From NCBI GenBank assembly GCA_964035545.1, contig OZ037769.1, positions 17,303,633 through 17,367,632 on the forward strand: a DNA stretch of 64,000 nt. Reading direction: 5' to 3'. This DNA comes from Bugula neritina (taxonomy: Eukaryota; Bryozoa; Gymnolaemata; Cheilostomatida; Bugulidae). The notes under the pieces are model-generated. The model was given only the letters and a program-made list of their open reading frames with translations, did no database searches and was not told where the DNA came from. Shown one piece after another: positions 1 to 64,000 of the stretch. Within the stretch, counting starts at the first letter, position 1, and each line of letters begins with the position of its first letter. The translations under genes were made by a program, and so were the position numbers.

Positions 1-1421
1 TGCTCACAGCAACTACTCAGTCCTTCTCTCTATTGATTAGTGACTTGCACTGCAGTCACTGATAGTGGCACACAATGAGCACATTGTACCTCTGTGTAGC
101 CCTAGGTTCTAGCACATACAAGGCTGTGTGTAAGGAGTGGTGCAGCTACCACCCCTAACTCCTGTTGGTTAGAAGTAGAACTCAGTGCTTGTACATAATT
201 AGCCATGTATTATATCATAAAGAGCTGCTAATGGAGTGTTTGTAACTATTAGCTGGAATTAACTGTGCAGTGATTATTTGTGGGGGTATTGCCATATGCC
301 CCTATCTTTATTGGCACAGAAAGTACACAGTCTATTTTAAATCTGATGTAAAAATTAGGCCAATAATTTAATAGTTTATAAAAAGAGGAGGAAACTGTGT
401 ATATAACACATGATGTAATACTAAACAATGTCATACTTTATAGCACAATGTTATCCATTATAATGCATAATATATTATGTTATAAAAAATATATTATACC
501 CAACATAAAGCACGATAAATTATGTAATGTTTTATACTATACTATACTATAATATACACTATAAAGCCTGGATAATTCAAAACTGCATCCTTTCAAATAA
601 ACCGAAAGCTATAGAAACTAAATAACTTTGTGTATCTTGTTCTACCTTCTTAATGAAGCTTTGTTAGATAGTATTTTTACTTTGATTTTTATTCTATTAC
701 GCTTCAAAAACTGTATATTTTTAGGCACTTTTGGTCACTATAGCATGGTGTCATGCACAATACATTATGTTATATAAAATATATTATACCCAACATCTTA
801 AATTGGTCTCTTAATTGACTTTATTAAATTTTATTTTTACCTTGACTTTTATTTTATTATGCTGCAAAGCTGTATATTTGTGGGCACTTTTGGTCACTAT
901 AGCATGATGTCAGAACCCTCAAACCCCTTCTCTAGTTGAGCTAACTCTGAAGAGAATATAGTGCTAGAATCTTAAGAAAATGGTGCCTTGGAAACTTTTT
1001 GATTTTTTTAGCAAAAACACAAACAGGTTTGTGCTCTGATATATTCAAGCATTTTAGCAATTGTTCCTCTTGTTTACATAAGTAAAGCTGAGTTAGTAAG
1101 TTTGTCTTTGTTACATATTCTTTGTTACATCTTTACTCTCTCTACTTGGAATTTGTAATGAAGTAGCCATTTAAGTCTAGACTTGTTATTTATAAGTTAC
1201 TTGAAGCTGTAACTTCTAGTTGTAACAGCTCTCATGGCTATTTGACTAAACATTCATTTTGACTCACTTCTAGTAAACTTAGTAAAGTATATGTGTTAAT
1301 ACTGCTATTTATTTCTAAATCCTGGAGTGGATGAAAAGACCACAGGATAATCTTATTTGTTCATTGTCAATTCACCAGCTCATGTAATAGAAAGAATCAC
1401 AGCTCTACCTCAGTGTGCTCT
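1..1421. other. AT-rich non-coding left flank
   Basis: I find no convincing exon here. The stretch is AT-rich. It contains a diverged local duplication: the segment at about 476-505 recurs at about 767-796, and the segment at about 664-757 recurs at about 825-912 (both share the string cacttttggtcactatagca). No gene, tRNA or recognised transposon end was seen. The sequence similar to 18656 onward begins at about 1422. Confidence 0.6.
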
Positions 1422-2039
1422 ATTAACTTTAACCCTTTGCTCTAGTACAACCAAACTTATATTGTTACAGCTTAGCCATGAATTAGTAAATATTTTAAGG
1501 AGAAGTACCTAAACCAGCCATAGAGCACATTCATTAAAGATCCAAGGCTACAATTTGAAGAAGGGGCTAACCCTACCCATACTGCCTAGCTTCTACCTCA
1601 CTATTCAAGTTTATTGTTATACCCTAATGACTACAGTCTTTGTTATTGACTAAACAAACATGTTAAACTAGATATCAGGGATTATATTACAAACTGGGCA
1701 GCCATAACTTGTGTAATATAACTATAAATCTTTCCATGTATGTATTCATCTATTCTTTATAACTACCACCATATTATTAGCTAACAAAGCTTTTTATTAC
1801 AAGCTATTATTCACATTTCTCACTAGTAGACTACAAACTTTCCTGTTGGGTGATTGCCAAATGTTATTTATAAACTAGAACCAATACCAAAGAGCTGTAG
1901 TGAATATGATTATTCATAACAGCCAATACCAAAGAGCGTACCATTTCGTAACTCATCACGTGATCATGTAACAACTATTACTTGCAGTAGCAATACTAAC
2001 TAGCACGCACTAAGAGGGAAGTCACTGTATCTTCCTAGT

Positions 2040-2142
2040 CAGAGTGGGAAGATAATCAAGTCGGTTTATGGAGGATATTATGTAACATATGCAGATGGTG
2101 AAGAGTATCTCAACTCACCTGCTGTCTTCCTTTGAATTCACT
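2040..2142 (+). other. Putative 5' non-coding exon of copy A caspase-fusion gene
   Basis: This block ends at a good splice donor (gtaagt at 2143). It is conserved in copy B, where the donor is at 19390. The coding ATG lies 420 bp downstream, directly after a possible acceptor at 2562. Short open frames exist in the block, but neither reading can be joined convincingly to the MG start. I therefore read it as 5' UTR or promoter sequence. No promoter motif is certain. Confidence 0.35.
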
Positions 2143-2563
2143 GTAAGTATAATTTATTTAATATATAAATGTAAATGACTAAAGGTTAGTTTCCTTTGGT
2201 ACATATGAACCTGTAGGGGGTAAAATTAAGTCGAATATGAAGACACCTACAAAGTGGGTTAACCTCAAATTGAAAACAACTCAACTCCTCTGTGAGTACA
2301 TGAAACACAAAACACAGAACAATACTTTGGTGTTATAGAATCTCTCAGCAAACTAGCTATATCTAACATTACAGGTCTTGTTTGGTTTTACATTCTTTCT
2401 AAATCGCTGGCTCATGGTATCAGTGGAGATATATTACAGAAATTGCAAATGCTAGCTGTAGTTTGTATAAATGTTTCACCATGTTTAGAGGAATAAACTA
2501 AATAAAATGGTTGTTACAGATGAGAATAAAAATGTGATTATAGCTGTAACCAGAGACTACAGG

Positions 2564-5500
2564 ATGGGTCAACGTAAATCTGTCCCTCAACCTCCACGTC
2601 AGTCTGTGATAAGTTAGTAAACCATATGAATACAAATACTGCAACTAGTGACTATAACAGAAATTATATAATTTTATGTTCTGAAAATAAGGTGCAGTAG
2701 CAGAGAAACTGAGATAGCCTAAGTTCTTTAAGTTTTCTAACAAATTTTGAGTTAAGGTGCAGGTAAAAATTATCATCAAAACATAACTTCTTTGCTACAT
2801 TTCTGACCTAGAAACACAGGTATTTTTCACTTGTTTCATTATGGTACACCTACCTCTGTTTTGACCACAGCTGAGTATATTACATTGCTTGTGTTTATTA
2901 TATAATGTTATATACTGAGTATAATATATATATAGCTATTATATACTGACTTATATTATACTATTCTATAACTATTAGACTAACCTATGTCATATTATAT
3001 TATATAGTATATTATATTAAATTATATTATAGCCTACTATATGACCAATTATAATATATCATAACGCATGCTGCGTACAATACCAAAGTTAATTACTTCA
3101 ATACTGTATAGAGTGTTGAGACATATACTCTGTTATTTGATATCAATGTTATTATTCATATAGTGGTGAATATTTTGTAGAAAGGTACAAGGTGTGGTTC
3201 AACATATCCAGTATAGATGGAGCTGATTATAAGTGGATGAAGAATGATACTACACACTACACTATAGAAGAGATCAAGAAGAGAACTAGACATCATACAG
3301 TGACTCATGTTACACTGGAGGATGACATCCCTCCAAATATGAACACACTGTTTCCTCATCTCACACACCTGAGTGTAGAAGGAGTAAATAGTAGTGCTGA
3401 CTGGACCAGGTATACTAGTGTTATAATATAAAACTATATATTCAATAAGTGACATATTATCTTGTAGTAGAATGTGGAGTAATCTCCCCTCACAATAACA
3501 CTACCTTTAGTAACAACTGTTGTATTATTTACCTGGTTTATTGTATTTCTATTTATTATTCAATGTAATGTGAGTGAATCTCATTCAAACTAATATGTGA
3601 TAATTATATAGAGTTGAATACTGTCACATACCTGTGTGTTATGTTACAGCATATCTTCGCTGAAGAATCTTGAGGTATTGGATATATCAGATAATTACCT
3701 ATCTGAAGGTCAACCTGACAATATATTCACATCCTTACTATCATTGAGAGAGTTGAACATGAGGAACTGTGGACTACCAACTCTACCAAACAGGTGTGTA
3801 TTATATTATAGTGTAGAATGGTACTGCAATAATCATAAGTTATAAATATACTATAAATAGGTAGGAGTTGTATAGTATTTTTTGATATACAATATTTCAC
3901 ACCTGCATAATATGCTACAGCATATCTTCACTGAAGAATCTTGAGGTATTGGATATATCGTGGAGTAAGCTATCTGAAGGTCTACCTGACAATATATTCA
4001 CATCCTTACTATCATTGAGAAAGTTGAACATGAGTTACTGTAACCTACCAACTCTACCAAACAGGTGTGTATTATATTATATTGTATAATGGTACTGCAA
4101 TAAGCATAAGTTATAAATATATTATAGATATGATTAGGTAGAGGTTGTATGGTATTTTTAATATACAGCATTTCACACCTGTATGTTATGTTACAGCATA
4201 TCTTCACTGAAGAATCTTGAGGTATTGGATATATCAGATAATAACCTATATGAAGGTCTACCTGACAATATATTCACATCCTTACTATCATTGAGAGAGT
4301 TGGACATGAGTTACTGTAACCTACCAACTCTACCAAACAGGTGTGTATTATATTATATTGTATAATGGTACTGCAATAAGCATAAGTTATAAATATATTA
4401 TAGATATGATTAGGTAGAGGTTGTATGGTATTTTTAATATACAGCATTTCACACCTGTATGTTATGTTACAGCATATCTTCACTGAAGAATCTTGAGGTA
4501 TTGGATATATCAGATAATAACCTATATGAAGGTCTACCTGACAATTTATTCACATCCTTACTATCATTGAGAGAGTTGAACATGAGGGACTGTAAACTAC
4601 CAACTCTACCAAACAGGTGTGTATTATATTATAGTGTAGAATGGTACTGTAATAAGTATAAATTATAAATATAATATAGATATGATTAGGTAGAAGTGTA
4701 TGGTATTTTTTGATATACAACATTTTACACCTGTGTGTTATGTTACAGCATATCTTCACTGAAGAATCTTGAGGTATTGTATATATCAGTGAATAACCTA
4801 TCTGAAGGTCTACCTGACAATATATTCACATCCTTACTATCATTGAGAGAGTTGAACATGAGTCACTGTGAACTACCAACTCTACCAAACAGGTGTGTAT
4901 TAAATTATAGTGTAGAATGGTACTGCAATAATCATAAGTTATAAATATACTATAAATAGGTAGGAGTTGTATAGTATTTTTTGATATACAATATTTCACA
5001 CCTGCGTAATATGCTACAGCATATCTTCACTGAAGAATCTTGAGGTATTGTATATATCATGGAATAAGCTATCTGAAGGTCTACCTGACAATATATTCAC
5101 ATCCTTACTATCATTGAGAGAGTTGTACATGAGTTGGTGTAAACTACCAACTCTACCAAACAGGTGTGTATTATATTATACATTATGAAGTTGTCTGCAC
5201 TATCTTTATTGAGTCAACTAGACTCTGTGTATACGACACGTCATAAGACAACTACTCTATTCAATCAGATATACTCAGATAGATATGGTATGACAACTTC
5301 TCACTTATTACTCTAATAAATTTATTGACAAATAAATTGTTTTGCTACAAAATGAAAGTATATTGAGACTTAGCTGAGAGTTGTATATTGTAACTTGTAT
5401 AATTTTTAAGGAAGTTAATGAATAGAAGACAACTAACAAAATATTCATTTTTAGCTGTACTTAATTATGAAACTCTCACTGATTTATTATACTGAGATAT

Positions 5501-8500
5501 ATTATAATGTTATACTGAGATATAATAGTATACTATACTGAGATATATTATAATACTATACTGAGATATATTATAATATTATACTGAGATATATTATATT
5601 ACTATACTGAGATATATTATAATACTATACTGAGATATATTATAATATTATACTGAGATATATTATAATATTATACTGAGATATATTATAATATTATACT
5701 GAGATATATTATAATGCTATACTGAGATATATTATAATATTATACTGAGATATATTACAATATTATACTGAGAAATATTATAATACTATACTGAGATATA
5801 TATAATGTTATACTGAGATATATTGTAATGTTATACTAAGATATATTACAATATTATACTGAGATATATTATAATACTATACTGAGATATAATATAATGT
5901 TATACTGAGATATAATATAATACTATACTGAGATATATTATAATGTTATACTGAGATATATTGTAATGTTATACTAAGATATATTACAATATTATACTGA
6001 GATATATTATAATACTATACTGAGATATATTATAGTGTTATACTGAGATATATTATAATATTATACTGAGATATAATATAATATTATACTGAGATATATT
6101 ATAATATTATACTGAGATATATTATAATATTATACTGAGATATATTATAATATTATACTGAGATATATTATAATATTATACTGAGATATATTATAATGTT
6201 ATACTGAGATATATTATAATATTATACTGAGATATATTATAATGTTATACTGAGATATATTATAATACTATACTGAGTTATATTATAATGTTATGCTGAG
6301 ATATTATATAATTTATCTGTATGATATAATATATGTTAAAGCATATCTTCACTGAAGAATCTTGAGGTATTGGATATATCAATGAATAACCTATCTGAAG
6401 GTCTACCTGAAAATATATTCACATCCTTACTATCATTGAGAAGGTTGAACATGGCGGGCTGTGAACTACCAACTCTACCAAACAGGTGTGTATTATATTA
6501 TACATTACGAAGTTGTCTGCACTATCTTTATTGAGTCAACTAGACTCTGTGTATACGACACGTCATAATAAGACAACTACTCTATTCTATCAGATATACT
6601 CAGATAGAAATGGTATGACAACTTCTCGCATATTATTCTAAAAAATTCATTGACAATTAAATTGTTTTGCTACAAAATGAACTCTATTGAGACTTATCTG
6701 AGAGTTGTATATTGTAACGTGTAATTTTTAGAGAAGCTAATGAATATCGAAGACAACTAACAAAATATTCATTTTTAATTATGAAACTCTCACAGATTTA
6801 TTATACTGAGATATATTATAATATTATACTGAGATATATTATAATATTATACTGCGACATATATTATAATATTATACTGAGATATATTATAATATTATAC
6901 TGAGATATATTATAATATTATACTGAGATATATTATAATATTATACTGAGATATATTATAATGTTATACTGAGATATATTACAATGTTATACTGAGATAT
7001 ATTATAATGTTATACTGAGATATATTATAATATTATACTGAGATATATTATAATATTATACTGCGACATATATTATAATATTATACTGAGATATATTATA
7101 ATATTATACTGAGATATATTATAATACTATACTGAGATATATTATAATACTATACTGAGATATATTATAATGTTATACTGAGATATATTATAATATTATA
7201 CTGAGATATATTATAATATTATACTGAGATATAATATAATATTCTACTGAGATATATTATAATATTATACTGAGATATATTATAATGCTATACTGAGATA
7301 TATTATAATATTATACTGAGATATATTACAATATTATACTGAGAAATATTATAATACTATACTGAGATATATATAATGTTATACTGAGATATATTGTAAT
7401 GTTATACTAAGATATATTACAATATTATACTGAGATATATTATAATACTATACTGAGATATAATATAATGTTATACTGAGATATAATATAATACTATACT
7501 GAGATATATTATAATGTTATACTGAGATATATTGTAATGTTATACTAAGATATATTACAATATTATACTGAGATATATTATAATACTATACTGAGATATA
7601 TTATAGTGTTATACTGAGATATATTATAATATTATACTGAGATATAATATAATATTATACTGAGATATATTATAATATTATACTGAGATATATTATAATA
7701 TTATACTGAGATATATTATAATATTATACTGAGATATATTATAGTGTTATACTGAAATATATTATAATATTATACTGAGATATAATATAATATTATACTG
7801 AGATATATTATAATATTATACTGAGATATATTATAATATTATACTGAGATATATTATAATATTATACTGAGATATATTATAATATTATACTGAGATATAT
7901 TATAATGTTATACTGAGATATATTATAATATTATACTGAGATATATTATAATGTTATACTGAGATATATTATAATACTATACTGAGATATATTATAATGT
8001 TATACTGAGATATAATATAATATTATACTGAGATATATTATAATGTTATACTGAGATATATTATAATACTATACTGAGTTATATTATAATGTTATGCTGA
8101 GATATTATATAATTTATCTGTATGATATAATATATGTTATAGCATATCTTCACTGAAGAATCTTGAGGTATTGAATATATCATATAATAACCTATCTGAA
8201 GGTCTACCTGAAAATATATTCACATCCTTACTATCATTGAGAAGGTTGAACATGGCGGGCTGTGAACTACCAACTCTACCAAACAGGTGTGTATTATATT
8301 ATACATTACGAAGTTGTCTGCACTATCTTTATTGAGTCAACTAGACTCTGTGTATACGACACGTCATAATAAGACAACTACTCTATTCTATCAGATGTAC
8401 TCAGATAGAAATGGTATGACAACTTCTCGCATATTATTCTAAAAAATTCATTGACAATTAAATTGTTTTGCTACAAAATGAACTCTATTGAGACTTATCT

Positions 8501-11500
8501 GAGAGTTGTATATTGTAACGTGTAATTTTTAGAGAAGCTAATGAATATCGAAGACAACTAACAAAATATTCATTTTTAATTATGAAACTCTCACAGATTT
8601 ATTATACTGAGATATATTATAATATTATACTGAGATATATTATAATATTATACTGCGACATATATTATAATATTATACTGAGATATATTATAATATTATA
8701 CTGAGATATATTATAATATTATACTGAGATATATTATAATATTATACTGAGATATATTATAATGTTATACTGAGATATATTACAATGTTATACTGAGATA
8801 TATTATAATATTATACTGAGATATATTATAATACTATACTGAGATATATTATAATACTATACTGAGATATATTATAATGTTATACTGAGATATATTATAA
8901 TATTATACTGAGATATATTATAATATTATACTGAGATATAATATAATATTATACTGAGATATATTATAATATTATACTGAGATATATTATAATGCTATAC
9001 TGAGATATATTATAATATTATACTGAGATATATTACAATATTATACTGAGAAATATTATAATACTATACTGAGATATATATAATGTTATACTGAGATATA
9101 TTGTAATGTTATACTAAGATATATTACAATATTATACTGAGATATATTATAATACTATACTGAGATATAATATAATGTTATACTGAGATATAATATAATA
9201 CTATACTGAGATATATTATAATGTTATACTGAGATATATTGTAATGTTATACTAAGATATATTACAATATTATACTGAGATATATTATAATACTATACTG
9301 AGATATATTATAGTGTTATACTGAGATATATTATAATATTATACTGAGATATAATATAATATTATACTGAGATATATTATAATATTATACTGAGATATAT
9401 TATAATATTATACTGAGATATATTATAATATTATACTGAGATATATTATAGTGTTATACTGAGATATATTATAATATTATACTGAGATATAATATAATAT
9501 TATACTGAGATATATTATAATATTATACTGAGATATATTATAATATTATACTGAGATATATTATAATATTATACTGAGATATATTATAATATTATACTGA
9601 GATATATTATAATGTTATACTGAGATATATTATAATATTATACTGAGATATATTATAATGTTATACTGAGATATATTATAATACTATACTGAGATATATT
9701 ATAATGTTATACTGAGATATAATATAATATTATACTGAGATATATTATAATGTTATACTGAGATATATTATAATACTATACTGAGTTATATTATAATGTT
9801 ATGCTGAGATATTATATAATTTATCTGTATGATATAATATATGTTATAGCATATCTTCACTGAAGAATCTTGAGGTATTGAATATATCATATAATAACCT
9901 ATCTGAAGGTCTACCTGACAATATATTCACATCCTTACTATCATTGAGAGAGTTGTACATGGAGAGATGTAAACTACCAACTCTACCAAACAGGTGTGTA
10001 TTATATTATACATTATGAAGTTGTCTGCACTATCTTTATTGAGTCAACTAGACTCTGTGTATACGACAAGTCATAATACAACTACTCTATTCTATCAGAT
10101 ATACTCAGATAGAAATGGTATGACAACTTCTCACTTATTGCTCTAATAAATTTATTGATAATTAGATTGTTTTGCTACGAAATGAAATCTATTGAGACTT
10201 AGCTGAGAGTTGTATATTGTAACGTGTAATTTTTAGAGAAGTTGATGAATAGAAGACAACTAACAAAATTATCATTTTCAGCTGTAATTGTGAAATTCTT
10301 ACTGATTGTTACACTGAGTTATAATATAGAAATTATACTGAGATATATTATAATATTTACTGAGATATATTATAATATTATACTGAGATATAATGTAATG
10401 TTATACTGAGATATATTATAATGTTATACTGAGATATATTATAATATTATACTGAGATATATTATAATATTATACTGAGATATATTATAATATTATACTG
10501 AGATATAATATAATACTATACTGAGATATAATGGTAGTCAATCAACTGTTACCTAGTGATGCATTGTATCATTTACCTGCTCTTTTGCATCAAATAACTG
10601 GGAGGATAACTCCTAAAATATCTATAAATTTTATACAATACTTTGCACAATCTTACATATATGTATTATAATTATTAATTGTATTATGGAACTCCAATGT
10701 TTATTTTTGTGCAAACCCCATTTTTGTAACCTCAAATATATTATTTTATTTTTATTAGCATGCAGAGTCTACAGAAGTTAGAGAAACTGAACATATCAAG
10801 GAACAAGTCCACCAGTTTACCATCTATTGTGTACACACTGAGCAGTCTGCAAGAACTGAATATATGTAATAATAAATCCCTGACATCATTAGATCCTGAG
10901 ATACTACAGCTAACTCAACTTCATACACTGGAGGTCTGGGGTTGTGATGCTCTCACATCTCCTCCACTAGAAGTATGTAAGAGAGGACTAGATGCTCTGA
11001 GACAATACTACACAGACTTGGCTAAAGGTGCTGGTAAAAGTCTACCATTTGCTACTGTAGCTGTGCTGGGTAATACGATGGCCGGGAAGACCAGTCTAAT
11101 CAGAACATTACAGAGTGCTGACAGAAAGAGAGTTCTGACCAACAGAGGGCCAGATGCTGTGAGAGATGAGACAACAAAGGTGTTTAATGTTGAAGAGGTG
11201 GAGGTGGATGGTACAGTACTCCGTGTCATTGATATGGGAGGCCAGGAGGTCTACCATATCACCTATCAACTGACACTGAGACAGAACTGTATTCCAGTCA
11301 TAGTAGTCAACATGGAGCAGTATGATAAGATTTCAAGTGAATCAACCCACAGAGAAGCTGTTAGAAGATTAGCCTTTGATTACATGTCCCACCTCTACCT
11401 GGCTAACCCAACTCTGGGTCCACCAAAACTTATCTTCACCCATGAAGATAAGTTTCAACGTACGGAATTTCAGAAGCTTCGAAAAACCTTTCTAGAAACT

Positions 11501-14500
11501 TCCAATCAACTGTGTGAGGAGATGATTAGAGAAGAGAAAGCGTTGGGTGGAGAATTTGCTCGAATCAAATATTTCAGTGAATCAACTGATGGCGTCTTTC
11601 TTGGTGAGGACATTTTTGAGCTGGGAAAGGATGACAAGTATGAAGTGTTTGACCTGATCAAAGAGTCTCTTCTTCAAAGCAGTCAAAATTTTGTGAAACC
11701 TTTACCTCTGGTCTGGGAGGAAGTGAATGAAAAAGTTCTGTCTATTCCCTCTGTGTACAGCACCTTTGATGAGACACTGAAATACATACAAACAGAACTT
11801 CAACACATTGAGTCAAGTCAGCTGGACATAATCCTCACATACATGCATGACTGCGGCAAAGTCTTGTGGTATAAAGATATCAGCTCTCTCCGGCCATACG
11901 TATTCCACAAGATTTCAGAAGTCACCAAACTCCTCTGTGTCTTGTATCATCATGATCCTAAGATCTGGCAGAGTAGAGTTGACCAGTTCCAGCCATACTA
12001 TTCGCAGACTGAACTACGTGTCGAAAAGCAGGACTTTGAGAAATCCGTCAATGATTTCACTGACACTGGTTTGATGATGCCGTCCCTTCTTTTTTATTTC
12101 GTTGAAAAAGAGACATCATTCAGTAGCTCTAAGGACGTTGAAGTTGCCGTCTGCTTACTCCAGACGTTTCGTTTGCTGCACGGTCCAATACATAGCGAGT
12201 CTGAAGAGCCATGGTTCATTGTACCTCAGTTTGCTAAAAACTACTACAGCACCTCCTATTCCTCACCCAAAGACATACGTCTTCAGGTGGAGACACAGTT
12301 CAATGGTCTAGCCCTGCCACAATATGTCTACCACCAGATGACGGTCGGTTTGTTGGAATCGTTCCCAGATGAGTTTGCTGTGATGGAAGTGAAGAGAAAC
12401 GGAGCCAATGTCTATCAAGATGAAATCCACACACAGCTGGTACATGATTGCAAATCTAGAAAAGTGTCACTTCACGTGTCATCCAATGCTGCCAACATCA
12501 GCAAAGTGTGGGAGAGACTCATCACCACCAACAACAACATCCTTAGACATGTTCTAGAAACCTGGACAGCAAGTAGAGCAGTCACTACATGCTACTGTGC
12601 TCACTGCCTTCTGCTAGGACTTCCTTGTCCTAAGAAAGTACTCCATCCTCCATGGTGTCTTCGCTCCTTGAAACATCCCACACCAAATCCCAGACTGTGT
12701 AGTGGATCTTCAACAACTCTGTGTGGCAGTGAGGAGATACCGAGTGCTTTTCTCTATCCATGTATGTTTGGTTACATTATGGTGCAGTGTGTGTAATAAC
12801 TTTTATTTCTTTCTAATTTACCACATTATTTAGATATGAACTGAGTCAATCCTCCCCATTCCTTGGTATAATTGGGGTAAGAAAAATATAGTGAGTTGGA
12901 ATTATTTATTATATTTTTAAGTATTTCAACTTTTCAGGTGAAACATTGTCTAAGAAAGAAGCTGATAAGTTGGAGAAGTTTGGGAAGGAACTGAATCTTC
13001 GAGGAGCTCAAAGAAGAGTAACTAATTCTGGTAAACACGGAGTTACCAGTTTGTGCAAGCGTGTGTTCTTTTTATGTTAATCAAGTTCAACTTGAGCCGT
13101 GAATGATTCTACTGCGTTTTATTTCATACCATGTCAACAGTTTCTTAGGAATGTGTATCATTTAAAAATTGAACTTTATTTTGCAAGTTAATGAAAGCGT
13201 TTAACTTTACATGGTGAAGCAATGAACGTATATTACTGAGTTACAGCTCAGTACTACTTTGCCGATCTTTGTATTTCTTACTTATTCTGTGATGTGATAT
13301 GAGTCTGTACTTTATAGCTGCTAACAGTAGCCAATCAGATCTCCTGACCTCCGCGATAACAGCCAATGACGATCTCAGTGATCTCTCTGATGACGATGAG
13401 AATCTGTACCCTGATAGAGAGGAAGTTGAAAATATGAAGTTTATAAGACTCAGACTGAATCCCACCAGTAACCCAAAGATAAGACAGCTGTTCTCAAACA
13501 CTGACAAGGTGATCACTTCTAATGGCTATGTCCTTTATTCTTGCCAGTTGTTTAGTTCAGCAGTGACACGTATTTCTCTGTTACATTCAGGTGTTTACTA
13601 TGACTAGAAAAAGAGGAAGAGCTCTGATAATAAACAACATGAACTTTGAGAAGAGACCAGATTTGTGTAGGACAGGTTCAGATGTGGATGTAGAGAATTT
13701 GTCTGCCCTGTTGAAAACTCTCAAGTTTGATGTTGTGACACACGCAGACCTGAAAGCTGAGGTACGTTTTGTTGCTGTTTACTTATCAAGTTAAAAACCT
13801 ACTTCTCTGTTAGTATACAATATCTATATTTATACAGAATACGTTGCAAGGGTTTACAGGTCTTACAGTTTTCATGGACTTTAAATAAAAATTCAATTTA
13901 ACATAAGACTTCCTCCTTCCCAATTTCATTATTTTACTTCCTGTTGTAGGAGATGCTGTCTGCTGTGAAATCTGAGGTGAAAAAAGAGGAACACGAAGAT
14001 CTGGGATGTCATGTGTTGGTTATCATGACTCATGGAGGGCTGAACAACCACATCTTGGGTACAGACCTGAAACGAGTCAAATTAACAGATGTGTATGACC
14101 TTCTGACCCCTTTGAACTTCCCTGGAATGGCTGGCAAACCAAAGGTTGTTATACTGGAAGTCTGTAGTGGAGGTAATCAATTTATAAAACATTTCTGGTC
14201 AGTGCAGAGTTGTGTTCTCTTGAATGTTAAGTATTTGGTAGAGTGTGTTAACTTACAACTAATTTCACAATTATGTAGAATAATTCTTACATATTTAACC
14301 TTGTTTGTGTTCATTATATGAAGTGAATATAAATGTTTTTATATCGCTCACAGAGAGAAGTGACTATGGCCAAAGAGGTATAGACAGATTTGATATCGGA
14401 GAATCACAGAAGGAGGGGGAGAGTATCTCACCTCCACTTGCTAAAGTTCCAGGAGACAAAAATGCTGAGGCTATGAATAGACTGAACTATGATGACCTGC

Positions 14501-15675
14501 TAGTAGTGAAATCTAGCATGGAGTGTAAGTAAGACACATGTAATGGAGTACAAGTTACTGTATCCATGATATTATACTGTATAACTAGTCAACTAGTTGT
14601 ATTTCCAATAGTTGAATATTTTATATGATTGATTCTACTTGTAGCATTCATATCAAAAAGTCACCCTGAGTGTGGATCTCTAATGGTTAGAGCTCTTGTA
14701 TCCTCCATGTATAAACATGCCTGTCACCATGACCTCTACACTATATTCAAACAGGTTAATGTGTTGCACTTTGTTACACTTATAAACATAGAGATCTGAT
14801 GAAATTGAAAATGTCACAAATTAATGTTAGCTGTTGGCAAACTAATAATATTAGGAGTAAATATTTATAATTATTTTACAGTTTGTTATAGAGTATTTAC
14901 AGTTTCCTTTTGTTATAGTGTAGGTATTGTTATAGTGTAGGTATTGTTATAGTGAAGGTATTGTTATAGTGTAGGTATTGTTATAGTGAAGGTATTGTTA
15001 TAGTGAAGGTATTGTTATAGTGAAGGTATTGTTATAGTGTAGGTATTGTTATAGTGTAGGTATTGTTATAGTGTAGGTATTGTTATAGTGTAGGTATTGT
15101 TATAGTGAAGGTATTGTTATAGAGAAGGTATTGTTATAGTGTAGGTATTGTTATAGTGTAGGTATTGTTATAGTGTAGGTATTGTTATAGTGTAGGTATT
15201 GTTATAGTGTAGATATTGTTATAGTGTAGGTATTGTTATAGTGTAGGTATTGTTACAGTTAGTGTAGGTATTGTTATAGTGAAAGTATTGTTACAGTGTA
15301 GGTATTGTTATAGTGTAGGTATTGTTATAGTGAAGGTATTGTTATAGTGAAGGTATTGTTACAGTGTAGGTATTGTTATAGTGTAGGTATTGTTATAGTC
15401 TAGGTATTGTTATAGTGTAGGTATTGTTATAGTGTAGGTATTGTTATAGTGTAGGTATTGGTTATTTAGAATAATATGGTATAAAATAGCAATAAGATTT
15501 CACTGTTTACTTGCTTAACATTCTTCAGGTACAGACTAAAGTGAGAAAACTGTGTTTAGATAAAAATCTAGAGAGTGGAGGACAGTTGGTTGTAGTCTGG
15601 GATACTCTCACTCATATGAGAAAACTTTACCTGTTTCCTGGGTTTAATGGCAACCAAAGAGAAGATGACTCTTAG
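2564..15675 (+). CDS. LRR-Roc-COR-caspase fusion protein, copy A (about 1560 aa)
   Basis: Nineteen coding exons whose phases all agree: 2564-2612, 3181-3409, nine LRR cassettes (3650-3793, 3921-4064, 4197-4340, 4473-4616, 4749-4892, 5020-5163, 6342-6485, 8143-8286, 9850-9993), 10759-12761, 12938-13030, 13318-13508, 13591-13761, 13950-14172, 14354-14524, 14645-14754 and 15529-15675. They sum to 4683 nt. The protein starts MGQRKS, an N-myristoylation-type motif. LRRs reach about residue 585. The Roc GTPase has P-loop GNTMAGKTSL near 629, DMGGQE and THED. A COR domain and Cys-rich tail follow, then an acidic linker, and a caspase p20/p10 domain from about 1290. The catalytic pair is MTHGG (His about 1372) and EVCSG (Cys about 1416). 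The family roles are LRR recognition, GTPase switching and Cys-protease effector; the combined role is inferred. The ATG of the MG motif is chosen because its donor phase matches exon 2 in both copies. No frameshift or stop was seen. Confidence 0.88.
3650..5163 (+). repeat. Six tandem LRR exon cassettes (271-276 bp period)
   Basis: Six 144-nt exons start at 3650, 3921, 4197, 4473, 4749 and 5020. Each encodes 48 residues, that is two LRRs, and begins and ends in the same phase (AG|C, a serine across the junction). Any number of cassettes can therefore be gained or lost without breaking the frame. The conserved core is SLKNLEVL, LSEGLPDN and LPTLPN. The introns between are about 127-132 bp, and the two at 4065-4196 and 4341-4472 are identical by eye. 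Variable residues cluster around the IS and M..C positions of each LRR. Confidence 0.9.
5480..6310. repeat. 23-bp minisatellite in LRR intron 6
   Basis: Tandem copies of a 23-bp unit with core actgagatatattataat fill the intron between LRR exons 6 and 7. Variants include gatataatata and ttacaatat. The array is extremely AT-rich, and no ORF of interest lies in it. Confidence 0.95.
6800..8110. repeat. 23-bp minisatellite in LRR intron 7
   Basis: The same 23-bp family as at 5480-6310, in a longer array with internal higher-order structure. Groups of variant units, such as those around gagaaatatta and actaagatatatt, recur in the same order in the neighbouring arrays. This shows that blocks of several units were duplicated together. 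Confidence 0.95.
8605..9810. repeat. 23-bp minisatellite in LRR intron 8
   Basis: This is a near copy of the array at 6800-8110, with the same order of variant units and a few units missing. It supports duplication of the whole exon-plus-array block. Confidence 0.95.
10300..10535. repeat. Short 23-bp minisatellite before the Roc exon (copy A)
   Basis: About ten degenerate copies of the 23-bp unit lie in the intron between the last LRR cassette and the large LRR-Roc-COR exon. A matching short array lies at 30050-30295 in copy B. Confidence 0.9.
10759..12761 (+). other. Large exon: last LRRs, Roc GTPase and COR domain (copy A)
   Basis: A 2003-nt exon, the same length in both copies. It encodes two final LRRs, the Roc switch domain (GNTMAGKTSL, then DETTK, DMGGQE and FTHED) and the COR region, with a typical MHDCGKVLWY stretch. 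It ends in a Cys-rich segment (CYCAHCLLLGLPCP), possibly a metal site. The donor is gtatgt at 12762. Reading on past the donor gives a short tail and a stop, so intron retention would yield a protein without caspase. Confidence 0.85.
13591..15675 (+). other. Caspase p20/p10 exons (copy A)
   Basis: Five exons encode the protease. The p20 part has RGRALIINN, then CRTGSDVDVENL, VLVIMTHGG and ILEVCSGERSDYG, which align with the family landmarks for the S1-pocket Arg, the catalytic His and the QACxG pentapeptide. A linker of about 50 residues follows. The p10 part has SFISKSHPECGSLMVRAL and ends TLTHMRKLYLFPG, the usual caspase C-terminal strand. The dyad is present. The pentapeptide is EVCSG, and the usual SWR of p10 reads SKS. 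Confidence 0.85.
14915..15465. repeat. 17-bp minisatellite in last intron of caspase gene A
   Basis: About 32 copies of a 17-bp unit (gttatagtgtaggtatt, with a gtgaagg variant) lie in the intron before the final exon. Copy B has about ten copies at 34633-34802. Confidence 0.95.
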
Positions 15676-16316
15676 AGTAGTCTATGGAGAAAATGTCAAT
15701 TTAGACATAAATTTATAACTTTTGTTTATCATAGCCCCATAGATATGCCTGTATGCAAATATATTGTATGCAGTTCTTCTAGTTTAGATGTGTCATGTGA
15801 CACTACAGAGTAGTTTATACACAACAATGTTATATTATATACAGGTATACAGTGTTATACTATTATTCTGTTTTACTTCTGTTTACTAGTTCAAAATGTA
15901 TTATAATCTGAGATATACTGGTAGTTCTCAGGTTATTCTACCATGTGTGATACTCCATGTGTTACTAATAGAGTTTGTATGTAGGAGTTGTATTCCTATG
16001 ACATCACTAGACAGAGACTTGGTAACTCAGATATCAGCGTAGTTATGTAATCACGTAATAATATGAATTATAAACATCATAAATCACCAATCTTCTTGTT
16101 TTATTATTATTTTTAATATATTAACAGGCAAATATTATACTTATTCAACTTGTAATGTTTCTTTGAGGCTTGAGATTAATGTTTTTGTGTAGTTTGTTTA
16201 TAAGTGAACTATTAATATATAGATACACATATCATATATGACATAAAGAAATATATATCTATAATATATATGTATTTGTCATAACGTACTCCATATTTGT
16301 TTAGCCTGAGATCTAA
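15676..16316. other. Convergent 3' intergenic region, copy A
   Basis: AT-rich sequence between the stop of the caspase-fusion gene and the stop of the minus-strand coiled-coil gene. It must hold both 3' UTRs. It is well conserved in copy B (35017-35664). No further exon was seen. Confidence 0.6.
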
Positions 16317-16799
16317 TCATAAACTGACTAGTATCCTTATGAGTCTCTCCATACTCGGTGATAGATGAATATCTTTTAACTTATAGTTCAGCCCATGGAA
16401 ATCAATCTACAAACACACCATGTAGTGCAAGTTGTAGTACATTATGAGTAGATATATCGCAGGGAAGACAATTCTAAGTTCTAAAAAGTAAAACCTACGG
16501 CTCTGTGTATTCAGTAAAGTAAACTGAAGTACACAAGTAAATGCTGTATGCTGCGTAGTAATGATTATAAGGTATTCAACACATAATACTATATCTTATA
16601 TATCTATGTATAGCAGCTGACTGAGTAAGTTAGTCTGAGAAATATGGCTTTACCTGCTCCATCAGCTCTTTGGGGTACTTTCTAGGTCTACTATTCAACT
16701 CGAGTATTTGAGTCACGGAGATTTTATTCTCTAGTTTAACTCTGTTTCTCTCCACCTATTAAACACACAAGAGAGCATACTATATATATACCCTGACAC

Positions 16800-17072
16800 A
16801 TGTGACTGAACAGATGGTGTCATGTGACTGAACAGATTGTGTCATGTGACTGAACAGATGGTTTCATGTGACTGAACAGATGGTGTCATGTGACTGAACA
16901 GATGGTGTCATGTGACTGAACAGATGGTGCCATGTGACTGAACAGATGGTGTCATGTGACTGAACAGATGGTGTCATGTGACTAAACAGATGGTGTCATG
17001 TCACTGAACAGATGGTGTCATGTGACTGAACAGATGGTGTCATGTGACTGAACAGATGGTGTCATGTGACCT
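16800..17072. repeat. 22-bp minisatellite in coiled-coil gene intron (copy A)
   Basis: About 12 copies of tgtgactgaacagatggtgt(ca) lie in the intron between exons 17086-17229 and 16654-16755. Copy B has about four at 36175-36265. Confidence 0.95.
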
Positions 17073-17444
17073 CACAGCTCCTTACCTCCTTCACCAAGTG
17101 TTTCTCGCTGTCACTGACATCTACAGTCACATTGACCTCTGTGTGTAGTAACTCACTCTCCAGCTGAGCTTTGTCTTTGTACACATTAGCGGAGATCTTT
17201 CTGGCTGTCTTCTCCAAGGCTGCCCGTTGCTATGAAATACCAACTGCTGGTTACTAGAGTTACGGTGACATCAGAATACGCTGCCGACAGCACAGGAAGT
17301 TACACTCACCAGAGACTGCTGATGTACTTGCTCTCGTTCTCTCTGCTCGGACCGACTCTTCAGTTGAACCTCACGCTCTCTCAGAGTGATGTACGTCGTG
17401 TAGTCTGCCTCTAGTCGCTGCTCGTTCTCCCACCTGCACAGGAT

Positions 17445-17640
17445 GTCCACTTAGTATACAGACGTACACTTAGTATACAGACTAAGTATACAGATATACA
17501 CTTAGTATACAGACTTAGTATACAGACGTACACTTAGTATACAGACGTATACACTTAGTATACAGATGTACACTTAGTATACAGACGTACACTTAGTATA
17601 CAGACGTACACTTAGTTTACAGACTTAGTATACAGACGTA
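17445..17640. repeat. 19-bp minisatellite (copy A)
   Basis: Tandem copies of acacttagtatacagacgt, some interrupted, lie in an intron of the minus-strand coiled-coil gene. A shorter version is at 36640-36722 in copy B. Confidence 0.9.
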
Positions 17641-17934
17641 CATGAAAAAGAAAGACTCACCAAGATTCCATGTAACTCGGGTCAAAAAGTCTCTCTGCCA
17701 GGGCCGCCTGACCCATAAACATTTTGAAAGTAATTTTGATGGTTTCTTCGAGTTCATAGCAAAGTATACCGTGTATGTAGTAGTTGAGGGATGAGTCGGA
17801 TGGACTAAATGACCTTGAGGTCACCGAAAAGGTGCAAACAGCTTTCAGTGCTTTCTTTAATTTCTAGAGAAACGGAATAAACCAGGTTTATAAAACAGAC
17901 CTGATTGAAAGAAGCTTTTAATGATGAGCTAGAG

Positions 17935-18150
17935 TTTCAACAGGCATGTGACCTATATCTAACAAGTGTGTGACCTATATGTGATAATAATATGACCTAT
18001 ATCTGACAAGCGTGTGACCTATAACCGACAGGCATATGACCCATATCTAACAAGTGTGTGACCTACATCTGATAAGTGTGTGATCTATATCTCACGAGCG
18101 TGACCTATACCTGACCAGCAAGTGACCTATATATCTGACCAGCATTTGAC
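17935..18150. repeat. About 20-bp degenerate minisatellite (copy A)
   Basis: Degenerate repeats of gtgacctatatctgacaag lie in the intron beside exon 18155-18358. The counterpart in copy B is at about 37020-37298. Confidence 0.85.
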
Positions 18151-18655
18151 CTACTTCTAGAGAGTCTATGCCATCTGCTTTAATATCCTTATGTTTGGTA
18201 TACTGTCTGTGGTAAAGTAACTTCTTCACCCGAGAGGTGATGACGCAGTACTTGGCGAGGTAGTCTACGGGAGTCAGTTCGGAGAGGGTCTCCAGGTTGA
18301 TGGGCATCTCAAACCTCGGCAGCTCCACAAATCCCTTCGGCAGCCATTCCGAGGGTTGCTACAGGCAGACAGCAGAGGGTGAAGTTATATAATATGAGCA
18401 CAGCAAGTCATGTCTATTATAATTCCTTATCAAATAAGGAGTTGTGTTCTCCTAAAGGTTGATATACTGGTTTGAAGTATTTAGTTTGGTTGTGAAACTA
18501 GATGCTTATCTCTCAGACTAGGAAGCTGTGATTTACTGAGAAGACAATTTTACAATAACTATGTATTTATGTAATATATGATAATGATCTAACAGCATTG
18601 TTAGTTGAGTCATATGTTACAGTCACTGTGAACTCAAAGTGATGGTGTGTTTAGT

Positions 18656-19590
18656 AATTAACTTTAACCCTTTGCTCTAGTACAAACAAACTTCTATTGT
18701 TACAGCTTAGCCATGAATTAGTTAGTATTTTATTGAAAAGCACCTAAACCACCCATAGAGCACATTCACTAGAGATCCAAGGCCACAACTTGAAGAAGGG
18801 ACTAACCCTATTCATGCTGTCTAGCTTCTACCTCACTATTCAAGTTTATTGATATACTCTAATAACTACAGTCTTTGTTATTGACTAGACAAGCTAAATT
18901 AAGAAATATCAGGGATTATATTACAAACTGGGCAGCCATAACTTGGGTAATATAACCAAAGCTCTTTCCATGTATGTATTCATCTATTCTTTATAACTAC
19001 CATCATATTATTAGCTAACAAAGCTTTTTATTACAAGCTATTATTCACATTTCTCACTAGTAGACTACAAACTTTCCTATTGGTTGATTGCCAAATCTCA
19101 TCAATAAACTAGAATCAATACCAAAGAGTATACACAGCTTGAGTAAATATGATTATTCATAACAGCCAATACCAAAGTGCATATAGTATTTCAACAACAT
19201 ATCACTTGACCGTGTAACAACTATTACTTGCAGTAACAATACTAACTAGCACACACTAAGATGGAAGTCACTGGTCCCTTCCTAGTCATATTAAAAAGAT
19301 AATCAAGTTGATTTATGGAGGATATGACGTAACATATGCAGATGGTGAAGAGTATCTCAACTCACCTGCTGACTTCATTTGAATTCACTGTAAGTAAATT
19401 TTGTTTATTATATAAATGTATATGAACCTGTAAAGGGTAAAATTGAGTTGAATATGAAGACACCTACGAAGTGAAAGTGGGTTAACCTCAAAATGAAAAC
19501 ATTATTCGTGTGCCCGAGGCACAAAACATTTATTAATACCTCAATATTATAAAATCTCTCAGTACAACTACGTCATCTAACATTACATAT
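18656..19590. other. 5' flank of copy B caspase-fusion gene
   Basis: This region is homologous to about 1422-2360 of copy A. It contains the conserved block ending at the donor gtaagt (19390), the putative non-coding first exon. It is then interrupted by the Gypsy insertion. No coding exon was recognised. Confidence 0.6.
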
Positions 19591-19938
19591 TGTGGTGGCT
19601 TGCGGGGCTACCAGCAGCGTAATTATGGAGAAATGTTATTTCCCCCACGAGTGCAGCACGGGGTCATTGAGATGACCCGGAACAGCAGACAACCAATCGG
19701 CGTGACTAACAGTTTTGGTAGTCGTAGTTTCCCGCTGTTTAGTTAGTAGAGTTTAGACTGGTGAACTGTATAGACCGTATCAATTAGCTGAATGTATTTG
19801 TGTTACTATAGTTTTTGTGATGTATTCTTGTGTGTAAAATATATTAGTGTTAACTCGAATTATCCTGGCGAAGTTTCTTTAGCATAATAAATAGACTCTC
19901 GTGATTGCACACCAACCCAAATTCTGGAAATTATAACA
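19591..19938 (+). repeat. 5' LTR of the Gypsy element
   Basis: 348 bp, TGT...ACA. It contains an AATAAA near its 3' end. It is matched by the 3' LTR with seven differences, six of them transitions. Confidence 0.95.
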
Positions 19939-19939
19939 G

Positions 19940-19956
19940 TGGTGGCAGCGGTGGGA
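19940..19956 (+). promoter_or_regulatory. Putative primer binding site
   Basis: The sequence tggtggcagcggtggga begins two bases after the 5' LTR. A TGG start is expected for pairing with a tRNA CCA end. The tRNA was not identified. Confidence 0.6.
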
Positions 19957-19971
19957 TAGTGCACATCCAAG

Positions 19972-20903
19972 ATGGAGACTGAAGATGCTGGAACGCAACC
20001 ACAGCCGGTAGAAGGTGAGCGTAGAGATGATGTTATTCCTGTGAATCGTGTTGTAGAAGAGCGAAGAGTTCCTCGGGAACTGAACGAAGACCTCTGCCGG
20101 TTAAAGGCACCCACCTTCACTGGCGAAGGCGAAGTGGAACAATTCATTCAAGAGTTTAGCGACGTGATGGACGTTGCCCAGTAGCCACCTAGGGTGGCCC
20201 TGCTGAAGCTCAGAATGTCATTGATGGATAAGGCCAAGCCCTATGGGTTAGGGGCAGACATCGATAGTATCTTTGCTTCTCCACGAGCCCGCTTCGGCAT
20301 CTCTGCCATAGATGCCCGGGCTTGTCTACAAAGGCTGCGGCGTGATCCCACACCCCGCTACAGGAACATGCCACCACGATGATGAAGCTGGCGCAGATTG
20401 CGTATAGCGATCTGCCTCAAGCTAACCGTGAGAGGTGCACCTTTGACGCCTTTGTGCAATCTGTCAACGACTTGGGACTCCACCATCAATTTCTAGCTAG
20501 GGGAGTTACCACAGTCGAAGACGCTCTGGCGGAAGGAGAAGCTTATCTTCTGGCAAACCAGATGCATAGAAATCGCGGGAACTCCCACCAGGTGGAGATA
20601 GAGCCCACGGACACGGCAGCCGATCGGGAGGCAGAGCCCTCCGCGACCGCTGTCGTGGGACAGTTAACTGCCGCATCGAAGGTCGCCCAACTGACTGACA
20701 TGTTGGCTAAACTGGTAGCAGCACTGACACATCAAACCCCAGTAGGTACCGTCTATGAGCCTCCGCAGCCACCGGGGGAAACAGTCAGTTTTTGCTGGGA
20801 ATGTGGAAACCAAGGACATTTCCGCAGATACTGGCCTCTCCTTGCTCCGGGGTTAAACTACCGTGGCCCGCAGATGTTCCCGCCTCCTGCGGGCCGACGA
20901 TGA
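19972..20903 (+). pseudogene. Gypsy gag-like region, broken
   Basis: It starts at ATG 19972, which is 34 bp after the 5' LTR. The early part has a TAG at 20182 and ends at 20382. The downstream part continues in another frame from about 20379 to 20903. A CCHC zinc knuckle is recognisable near the end (CWECGNQGHFRRY), but the last Cys position is Tyr. The family role is RNA packaging in the particle. With a stop, a frame change and a damaged knuckle, this copy should not make working Gag. Confidence 0.8.
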
Positions 20904-21159
20904 ATCCCCCAGGGAAGAGGAAACGTAGGTCACTCAGACGGGTACTGCGTGCTAACAACCAGAAGGGGCGACAGCCACGGCAAACAGGTAAGGGGCTCCG
21001 CCCCGCTGTTACCTTCTCTATGCCACTCCACAACCGATTCAACGGGCCCAAGAATCAGAAAGGGAACCAATACAGGCAACTGGAAACTTACCCTCCCTAT
21101 CTCCGAGGACACCCTACCACCGTCCCAAACGACCACCCTCGCGACCTAAAGCGAGGGAG

Positions 21160-24100
21160 GTGCTCCCTGCGAGAGTAAGGCACGAAGAGAGAGTACAGGT
21201 ACAGCCTCATGGGAACAGCTATTTCTTACCCGGCAAAATAAAGGGTAAAGCTGTTACTTTCCTGCTTGATTTGGGCTGTACCACGAACCTCATAAGTCGC
21301 CAACTCTTCGATACCCTCAGCACTAGGGTCAGGGGCGAGATGGAACCGTACGAGGGAGAGTATGGCACCCTGGCTGACGGGTCGTGCATTCCCTTCTATG
21401 GTATAATTAAGCTGACCGGACGCGTCTGAGATCAAACGATCCAAGAGACGTTTATCGTTAGTCAGCTCAAAGAGGACGCCATCCTCGGGATGCCATTCCT
21501 GAAACGGCACGGATGTCACATTGACTTCAGTAAGTCTGCAATGGTGATGTCCGGGCGAGAACTCACCTGTGTCGACAAGTTCTGTCGCCCCTTAGTGGGA
21601 GGCGTGCAGGTGGTACGAAACTGTACTGTACCAGGCCGCTCCCGAGCTACTATCCACTGTAGAGTGAACAATAACCAGATCTCTGGACTCGGAGTAGTTG
21701 AAAGCGTGCACGAAAGAATCCAACTCGCCAGCAGTTTGAACCAACTGACTGCGCGAGGAGAGATCTTAGTGCAGTGCGTAAACCCTTTTACCGAGTCCAT
21801 TAAGCTACCAGCTGGATCTATGCTGGGCCGGTTCCACTCTGTCCAAGAGGAGGATGTGGGCCCGTCGCTGGGAGACGCAACAGAAGAGCACCCTCGACGC
21901 CCTCAGAAGGGGCGGGGGACTGTCCCAACACACATCAGGGAGTTATACGAGACAGCTTGTGGTGGCTGTGCAAGCAACGAGGAACGCCAGGCTATGGCGA
22001 AGTTGCTACGCGACTACGGTGATGTGTTCAGCAGCGGAGATCACGACGTGGGACTGACTGGAGCTGTCAGACACGAGATACCGCTGACTGCAGGGACAGT
22101 CCCTATTCGGCAACCCACCCGCAGGTTGGGGCCGGAGAAGGAGAAGGAGGTCAGCTGACAAATCCGGGATCTTCTGGACTGCGGCTTTATCGAGCCAGCC
22201 CACAGTGCGTGGAGCTCGCCGGTCGTGTTGGTCTGGAAGAAAGACGGAAGTTGGCGGTTCTGTGTGGACTACCGCAAGCTCAATAGCGTGACCATACAGG
22301 ACGCCTACCCTCTACTTCGTATTGATGAATCACTGGACGCCCTAGCCGGCAGCAAGTACTTCAGTACATTAGACTTGTTGAGGGGTTACTGGCAGGTTCC
22401 TCTGAGTCCCGACGCCTAGGAGAAGGCGGCGTTTAACACACGGTACGGACTGTGGAAGTGGAAGGTGCTGCCCTTCGAGTTAAGCTCCGCACCGGCCACC
22501 TTTCAGAGGCTGATGGAGCAAGTCCTCAGCGGACTCCACTGGAAAACACTGCTGATCTACCTCGATGACGTCATCGTGATCTCCCTGGACTTCGAGACAC
22601 ACGTCAGCCGTCTGCGGGAGGTTTTCAAAAGACTCAGAGGTGCCGGTCTGAAGCTCAAACCTTCCAAGTGTGCTCTTTTGCAGCTGGAGATCAAGTACCT
22701 GGGGCACGTTGTCGGTCGAAACGGCGTGGCAACGGATCCCGAAAAGGTGCGGGCGATAGAGGACTGGGTCACTCCCCAAGATTTGACCGGACTCCGGGCT
22801 TTCTTGGGTCTGGTGGGGTATTACAGGCAATACATACCAGACTTTGCGGGGATAGAACAGCCGTTAAACCGGCTCACCGCAAAGGGAGTGACGTGGCAGT
22901 GGACCCCGGTCGTACAACGGGCGTTCGACCGCCTCAAGGGTTGTCTACTTACGGCACCCATCTTGGCCTACCTAGACCCCACTCTGGAGTACATCCTTGA
23001 CACAGACGCTAGTGACCAGAATGTTGGCGCTGTGCTGTCTCAAGTGCAGGAAGGCCGAGAAGTAGTGGTAGCGTACTAAAGCAAGTCTCTCTCACCCACT
23101 GAACGAAATTACTGCACTACCCGCAAGGAGTTGCTGGCAGTAATCAAGTCAGTGAAGCACTTCAGACCACACCTGTATGGCAGGAACTTCCGGCTGCGTA
23201 CGGATCATGCCTCTCTGATTTGGTTGTGCAAGAAAGCTGAGCCGTCCAGTCAGGTCGCCCGGTGGCTCGAAATCCTAGCTGAGTTCTCCTACCGGATCGA
23301 ACACTGGCCGGGTAAGAGGCACAGGAATGCGGATGGGTTGAGCCAGCGACGTGATGGAGGTTGTAAACAGTGTCTCAACATTGAGAGGAGGGATGGAGGT
23401 CCCCCACGATGTGAGTTAGAGACACTGGCTCACCACGGAGCACAGTTTGACTGGGACCAGGGTCAACTCCAGCAGACGGTTGACGAGTCCCCGGAGGTTG
23501 TACTAAACCTTCGCGCCAACCCTGTTTTGGCCGATAATGTCCAGGAGCTGAAGAATCTTCAGGAAGAGCTGCCTGGAGTAGTGGCAGACATATATCGGGC
23601 CAAAAAGGAAAGGCGACGACCCAGCGAGGAACAACTGCGGCAGGGATGCGCCGAGTTCCGGCTATTCTGCCAACGTTGGGACTCGCTGAGGATTGGGCCA
23701 GATGGTCTGCTGACCATTTCTTTGGCCGCCAACGGCAGACACCCGGAGAGGAAGAAAGTGGTCTGCCCCACTGCCATACGCCGTGAGTTAATTTGGGACA
23801 CTCATAAACAGGCTCACGCAGGAGTCAAGAGAGTGATCTCCAAATTGCAACTCCGGTGGTATTGGCCCAAGATGGGGCGTGATGTCCGACTCAGAGTCAA
23901 ACAGTGTAAAATCTGCCAGGCCAGCAAGCATGTCCGTCTCCCTGGTGAAGCGGGACGGCGAAGGTTATATGCTGAAAGGCCGTGGCAAGTAGTAACTGTC
24001 GACCTGGTCGGACCCATGCCCCTAACCCCCAGAGGCAATAGTTGGATCTTAGCATTAACCGACCACTTTACGAGGTGGGCGGATGCTCCGGCGATCCCAG

Positions 24101-25118
24101 ATGCGTCAGCTCCGACAGTGGCCAGGGTGCTAGACCAACATGTATTCTGTCACTTTGGCCTCTTCGAACAGATACACTTTGACCAAGGCGTCCAGTTCCA
24201 GTCTCAACTGATGAGCGACCTTTGTCGCCTCTGGGGAGTAAATCAGAGCAGGACCACTCCTTACCATCCCCAAGGCAACGAGGTGGTGGAGCGCAATAAC
24301 CGGATGCTAAGTGATGCGCTCCGGAGTCTACTCCTCGGACACAGTCAGGAGGAATGGGACACGGTGTTGCAGCAAGTCATGCGCGCATACCGTAGCACCC
24401 CACACACCAGTACTGGTGAGACCCCAAACCTCCTGATGCTCGGGAGGGAGACTCGTGTCCCAGACCATCTTACCTACCACATTCCAGAACAAGACAACTC
24501 AGTTCACGAGTATGCCAGTGAACTAGTGGAACGGATGAAGGTCGCACACGAAATGCTGCGAGAGAAGCAGTGGCAGGTGCGGCGCGAAGATTCCGAGAAA
24601 CCACCTCTCTATCAGACAGGAGATTGGGTGTGGATGGTCAATTACCGTAGGCATTGCGGACAGGCGGCTAAGTTACAGCCTAAGTTCGTGGGACCCTACG
24701 TGATAGTCGAGGCTATGCCCAACCATACCTACAAGATCGAGCGCTCAGGACAAGTGTCCATCCCAAATGAGGCTCGCTTGAAGCCGTATTGGGCTAGCCC
24801 AGACGCAGTGAGAGAAGCCCCCCCCCATTGTTGGAACCCAGGAGGCAGACGACAATGCGTGGGCGACGGCGGCATGGATCCGAGTATGAAGTGGTCATTC
24901 CGCAGGAAGAAGATTTGGTACGAGACGAGCGACCGCTTCTACCCACAGAAGTGCGTCCGCCGCCTCCTATACCAAGTCTGATGCCATCACTTCCAGAAAC
25001 CGAACCGGTTCCGAAAGTGCAAACCCTCACGGAGGGAGGGGCTCCATCCAGAGAACAGGAAAAAGTAACCACTACCGGTGAATTAGAAGCGCCACCAGAG
25101 GCCCCTACTAGCCGGTGA
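21160..25118 (+). pseudogene. Gypsy pol: protease, RT, RNase H, integrase, interrupted
   Basis: One frame runs from about 21160 to 24981 with in-frame stops at 21427, 22156, 22417 and 23077. The protease active site reads LLDLGCT, where D-S/T-G is usual. RT (about 22160-22800) has VDYRKLN and the catalytic YLDDV. RNase H (about 22980-23350) begins DTDAS and is cut by the stop at 23077. Integrase (about 23640-24500) has an H/H-C/C zinc region, then VDLVGP, FDQG and NEVVERNN carrying the D, D and E residues, followed by a GPY/F module (KFVGPY). After a run of eight C at about 24820, a proline-rich tail continues in another frame to 25118. This copy is not functional. Confidence 0.9.
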
Positions 25119-25566
25119 GTGCGCCACCTCCCCTAGAGTGGGGACAACGTACGAGGCAACCCCCATCATATTCAAAAGATTTCGTATGTGACTGCATGCA
25201 AAGCGGCGCGTATGAAAGTCTAGAGGGGAACCATACGAGAAAAGTATCGAGCAATTGTAGGAATTGTCAGCACCACGGGAATATCAACTTTTGCATCGGC
25301 GGATTTAGAAATAAAATTCATTCGCCGAGTGTGCAAAGTCCTAGTCACGCACCCCAACCATGTTGCTCGATCTTTTCTCACGCTGATGCAGTCAAGAGCA
25401 GACGTGCTTCTAGTCACTAGTACAAACCATTCACAAACATTCAGTACGTCATACAATACCGGATCGTGGGGTGAGTTAGCTATGTTCCTGATATGGAAAC
25501 TAGATTGCATCACTCAGCTCTGACTCGACTGAGTCAATCGAGCTGGAGATAGGCTAGTGAACTGTA
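25119..25566 (+). other. Gypsy segment between pol tail and accessory ORF
   Basis: The first 80 bases carry a pol-like C-terminal tail (RTRQPPSYSKDFV) in a third frame. A further open frame of about 90 codons reaches 25523 but has no domain I recognise. It could be the remains of a longer accessory gene. Confidence 0.4.
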
Positions 25567-26489
25567 GTGGTAGGAACTCAGATTGACTTAGAGATTTCAC
25601 GATCTCACTGCAGTATGTGTTCTCTTCCAACTATTCACTACCGTAAATCTCTGCGAGTGTTAACCGAACGGGAAGTTGTCAGGCTGTTTAAGGCCGACAA
25701 CACTACAGTGTATGTTACTAATGCTGTTGAAACTCTTTCAGGTTCCACTCGGCCCGCTACAACCAGGGTACGGGATAGAGCACCTCCCGCTCCGCACCAC
25801 GAGGAGAATGTCAATGACAGACTACCCGGGCCACTGCGCCGCCGCTGGCGGTGGGTGTCGCCAGAGACGGAGAGGAAAATAGAGGCTGCATGGGGACCCA
25901 AAGAGAGTACACAGTGCCAACTCTGTTATGAGGATAGCCCGTCTCACCGCGCACTAAGCTTACACGTGGACGCCCACTACCTCCTGACATTCTGCCCCTG
26001 TGGACACCACGACATTTATCCATACCCCGTTATTAGACATCGAGCAGCTGGATGCTTTCCGGGGGAAAACTACGTGGTGGATGCTGATCTATACCCGAAA
26101 TTCTTAGTACTAATACGGCCTTTTGTGAGGAAAGCGATGCTGTTGGCCGTTTTGACTGCCGGGTTCCAGCATGTGATAAAATACGCTCGACAACAATCCT
26201 CGATGGTATCGGACAGACCCAGATTACATACACCCCTGAAAAAATCACCTACTCGGATGCGGAAGAGGAAGTCACACCTCCCCCTCGTAAAGTCCCGACC
26301 CCATCTCCAGACCGTACTCGTCTTGCTACTGTAGAGGAGCGGCTCCTTCGGCGACAGGCTGAATTTACTCAGTTAGCACCAGACCTACTCAGTACCACAA
26401 CAGGACTTTATCAATTAAAGGGCTCCGTGGGCCAGATTAAACGGAAATTACGTGCCCGTCGAGCCAAACATCGGCTCTTCAAACCCTGA
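25567..26489 (+). pseudogene. Accessory ORF with C2H2 zinc finger, between pol and 3' LTR
   Basis: An open frame of 255 codons (25567-26334) lies where Gypsy elements sometimes carry a third gene. Residues C117, C120, H133 and H137 fit CX2CX12HX3H, a classic C2H2 finger, with a second Cys/His-rich patch just after (CPCGHHD). From about 26180 a different frame looks like the genuine continuation. It is acidic and proline-rich, then strongly basic (QIKRKLRARRAKHR), and stops at 26487-26489, which suggests one frame change. No signal peptide or transmembrane segment typical of an envelope was seen. The function is unknown; nucleic acid binding is a guess from the finger and basic tail. Confidence 0.6.
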
Positions 26490-26770
26490 CTCTGGTTCTC
26501 TTGCCTGGAATGATTCGTAAGCCTTACCCTCTTGGAAGTGCTTGACTACAACGCTGTGATTGTGTAAATGCTCGACAGCTCATCTTCCTTGTCCGCTACC
26601 ACAGCTAGCGCTACTCTCTCTATAGCTAGCCAATTGTATGTGACGTACTGTTATAATGATTATGTCTGTCATTGTTATATATATATATATCTGTCTGTAT
26701 TTTTATGTTTTGGTCTACTGATATTATGTGCGCTGATTTTAAAATTTTTGTATCAGAAAGAGGGCTTTCT

Positions 26771-26784
26771 GCTGGTGGGGGCGG
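26771..26784 (+). promoter_or_regulatory. Putative polypurine tract
   Basis: A G-rich tract directly before the 3' LTR, the expected site of plus-strand priming. It is interrupted by a few pyrimidines. Confidence 0.55.
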
Positions 26785-27132
26785 TGTGGTGGCTCGCGGA
26801 GCTACCAGCAGCGTAATAACGGGGAAATGTTATTTCCCCCACGAGTGCAGCACGGGGTCATTGAGATGACCCGGAACAGCAGACAACCAATCGGCGTGAC
26901 TGACAGTTTTGGTAGTCGTAATTTCCCGCTGTTTAGTTAGTAGAGTTTAGACTGGTGAACTGTATAGACCGTATCAATTAGCTGAATGTATTTGTGTTAC
27001 TATAGTTTTTGTGATGTATTCTTGTGTGTAAAATATATTAGTGTTAACTCGAATTATCCTGGCGAAGTTTCTTTAGCATAATAAATAGACTCTCGTGATT
27101 GCACACCAACCCAAATTCTGGAAATTATAACA
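26785..27132 (+). repeat. 3' LTR of the Gypsy element
   Basis: 348 bp, paired with 19591-19938 and directly preceded by the tract ggtgggggcgg (26774-26784). Confidence 0.95.
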
Positions 27133-27358
27133 ATATTGAGGTTTTGCATCATTTCTAAAGCATATATATACTAATACAGCTGGCAAATTGCATCAGTAGA
27201 GATATATTACAGAAATGGCAAAAGCTAATGTCTCACAAACTAAATTCCAGTGTTTTATGATGTTTATAGTTTAAAGGAACTAATCTAAATAAGATGGTTG
27301 TTGGATATGAGAATAAAGACTATTGAATACGACTACAGCCGTAACCAGTGACTACAGG

Positions 27359-30300
27359 ATGGGTCAACTCATTTCTGTCCTCAGACGCAAACCAAGTAAG
27401 TAAATCATATAAATATAAATACCACTTAACTAGTGACTACAGAACTTGTATATTCTACTTGTATGTGTGTTGACTTTTGAGGTGCAGTAGTGGAGAAAAT
27501 GAGCTAGCATAAGTTCCTTTATTTTCTTAGCAAATTTGAGGATGGGTGCTGGTTGAAATTCAGAACATAACTTCTTTTGCTCTTTCCTGATTTGGAAACA
27601 CAGGCTTTCTCACTTTTATGCGTTATATATTACCTCTGTTTTCATCACAGCTGAGTATTATGTTGCTTGTCCTCACCTATATCCTCACCTATCTCCGCTC
27701 TTTCCTGTTCAGGTAGCGGGTTGCTGCCGGAGGCCTAGCTCAATTCGGCTGCTCAACCTAACCCTGTCCCGAGCATCCTCTTCATTGACGGAGCACGATT
27801 GGAGATTTTTTCTGATTGTATTCTGCCATCCATGCTTTGGGCGTCCCCGGTCTCTCTTTCCTCGAATTCTCAACTCATGCACTCTTCTGATATCATCCTT
27901 TTAATTTCTCTCTTTTGCATAATATAAGTCCAAACCACTGCAACTTTCTTCTCATCAATTCTAACACATTCATTACTTTCACTTTTTACCTTATGCTCTT
28001 GTTTAGTTTTTTTAAGACTTTCTTGTAGCATAGCACCGCGGTCAGCTCTCTACATTTATCCCAGGCTCTGCCAATTCGCACTTATACGTCTGTCCTGCAT
28101 CTTCCTGGTGGATTGTAGTTCCCAGATCATCTGCAAACAGCAAGCTCTATGGTGTGTCTTCAACATTGTCATCCGAGATAACATCCATTATAATTATAAA
28201 AAGGAAAGGGCTTAGGGCTGAGCCCTGGTGTAGTCCAACTTCCAGTCTTATTTCTCCTGTCTCTCCCGCATTTGTTACTACTATTGCTGTTGAGTCCTTG
28301 TACATATCCTTGATGATACTGATGTAAGCTTTGAGTACATAGTATTTCCTTAAACAACCTTGCTTGTGTTTATTACATAATGTTGTATATTAACTTATAT
28401 TATACTACACTATAGCTGTTAGATACTGACCTATATTATACTATACTAATATTAATATACTTATATTATAATATACTATAACTATTAAGCTAACCTATAT
28501 CGTACTCTATTTATATGTATTATATTATATTACGTTATACTATATACAATCAATTGTAATATTATATTACAACGCAGAGAATTATAAAAACATGGCCGCA
28601 CCTTTTTACCTGTCATCTGCTGTAGTTGAAGTCTGCACCAGCTACAAGGTTGAGTCATACTGTTAGGTTATAGTCTGACAACTTAGTGGGTATACATTCA
28701 GATTATGTCACAGGATTTGGTTTGGAGTTATAAAATCTCAAAGTTTACTTCAATACTGTTTATAGTGTGGAGACATATATTCTGTTATTTGATATCAATG
28801 TTATTATTCATATAGTGGTGAATATTTTGTAGAGAAGTACAAGGTGTGGTTCAACACATCCAGTATAGATGGAGCTTATGATGAGTGGATGGAGAGAATG
28901 ACTACATCCTACACTATAGAAAAGATCAAGAAGAGAACTAGACATCATACAGTGACTCATGTTAGACTGGAGGATGATATTCCTCCAAATATGAACACAC
29001 TGTTTCCTCATCTCACACATCTGAGGGTATCTAGAGTACACAGAAATGCTGACTGGACCAGGTATACTAGTGTCATAACATAAAGCTATATTCAATAAGT
29101 GACATATTATCTAATTGTAGTAGAATGTGGAGTAATCTCCCCTCACAATAACACTACCTTTAGTAACAACTGTTGTATTGTTTGCCTGGGTTATTATATT
29201 TCTATTTATTATTCAATTCAGTTTAATGGTAATGAATCTCATTCAAACTAATATGTGATTTAAATTATATTATAGAGTACGTTGAATACTGCAATACCTG
29301 TGTGTTATGTTACAGTATATGTTCACTGAAGAATCTTGAGGTATTGAATATATCATATAATAACCTATCTGAAGGTTTACCTGACAATATATTCACATCC
29401 TTACTATCATTGAGAGAGTTGAATATGAGGGCCTGTAAACTTCCAACTCTACCAAACAGGTGTGTATTATATTATAGTGTAGAATGGTACTGTAATAAGT
29501 ATAAGTTATAAATATATTATAGATATGATTAGGTAGGAGTGTATGGTATTTTTAATATAAAACATTTCACACCTGTGTGCTATGTTACAGCATATCTTCA
29601 CTGAAGAATCTTGAAGTATTGCATATATATGGGATTAACCTATCGGAAGGTCAACTTGACACTATATTCACATCCTTACTATCATTGAGAGAGTTGGACA
29701 TGTGGAACTGTAAACTACCAACTCTACCAAACAGGTGTGTGTTATATTATACATTATGAAGTTGTCTGCACTATCTTTATTGAGTCAACTAGACTCTGTG
29801 TATACGACACGTCATAAGACAACTATTCTATTCTATCAGATGTACTCAGATAGAAATGGTACCACAACTTCTCACTTATTACTCTAATAAATTCATTGAT
29901 AATTAAATTGTTTTGTTACAAAATGAACTCTATTGAGACTTACCTGAGAGTTGTATATTGTAAGGTATAGAATTTTTAGAGAACGTAATGAATAGAAGAG
30001 AACTAACAAAATAATCATTTTCAGCCGTAATTATGAAACTCTCATAGATTTAGATACTGAGATATAATATAATATTATACTGAGATATATTATAATATAT
30101 TATACTGAGATATATTATAATGTTAAATACTGATATATATTATAATACTATACTGAGATAGATATATAATATTATAATGTTATACTGAGATATATTATAA
30201 TATTATACTGAGATATATTATAATATTATACTGAGATATATTATAATATTATACTGAGATATATTATAATATTATATACTGAGATATAATATGGCAGTCA

Positions 30301-33300
30301 ATCAACTGTTACCTAGTGATGCATTGTATCATTTACCTACTCTTTTGTATCAAATAACTGGGAGTAGAACTCCTAACAGCTAGAAAATATTATTGTTTTT
30401 ATACTATGCATTGCACAATCTTATATATTTATTATAATTATGAATTGTATTATGGAACTCCAATGTTTATTTTTGTGCAAACCCCATATTTGAAACATCA
30501 AATATATTTTATATTTATTAGCATGCAGAGTCTACAGAAGTTAGAGAAACTGAACATATCAGATCACAACTTCACCAGTTTACCATCTCCTGTGTACTCA
30601 CTGAGTAGTCTGCAGGAACTGGATATCTCTCGTAATTACTCCCTGACATCCTTAGATTCTGAGATACTACAGCTAACTCAGCTTCATACACTGCATGTTG
30701 AAAGATGTGATGCTCTCGCATCTCCTCCACTAGAAGTATGTGAGAGAGGAGTAGATGCTGTGAGACAATATTACACAGACTTAGCTAAAGGTGCTGGTAG
30801 AAGTCTACCATTTGCTACTATAGCTGTGCTGGGTAATACGATGGCCGGAAAGACCAGTCTAATCAGAACATTACAGAATGCTGACAGAAAGAGAGTTCTG
30901 ACCAACAGAGGTCCAGATGCTGTGAGAGATGAGACAACAAAGGTGTTTAATGTTGAAGAGGTGGAGGTGGATGGTACAGTACTCCGTGTCATTGATATGG
31001 GAGGCCAGGAGGTCTACCATATCACCTATCAACTGACACTGAGACAGAATTGCATCCCAGTCATAGTAGTCAACATGGAGCAGTATGATAAGATTTCAAA
31101 TAAATCAACACACAGAGAAGCTGCTAGAAGATTAGCATTTGATTACATGTCTCACCTCTATCTGGCTAACCCAACTCTTGGTCCACCAAAACTTATCTTC
31201 ACCCATAAAGATAAGTTTCAAAGTACAGAGTTTCAGAAGCTTAAAGAAAACTTTCTAGAAACTTCAAATCGACTGTGTGAGGAGATGATTAAGGAAGAGA
31301 AAGCATTGGGTGGAGAATTTGCTCGAATCAAACATTTCAGTGAAGCAACTGATGGAGTCTTTCTTGGTGAGGACATTTATGAGCTGGGAAAGGATGATAA
31401 GTATGAAGTGTTTGACCTGATCAAGAAGTCTCTTCTTCGAAGCAGTCAACATTTTGTAAAACCTTTACCTCTTATCTGGGAGAAAGTGAATGAAAAAGTG
31501 CTGTCTATTCCCTCTGTGTACAGCACCTTTGATGAGACACTAAAGTACGTACAAACAGAACTTCAACACATTGAGTCAAGTCAGCTGGACATAATCCTCA
31601 CATACATGCATGACTGCGGCAAAGTCTTGTGGTATAAAGATATCAGCTGTCTCAGGCCATACCTATTCCACAAGATTTCAGAAGTCACCAAACTCCTCTG
31701 TGTCTTGTATCATCATGATCCTAAGATCTGGCAGAGTAGAGTTGACCAGTTCGAGCCATACTATTCACAGACTGAAGTACGTGTCGAGAAGCAAGACTTT
31801 GAGAAATCTGTCAATAATTTCACTGACACTTGTTTGATGATGCAGTCACTTCTTTTTTATTTCATTGAAAATGAGACATCATTCAGTAGCTCCAAGGATG
31901 TAGAAGTTGCCGTCTGCTTACTCCAGACGTTTCGTTTGCTGCACGGTCCAATACATGGCGAGTCTGAAGAGCCGTGGTTCATTGTACCTCAGTTTGCTAA
32001 AAACTACTACAGCACCTCCTACTCCTCACCCAAAGACATGCGTCTTCAAGTGGAGACACAGTTCAATGGTCTAGCCCTGCCACAATATGTCTACCACCAG
32101 ATGACGGTCGGTTTGTTGGAATCGTTCCCAGATGAGTTTGCTGTGATGGAAGTGAAGAGAAACGGAGCCAATGTCTATCAAGATGGAATCTACACACAGC
32201 TGGTACATGATTACAAATCTAGAAAAGTGTCACTCCACGTGTCATCCAATGCTGCCAACATCAGCAGAATGTGGGAGAGACTCATCACGACCAACAACAA
32301 CATCCTTAGACATGTTCTAGAAACCTGGACAGCAAGTAGAGCAGTCACTACATGCTACTGTGCTCACTGCCTTTTGCTAGGACTTCCTTGTCCTAAGAAA
32401 GTACTCCATCCTCCGTGGTGTCTTCGCTCCTTGAAACATCCCACACCAAGTCCCAGACTGTGTGGTGGATCTTCAACAACTCTGTGTGGTGATGAGGAGA
32501 TACTGAGTGCTCTTCTCTATCCATGTATGTTTGGTTACATTATGGTGCAGTGCGTGTAATAGCTTTTATTTCACTCTAATTTACCACATAATTTAGAATT
32601 GAATTGAGTTAATCCTCCCCATTCCTTGGTATAATTGGGGTTAGAAAAATATAGTGAGTTGGAATTATTTATTATATTTTCAAGTATTTCAAAATTTTAG
32701 GTAAAACACTGTCCGAGAAAGAAGCTGATAAGTTTGAGAAGTTTGTGAAGGAACTGAATCTTCGAGGAGCTCAAGGAAAATTAGCTAATTCTGGTAAATA
32801 CCAAGTTAGCAGCTTGTGCAAGCGTGTGTTTTTTAAATGTTAATTAATTTCAACTTGAGCGATGAATTATTCTACTGCATTTTATTTCATACCATGTCAA
32901 CAGTTTTTTTAGGAATGTGTATAATTTAAAAATTTAACTTTATTTTGCAAATTAATGAAAGCATTTAGTTTTATATAGTGAAGCAATGAAAGCATATTAC
33001 TGAATTACAGCTGAGTACTAATTTGCCAATCTTTGTATTTCTTATTTATTCCATGATGTGATATGAATTTGTACTTTATAGTTGCCAACAGTAGCCAATC
33101 AGATCTCCCGACCTCCACAATAACAGCCAATGATGATCTCAGTGATCTCTCTGATGATGATGAGAATCTGTACCCTGATAGAAAGGAAGTTGAAAATATG
33201 AAGTTTATAAGACTCAGACTGAATCCCACCAGTAACCCAAAGATAAGACAGCTGTTCTCAAACACTGACAAGGTGATCACTTCTAATGTCTATGTCCTTT

Positions 33301-35016
33301 CTTCTTGCTGGTTGTTTAGTTCAGCAGTGACACGTATTTCTCTGTTACATCCAGGTGTTTACTATGACTAGAAAAAGAGGAAGAGCTCTGATAATAAACA
33401 ACATAAACTTTGAGAAGAGACCAGATTTGTGTAGGAAAGGTTCAGATGTGGATGTAGAGAATTTGTCCACCATGTTGAAATATCTCAAGTTTGATGTTGT
33501 GACACACACAGATCTGAAGGCTGAGGTATTTCTTGTTGCTGTTTACTTATCAAGTTAAAAACTTACTCCTCTGTTAGTTTACAAACTCTACATATGTATA
33601 CAGAATACGATTTAAGGGTTTACAGTTCTTACAGTTTTCATGAATTTCAAAAAGATGTTCAATTTAACATAGGACTTCCGCCATCCCAATTTCATTATTT
33701 TACTTCCTGTTGTAGAAGATGCTGTCTGCTGTAAAATCTGAGGTGAAAAAAGAGGAACACGAAGATCTGGGATGTCATGTGTTGGTTATCATGACTCATG
33801 GAGGGCTGAACAACCACATCTATGGTACAGACCTGAAACGAGTGAAACTAACAGATGTGTATGACCTTCTGACCCCTTTGAACTTCCCTGGAATGGCTGG
33901 CAAACCAAAGGTTGTTATACTGGAAGTCTGTAGTGGAGGTAATGAATTTATAAAACATTTGTGGTCACTGCAGAGTTGTGTTCTCTTGACTGTTGAGTAA
34001 TTCTTACATGTTTGACACTGTTTATGTTCATTATATGAAGTAAATATAAATGTTTTTATATCTCTCACAGAGAGGAGTGATTATGGCCAAAGAGGTATAG
34101 ACAGATTTGATATCGGAGAATCACAGAAGGAGGGGGAGAGTATCTCACCTTCACTTGCTAAAGTTCCAGGAGACAAAAATGCTGAGGCTATGAATAGACT
34201 GAACTATGATGACCTGCTAGTAGTGAAATCTAGCATGGAGTGTAAGTAAGACACATGTAATGGAGTACAAGTTACTGGATCCATGGTATTATTCTGTATA
34301 ACTAGTCAACTAGTTGTATTTCCAATAGTTGAATAATTTATATGATTGATTCTACTTGTAGCATTCATATCAAAAAGTCACCCTGAGTATGGATCTCTAA
34401 TGGTTAGAGCTCTTGTATCTTCCATGTATAAACATGCCTGTCACCATGACCTCTACACTATATTCAAACAGGTTAATGTATTGCACTTTGTTACACTTAT
34501 AAGCATAGAGAACTGATGAAATTGAAAATGGCGCAAAATAATATTAGCTGTTGGCCAACTTGAATAATTTTAGGAGTAAATATTTATAATTATTTTACAG
34601 TTTGTTGTAGAGTATTCACAGTTTACTTGTGTTATAGTGTAGGTATTTTTATGGTGTAGGTACTGTTATAGTGTAGGTATTGTTATAGTGTAGGTATTGT
34701 TATAGTGAAGGTATTGTTATAGTGTAGGTATTGTTATAGTGTAGGTAATGTTATAGTGTAGGTATTGTTACAGTGTAGGTATTGTTATAGTGTAGGTATT
34801 GGCTATTTAGAATAATATGGTATGGAATAGTAATAAGATTTCACTGTTTATTTGCTTAACATTCTTCAGGTACAGACTAAAGTGAGAAAACTGTGTTTAG
34901 ATAAAAATCTAGAGAGTGGAGGACAGCTGGTTGTAGTCTGGGATACTCTCACTCATATGAGAAAACTTTACCTGTTTCCTGGGTTTAATGGCTACTCAAG
35001 AGAAGATGACTCTTAG
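27359..35016 (+). CDS. LRR-Roc-COR-caspase fusion protein, copy B (about 1220 aa)
   Basis: Twelve coding exons, all in phase: 27359-27395, 28833-29061, 29316-29459, 29591-29734, 30522-32524, 32701-32793, 33082-33272, 33355-33525, 33716-33938, 34071-34241, 34362-34471 and 34870-35016. They sum to 3663 nt. Apart from the first exon and the LRR number, every exon has the same length as in copy A. The start MGQLISVLRRKP is again an N-myristoylation-type motif, here followed by basic residues. There are two LRR cassettes instead of nine. Roc motifs are GNTMAGKTSL, DMGGQE and THKDKF. Caspase residues are MTHGG (His about 1032) and EVCSG (Cys about 1076). The frame is intact throughout, so both paralogues look functional. 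The gene's 5' region is separated from its putative first exon by the Gypsy element. Confidence 0.88.
27671..28359 (-). mobile_element. Antisense LINE reverse-transcriptase fragment
   Basis: The minus strand encodes broken pieces of a non-LTR RT: LLFADDL near 28130 (the catalytic FADD box), SALSPFLF near 28220, and a GRP motif near 27850. The plus strand in copy A is uninterrupted at this point (about 2890). In copy B the insert is bounded by ttgcttgt at 27663-27670 and 28360-28367, an 8-bp target duplication. It lies in intron 1 of caspase gene B, in antisense orientation, and has several frame breaks. Confidence 0.85.
29316..29734 (+). repeat. Two LRR exon cassettes (copy B)
   Basis: Exons 29316-29459 and 29591-29734, each 144 nt and in the same AG|C-type phase as in copy A. 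Variable residues read NISYNN and LNMRACK in the first, and HIYGIN and LDMWNCK in the second. The intron after the second contains the same gactctgtgtatacgacac block as in copy A, so B keeps the ends of the array but lacks its expanded middle. Confidence 0.88.
30050..30295. repeat. 23-bp minisatellite before the Roc exon (copy B)
   Basis: About ten degenerate copies of the same 23-bp unit that fills the LRR introns of copy A. Confidence 0.9.
34633..34802. repeat. 17-bp minisatellite in last intron of caspase gene B
   Basis: About ten copies of gttatagtgtaggtatt; copy A has about three times as many. Confidence 0.9.
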
Positions 35017-35664
35017 AGTAGACTATGGATCGAGAAAATGACAATTTAAATATAAATTTATACTTTTTGTTTATCTTAGCCCCATAAATATGCCTGTACG
35101 CAAATATATTGTATGCAGTCCTTCTAGTTTAGATCTGTCGTTGTGACACTACAGATTAGTTTATACACAACAATGTTATATTATATACAGGTATACAGTG
35201 TTATACTATTATTCTGTTTTACTTCTGTTTACTAGTTCAAAATGTATTATAATCTGAGAGATATACTAGTAGCTCTCAGGTTATTCTACCATGTGTGATA
35301 CTCCATGTGTTACTAATAGAGTTTGTATGTAGGAGTTGTGTTCCTATGACATCACTAGAGAGAGACTTGCTAAATCAGATATCAGCCTAGTTATGCAATC
35401 ACGTAATAATATGCATTATAAACATAATAAATCACCAATCTTCTTATTTTATTATTATTTTTAATATATTAACAGGGAAATATTATACTTATTCAACTTG
35501 TAGTGTTTCGTTGATGGTTAAAGTTAATGTTTTTGCGTAGTTTGTTTATAAGTGAACTATTAATATATAGATACACATATCATATATGACATAAAGAAAT
35601 ATATATCTATAATATATATGTATTTGTCATAGCGTACTCCATATTTGTTTAGCCTGAGATCTAA
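35017..35664. other. Convergent 3' intergenic region, copy B
   Basis: AT-rich sequence between the stop codons of the caspase-fusion gene and the minus-strand coiled-coil gene, homologous to 15676-16316. No exon was seen. Confidence 0.6.
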
Positions 35665-37969
35665 TTACAAACTGACTAGTATTCTTACGAGTCTCTCCAT
35701 ACTCAGTGATAGATGAATATCTTTTAACTTATAGTTCAGCCCATGGAAATCAATCTACAAACACCATGTAGTGCAAGTTGTAGTACATTATGATTAGATA
35801 TATCACAGGGGAAGGGAAGACAATTCTAAGTTCTAAGAAGTAAAACCTACGGCTCTGTGTATTCAGTAAAGTAAACTATAGCACACAAGTAAATGCTGTA
35901 TGCTGCGTAGTAACGATTATAAGGCTAAAGAACTCATGCTTTGTATTACTTAAACATAAAATAATACTATATCTTATATACCTGCGTATAGCAGCTGACT
36001 GAGTAAGTTAGTCTGAGAAATATGGCTTTACCTGCTCCATCAGCTCTTTGGGGTACTTTCTAGGTCTACTATTCAACTCGAGTATTTGAGTCACGGAGAT
36101 TTTATTCTCTAGTTTAACTCTGTTTCTCTCCACCTATTAAACGCAAACAGGAGAGTACTATTCACTCTGACACATGTGACTGAACAGATGGTGTCATGTG
36201 ACTGAACAGATGGTGTCATGTGACTGAAGAGATGGTGTCATGTGACTGAACAGATGGTGTCATGTGACCTCACAGCTTCTCACCTCCTTCACCAAGTGTT
36301 TCTCGCTGTCACTGACATCTACAGTCACATTGATCTCTGTGTGTAGTAACTCACTCTCCAGCTGAGCTTTGTCTTTGTACACATTAGCGGAGATCTTTCT
36401 GGCCGTCTTCTCCATGGCTGCCCGTTGCTATAAAATACCAACTGCTGGTTACTGGAGTTACGAGGACATCAGAATACGCTGCCGACAGCACAGGAAGTGA
36501 CACTCACCAGAGACTGCTGATGTACTTGCTCTCGCTCTCTCTGCTCGGACCGACTCTTCAGTTGAACCTCACGCTCTCTCAGAGTGATGTACGTTGTGTA
36601 GTCTGCTTCTAGACGCTGCTCGTTCTCCCACCTGCACAGGATATACATTTAGTATACAGATGCACACTTAGTATACAGACGTACACTTAGTACACAGACG
36701 TACACTTAGTATACAGACAGACATGTAGAAGAAAGGCTCACCAAGATTCCATGTAACTCGGGTCAAAAAGTCTTTCTGCCAGGGCCGCCTGACCCATAAA
36801 CATTTTGAAAGTAATTTTGATGGTTTCTTCGAGTTCATAGCAGAGTATCCCGTGTATGTAGTAGTTGAGGGACGAGTCAGATGGACTGAAGGACCTTGAG
36901 GTCACTGAGAAGGTACAAACAGCTTTCAACGCTTTCTTTAATTTCTAGAGAAACGGAATAAACCAGGTTTATAAAGCAGACCTGATTGAAAGAAGCTTTT
37001 AATGATGAGCTAGAGTTTCAACAGGCGTGTGACCTATATCTAACAAGTGTGTGACCTATATGTGATAATCATATGACCTATATCTGAATAGCATTTGACC
37101 TATATGTGACGAGTGTGTTACTCATATATGATAATAATATGACCTATATCTGACAAGCGTGTGACCTATAACCGACAGGCATGTGACCCATATCTAACAA
37201 GGGAGTGACCTATATCTGATAAGTGTATGACCTATATCTCATGAGTGTGACCTATATCTGACCAGCAAATGACCTATATATCTGACCAGCATTTGACCTA
37301 CTTCTAGAGAGTCTATGCCATCTGCTTTAATATCCTTATGTTTGGTATACTGTCTGTGGTAAAGTAACTTCTTCACCCGAGAGGTGATGACGCAGTACTT
37401 GGCGAGGTAGTCTACGGGAGTCAGTTCGGAGAGGGTCTCTAGGTTGATGGGCATTTCAAACCTCGGCAGCTCCACAAATCCCTTCGGCAGCCATTCCGAG
37501 GGTTGCTACAGTAGAGACAGCAGAGGGTGAAGTTATGTAATATGAGCACAGCAAGTCATGTCTATTATAATTCCTTATCAAATAAGGAGTTGTGTTCTCC
37601 TAAAGTGGTTTGAATTACTTGGTTTAATTGTGAAACTAGATGGTTAGGTCTCAGACTAGGGAGCTCTGATTTATTGAGGAGACATTTTCATGATGCGTAT
37701 ATTTATATCCATAATAATGGTCTAACAGCATTGCTAGTTGAGTCACATGTCACAGTCACTGTGAATTCAAAGTGATGGTGTGTTCAGTCAAAACTTCTAG
37801 CCTGTGATCCAACAGTTCAACTCACTCTGCTGGTGTGGGGTTCTTGTGAAGGCTCCGTTCTGTGTTGAGTCTTCTGGGGCCTGAGTCTTCCACTGAGATG
37901 AGTCAGCGATGAGGAGTACTGCGGGACAGTCTTGTAGCTGCTGACTCCAGCGTCAGCGTCTTGGGGCAT
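35665..37969 (-). CDS. Coiled-coil protein of unknown function (about 336 aa), complete copy
   Basis: Seven minus-strand exons, all in phase: 37826-37969 (start), 37302-37505, 36742-36944, 36508-36631, 36284-36427, 36032-36133 and 35665-35754. The sum is 1011 nt. The N-terminus is Ser/Gln-rich (about residues 1-48). A conserved-looking globular block follows (EWLPKGFVELPRF, LTPVDYLAKYCVITSR). The C-terminal half is rich in Glu, Arg and Gln and likely forms a coiled coil (about residues 185-300). I do not recognise the family. A cilia or cytoskeleton role would be only a guess from the coiled coil. It lies tail to tail with the caspase gene. Exons upstream of the ATG may exist. Confidence 0.75.
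36175..36265. repeat. 22-bp minisatellite (copy B)
   Basis: About four copies of the unit that has about 12 copies in copy A (16800-17072). Confidence 0.9.
36640..36722. repeat. 19-bp minisatellite (copy B)
   Basis: About four copies of acacttagtatacagacgt in an intron of the minus-strand coiled-coil gene; longer in copy A. Confidence 0.85.
37020..37298. repeat. About 20-bp degenerate minisatellite (copy B)
   Basis: Degenerate gtgacctatatctgacaag repeats in the intron beside exon 37302-37505. Confidence 0.85.
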
Positions 37970-40472
37970 GGCAGCAGCTGAAACCAACTGAACATGGGAT
38001 CACAACTGAATTTAAAATTTGAAAGGTAATTTTGAGCCTAAGCACATTGGCTACATTTTTCATGTGGAACACATGCTTCCCTTCCTTTACTGTGTCCACC
38101 TCTAACTTAGTAGATGAACTTGTATATTCACTAGACAAAGTAGAATTCTGCAAGTAATTACGTAGATACAGTCAATAAATAGTACAAGTTTCCATGACAC
38201 ACGTAACCATATCATCATATCACAGAAGCTGTACATATATATATCTGATACTGAATGTATGTGGAGGTAAGGCACATTTCACCATATTCTACTCAACTCA
38301 CAGTGATATGTGTAGAGATGTGTTCCAGGAGGTTCAAACAAGACAAGATGAGGAGCTGCTGAAGTCTAGAGATCTGATCATAGCTGAGTCAGCGAGTACT
38401 GCTGCCGAGACGAACTGAACTATGCTGACTCTAGTTTAATCAAATCATAAAGTCTCTCATGCAGTGACAATACAAAGCAGACTTCTTAACTTGTAAGATT
38501 ATATCACAACTCAACTGCTCAGTTAATTAGCTGATGTATTGTTAGTATGACTGAGTTGTAAAAGACTTGTGTTTGTGTAACATATAAATTAAGTAACACT
38601 GAACAAGTCATTTGTTTTTCTGTATTGAGCTTAGAGTGATGTGTAAACAATGGGTTACAGATACAGCTGATAAAGTTGATTACATTCACTGGCTGGCAAG
38701 TTAGTTAGTATGAAAGACATGTGGGCTGTTTTGTAGAGTGGGCGTACCTTAGAGCTGTCCTGTGACGTCAGCTACCTTCTTCAGGTCAATGAACTGCTGA
38801 CTTTCAGCAAATTGATTTTGGTAAATAAATACAAGACGAGGAATTATCTGCTCAGTATACAAATTAAGAAGGCATACTAGACTGAGTGATAACTGTAATT
38901 TTCGACGCATAAGTGTCAGCTAGGTATCAGCCATGTGTCAGCTAAGTACCAACTATGTGTCATCTAGATATAAACTAAGTGTCATCTAGGTATAAACTAA
39001 GTGTCATCTAGGTATAAACTAAGTGTCAGCTAGGTATCAACTAAGTGTCATCCATGTGTCAGCTAGGTGGTAATTATGACTATCAAGTATAACTGAACGG
39101 TATAACTTCGTACTTCTCTTTTTCTTTTGTAACCTGCACATACCTGTCTACTACTATAACCTGTGAATACCTATATATTACTATAACCTGTACACACCTG
39201 TCTACTGCTGTAACCTGTACATACCTGTCTACTACTGTAACCTGCACATACCTGTCTACTACTGTAGCCTGTACATACCTGTCTACTACTATTTTATTTT
39301 CATCAATATTTGGTATTTACTTAGGATAGTGTGGATGATTTACATTGTTTTGTTAGGTGCATGTTATGGTGTAAAGTACATTTAAATTAAATGCTTAAAA
39401 TAATGATTTACATAAATTATTATGCCTTATGTAAACAGTATTAGTGTGGGGATCTAGAATATTATCATATTGATATTATCACTATACTATTATTACTAAT
39501 ATAGTAATATATTATTATCCTATTGATATTACTGTATATTATAGTATTATGGTCAATAATATAAACATATTATAGTAAAACAATATATAATATAAGTAAT
39601 ACAGCATATTAATATTCTAATCTAATGCATAAATAACTACAAGTAGAAGTATTATAGTCTGTACCATAAGAAATACAATTCAACTTTACAGAATAAAATT
39701 ATATATTACATTAGTATACATAACTATGTACCAGAACTGTTGGGAATTACATTATATTCCTATAGCTTTCTCTCCATAATACAATCCATATTCTCTCTCC
39801 ATGCTATACACAACGTATATCCAACACAACGTACCCAACACAACGTACCCAACACAACGTATAAGAGACACAAATAAAACACACAATGTACTTTGCAAAG
39901 AGAATTCCCAGGGGGAATATTCATATGTTGGTATGTTGAATAACTTTGCTGTACTAATGTCCTATTAATATTTGTAAATCTGCACTAGATCCATCAACTG
40001 AGAGCTCTTCAAGTAATACTAGAACATAGCATCAGTACCATACTAAAACATAGCCCCTATACCATGCTAAAACATAGCCTCAGTACCATGCTAAAACATA
40101 GCCCCAGAGCTGTATTGCAGTTACACTACTATATTCAGATGACATCATGGCTTGAAATTTATTGATATGAATATATTCACAGCAAATTCCATAGCTATAG
40201 TAATGTGTAGTATTATATTTATGTCACAAGGAGTTATAAATGGTATTCTGTAGACTAAGTTGGGAATTATCACCTCTAAAATAGAGGAGAGATAACTTCA
40301 AGATACACAGTTTCATTCCAGTTGGTGTCTATAAAATATATAACACAGTGTCAGTGAGTTAAGCTCCTATTTGAGTCTACGAGAATCTGTCAGTATACAC
40401 TTAGTCTTTCTACCTCCCAGTAGAGAGAGCGCTTGTACAGCTCAGAGGAGCTTAGGTCAAGGTCACTTAAGG
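37970..40472. other. Intergenic region with short repeats
   Basis: No gene could be supported. It holds a 22-bp repeat (aagtgtcatctaggtataaact) at about 38920-39070, a 27-bp repeat (tacctgtctactactgtaacc core) at about 39130-39290, short repeats of acgtacccaacaca near 39820 and of agcatagc-type units near 40020-40090, and very AT-rich sequence at 39440-39740. Two short exon-like blocks near 38332-38418 (plus) and 38765-38830 (minus) are discussed under rejected items. Confidence 0.6.
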
Positions 40473-43086
40473 TCAACGTTTCTGTATGCTTCGTAGCTGC
40501 TTCTTTCGCATTCTTTTCAGTTTGGCAACATTTTTGATCTAAAACATGGAGATTAGATGAGCTAGTTATCACTGACTCGGTGTATACTAGACTAATCAGC
40601 TGTTTGACTCAGTATAATATCAATATAGTAATATAATAATATTGTATTGTAATATATTACTTTAGCAATACTACAATATAATAAAATAATAACATAATAT
40701 AATATATGCAACAGTCCATTTCTACTTACTGGTACAACAATTTCATTTTTCTTCTCATTTTCCAACTTCCGCTTTTTATTCTCAGCGATTCTTTCCCGTT
40801 CAGCCTAGAAAATAACACAAGAAAGCGTTGAGAGACTCATAGCACAGCAGGTTTAAAAACTAACTTCTTCAGCCAAACATAATAACACCATAAAAATACA
40901 CGACTAAATACATTACAGAATCTGTAGGGATACAAACTACGTCTAACCTTCTGACGCTCTAATTTCTCCTCCTTCAACTCCTGGGCGAATGATTTGATAG
41001 CCTTGTGATCAGACTTCTTGTTTAGTTTGTCTTGCCATGTCGTAGAGTCTGGCTTATCATTTCTAATCCGAGAAAACCTGTATGATGTATATAGTGCTAT
41101 AGAGATATGGTGTATATAGTGCTATAGAGATATGGTGTATATAGTGCTATAGAGATATGATGTATATAGTGTTATAGAAATATGGTGTATATAGTGCTAT
41201 AGAGATATGATGTATATAATGCTATAGAGATATGATGTATATAGTGCTATAGAGATATGATGTATATAGTGCTATAGAGATATGATGTATATAGTGCTAT
41301 AGGGATATGATGTATATAGTGCTATAGAGATATGATGTATATAATGCTATAGAGATATGGTGTATATAGTGATATAGAGATATGATGTATATAGTGCTAT
41401 AGAGATATGATGTATATAGTGCTATAGAGATATGATGTATATAGTGCTATAGAGATATGATGTATATAGTGCTATAGAGATATGATGTATATAATGCTAT
41501 AGAGATATGATGTATATAGTGATATAGAGATATGATGTATATAGTGCTATAGAGATATGATGTATATAGTGCTATAGAGATATGGTGTATATAGTGCTAT
41601 AGAGATATGCAGGAACACAACAAACCTAAACAGAGCGAAACATAACATTGAACCGTAAAAAGCATGAAGAACAATAAAATATTATAATTAAAAGTTCTTA
41701 GATACAGCTTGTGCAATGTATTATATTTAATACAGCCAAATGGCAATAACTTGCATCAATAAGCAAGCATTGACCTTTGTGAACGAACTCGTTTCCATAT
41801 TCTTCCAGACTTAGGAACTCCTCGATTCCCACTCGTAGCTCTAACGTCTGCAACTACCCTCGGAGCTGCATCAGAGTTAGCAACGATGCTTAGTGTGTTG
41901 GAGTCAGTGTCCATAGAAGTGGGCCTGGTGTGCGAGTCTGAAACATCATCATAATAATATAATAATAATAATAATCAATACCAATATTATGATTACCACT
42001 GATAATACCACAGTAGGCTACCACTACGGCCATTACCGCCATACTGATTACTATTGCAGTTATGAGGTCTTGCAGTACTACTAGTAGTAGTACAGGTACG
42101 GCTAGATAATCATAATGATATTGAAATTTAATTTAAAATTAATGTTAAAACTTATATTGAAGTAAAAATATTACTTTATAATAAATAATTGTTGTGTTTT
42201 AATATAAGAAAGTAGCAAGACGAATAACGTTACCTCATAAGTTATAAATGTAAGTGTAGTTGCAAGTTGCAAGACACAAGAGTAAAGATAAGTGAAAATG
42301 TTGAGTTTTTATACCAGTCAAAAAGGTTGGCTATTGTGTAGTAGTCACAATCATAATGAGTATAATATACTTATAGCTTGCATAACTGTGATGATACATG
42401 AAAAGCTATAAGTTAAATCATAATAAATTAGAGAAAAGCTTCCCCAGCTTATGTAAAGTCCCAACAAATACAATAATAATATTAAATATAATATTTGTAT
42501 TTATGAAAATAAAGTTAATAATGAATATGAAAATGAAATTGAATATCACGATCGTCATTATCATTATGATTATCATAATCAGATAATGATTATTATCATT
42601 ATGATTATAATTATAATTAAATTATTAATACTATGTTTAATATCAATAATATTAAATTTAATTATAATTATGTTAAATTTAATACTATACAAAATTCAAT
42701 ATCAATGTGAATATATATAACAATTATATATTAATATAGTAAATATTATTTAATATTTATATTTTATAATTATTTAATTATATAATAATGCTAATAGTAT
42801 TACATTTACTATTAGTAATAGTAGTGGCAACTCAAACTGTAAGTCTCAGTCTGAGTTTAACTCTAAATCAAAATGAAATGAGTAATCACTAATAGTAATA
42901 CTAATAGTAATATTAAGTCTAATAGTAATCACTATTCACATTCACTGATTACTGATTAGTGATTAGTAATCAGTTAACCTAGTCAGTTAGTGACTTACTA
43001 TTGTCATTGTGATTGGGCTCGGCATCTGGAAGTGTGAGCTTTAATCTAGAAGATCTGAGAAGTTCCAACACACCGTCCTTTTTCAT
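40473..43086 (-). CDS. CCDC86: CCDC86 / Cgr1-domain nucleolar protein (about 173 aa)
   Basis: Five minus-strand exons, all in phase: 42999-43086 (start MKKDGVLELL), 41775-41937, 40948-41077, 40730-40804 and 40473-40538 (stop TGA at 40475). The sum is 522 nt. The diagnostic Cgr1 order is present: VPKSGRIWK, then RFSRIRNDKP, TTWQDK, a long Lys/Glu-rich helix (ENKKRKLENEKKNE) and the C-terminus KNVAKLKRMRKKQLRSIQKR. Family members are nucleolar and are linked to ribosome biogenesis in yeast and chromosome-periphery assembly in animals. It is shorter than the human protein, which has a long acidic N-terminal part. Its second intron (41078-41774) holds a 25-bp minisatellite, and its first intron holds an interspersed repeat (about 42189-42462). 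Confidence 0.9.
41085..41610. repeat. 25-bp minisatellite in CCDC86 intron 2
   Basis: About 21 copies of a 25-bp unit (gatgtatatagtgctatagagatat core), with few substitutions. Confidence 0.95.
42189..42462. repeat. Interspersed repeat in CCDC86 intron 1
   Basis: About 270 bp, similar along its length to 50481-50762. Shared blocks include gaaaagctat and ccccagcttatgtaa (cccagcttatgtaa in the other copy). No clear terminal inverted repeat was seen. It probably belongs to a non-autonomous mobile family. Confidence 0.55.
42463..42998. other. AT-rich part of CCDC86 intron 1
   Basis: Simple AT-rich sequence with (aatattaat)-like and (agtaatagt)-like microsatellite tracts and short inverted repeats (cattatgattatcataatc near 42560). 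No exon was seen. Confidence 0.6.
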
Positions 43087-43742
43087 GGCGAAAATGTATA
43101 ATTTTAGCAAAGATAAAACAGATAAAATTGTAAACGTCTACACTTGAGGTATAATATCGTTAGAAATTAAAAATAAATGTTGACATTATTTTCACGTGTC
43201 TAGGAATCAAAACCGGACGTACTTATTGCCTTCCAACGGTTAAAGTTCACACTCGTTGTCAAATTATATTAAATCTTAAGCTAGGGCGTCAAAGTATTTC
43301 CATCAAGCTAGGTTAAGGTTATTTACTAACTAGATATTTATAGTTTTTCAAAAAAGAGTTTAAAATGTACATTTTTTACATATCTGATATCTAGGTGACT
43401 AATAATAATTATGTTGCATTAACAATTTGTATCATTATGTGCAACTTATGTTGCTTTTGGCGTTATGATTATCAAGTAATAGAGTATCTGTTATCAGTAT
43501 CACTCTCACTGTACACTGGTGACCTGACCAGTGACTGTACTGTGTACACTCAACACTGTACAGTGTGAGTGTATGAGACTGAGTATCACTATCAGTAAGA
43601 GTATCAGTATCACTATCAGTTATCAGTATTACTAAATGACTAATACTATCACTATGGTACTGGTAGTAACTATGATATAACATTAGACTTAGTTATTAGT
43701 GTTATAAAAATCTTTATATTAGTTATTACTATTAGTATTAGT
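43087..43742. other. Promoter-side intergenic region with microsatellite
   Basis: Upstream of the minus-strand CCDC86 start. From about 43480 it is a degenerate (atcagtatcact)/(attagtatt) microsatellite that became the LINE target. No exon was seen. Confidence 0.6.
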
Positions 43743-43759
43743 ATTACTATGAGTATTAG

Positions 43760-44975
43760 TGGAGAATAGGATTAGAGGCTTGGTAAAAATATCAGACAGG
43801 CAATATGGATTCCAACCCGGAAAGTCAACAGTACAACCAATGTTCTGCCTCCGGATGTTACAGGAGAAGATGAGAGAATATCAAACAGACCTCCACATGG
43901 TATTCGTTGATCTTGAAAAAGCGTACGACACGGTGCCACGAGACCTCATATGGTACTGTTTAAGAAAAAAAAGTGTACCAGAGCAGTATGTTAGGATTAT
44001 TCGGGATATGTACAAGAACTGCACTACATCAGTTACAACCAGCGAAGGAGCAACAGAAGAGATAGACATCGAAGTGAGGTTGCACTCGGGATCTGCGTTG
44101 AGTCCTTTCCTGTTCATAGTCATATTGGATGTAATCTCAGAAAAAATAGACGAGAAAATACCGTGGGCAATGCTCTTTGCAGATGACCTAGTTATCTGCG
44201 ATAGAGAGGGAGAAAGGGTAGAAGAGAGATTAGAGGCATGGCGTGGACATCTAGAGGACGCAGGTCTCAAGGTGAGCCGGAAGAAAACAGAGCATCTTCC
44301 ACCAAGGGAAAGCACCACCAGGATCAGAATGAAAAGATATGACCAGGAGGACTACACTGAGCTACAAATAAGTTCAAGTATCTGGGGACAGTGATAGATC
44401 AGGATGGAGGCTGTGAGGCTGAAGTCACAAGAAGAATAAGTGCAGCGTGGGATAGATGGAGGGACCTATCAGGAGTTATGTGTGATAAAAAAGTGCCTAA
44501 ACAACTGAAGGTATTACTCTACAAAACAATCATAAAACCAACACTGATATATGGCAATGAAACATGGCCCATCACCCAGAGGCAAGAACAAAGGATAGAG
44601 GCAACCGAAATGCGAATGCTCAGACACATATATAGAATAAACTGGGAGGATCATGTTGGGAATGAAGACATAAGAAGCGAAGCTAAGGTTAAACCTGTGT
44701 CTAGGTATATGAGGAAGAGAAGACTCCAGTGGTATGGTCATGTGCAGAGGAGAGATAGTGAAGAGGATATTAAATATGTGACTGAGTTGAAAATAGTGGG
44801 GAAGAGAAAGAGAGGACGACCCAAACGAAGATGGATGGACACGATAGGAGATGACATGAAGCGATGGGATCTTAAACCGGAGGAGGCAGAAGACCGGGAA
44901 AGATGGCAGACGCTGATAGAGATTGGAAACCTGCAGACCGGTCACCCGTACAGGACTATGACCGCATAGGTGTGA
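43760..44975 (+). mobile_element. 5'-truncated non-LTR (LINE) retrotransposon, 17-bp target duplication
   Basis: The insert lies between two copies of attactatgagtattag (43743-43759 and 44976-44992), a 17-bp target site duplication. It encodes the second half of a LINE RT. Landmarks are YGFQPGKST, VFVDLEKAYDTVPR, SALSPFLF and the catalytic LFADDL near 44180. After a frame change near 44368, the C-terminal region follows, with LIYGNETW, RLQWYGHVQRRD and GRPKRRWMD. The 5' part (endonuclease and early RT) is missing, as is usual for target-primed insertions. The exact LINE clade was not assigned. It is dead because of the truncation and frame change. Confidence 0.92.
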
Positions 44976-44992
44976 ATTACTATGAGTATTAG

Positions 44993-45570
44993 CATTAGTA
45001 TTAGTATAAGTATTACTATTACTATTAGTATTAGATTTCAATTTATTGCATTTACTTTTAGTTTTCCTGGTTTACTTTTGTCTTTCAGTTTCAGTTTTAT
45101 CAAATATAAATATAATTCTTAGTATTAATATCCACAATAATATTTATTTTATCTACTTTTAGTTATCTATTAGATATAAAAAACCACAGTCTTACCGAGT
45201 CTAAAATGTTGTTGTAAATTTATACTTTTACTTCGCTAGACATGAAAAGGGTATAAGTATAACGGATAATATTGATTTACGAATATAATAAATTTTTATT
45301 TTAGTAGATACTAATAAGTTTTAGCAAACATCATTTAAATGTTCGTAAAATTTAATGATTGAAGGCTTAAATTAATCACTTAATTTTTTATTTGTGTCAC
45401 TTTTGCGACTCAACTATAGTTAGTAATAATTTATATGAATTCTAGAAGATTCCAATTACATTACCATAGTGTGCATGGTAGTCTAAGTCTATGGGTCTTG
45501 ATAGAAAATTAGTTTCATTGAATTGAAGAATCTTTTTCTAATCAAGTTTTCTATACAAAGGAACTCCGTA
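44993..45570. other. Intergenic region upstream of the GTF3C6-like gene
   Basis: The remainder of the (attagt)-type microsatellite is followed by AT-rich sequence holding the putative promoter. No motif could be assigned. Confidence 0.5.
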
Positions 45571-46820
45571 ATGTGTGATAACCAAGGAGAGAGTGACTGG
45601 GAAACTGATGAGGTAATTTCTCTGTTATGTTATGTTGAGTATCTAAACATTGATTTGCACATTCAGAAACTCACTAAAAAACTGGCCATCAAATATATAG
45701 CAGACAATGACCATTTTATCAATAGCTTTCTGAGTCAATGCCCTTCTGGAAGATAACGAACCATCAAATATAGAGGGGCATGGGGCAGAGATAGCTTCTT
45801 GCGACATCTTGTAAATACTTTAAATGAGCTTCTATTTTAGATAATCCAACAGAGTTTTGACTTTTTCTCCCATTTTTGTTCCTTCCTACTTATATTATAG
45901 CCAGTATTTACACTGATTTTTGCAACGTGTTGTCATGTACGTGATATGCAATCAATCAATAAATCAATACGAAATAGTAACAAAAAATTAGTATATCCTG
46001 TTTTATATTTGCTCCTTGAAGACTACCCTATTGTATTCTTTTGCTATTTTAATGCATTATGCTACAGGAAACTGATATTGTCGTGAAGCTGTCCGGGGTT
46101 ATTCGTGATGATTTTGTGAAAAGCATGACGGCAGATAGCAAGCCCAAATGTGTTGCGTTGGTATGAACCATACTTGGTCTTCTAATATGTTGCTGATAAT
46201 GTTTAGCCTGTGATCCTGCATTGATATCTCTGTTTATCTCTTACACGTGTTTATGATCTGACTCTGCAGGGTCTGATGACTGAGAACCCAATGTTACAGT
46301 TTGGGACTCAACTCTTTCAGGGCTCCTACTCTCAGCCCACAGGAACTCATCTTCTGCTCAAAGAATCTCGGGCTAAAGGTGGGAATCGCTGACATCAGTG
46401 CTATTCAGATACTATTCATTGTATTTGATGAGATGAATCACTGTATTTAGTTGCTATGTTTTGTTTGCTCAGATGGCGGCGTAACACTGAAGTATCATTG
46501 TAACACGTATCAGCAGCTGGATATGAAGAAGCTTTATGTGCAGGAGAAGATACTAGCCAATGGTGAGTTAATAACATGTCCAAGTTCTCTTCAACTGAAT
46601 TACTGCTGTACGAAATTGACTTTCACAAAGTGCCATGAATTTCCTCATAAGGGAAGACAATTACTGTTTAGAGTTCCAGAAAGAAACTCCGCTGCAAGAA
46701 GGTGTTGCCCAGGAAGCAGACCAACCTTCAAGTTCCACGACTGAAGAGTCGGTGAAAGAAGCAGACAACACACAGGAAGGCGAAGTGCAGAAGGATGGCA
46801 GTGAAAAGATGGAGACGTGA
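45571..46820 (+). CDS. GTF3C6: TFIIIC subunit 6-like protein (about 165 aa)
   Basis: Five exons: 45571-45612, 46068-46160, 46270-46378, 46473-46562 and 46657-46820. They sum to 498 nt in frame. The acceptor of the last exon is weak, but the frame supports it. The fold signature of the family is present: DIVVKLSGVIRDDF, then ENPMLQFGTQLFQGSY, GTHLLLKE and VTLKYHCNTYQQLDMKKL. In human GTF3C6 the corresponding region folds as a beta-barrel in the tau-A/TFC7-like part of TFIIIC, which recruits RNA polymerase III to tRNA genes. The C-terminus is acidic and Glu/Ser-rich. A polyadenylation signal, AATAAA, is at 47006-47011. It lies head to head with CCDC86 across the LINE insertion. Confidence 0.82.
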
Positions 46821-47005
46821 GAAATAGCAGTTTGTAGAGGATGAGAAAGAGTAGAGCTGCTACCTGTTGAACTGAAGAGACGGTCTGAGCAGTTACTCTG
46901 GGATAACTCCGAATACTGCTGCTTATACTCGCACTCAGTGCAAGTTTATATCACTATATTTGTGTTTTTATTGAGTTGATACACACTGTTGGAAATTATG
47001 TATAG

Positions 47006-47011
47006 AATAAA
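47006..47011 (+). terminator. Poly(A) signal of the GTF3C6-like gene
   Basis: AATAAA, 186 bp after the stop codon. It is only about 30 bp from the opposing signal of the NIPSNAP gene. Confidence 0.65.
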
Positions 47012-47040
47012 CATGTTTGTTATAGTAACGTGGAATGAGT

Positions 47041-47046
47041 TTTATT
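47041..47046 (-). terminator. Poly(A) signal of the NIPSNAP gene
   Basis: tttatt on the plus strand, that is AATAAA on the minus strand, 313 bp after the NIPSNAP stop. The small ORF between 47042 and 47314 is then 3' UTR. Confidence 0.6.
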
Positions 47047-47358
47047 CAAAACATATATAAAACAACCAGGTATATAAAAACTTCAACATCATATTATTAG
47101 GTAGGGTAAAGCCTGCATAAGTAACAACTCTGTAGAAATCATGTAGATAGAATATAATACACAAACTACAAACTACTACTCCCAAAAATATTGCCAAAAG
47201 ACTAGCAAATATATAAGTAGAACTGTGTGTCATTTCACACCATCGCTGAGTTGCAGTGTAACTATAGCAATGGTAACCGTGGTGATGTATCATAGCCCTA
47301 GCAACAGTAGTCATGGTGACAGGAGGTATCTATAGCAACAGTGACTCGTGTTGAGGAA

Positions 47359-50300
47359 TCATTGGAGTGGGGAGAATGGAGTAGGAATGAGTATTCTGGA
47401 GCGAAGCGACTTGATTAACGGCACTGTAACATATGAGTATGCACTACTGTAACATATGAGTATACACTACTGTAACATATGAGTATACACTACTGTAACA
47501 CATGAGTATACACTACTGTAACATATGAGTATACACTACTGTAACATATGAGTATACACTACTGTAACACATGAGTATATACTACTGTAACACATGAGTA
47601 TACACTACTGTAACATATGAGTATACACTACTGTAACACATGAGTATACACTACTGTAACACATGAGTATACACTACTGTAACATATGAGTATACACTAC
47701 TGTAACATATGAGTATACACTACTGTAACATATGAGTATACACTACTGTAACACATGAGTATACACTACTGTAACATATGAGTATACACTACTGTAACAT
47801 ATGAGTATATACTACTGTAACATATGAGTATACACTACTGTAACATATGAGTATACACTACTGTAACATATGAGTATACACTACTGTAACATATGAGTAT
47901 ACACTACTCTAACACATGCGTATACACTACTGTAACACATGAGTATACACTACTGTAACATATGAGTATATACTACTGTAACATATGAGTATACACTACT
48001 GTAACATATGAGTATACACTACTGTAACACATGAGTATACACTACTGTAACATATGAGTATATACTACTCTAACATATGAGTATACACTACTGTAACATA
48101 TGAGTATACACTACTGTAACATATGAGTATACACTACTGTAACATATGAGTATACACTACTGTAACATATGAGTATATACTACTGTAACATATGAGTATA
48201 CACTACTGTAACACATGAGTATATACTACTGTAACACATGAGTATACACTACTGTAACATATGAGTATACACTACTGTAACATATGAGTATACACTACTG
48301 TAACACATGAGTATACACTACTGTAACATATGAGTATACACTACTGTAACATATGAGTATATACTACTGGGTCATTCCGTGTCAAATCAACCAAATTTCA
48401 GAAAGTCCCACGCCTTTGCGTCTCAGATTTTGTTCATATTTACACCAAATGGACCTACACATGTCCTGAGTACTATTCTTCAATATTTCTGGCTTGACAC
48501 AAAAACTTTTTGAGAAATGACTATTTTCATGAACAAAGGTTGGGAAAAATTTTGAAGAAAATTTGCGAATTTTACTTTTAGACCAATTTGTAAACGTCCA
48601 TATCTCCATTATTTTTCTAGACTGAGCCTTAAAATTTGGTGTGTGATTTGATAACACCTATCAATTTGCACTAGTAATAACATATACTGCAGAATACTTT
48701 GTGTGCATATATGCTAAGCCATTGAATATTGGCAAATTTTTATAAATTTTGAAAAAATTCGAATATTTGCCACATCACAAAAGGCGTCAATTTTTATTTT
48801 ACTTCCATGAATTTTTATCTATAAACAGTTGATTATGGTGACTTTATACTCCTTAATTTGTGTAATTTTGAAAATAATATTTTCCGAGATATAGACACCC
48901 AAAGTGAAGAAAATGTGAAAATTCGCCCAACTTCACAAGGATGTAACCTGATGTTTGAATACAGTAAAATCTTTCAAACAAGCATTTTCTGCAACGTCAT
49001 TTAGTGTATTTTGTAGATTCATAAATTTGAACATCCTTATATTGTCCAAACTTGAAGTAAATCGCACGGGAAAATGGTATGTGTATGAAAATCGGCAAAA
49101 TGCAATTTTTCAATATAATATGTTGGGATCATACATTTTTTATCATTCATATTGTTCAAAATATCAAGTAGATACATATATGTTTCCTATATATGTCAAA
49201 TCTACTGAAGATTACAATAAAATCTGATTTGTGTGTAATATCATAAGAAAAATTCTGCCAATTGGCATTATATGATATTCCCATTAAGTTTCAGGTAGCA
49301 ATTGTTATTTCTGTGAGTGAATGGTGTGAAACAGCTGAAATCTTGCTGGAATCAAGTACATTAAGTAGCTGAGGCAAGGAAGGCTTCAAAAAGCATACCC
49401 AAATATAACACCATGGTTCTGAATACAATAGGCCGAATTAGATCAACGTGGGGGTTACTGCATGCTGGAAACAATTGTGGCTTTTGAAACAGACCGTGTC
49501 TAAATATAGCAGAATGGTCCTAACCTCACCCTAATCAAGTTAGTAATTTGCCCAGGCTAAGAATAATATTCATCATCCTGAAAAAATCTACAACTTTTTT
49601 TTTTAAATGTAGAGAGAATGGTCTTCCAACTTTACCATCTCGTTCAAACAGAATTTCCTTTGCTGTTTTCTGGCTTGCTGGGCCAGGTAATTGTTTGCTC
49701 CAAATTCTATGGCTGTTCTATCGATGGTCCAGCTTTTTGTGCTAATGTCAATAACTAGACCCTTTCTAGTCACAAGAAAACTTCCGTGTCCTTATTCAAG
49801 GATCATACTAATTTGTTCAAATCTTTATGATTACTACGCTTCATACAGACATCTGTTGCTTCTGGGTGGAGTTCTTCTTCATCTATACCCTAGACTGTTT
49901 CTACCTTTTCAGTAATGACCTCCTGCACTTTCTTTCATTTTCTTTTCCTATAGCTCACTTTACTGGATGGGCTAATTTTGCAGCTTTCAAGGGAGAAGTT
50001 TCCAATTCTGTCATTCCAGTGTTTAGTGTCTGTGCTTCCTTAATTCTCAACTTCAAGAAATGCATCATATTTCACTTTTAGTTTCCTGAGAGTATTCTGA
50101 GAGCTCAGGTTTTTTAAAGCAATTAATATTGCACAGTTTCTCTCAGATTCTACAGTTCAAAAGAGTAGAATTATACCAAGAAAGCCCCAAAAATTAGCCC
50201 TTCCAGTAAAGTGAACTATGGGGAAAAAGCATAATCTAGTGGAGGAGGTCATTGCTAAGAAGGTTGCCACAGTTGCAAGTATAGAGGGAGAGGAACTCCA

Positions 50301-53300
50301 CCCAGAAGCAACAAATGCCTGTATAAAGCCTATTAATCATAAAGATTTGAACATAATAATAATATGTTCCTTGAATAAGGTGAAAGTTTCTTTGGGACAA
50401 AAGAAGGTTCAGTCATTGACATTGGCACCAGAAATATGGACCATTGATAAGGCATCTATAGAATTTGGAGTAAACAATTATCGTTGTGTTTCAAGTTAGA
50501 AAAATAAATATTTAATATAGTAGCAGACTGAAGAAATAACAACGTAAAAAAAGGTTATCTCATGAGTTACAAGTTGCCAGTACAAGTGTGAAAAGCAAGT
50601 CTGGATAAGAAAAAAACTGCTGGGTTTTTATAGTCGTAAAAAAGTTAGCTTCTGTGTATTAGCTATAATGAAAATGGAAAAGCATAATAATTATAGCTGA
50701 GATGACATGTGAAAAGCTATCATGTATTAGGAAAAAAACTTTCCCAGCTTATGTAAGAACCCAACAATTACCTAGCACAGCAAGCCAGCAGACTGCAAAA
50801 AGAGTTCTGTCTGAATCAGATACTAAAGTTGGAAGACCATTGCTTCCAGCTATGAAAAAGAGAGTTGTAAATTTTTTAAGGATGATGAACATTAGACATG
50901 GCATGACGCCAATTACTTGATTCTTTAACCAGTACTAACCAAATTAGGGCGAGGTTAGGGCCATTGTGCTATATTTAGGCCCATCTGTTTCAAAAGCCAC
51001 AATTATTTTCGGCATGTATTAAACACCACCGTCATCGAATTAATTAGGCCTATTGTGTTCAGGGCCATGTTGATATATTTGGGTATGCTTTTGAAGCCTT
51101 CCTTGCCTCAGCTACTTAATGTACTTGATTCCAGCAAGATTTCAGCTGTTTCACACCATTCACTCACAGAAATAACAGTTGCTACCTGAAACTTAATGGG
51201 AATATCATATAATGCCAATCGGCAGAATTTTTCTTACGATATTACACACAAATCAGATTTTATTGTAATCTTCAGTAGATTTGACATATATAGGAAACAT
51301 ATATGTATCTACTTGATATTTTGAACAATATGAATAATAAAATATGTATGATCCCAACATATTATATTGAAAAATTGCAATTTGCCGATTTTCGTACACA
51401 TACCATTTTTCCGTGCGATTTACTTCAAGTTTGGACAATATAAGGACATTTAAATTTATGAATCTACAAAATACACTAAATGACGTTACAGAAAATGCTT
51501 GTTTGAAAGATTTTAATGTATTCAAACATCGGGTTACATCCTTGTGAAGTTGGGCGAATTTTCACATTTTCTTCACTTTGGGTGTCTATATCTCGGAAAA
51601 TATTATTTTTAAAATTACAAAAATTAAGGAGTATAAAGTAACCATAATCAACTATTTATGGATAAAAATTCATGGAAGTAAAATAAAAATTAACGCCTTT
51701 TGTGATGTGGCAAATATTCAAAATTTTTCAAAATTCATAAAAATTTGCCAATGTTCAATGGCTTAGCATATATGCACACAAAGTATTCTGCAGTATGTGT
51801 TACTACTAGTGCAAATTGATAGGTGTTATCAAATCACACACCAAATTTTAAGGCTCAGTCTAGAAAAATAATGGAGATATGGACGTTTACAAATTGGTCT
51901 AAAAGTAAAAGTCGCAAATTTTCCTCAAAATTTTTCCCAACCTTTGTTCATAGAAATAGTCATTTCTCAAAAACTTTTTGTGTCAGGCCAGAAATATTCA
52001 AGAAAAGTACTCAGAACATGTGTAGGTCTATTTGGTGTAAATATGAACAAAATCTGAGACGCAAAGGCGTGGGCCATTGGTTGAGTTGACGCGGAATGAC
52101 CCTACTGTAACATATGAGTATATACTACTGTAACACATGAGTATACACTACTGTAACATATGAGTATATACTACTGTAACATATGAGTATACACTACTGT
52201 AACACATGAGTATATACTACTGTAACATATGAGTATACACTACTGTAACATATGAGTATACACTACTGTAACATATGAGTATACACTACTGTAACATATG
52301 AGTATATACTACTGTAACACATGAGTATACACTACTGTAACATATGAGTATATACTACTCTAACATATGAGTATACACTACTGTAACATATGAGTATACA
52401 CTACTGTAACATATGAGTATACACTACTGTAACATATGAGTATATACTACTGTAACACATGAGTATACACTACTGTAACACATGAGTATACACTACTGTA
52501 ACATATGAGTATACCCTACTGTAACACATGAGTATACACTACTGTAACACATGAGTATATACTACTGTAACATATGAGTATACACTACTGTAACATATGA
52601 GTACGCACTACTGTAACATATGAGTATACACTACTGTAACACATGAGTATATACTACTGTAACACATGAGTATACACTACTGTAACATATGAGTATACAC
52701 TACTGTAACACATGAGTATGCACTACTCTAACACATGAGTATACACTACTGTAACATATGAGTATACACTACTGTAACATATGAGTATATACTACTGTAA
52801 CACATGAGTATATACTACTGTAACATATGAGTATACACTACTGTAACATATGAGTATACACTACTGTAACATATGAGTATACACTACTCTAACATATGAG
52901 TATACACTACTGTAACACATGAGTATACACTACTGTAACACATGAGTATACACTACTCTAACACATGAGTATACACTACTCTAACACATGAGTATACACT
53001 ACTGTAACACATGAGTATACACTACTGTAACATATGAGTATATACTACTGTAACATATGAGTATACACTACTCTAACATATGAGTATACACTACTGTAAC
53101 ATATGAGTATACACTACTGTAACATATGAGTATACACTACTGTAACACATGGATATACACTTGGTTGGAAATAGCTACCCAGGTTACCAAACTAGTCATA
53201 CAGGCTGAGTGGACTCAACTACCCCTTACCGGTGTATCTGACGTTTTCATCCCAGCCAGGTCGAGACCATGCTGCTTCCCTGGTGTCCTTTCTGCTCTGG

Positions 53301-55593
53301 AGGTCCTGATAGGCCCACAGGTGGTGGCACATGTTCACCTTACCAATGTGAGAGAAGAATCCACACACCGGGGCGTTGTTCTCCTGTCTGTATTTGAGAG
53401 CCCGGGCCCAGTGGTTCCCCCACTCTATCGTGGAGCCAGGCTACAAAGCGGAGACATACATTGCTACAAGAGATGAGAACCCTAGAGGAGAGAACTAAGT
53501 AAGTGAACATGACAAACTAATCAATACTTACAAATACTACTCAATACTCACAATAACTACTCAATACTCACAAATACTAATCAATACTTACAAATACTAC
53601 TCAATACTCACAAATACTACTCAATACTCACAAATAATACTCTATACTCACACGTAACTCATAACTTCTCATCTCAAATATGTTTCCCGGCTCTCGCTGT
53701 TTCTGAAACTCCCAGAATGCAAAGCGCAAGAGTATCTGATTGTACCTTGACCTCAGCATAGCATTTCTTTTCTGTCTGTATTCGATGATTTCCTGCAAGT
53801 GTACCAGCTTATGGAGAGCCTGAACAAATGGAGAAAGAGAGAGAGAGTTGTGCTGTGTTACTAGAGCTTACCGGGTCAGTTCTGTATATCTGCATGGAGG
53901 TGTTGTAGGAGGGATATCCCCCCTCGTAGGCCCACAAGTGAACCGCCTCGTCCTGGTCTCCAATCAGACAAGTCCAGCTACCAGCCAACTTCGCACCAGT
54001 GTCCTTCTCCTGCATCAACTCCACGAACTTGGCACTGCAATAGCACCGGCCTTGTGTATGCGTGTGGTGATACAGTGTTAGACTTATGTATGTATGTGGT
54101 GATACAGTACTAGCTTTATGTATGTATGTGGTGATACAGTACTAGCCTTATGTATGCGTGTGGTGATACAGTACTAGCTTTATGTATGTATGTGGTGATA
54201 CAGTACTAGCCTTATGTATGCGTGTGGTGATACAGTACTAGCTTTATGTATGTATGTGGTGATACAGTGCTAGACTCATGTATGCGTGTGTAGCAATGCC
54301 ACATTGACATTGTTGCGAAAATTCAGTATTACATTTTATACACGTGTAACAATGCAATACCAAGCTGCGATGTCTATCACATAGCAATAACTAACAGGGA
54401 AATAATTTAGCAATACTAGAATACATCATGTTGTAAAAATATGTTAGAAGATATGACTACACAATATAATTATAAGATAAAATGTGACTAGACAATACCA
54501 CTGTTACATACCATTGCTCTAAATAACCGTGCATCTTGGATGGCTGTACCCTGTGAACTAACAAATATAAGAAAATCAATCAACAGTCAAGCATTACTAA
54601 TTGCTTCTATACTACTTTGATTGAACTGATATAAAGTTGTTACACAAGAATGAAGTGAAAAGACACACAAGTTATTTACTGCAAGACATTTGCACACTTA
54701 CACTGAAGTTCATATACACACTCCATGTCTGATAGCAAAGTCGACTGGGTTTTACTTGGCGTATCTAACTTCTCTACTTTCATAAGTTTCTGGAACCACC
54801 AATCATCTTGCTTGCATGTCGCAGCAGACATGTGTAAATGTGATCTGCATAAGCCAATAACTAGATATATTTCACAATACAGCATCACAACTAGTAGTGA
54901 ACTAGAGCCACCTATCATTGACCCTTTGCATTCTTAGCAATTATCAAGTCTAGAAATTTATTGCTATTATTACTACCATTTGGCAGGTATTGAATCGATA
55001 ATTCTAATATTCACAATTTTATTAATTAAATTTAATAATTGCTAATTAATATTATTATTACTATTATTATTATATGTTCACATTGCGATTGTGCTTGAAA
55101 TTAAAGTTAATTATTAAAAATATTCAAATTCAAATGGTGCTCACACTTTGCCTTGTTGTGTAGTGATACTCCTACAGGTACAGCTACTTATCACTATGGC
55201 ATTGAACTTGATTATGAAATTAAATATAATAACAATTATTGTTGTCTATTAATATTCATATTGTACTTAAACTTATAGTAGTTGTTGGTAAAATTAAATA
55301 AATATCAAAAACAGTTATATTACTTCTAATATTAACAGTAACAGCAACATTAACACACTACCAAGTGTAACTCTACGACTAAAAGTAAGAGTAAGTGAAA
55401 CTCAAACTGTGAAGTGAATAGTAATACTAATAGTTATAGTATACTGAAAATGAATAACTTACTATCACTATCACAGTATCAGTATTACTATTATAATTAT
55501 TATTATAATTATTTTATTATACCTGGCTAACTTTGAAGCATTATCTTTAAATTTCACTGTCTGCACAAACAAAAATGAACGACGTAAAAACAT
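47359..55593 (-). CDS. NIPSNAP: NIPSNAP family mitochondrial protein (about 285 aa)
   Basis: Seven minus-strand exons in phase: 55523-55593, 54704-54844, 54512-54550 (39-nt micro-exon), 53872-54034, 53652-53819, 53230-53440 and 47359-47423. They sum to 858 nt, matching the usual length of about 284 aa. The N-terminus [16 protein letters not shown] is Arg/Lys-rich and looks like a mitochondrial presequence. The two NIPSNAP domains show [20 protein letters not shown], then [43 protein letters not shown] and the C-terminus [20 protein letters not shown] proteins are mitochondrial and mark damaged mitochondria for mitophagy in mammals. The last intron (47424-53229) is 5.8 kb and filled with a minisatellite and a palindromic element. 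The micro-exon needs a donor gtgtaa at 54703. Confidence 0.9.
47425..48368. repeat. 23-bp minisatellite, left part
   Basis: About 40 copies of a 23-bp unit, actactgtaacatatgagta(tac), with a cacatg variant. It is in the last NIPSNAP intron and continues at 52103 on the other side of the inserted palindrome. Confidence 0.95.
48369..52102. mobile_element. 3.7-kb palindromic (long inverted repeat) element
   Basis: It begins GGGTCATTCCG and ends CGGAATGACCC, flanked by a direct 4-bp TACT (48365-48368 and 52103-52106). The left arm (48369 to about 49977) is the reverse complement of the right arm (about 50198-52102) after removing a 282-bp nested insert at 50481-50762. The spacer is about 220 bp. 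Removing the element and one TACT restores a perfect minisatellite unit. No transposase motif was recognised; the small ORFs in the arms are probably not coding. A foldback or very long-TIR DNA transposon with 4-bp target duplications fits, and the superfamily is open. Confidence 0.88.
50481..50762. mobile_element. Nested interspersed repeat in right arm of the palindrome
   Basis: This 282-bp segment is absent from the left arm. It is flanked by aacaatta at 50473-50480 and 50763-50770, an 8-bp direct repeat. It resembles 42189-42462. No coding capacity or clear terminal inverted repeat was seen. An 8-bp duplication would suit a hAT-type or similar non-autonomous element. Confidence 0.65.
52103..53150. 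repeat. 23-bp minisatellite, right part
   Basis: The same unit as 47425-48368, about 45 copies, ending just before NIPSNAP exon 53230-53440. Confidence 0.95.
53525..53650. repeat. 17-bp minisatellite in NIPSNAP intron
   Basis: About seven copies of tactcaatactcacaaa-like units directly beside the donor of exon 53652-53819. Confidence 0.85.
54060..54295. repeat. About 28-bp minisatellite in NIPSNAP intron
   Basis: About eight copies of a unit with core tatgtggtgatacagtacta, just upstream (minus sense) of exon 53872-54034. Confidence 0.88.
54845..55522. other. NIPSNAP intron 1
   Basis: AT-rich with (tta)-type microsatellite tracts near 55030-55080 and 55480-55520. No exon was seen. Confidence 0.6.
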
Positions 55594-56250
55594 TCTCTTT
55601 GACTTTAGTTTGTCTAAACCTGGAAGGATTATAATGACCCAAAGAGACAACTATTGCTAACTATAAAAATTACCACTTTATAATTTTTGCAACTACTAAT
55701 GCAAAAACTTTGTCAGTGAGACTACGGATACAGCGTGTATATTACATATAAGACACCAGTTTGTAAGAGAACTAAGCGACTACTGACTGGTTTGTTGGTG
55801 GAGTAACACTACACTATAGCCTCAAGTTGATATTATATTAAGTAAAACTGTTACAAACTGACATACGCTTTATGTTTATATTTATGCGAAAGAAAAACAA
55901 GTTGTGGTTTAGTCTCCAAAGATTATGCTCAATAAAAAATTTGTAAAAAGTTGTGTTTAAATTTTTATATTTTAATTTTAACATTTTTAAATAAAAATAA
56001 AAACAAAACAATTTCTAAATAATATTTTATATATAAAAAATAACTTTTTGAGGCTTTTCACCATAACAACTCTTTAATATCCGGTAGAAATTAAAGTTCA
56101 AGTGCGACTTGATGATTTGAGTTTGAGTTTAGACTATTAAATTTTATGTTCCAGATTTTAGTGTGTAAATGATATAAATTGCATAAATAATTTTTTTAAT
56201 TTTAATATAAATTTTTAGTTTATCCTGCAATCTAATTAGATACAATCGCA
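55594..56250. promoter_or_regulatory. Shared divergent promoter region, NIPSNAP and CCDC42-like
   Basis: 657 bp lie between the two start codons on opposite strands, so both promoters must lie here. The region is AT-rich. I see no certain TATA box, binding site or extra exon. Confidence 0.5.
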
Positions 56251-59200
56251 ATGGCCCTGAATTTAGAAGATTACTTCAAAACCACTTTTGAAGATAAGCT
56301 CTTGGTGTAAGTTTCAGTATTTTAGTACAAATTTGAAATCTTAAGTATATATCAGTGACGAAACGTTTTGTTAGAGTAAAAACAAGTAGTTGTTTGATAG
56401 GTTTTATGTGATAAAAGTGGCTATAGGACTCAGAACGAATGCCATCGTCTCGATAATTGTGTATAGAAGCAAATAAAGTGTACAAGAGCATACAGCATAG
56501 TAATAGCCCAAGCATAGATTTCATCTTGATGCAAAGCTGCACTGTTTGGATTAGTTACAAATACGCTCATGCTGACGATGAGTTGATTATTATTTGAAAC
56601 AATTCTTCTCACCTGTCTATATTGAATCGACAAATGTGCATCTTGCTTACAGAGGCAGATACCTTTTCAGGTTTAACTTATCACAAAAAAATTGTCGAGT
56701 ATTGTGTGGAGGATGAATTATATATGAGTCTAAATGCTATGCAATTTTATTTTTAACATATTTTTTGTTCTGACAGTTTTTACTAGAATTGTTTAAAATA
56801 GAGGTCACTAATACATTTCTTTAGGAAGATGCCAGAGCGTGAAGATGATCATCTTACACCAGCTACTAGACTCTTAGAGAAACGGAGAGAAATGCAGGAA
56901 GTGGAACAGGCATTAGCAGCTCAGAAAGAAGTACGATAAAATGCTCTTGAAATTTTTTTTTAGTGAAGTTCTTTAATAAATGTTAATTTCCATGTCAAGT
57001 TTCTAAACCTTATAGCTTTTTTTCAGTATGTTTCTTGTGTGCATATTATGATATAACTTTAGGAATTTCAAATGAAAATGGAAAGCTTACAACAGCGGAG
57101 AGATGAACTTGAGAAAAAGGAATTTTCACTCAAAGAACATTTACTCAAATTTGATCATTTCTTAAAGGTATGTTCGCAATTCTACCTCTTACAGCTGTAT
57201 AATACTTGCAACAGAAGCTGAGTATAGTTTGTGTTTTTGTATGCATTTCCTAATTATTTACATTGTTTTAGTGATTGATTCAATTTTATTTAGACTCTTC
57301 TAACAGGATGCTGTAGAGTAACTACTGTAGAGTAGCACTAGACAACTTTGTCAGATTAGTTTATTTACTGAAACATGAAATGCATTCGTCTAAAGATTTA
57401 TATGGTGTTATTAATTATTGATAATCAAAAGGAAAATGATGCCAAAAGATTGCGTGCACTAAGGAAAGCAGGGGAAGAAAAGGAGTTGAAGAAAGTTAAA
57501 GAAACAGAAATTTATAAGTAAGTAACTTTTAGAACACTTTACTAAACCTAGTTATTCTAGTAGTAGTAGTAGTGGTAGTGGTATTAGTATTAGTAGTTGT
57601 GTTAGTACTAGTAGTTGTGTTAGTACTAGTCGTTGTGTTAGTACTAGTACTAGTAGTTGTGTTAGTACTAGTCGTTGTGTTAGTACTAGTACTAGTAGTT
57701 GTGTTAGTACTAGTAGTTGTGTTAGTACTAGTAGTTGTGTTAGTACTAGTACTAGTAGTTGTGTTAGTACTAGTAGTTGTGTTAGTACTAGTAGTTGTGT
57801 TAGTACTAGTAGCTGTGTTAGTACTAGTACTAGTAGCTGTGTTAGTACTAGTAGCTGTGTTAGTACTAGTACTAGTAGCTGTGTTAGTACTAGTAGCTGT
57901 GTTAGTACTAGTACTAGTAGCTGTGTTAGTACTAGTACTAGTAGCTGTGTTAGTACTAGTAGTTGTGTTAGTACTAGTAGCTGTGTTAGTACTAGTACTA
58001 GTAGCTGTGTTAGTACTAGTACTAGTAGCTGTGTTAGTACTAGTACTAGTAGTTGTGTTAGTACTAGTACCAGTTTTACAGAATAAAAGATGAATGCGAT
58101 GAGCAAGTCGCCGCAAGGGAGAAAGTGAAAGCCAAAATAGACAGACTTGTTGTCTATCAGAAATATTTAGAGAAAGTAGTAGAATCTGCGGAGGAGTTTC
58201 ATGAGATTAGAGAAATATTGTCTCGACACGACACATTGACGTCTACATACCAGGTAAGACAAACCATTGACCTCTACATACCAGGTAAGACAAACCATTG
58301 ACCTCTACATACCAGGTAAAGAAAACCATTGACCTCTACATACCAGGTAAAACATACCATTGACCTCTACATACCAGGTAAAGAAAACCATTGACCTCTA
58401 CATACCAGGTAAAACAAACCATTGACCTCTACATACCAGGTAAGGGAAGCTTTATTCTATACAGTTAGGTTATTCACATCTGATCATAATGTTGTGCCTT
58501 TGAAAGTATCAGGGAAACATTTACGTTATGCTATGTTGAAAATTTCCAAGTTTGAAGGAAATGTACTGTTTTTCTAAAAATGTCATAAGCTTGGCGTTAC
58601 AGTGTCACAGAACACTGTGGTTGATCTTTTCAAACAGACTAGTTCTAAAGCAGGAGATCTTTATGAATTGTTATCGTAGTTCTGAGTTTGTGTTCCTGTT
58701 ACTCACTAGCCTGTGTTACTGTGATTTATTAGCCTGTGTTCCTGTGATTTACTAGGATTTGATGGATAGAGATCAATTAAATCAAGAAAAAATAGACGCA
58801 GAAAAGTCCAAACTGTCTAAATACACAGAAGATAAAAACACAGAGATACTCGGCTATAACAATCAGGTTAGCCTCATTACTTTCTCACGTTTCATAGCAT
58901 GTGAATTACCATGGCACACAAACACTTTAATATGCCAGTCTGTATTCCTTATCACTTGTTTTATCTTCTCTCCACCACAGCTGTCTGGTCTCCAAACAAA
59001 GTTTGACAAAGCTCAGAGTGAGGCAGCACATTGGGAGTCTCAGTGGACGCACATCAAGAACACGGCAGCGTCAAAGACCCTTGAGTTGGGGAAAATAAAA
59101 ATGTAAGGAGAAGAGTAGCTAACTCCAAACTTAAACAAGTTTGTTTAAAATTATTGTGAATAGAAATGAAATAAAGCTGTAAAAGCCAGTCTTTCTTTAG

Positions 59201-60478
59201 TGTTCATGACCCTGTACTACTAGTTACTCTGTGCTACTAGTTACTCTGTGCTACTAGTTACTCTGTACTACTAGTTACTCTGTACTACTAGTTACTCTGT
59301 ACTAATAGTTACTGTGTACTACTAGTTACTCTGTACTACTAGTTACTCTGTACTACTAGATACTCTGTACTACTAGTTACTCTGTATTACTAGTTACTCT
59401 GTACTACTAGTTACTCTGTACTACTAGTTACTCTGTACTAATAGTTACTGTGTACTACTAGTTACTCTGTACTACTAGTTACTCTGTACTACTAGATACT
59501 CTGTACTACTAGTTACTCTGTATTACTGGTTACTCAGTACTACTAGTTACTCTGTACTACTAGTTACTCTGTATTACTGGTTACTATGTACTACTAGTTA
59601 CTATGTACTACTAGTTACTCAGTACTACTAGTTACTCTGTACTGCTAGTTACTCTGTACTACTAGTTACTCTGTACTACTAGTTACTCTGTACTACTAGT
59701 TACTCTGTACTACTAGTTACTGTGTACTACTAGTTACTCTGTACTACTGGTTACTCTGTACTACTAGTTACTGTGTACTACTAGTTACTCTGTACTACTA
59801 GTTACTGTGTACTACTAGTTACTCTGTACTACTGGTTACTCTGTACTACTAGTTACTCTGTACTACTAGTTACTGTGTACTACTAGTTACTCTGTCTGGT
59901 TGCAGGGCGACACACAACTTGTATCTTCTAGTGATGAACAGACAGCGTGGAAGTTTAGCTGAGCAAGTGGATGATACATCAGAACAGCTTGATAAGGTAG
60001 GGTAAGGTGGGGTATGGTGGGATATGGTGGGGTATGGTGGGATATGGTGGGGTATGGTGGGATATGGTGGGGTAAGGTAGGGTAAGGTAGGATATGGTGG
60101 GGTAAGGTGGGATAAGGTAGGGTAAAGTAGGGTAAGGTGGGATAAGGTAGGGTAAGGTAGGATATGGTGGGGTAAGGTGGGATAAGGTAGGGTAAAGTAG
60201 GGTAAGGTGGGATAAGGTAGGGTAAGGTGGGGATATGGTGGGGTAAGGTGGGCCAGTGTGTAGGTGACTCTTTATGACATAATATACTTGGCACATTACT
60301 GAAGATATAATATGACAGGTACATATTGCATGTTTAGAATGGAATGATAACTCCCGTATGACTGAGTTTTGCATTATTCCAGATACAAGTGTTCATTCAA
60401 GACCTGAATAAGATTACAGAAGAAATAAAGAGATCAGACATTGCGGCTACAAGTATGGCAGCCACTTCCAGTCACTAA
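56251..60478 (+). CDS. CCDC42: CCDC42/CFAP73 family axonemal coiled-coil protein (about 314 aa)
   Basis: Nine exons in phase: 56251-56306, 56825-56930, 57063-57167, 57432-57517, 58082-58253, 58756-58866, 58981-59102, 59906-59996 and 60383-60478. The sum is 945 nt; human CCDC42 is about 316 aa. Diagnostic stretches are [78 protein letters not shown] and the C-terminal [12 protein letters not shown]. The protein is coiled coil nearly throughout. Family members act in axonemes and sperm flagella (the CFAP73 branch in the modifier of inner arms complex). Introns 4, 5, 7 and 8 all hold tandem repeats, and that of intron 5 copies the splice donor. Confidence 0.92.
57560..58075. repeat. 18/24-bp minisatellite in CCDC42 intron 4
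   Basis: Copies of gttagtactagtagttgt with optional extra actagt hexamers, all multiples of 6 bp. This produces long spurious ORFs in three frames (Val/Leu or Ser/Thr rich). Confidence 0.95.
58236..58445 (+). repeat. 31-bp tandem repeat copying exon 5 end and its splice donor
   Basis: The last bases of the exon plus donor (ctacatacca, then g|gtaagac) are repeated about seven times with a 31-bp period: cattgacctctacataccag followed by gtaaga, gtaaag or gtaaaa. Each copy offers a GT donor. The array starts at the exon border itself. Confidence 0.9.
59205..59895. repeat. 17-bp minisatellite in CCDC42 intron 7
   Basis: About 40 copies of tactctgtactactagt, ending 10 bp before the acceptor of exon 59906-59996. 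Confidence 0.95.
59997..60245. repeat. 10-bp G-rich minisatellite in CCDC42 intron 8
   Basis: About 24 copies of gggtaaggtg / ggatatggtg units starting directly at the donor (aag|gtaggg). Many units contain ggtaag, so potential donors recur here as well. Confidence 0.92.
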
Positions 60479-61659
60479 CCCCTCTGCTCAGTCAACATGA
60501 CTTCTCTAGTAACCTGACTCCATTACTAGTAACACTCCTCACTAAACTCTAACTGAGTCTTACTCCTGCATATAAACTGAGTGACTTGTGTCGCTAAAAA
60601 CCCTCAGATGCGCCCCCCTCCTCCCTGAAGTAGATCAACGGCTTGAGTGACTTGCGATATTCACTGCAGCACTTCTATCCCTCCATTGGCTGACTGATTT
60701 CCTGTAAGATCCCTCTATTGGCTGACTGATTTCCTGTAAGGTGTACATGTTGCTCTCATTGATGTCTAGGTTTCATCTGGTAGTAGATCACTAGGCTAGT
60801 ACGAAGAGACGCCAGGTCAGGCCTCTATAGTGACGTCGAGCTGTATTCAACTCGTATGCAGTCTCTGTATAACACTGTTGGATATTCCACTTGATTTTTA
60901 AGACTTTGTCTATTTTTATTACAGTTTTTTGGTAACCAAAATTTAATATATATTTTAAATTCAATCTCTGTTATGAAACTTTGTTTTACAGTCTTTACAT
61001 TTTTGTATTAGTTATAATTTTATAATAAAAATAGGCCATATAAAAATAATTTATCAGATTGTCACAGACAAGTTAAAAGCTCAGTTATATTATATGTGGG
61101 CGCTCGTTACGGAGTACCTCGGTATTCAATATATCAAACTGGTAGAACACAGGCCAAGCTTCTGCATATCTCATTGGTTTAGCTACTCATGAAGACTCAA
61201 TTTAGTAATTTAGTAAAATAAATTAAATCACAGGACAAGTTTATGTAAAGGATATGAAAATATAACACAACCAAATAAATTAACATGTATGAAAATATTT
61301 CCATTAATTTACGGTTTGAGTCTGTCATAGAGATTTGGGTTTACACTTCAACTAGTAGGGTGGAGATGCACAGAATAACTCCTTTACTTTAGAAAAGCTC
61401 CGGAAAGACTCAAAGAATAATTAGTTGCACCAGGAATACACACAAACATCAGCACCAGCTCAGCTCTAGAATGTAAGGATGAGAATCAGAATACTGTTGC
61501 AGCCCTAAGAATAGCCTGTGCTCACAGCTCACAGGCTGGGCTAGTACAGTTATATAAAGCATAGCCTGTGCTCTCAGGCTGGGCTAGTATAGTTATATAA
61601 AGCATAGCCTGTGCTCTCAGGCTGGGCTAGTACAGTTATATAAAACATAGCCTGTGCTC
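60479..61659. other. Convergent 3' intergenic region
   Basis: It contains the 3' UTR of the CCDC42-like gene and AT-rich sequence. Three tandem copies of a unit of about 45 bp (core agcctgtgctctcaggctgggctagta, split here by description) lie at about 61500-61650, next to the stop of the U-box gene. No gene was seen. Confidence 0.55.
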
Positions 61660-63132
61660 TCAACTCTGCAGATGTTTCTGAATGAGTATTTTGAGGTTGT
61701 AGTTGGGGAGGAGGATGTTTGCTGTCAGAGGAGCGTTAGTCATCGGACTGGATGTCTTTCCGGCAGCCATCCAAGACAGCATGGCACTTTTCTCATACGA
61801 ATATCCGTCTACAAGAAAGTATCGCAGTAAATGTACCTCTTCAGTGCGAGAGTATTACACCAACACTCAGTGGACATGTGGAGTTGTCACCTACCTGAAG
61901 CTACCACTGGCTCCTTCATTATCTCATGAGTGATTGGACAAGTGAACTCGTGAGCAGTATCACGGGTGGGGGTCACGCCGTCCCCTACTGCACTGCTTTG
62001 GGTTAGTAACTGGTCTAAACCTCTCATGATTTTGTTCCTGGCTCCATACGCACCTGGTGGAAGTATATCGTATCATATATGTGTGATACTTATGATATGT
62101 GTAATACTTATGATATGTGTAATACTTATGATATGTGTAATACTTATGATATGTAATACTTATGATGTGTAATACTTATGATATGTAATACTTATGATAT
62201 GTGTAATACTTATGATATGTGTAATACTTATGATGTGTGTAATACTTATGATATGTAATACTTATGATGTGTAATACTTATGATATGTAATAGCTATGAT
62301 ATGTGTAATACTTATGATATGTGATACTTATGATATGTGTAATACTTATGATGTGTGATACTTATGATATGTAATACTTATGATATGTAATACTTATGAT
62401 ATGTGATACTTATGATATGTGATACTTATGATATGTGTAATACTTATGATATGTGTAATACTTATGATATGTAATACTTATGATATGTAATACTTATGAT
62501 ATGTGATACTTATGATATGTGATACTTATGATATGTGTAATACTTATGATATGTAATACTTATGATATGTGTAATACTTATGATATGTAATACTTATGAT
62601 ATGTGATACTTATGATATGTGTAATACTTATGATATGTAATACTTATGATATGTGTAATACTTATGATGTATATATTACTGATAGGAAGTACGAATGATT
62701 TATCCATTCATAATGACAGAATAAGTTACTGATCAGAGTCGTCACACCAATATACATAGAAAATATTCCCTAAAGCTTTCTACATCAAAAAGCTAAACTG
62801 TGATTGCGTCAGTTTCCGTAGAGCCTACACGGTAGGGGTGGGAGAGCTCGCCAACCTACCAACGCCAATCTCCGTCTCCAGCACCTCTTTAGTCAGATGC
62901 TGCAGTTCGCTGCCGTCTATGTCGTGCTGCCGGAAACTGCCGGTATGTTTACCCAGTCCGAGACTGCTCAGCCAGTGGCAGACGTCCTCTACAGACCATG
63001 TGGTCAGGTCAGCTGCAGGAGCCAATGGCTGGCTGGTCCCATGACTCACAGTGACTGCTGATTGGCTGGAAGTTAGTGTGTCTGTTTGCTGATTGGCTGG
63101 TTGGCCCAACTGAATGAGGTTAGGGGTCACAC
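61660..63132 (-). CDS. WDSUB1: SAM and U-box protein, C-terminal part (WDSUB1-like), partial
   Basis: Three minus-strand exons in phase: 62860-63132, 61895-62053 and 61660-61808 (stop TGA at 61662). The first encodes a Ser/Thr/Gln-rich linker and a SAM domain (WSVEDVCHWLSSLGL, then FRQHDIDGSELQHL), whose last helix continues into the next exon (YGARNKIMRGLDQL). The second and third encode a U-box (EFTCPITHEIMKEPVVAS, then GYSYEKSAMLSWM and LLPNYNLKILIQKHL). U-boxes recruit E2 enzymes, so this is a likely ubiquitin ligase. SAM followed by a C-terminal U-box is the tail of WDSUB1, which has N-terminal WD repeats. These would lie to the right of the window and were not seen, so the gene name is tentative. 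Confidence 0.75.
62070..62675. repeat. 16-18-bp minisatellite in the U-box gene intron
   Basis: About 35 copies of atgtgtaatacttatgat, with shorter atgtaatacttatgat and atgtgatacttatgat variants, between the SAM and U-box exons. Confidence 0.95.
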
Positions 63133-64000
63133 CTGCAGGAGATAGGAAGAGTTAATAGGCGAGAGTTGGTACAGACAGGGGGGGGGAGAGACAATACTTA
63201 GAGCATGTATTATAAACATGAGAAAATGTATAAACAGTATCTCCGTTGATAACAAATATACACTGAGAATTTCTATCTATTCCACTTTAAATTGCTTTGC
63301 TTTCACCTGATTCTTGTTCCTGTTCAGTTGGCAGAGAAAAAGAAAATCGAATACATAGAGAAGTTCAAGGATTATGATTCAATAAACAGGCAGTAAATGG
63401 GGTGTAAACAGGTTAATGACTAACAACATACCATTATTCACCAGCTTTTATATTATAATGGTATGTTAGAGCAGTTGGCAGTTGCTATGGCAACACATCT
63501 TTATTATTATTTATTGCAGTTGAAGATCAGTCAAGGAAATACATGACACAGTAGAGTATAGGGTGAGCATAGCAAGCAACAGGACTGAGAGAGAGAGAGT
63601 TGGTGCTAAGTGAGTTAGGTGAGTTATGTACAGCTTTCATAGGTGTAGCTTTGTAACGACACACCTGATACAGAGGTGGCATTGCGATGGTACACATGAT
63701 ATAAAGGTGATAAGGTAGTGTTACGGTGATACATACAGAGATGGAAATATACCTGATAATACCACATCAATTATTCTCCAATTATTTCAAGTCAACTATG
63801 TTGCCTGAACAACATTTTTCGAGGAGCAAATATTTTCAGGATAAGTCATCTTTAACATGTGATAACTTCTTAAATATATGACATGGCACTGCATTTACAC
63901 AAGAGAGTTATGTTTCTACAATGACCACAAGTTTTATCCATTATCCGTCTTATTGATTTGCGATCATGGCTGAATTGAATGGCTGAATAGGTGATTGTCT
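63133..64000. other. Right edge, probably intron of the SAM/U-box gene
   Basis: No WD-repeat exon could be supported on the minus strand. An exon-like plus-strand block near 63325-63396 is listed under rejected items. Short runs of g and ga occur at 63180 and 63585. Confidence 0.45.

Follow-up and report, generated by a model that had tools for sequence, protein, structure and literature searches.

Organization of the locus

The stretch of Bugula neritina DNA analysed here (the window; 64,000 nucleotides) carries two genes of one type on the forward strand, copies A and B. Copy A spans positions 2564-15675 and comprises 19 exons which, once spliced, give an open 1567-aa frame without a break; all 18 introns are GT-AG and the phases match across every exon join. 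The exon count and the matching phases agree with the sequence-only reading. The predicted joins are supported by sequence, phase and homology. The features are as follows (position, strand, description).

2564..2616, +, exon 1 with the start codon (MGQRKS...), from the spliced frame; similar stretch upstream of copy B
3164..3409, +, exon 2, N-terminal stretch preceding the LRRs; 79% identical exon in copy B
3650..3793, +, LRR exon 1, 144 nt, phase 2-2, two LRRs
3921..4064, +, LRR exon 2
4197..4340, +, LRR exon 3
4473..4616, +, LRR exon 4
4749..4892, +, LRR exon 5
5020..5163, +, LRR exon 6
6342..6485, +, LRR exon 7
8143..8286, +, LRR exon 8
9850..9993, +, LRR exon 9
10759..12761, +, final LRRs, Roc GTPase, COR and a Cys-rich C-terminus in a single 2003-nt exon; 65 genome matches including itself
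12938..13030, +, linker exon x13; found in 9/30 loci
13318..13508, +, linker exon x14 with an acidic SDLSDDD stretch; 20/30 loci; collinear in Watersipora subatra
13591..13761, +, first caspase p20 exon (p20a), with the S1 Arg of p20; 92 genome matches
13950..14172, +, second caspase p20 exon (p20b), catalytic His in MTHGG and Cys in EVCSG; 132 genome matches
14354..14524, +, inter-subunit linker exon, from the spliced frame
14645..14754, +, first caspase p10 exon, Ser at the expected S1 Arg, by alignment
15529..15675, +, last caspase p10 exon and stop, from the spliced frame
near 27.36 kb, +, candidate exon 1 of copy B, by similarity to the start of copy A
28816..35016, +, copy B, same gene type: exon 2, two LRR exons, Roc-COR, x13, x14, p20 and p10
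30522-32524, +, Roc-COR exon of copy B

The MGQRKS start of copy A fits the motif MGxxxS/T, which we take to predict N-myristoylation; MG starts were also found in models P0001 and P0052 of a second bryozoan, W. subatra. An Rfam search of the 64-kb window returned no matches at the gathering score.

Roc-COR switch and caspase domain

Pfam searches of copy A identified LRR_14 (185 bits, spliced protein) together with Roc (29.1 bits; cut-off 27) and Peptidase_C14 (125.4 bits; cut-off 21.4), while COR-A, at 15.5 bits for the exon and 13.8 for the whole protein, fell under its cut-off of 35.3. Across the genome, 12 of 23 COR-A matches exceeded this cut-off, two of them in short frames. The predicted structure of the Roc-COR exon (pLDDT 86.9, pTM 0.85) was matched by Foldseek to LRRK1, C. 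tepidum Roco and 3dpu (E 2.7e-23 to 4.6e-17) as well as to LRRK2, and the motifs GNTMAGKTSL, DMGGQE and THED are present in the translation. With a Roc domain bearing its G-motifs and, by predicted fold, a COR domain directly after it, copy A is on this model a Roco protein; the Roc GTPase and COR proposed earlier are both upheld, the former by Pfam and the latter by fold.

The claim of a full caspase domain likewise stands, both p20 and p10 subunits of the fold being recognizable in the sequence. Among the best 60 of 181 PDB matches, CED-3 was closest in sequence (E 1.6e-22), followed by a reconstructed ancestral effector caspase-3/6/7 (E 5.7e-22); since the latter scores almost as close, an "initiator-like" label would be weak. 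All matches listed, the best 60 of 181 for the copy A caspase and the best 60 of 228 for the profile, were animal caspases or reconstructions, ruling out a metacaspase or bacterial caspase-like protease. At an E-value of 0.1, Pfam found in copy A neither the CARD, DED or death-domain prodomain that marks adaptor-recruited initiator caspases nor the NACHT or NB-ARC STAND ATPase of NLR receptors, the switch there being Roc.

The catalytic His and Cys of copy A align with those of CED-3, and among the 19 readable p20b translations (18 loci) the His was found in 19/19 and the Cys in all 17 reaching that site. The active-site pentapeptide QACxG reads EVCSG in copy A. Of the arginine pair that forms the S1 pocket for cleavage after Asp, the p20 member is kept in copy A, as aligned to CED-3, and the p10 member is missing from copies A and B, where it is replaced by Ser; Arg occupies this position in all six other loci read (L013, L015, L016, L055, L056 and L058), and the search pattern had no match in L010, L011, L012, L014 and L057. 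Given this Ser, protease activity of copies A and B themselves appears doubtful, and copy A, with its EVCSG and incomplete pair, may cleave poorly or at other sites. These two copies, and perhaps a close clade, might accordingly be read as pseudo-caspases or caspases of altered specificity that bind and regulate other caspases or act as scaffolds of a complex without killing directly, in the manner of cFLIP. We regard this as rather unlikely: the p10 Ser and EVCSG speak for it, but the His and Cys are kept, the p10 Arg persists in the six other loci, and the p20 exons are under purifying selection (see below).

A genome-wide family of fused genes

The Roc-COR exon has 65 matches in the genome, 57 without a stop in the matched stretch and eight with one or two; of these eight, L027, L044 and L052 have a stop-free exon core. 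Adding non-overlapping places from 39 rows (the long-frame ones of 150) and from 21 of 23 COR-A rows (two in short frames excluded), and merging places within 3 kb, gave 89 Roc-COR loci. Of these, 85 have a same-strand p20 exon within 10 kb downstream and none has one on the opposite strand. For the second p20 exon 139 candidates were scored and 132 listed, of which 47 had no paired Roc-COR exon found within 10 kb; about a dozen p20 matches near Roc-COR exons are less than 50% identical.

Among 30 loci compared, the donor after the Roc-COR exon falls at the same codon in every case, and in 27 the Roc-COR exon is preceded by an AG acceptor where one is expected, with one locus reading N and two lacking it there. 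Within the 1500-base flank searched for linker and caspase exons, where absence does not equate to loss, x14 was matched in 20 loci (15 above 60% and five below 50% identity) and x13 in just nine. Median pairwise dN/dS was 0.247 for the Roc-COR exon (30 loci, 0 stops), 0.453 for x14 (n=15), 0.229 for p20a (n=15) and 0.275 for p20b (n=11), excluding linker and caspase rows less than 60% identical to copy A. The reading frame of the family is under selection, and the p20 exons under purifying selection.

The strand-specific census and the conserved donor rule out read-through or chance adjacency, and the census together with homologues in another bryozoan speaks against a chance event. It is conceivable, if very improbable, that the locus instead holds separate Roco and caspase genes, neighbours that were duplicated together and are joined only by an artefact of exon assembly. 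The joins do rest on sequence, phase and homology, and an ATG lies inside the exon starting at 13591; against this, the donor position is invariant, the copy A frame stops only within the intron after the Roc-COR exon, x14 recurs across two-thirds of the 30 loci compared, and the parts are joined in NCBI models of W. subatra and Branchiostoma belcheri. From its sequence features, copy A is one member of a large LRR-Roc-COR-caspase gene family, and its placement of all these domains on one chain is well supported by the spliced frame, Pfam, the Roc-COR fold, the census and the homologues.

Variable LRR cassettes

The LRR exons of copy A are phase 2-2 cassettes of 144 nt, encoding 48 residues and two LRRs each. 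At ten binding-face codons, placed by the LRR consensus but set after inspection of the copy A exons, pN within copy A reached 0.351 compared with 0.0149 elsewhere. As pS was likewise raised at the variable codons (0.145 versus 0.0076), local hypermutation or conversion may be a source of this variation. Mean entropy was 1.98 at binding-face positions and 0.46 elsewhere in a set of 23 full-length LRR exons, three of them from the window, which together represent 15 of the 30 loci. Variation in these sequences is concentrated mainly at the predicted binding-face positions, a pattern from which ligand binding and an immune role are inferred.

A parallel to these cassettes is found in brown-algal ROCOs, whose LRR exons are shuffled and in which, according to the available text of PMC11378527, each LRR is a phase-2 exon subject to shuffling and alternative splicing; those exons are 72 bp and hold one repeat, as opposed to the 144-nt two-repeat exons of copy A. 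When the introns on either side of the copy A LRR exons are compared, 98-100% identity on both flanks is confined to the last three exons; for the other exon pairs identity ranges from 35 to 100%. The sequence-only reading was made without a view of the family size, the binding-face variability or the missing p10 S1 arginine.

Homologues and origins of the fusion

NCBI models joining Roc-COR and caspase were identified in W. subatra, where they are collinear with copy A through the linker, and in B. belcheri, which rules out a fusion unique to the B. neritina genome. For W. subatra P0053, the predicted structure (pLDDT 70.8) has matches among LRR-Roc-COR as well as caspase structures; its linkers are of low confidence, so that it gives no information on how switch and caspase touch. 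These models qualify the earlier suggestion that the architecture had not been described, as does a report of amphioxus LRRs-caspase hybrid genes, argued to tie recognition directly to apoptosis and proposed as recognition-to-apoptosis shortcuts (Genome Biol 2008 R123, PMC2575513). The suggestion holds to the extent that the words Roc and GTPase do not occur in the available text of that paper, which, unlike the present analysis, does not name Roc-COR there. As in copy A, a caspase shares one chain with recognition or switch domains in these amphioxus genes and in B. belcheri P0059 and P0060, and we infer that the published genes are of the same kind as P0059. The present analysis adds the family in bryozoans, the number of its members, an explicit Roc-COR switch and LRR exons that can be shuffled.

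In the Roc-COR tree, P0059 was sister to P0049, an amphioxus row with glycosyltransferase domains and no caspase. A single clade of all caspase-fused rows was rejected (AU p 0.003), and with it one origin of all Roco-caspase fusions as a universal claim, a result hinging on the one row P0049. The W. subatra rows as one clade gave AU p 0.051, and duplication may have begun before the two bryozoans diverged. P0060 and P0061, unreliably placed on long branches, were excluded from the clade-test trees; the caspase tree contained many weak forks.

A predicted one-chain receptor

We consider it reasonably probable that the family comprises intracellular receptors uniting a Roco sensor and switch with a caspase in one chain, switched by GTPase and probably acting as immune death receptors. 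In such a receptor the LRR array of interchangeable 48-residue cassettes, with its variable concave face, would bind a foreign or danger ligand; binding would shift the GTP/GDP and dimer state of Roc-COR, as Roco biochemistry suggests, and two C-terminal caspase domains could then meet on their flexible linkers. The paired caspases would be activated by proximity, as in CED-3 or caspase-9, and process themselves, and no adaptor carrying a CARD, DED or death domain would be needed for the ensuing cell death or inflammation.

The NLR inflammasome and the Apaf-1/CED-4 apoptosome combine a sensor, a nucleotide switch and a proximity-activated caspase, and the logic proposed for copy A is the same; it differs in using a Roc GTPase instead of a STAND ATPase and in having neither adaptor nor recruited caspase in the model. 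The fusion may substitute for adaptors, or assemble like an inflammasome or apoptosome. CED-3 and caspase-9, both initiator caspases of apoptosomes, share the caspase domain and His/Cys dyad with copy A, which differs in lacking a CARD, in being fused to its putative activator and, with copy B, in its EVCSG and p10 Ser. Domain order and fold are common to copy A and LRR-Roc-COR Rocos (MFHAS1/MASL1, C. tepidum Roco and brown-algal ROCOs), copy A being set apart by the caspase after COR.

Recognition of non-self that keeps changing typically goes with dozens of gene copies whose binding face varies. The dozens of copies with such a face found here count against a one-chain receptor that works but regulates developmental or colony-level cell death, its LRR variation not being driven by pathogens; the available portion of PMC8195603 refers to allo-incompatibility among colonial animals, bryozoans included, which lends this non-immune role some plausibility, and we judge it improbable. 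More speculatively, and as a tentative extension of the immune death-receptor reading, more than 80 one-gene death receptors could form an anticipatory repertoire in bryozoans, whose LRR cassettes (phase 2-2 in copy A) could be freely recombined or alternatively spliced to diversify the binding face, each receptor's own GTPase switch and caspase giving adaptor-free death, possibly also in colony allorecognition.

If correct, recognition surface, GTPase switch and protease would reside in one molecule, allowing danger sensing to start cell death without go-betweens, as a natural equivalent of the inflammasome or apoptosome on a single polypeptide. The coupling of Roc-COR state to an output enzyme, which is of central interest in LRRK2 and other Roco proteins, would here be directly measurable. 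The family is a candidate immune repertoire; a literature search with bryozoan terms found no paper on such bryozoan receptors. Sea-anemone genes that combine LRR, GTPase and low-threshold COR with TIR (PMC5094078), and bacterial systems in which LRR-AP-GTPase-COR is joined to GT4 effectors (PMC8195603), as described in the available parts of these papers, likewise pair platform and effector, but with TIR or GT4 in place of a caspase. Judging from the comparison with amphioxus, different effectors seem to have been added to the LRR-Roc-COR platform more than once: kinases join TIR and GT4 in the available literature, and caspase and glycosyltransferase were both seen in the present analysis.

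Gene structure and domain composition of copy A

The window (C5:17303633-17367632, within a 215.8-Mb genome of 295 contigs) holds the following features discussed here:

2564-15675, + strand: copy A, the LRR-Roc-COR-caspase gene
10759-12761, + strand: Roc-COR exon of copy A
12938-13030, + strand: linker exon x13
13318-13508, + strand: linker exon x14, with an acidic stretch
13591-13761, + strand: p20a, first caspase p20 exon
13950-14172, + strand: p20b, second p20 exon, with the catalytic His and Cys
28816-35016, + strand: copy B, a second gene copy

Splicing of copy A (2564-15675) yielded a single open frame of 1567 residues, with 18 GT-AG introns and all phases fitting, bearing out the 19 phase-matched exons of the sequence-only reading. 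A short first exon (MGQRKS start) and an N-terminal exon precede nine 144-nt LRR exons; one 2003-nt exon then carries the remaining LRRs, the Roc and COR domains and a terminal Cys-rich region, followed by two linker exons and five exons for the caspase (p20, inter-subunit linker, p10). In the spliced protein, Pfam recovered LRR_14 (185 bits) together with the proposed Roc (29.1 bits, cut-off 27) and Peptidase_C14 (125.4 bits, cut-off 21.4) domains. The proposed COR domain fell below the Pfam cut-off in copy A (COR-A 13.8 bits, cut-off 35.3) and was therefore checked in two further ways, by fold and by genome relatives, both of which supported it. An AlphaFold2 model of the copy A Roc-COR exon (36 sequences; pLDDT 86.9, pTM 0.85) matched structures of LRRK1, C. 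tepidum Roco and LRRK2 (best E 2.7e-23), and 12 of 23 COR-A matches in the genome scored above the cut-off, two of the 12 in short frames.

Beyond COR, at the 3' end of the exon at 10759-12761, C613, H615, C616 and C655 are invariant among the 36 sequences of alignment A4, and one further Cys is conserved at 90% or more; this Cys/His set is possibly a zinc site. N-termini MGQRKS (2564-2581), MGQLIS, MGCSLS and MGAKSS were observed among copy A, copy B (near 27.36 kb) and the database proteins P0001 and P0052. These fit the N-myristoylation motif, suggesting that the receptors may be membrane-bound.

Association of Roc-COR and caspase exons across the genome

The Roc-COR exon has at least 65 genome matches including itself (identity 63-100%). 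Adding 39 of 150 Roc hits, those in long frames, and 21 of 23 COR-A hits, and merging within 3 kb, brought these 65 to 89 Roc-COR loci. In 85 of the 89 (62 of the 65 exon matches) a copy-A-like p20 exon follows on the same strand no more than 10 kb downstream, the median distance being about 2.2 kb; none has it downstream on the opposite strand, and one has it upstream in the same orientation. In three of the four remaining loci a same-strand p20 lies farther off, at 10.8-15.6 kb, and a Peptidase_C14 search placed a match approximately 2 kb downstream of the fourth (C6:15229289), also on the same strand. For 47 of 132 p20-like hits no Roc-COR exon was found within 10 kb; as only the best candidates were scored, all census counts are lower bounds.

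A GT donor follows the Roc-COR exon at the identical codon in all 30 fetched loci (of 65). In copy A the frame stays open for about 11 codons beyond the exon and then meets a stop, so an unspliced transcript would terminate the protein at that point. In flanks of 1500 bases the 30 loci gave p20a in 26, x14 in 20, p20b in 19 and x13 in 9; some of these matches are weak, owing to the presence of a second caspase type that has diverged. Median pairwise dN/dS (Nei-Gojobori) was 0.247 for Roc-COR across 30 stop-free loci and, for rows with 60% identity or more to copy A, 0.453 for x14 (15), 0.229 for p20a (15) and 0.275 for p20b (11). Copy B (28816-35016) shares the exon lengths of copy A, with GT/AG at its printed exon ends and two LRR exons as against nine.

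Relatives and origin of the fusion

A search with residues 640-1567 of copy A retrieved five proteins, each an NCBI model from the bryozoan Watersipora subatra and 29-35% identical; a caspase is present in four. Of these four, P0001-P0003 align collinearly with copy A, from the final LRRs by way of Roc, COR and the acidic linker to the p20 and p10 subunits, and P0004 ends before p10. Long proteins with a copy-A-type caspase comprised 13 hits: nine from W. subatra (one model bearing the label isoform X2), two from Branchiostoma belcheri and two others. The B. belcheri proteins are P0059 (LRR; Roc 54.5, COR-B 36.9, C14 195 bits) and P0060 (Roc 54.1, COR-A 40.5, C14 189 bits). One of the 13 has precomputed ankyrin-type and C14 domains, and P0061 (ena, 927 aa), which joins Roc to a partial caspase and to a CARD scoring just under threshold (23.6 against 23.9 bits), is possibly another Roco-caspase type. 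A profile search, scoring the 7995 candidates with most words in common, also returned Roc-COR frames from metagenomes, at up to 83% identity. These relatives indicate that the animal is probably a bryozoan.

In two Roc-COR trees copy A grouped with W. subatra P0042 (support 98/98 and 96/96), which suggests that duplication of the family predates the split of the two bryozoan species; a single W. subatra clade was not firmly rejected (AU p 0.051). Amphioxus P0059 was sister (100/99) to P0049, a B. belcheri LRR-Roc-COR model without caspase that has precomputed glycosyltransferase domains (PF00534, PF13692), and a single clade of all caspase-fused rows of that tree was rejected (AU p 0.003). 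Fusion of caspases to Roco proteins thus probably took place repeatedly, unless effectors were exchanged, a reading that depends on the one amphioxus row without caspase (P0049). The P0049 domains may be set beside the GT4 effector reported for bacterial AP-GTPase systems (PMC8195603).

Among the papers listed by full-text searches of open-licence PMC literature, none was seen to describe a Roc-COR-caspase protein, and the word caspase is absent from the text of a Roco review that sorts the proteins into three groups by topology (PMC6337361). The nearest precedent in that literature is the amphioxus LRRs-caspase and TNFR-caspase genes, presented as recognition-apoptosis shortcuts (PMC2575513). 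The supposition that the architecture was undescribed holds only in part, since database models of W. subatra and B. belcheri have it and amphioxus LRRs-caspase genes were already reported. The Bugula fusion is large and unusually testable, yet, given this precedent, not a wholly new idea.

Conservation and probable exchange of the caspase exons

The best PDB matches of the copy A caspase were CED-3 (1.6e-22), a reconstructed ancestral effector caspase-3/6/7 (5.7e-22) and caspase-9 (~8e-21); a three-sequence caspase profile ranked CED-3, caspase-9 and caspase-3. The catalytic His and Cys align with those of CED-3. Every one of the 19 p20b translations (18 loci) keeps this His, and the 17 that extend far enough to include the Cys all have it. 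The active-site pentapeptide reads EVCSG in copy A, against QACSG in the W. subatra models P0001-P0004. The p10 S1 position is Ser in copies A and B versus Arg in the six other loci read (L013, L015, L016, L055, L056 and L058), suggesting that the copy A caspase may be weak or of altered specificity in a family that otherwise looks competent. Among copies with 80-84% Roc-COR identity to copy A, p20b is either 88-99% or just 43-47% like that of copy A, which argues that Roc-COR and caspase exons have probably been swapped between copies. At another locus, L009 (G000:C4:5000994-5001812), the caspase domain lies in one frame, its QACxG motif reads DASFG, with Ser in the Cys position, and the His is followed by Trp; this domain looks catalytically dead.

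Variability of the LRR exons

The LRR consensus LxxLxLxxNxL places residues on the concave face of the repeat. Across the nine copy A LRR exons, ten codons at or near this face show pN 0.351 and pS 0.145, as against 0.0149 and 0.0076 for the remaining codons; given that pS is also raised at the concave face, selection is not separable from local hypermutation or conversion. Mean entropy over 23 LRR exons from 15 loci was 1.98 at concave-face positions versus 0.46 elsewhere (Mann-Whitney over positions, p 1.5e-6). All of the best 150 of 697 genome candidates match the LRR exon. Among the last three LRR exons of copy A, the intron sequence on either side is 98-100% identical. All nine exons enter and exit in phase 2, and because of this symmetry the reading frame survives the skipping or addition of any number of them. 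The ROCOs of brown algae follow the same exon logic with phase-2 LRR exons, of 72 bp rather than 144 nt (PMC11378527). By eye, long AT-rich tandem repeats occupy copy A introns at 5480-9830 (between LRR exons) and 14920-15460 (before the last exon), a possible substrate for unequal crossing-over altering LRR number.

Proposed working

A ligand on the LRR face would alter the Roc nucleotide state and COR-mediated dimerisation, whereupon two tethered caspases would activate by proximity. Each step is drawn from Roco and caspase biology, the parts list alone being observed. A model of W. subatra P0053 (pLDDT 70.8) matched Roco and caspase structures within one chain, and is silent on how the switch reaches the caspase because its linkers are of low confidence.

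Other elements in the window and assembly

The GC-rich stretch of the window, at 20346-24981 (+ strand) between the two gene copies, holds Ty3/Gypsy-like frames for gag, reverse transcriptase and integrase in several pieces, and a LINE-type reverse transcriptase lies in two frames at 43753-44969 (+ strand); both elements were named by eye. Rab-like GTPase hits on contigs C58 (L001), C90, C99, C210, C144 and C36 contain in-frame stops of TAA/TAG only, and L001 is open throughout under the ciliate code; the assembly probably includes ciliate contigs.
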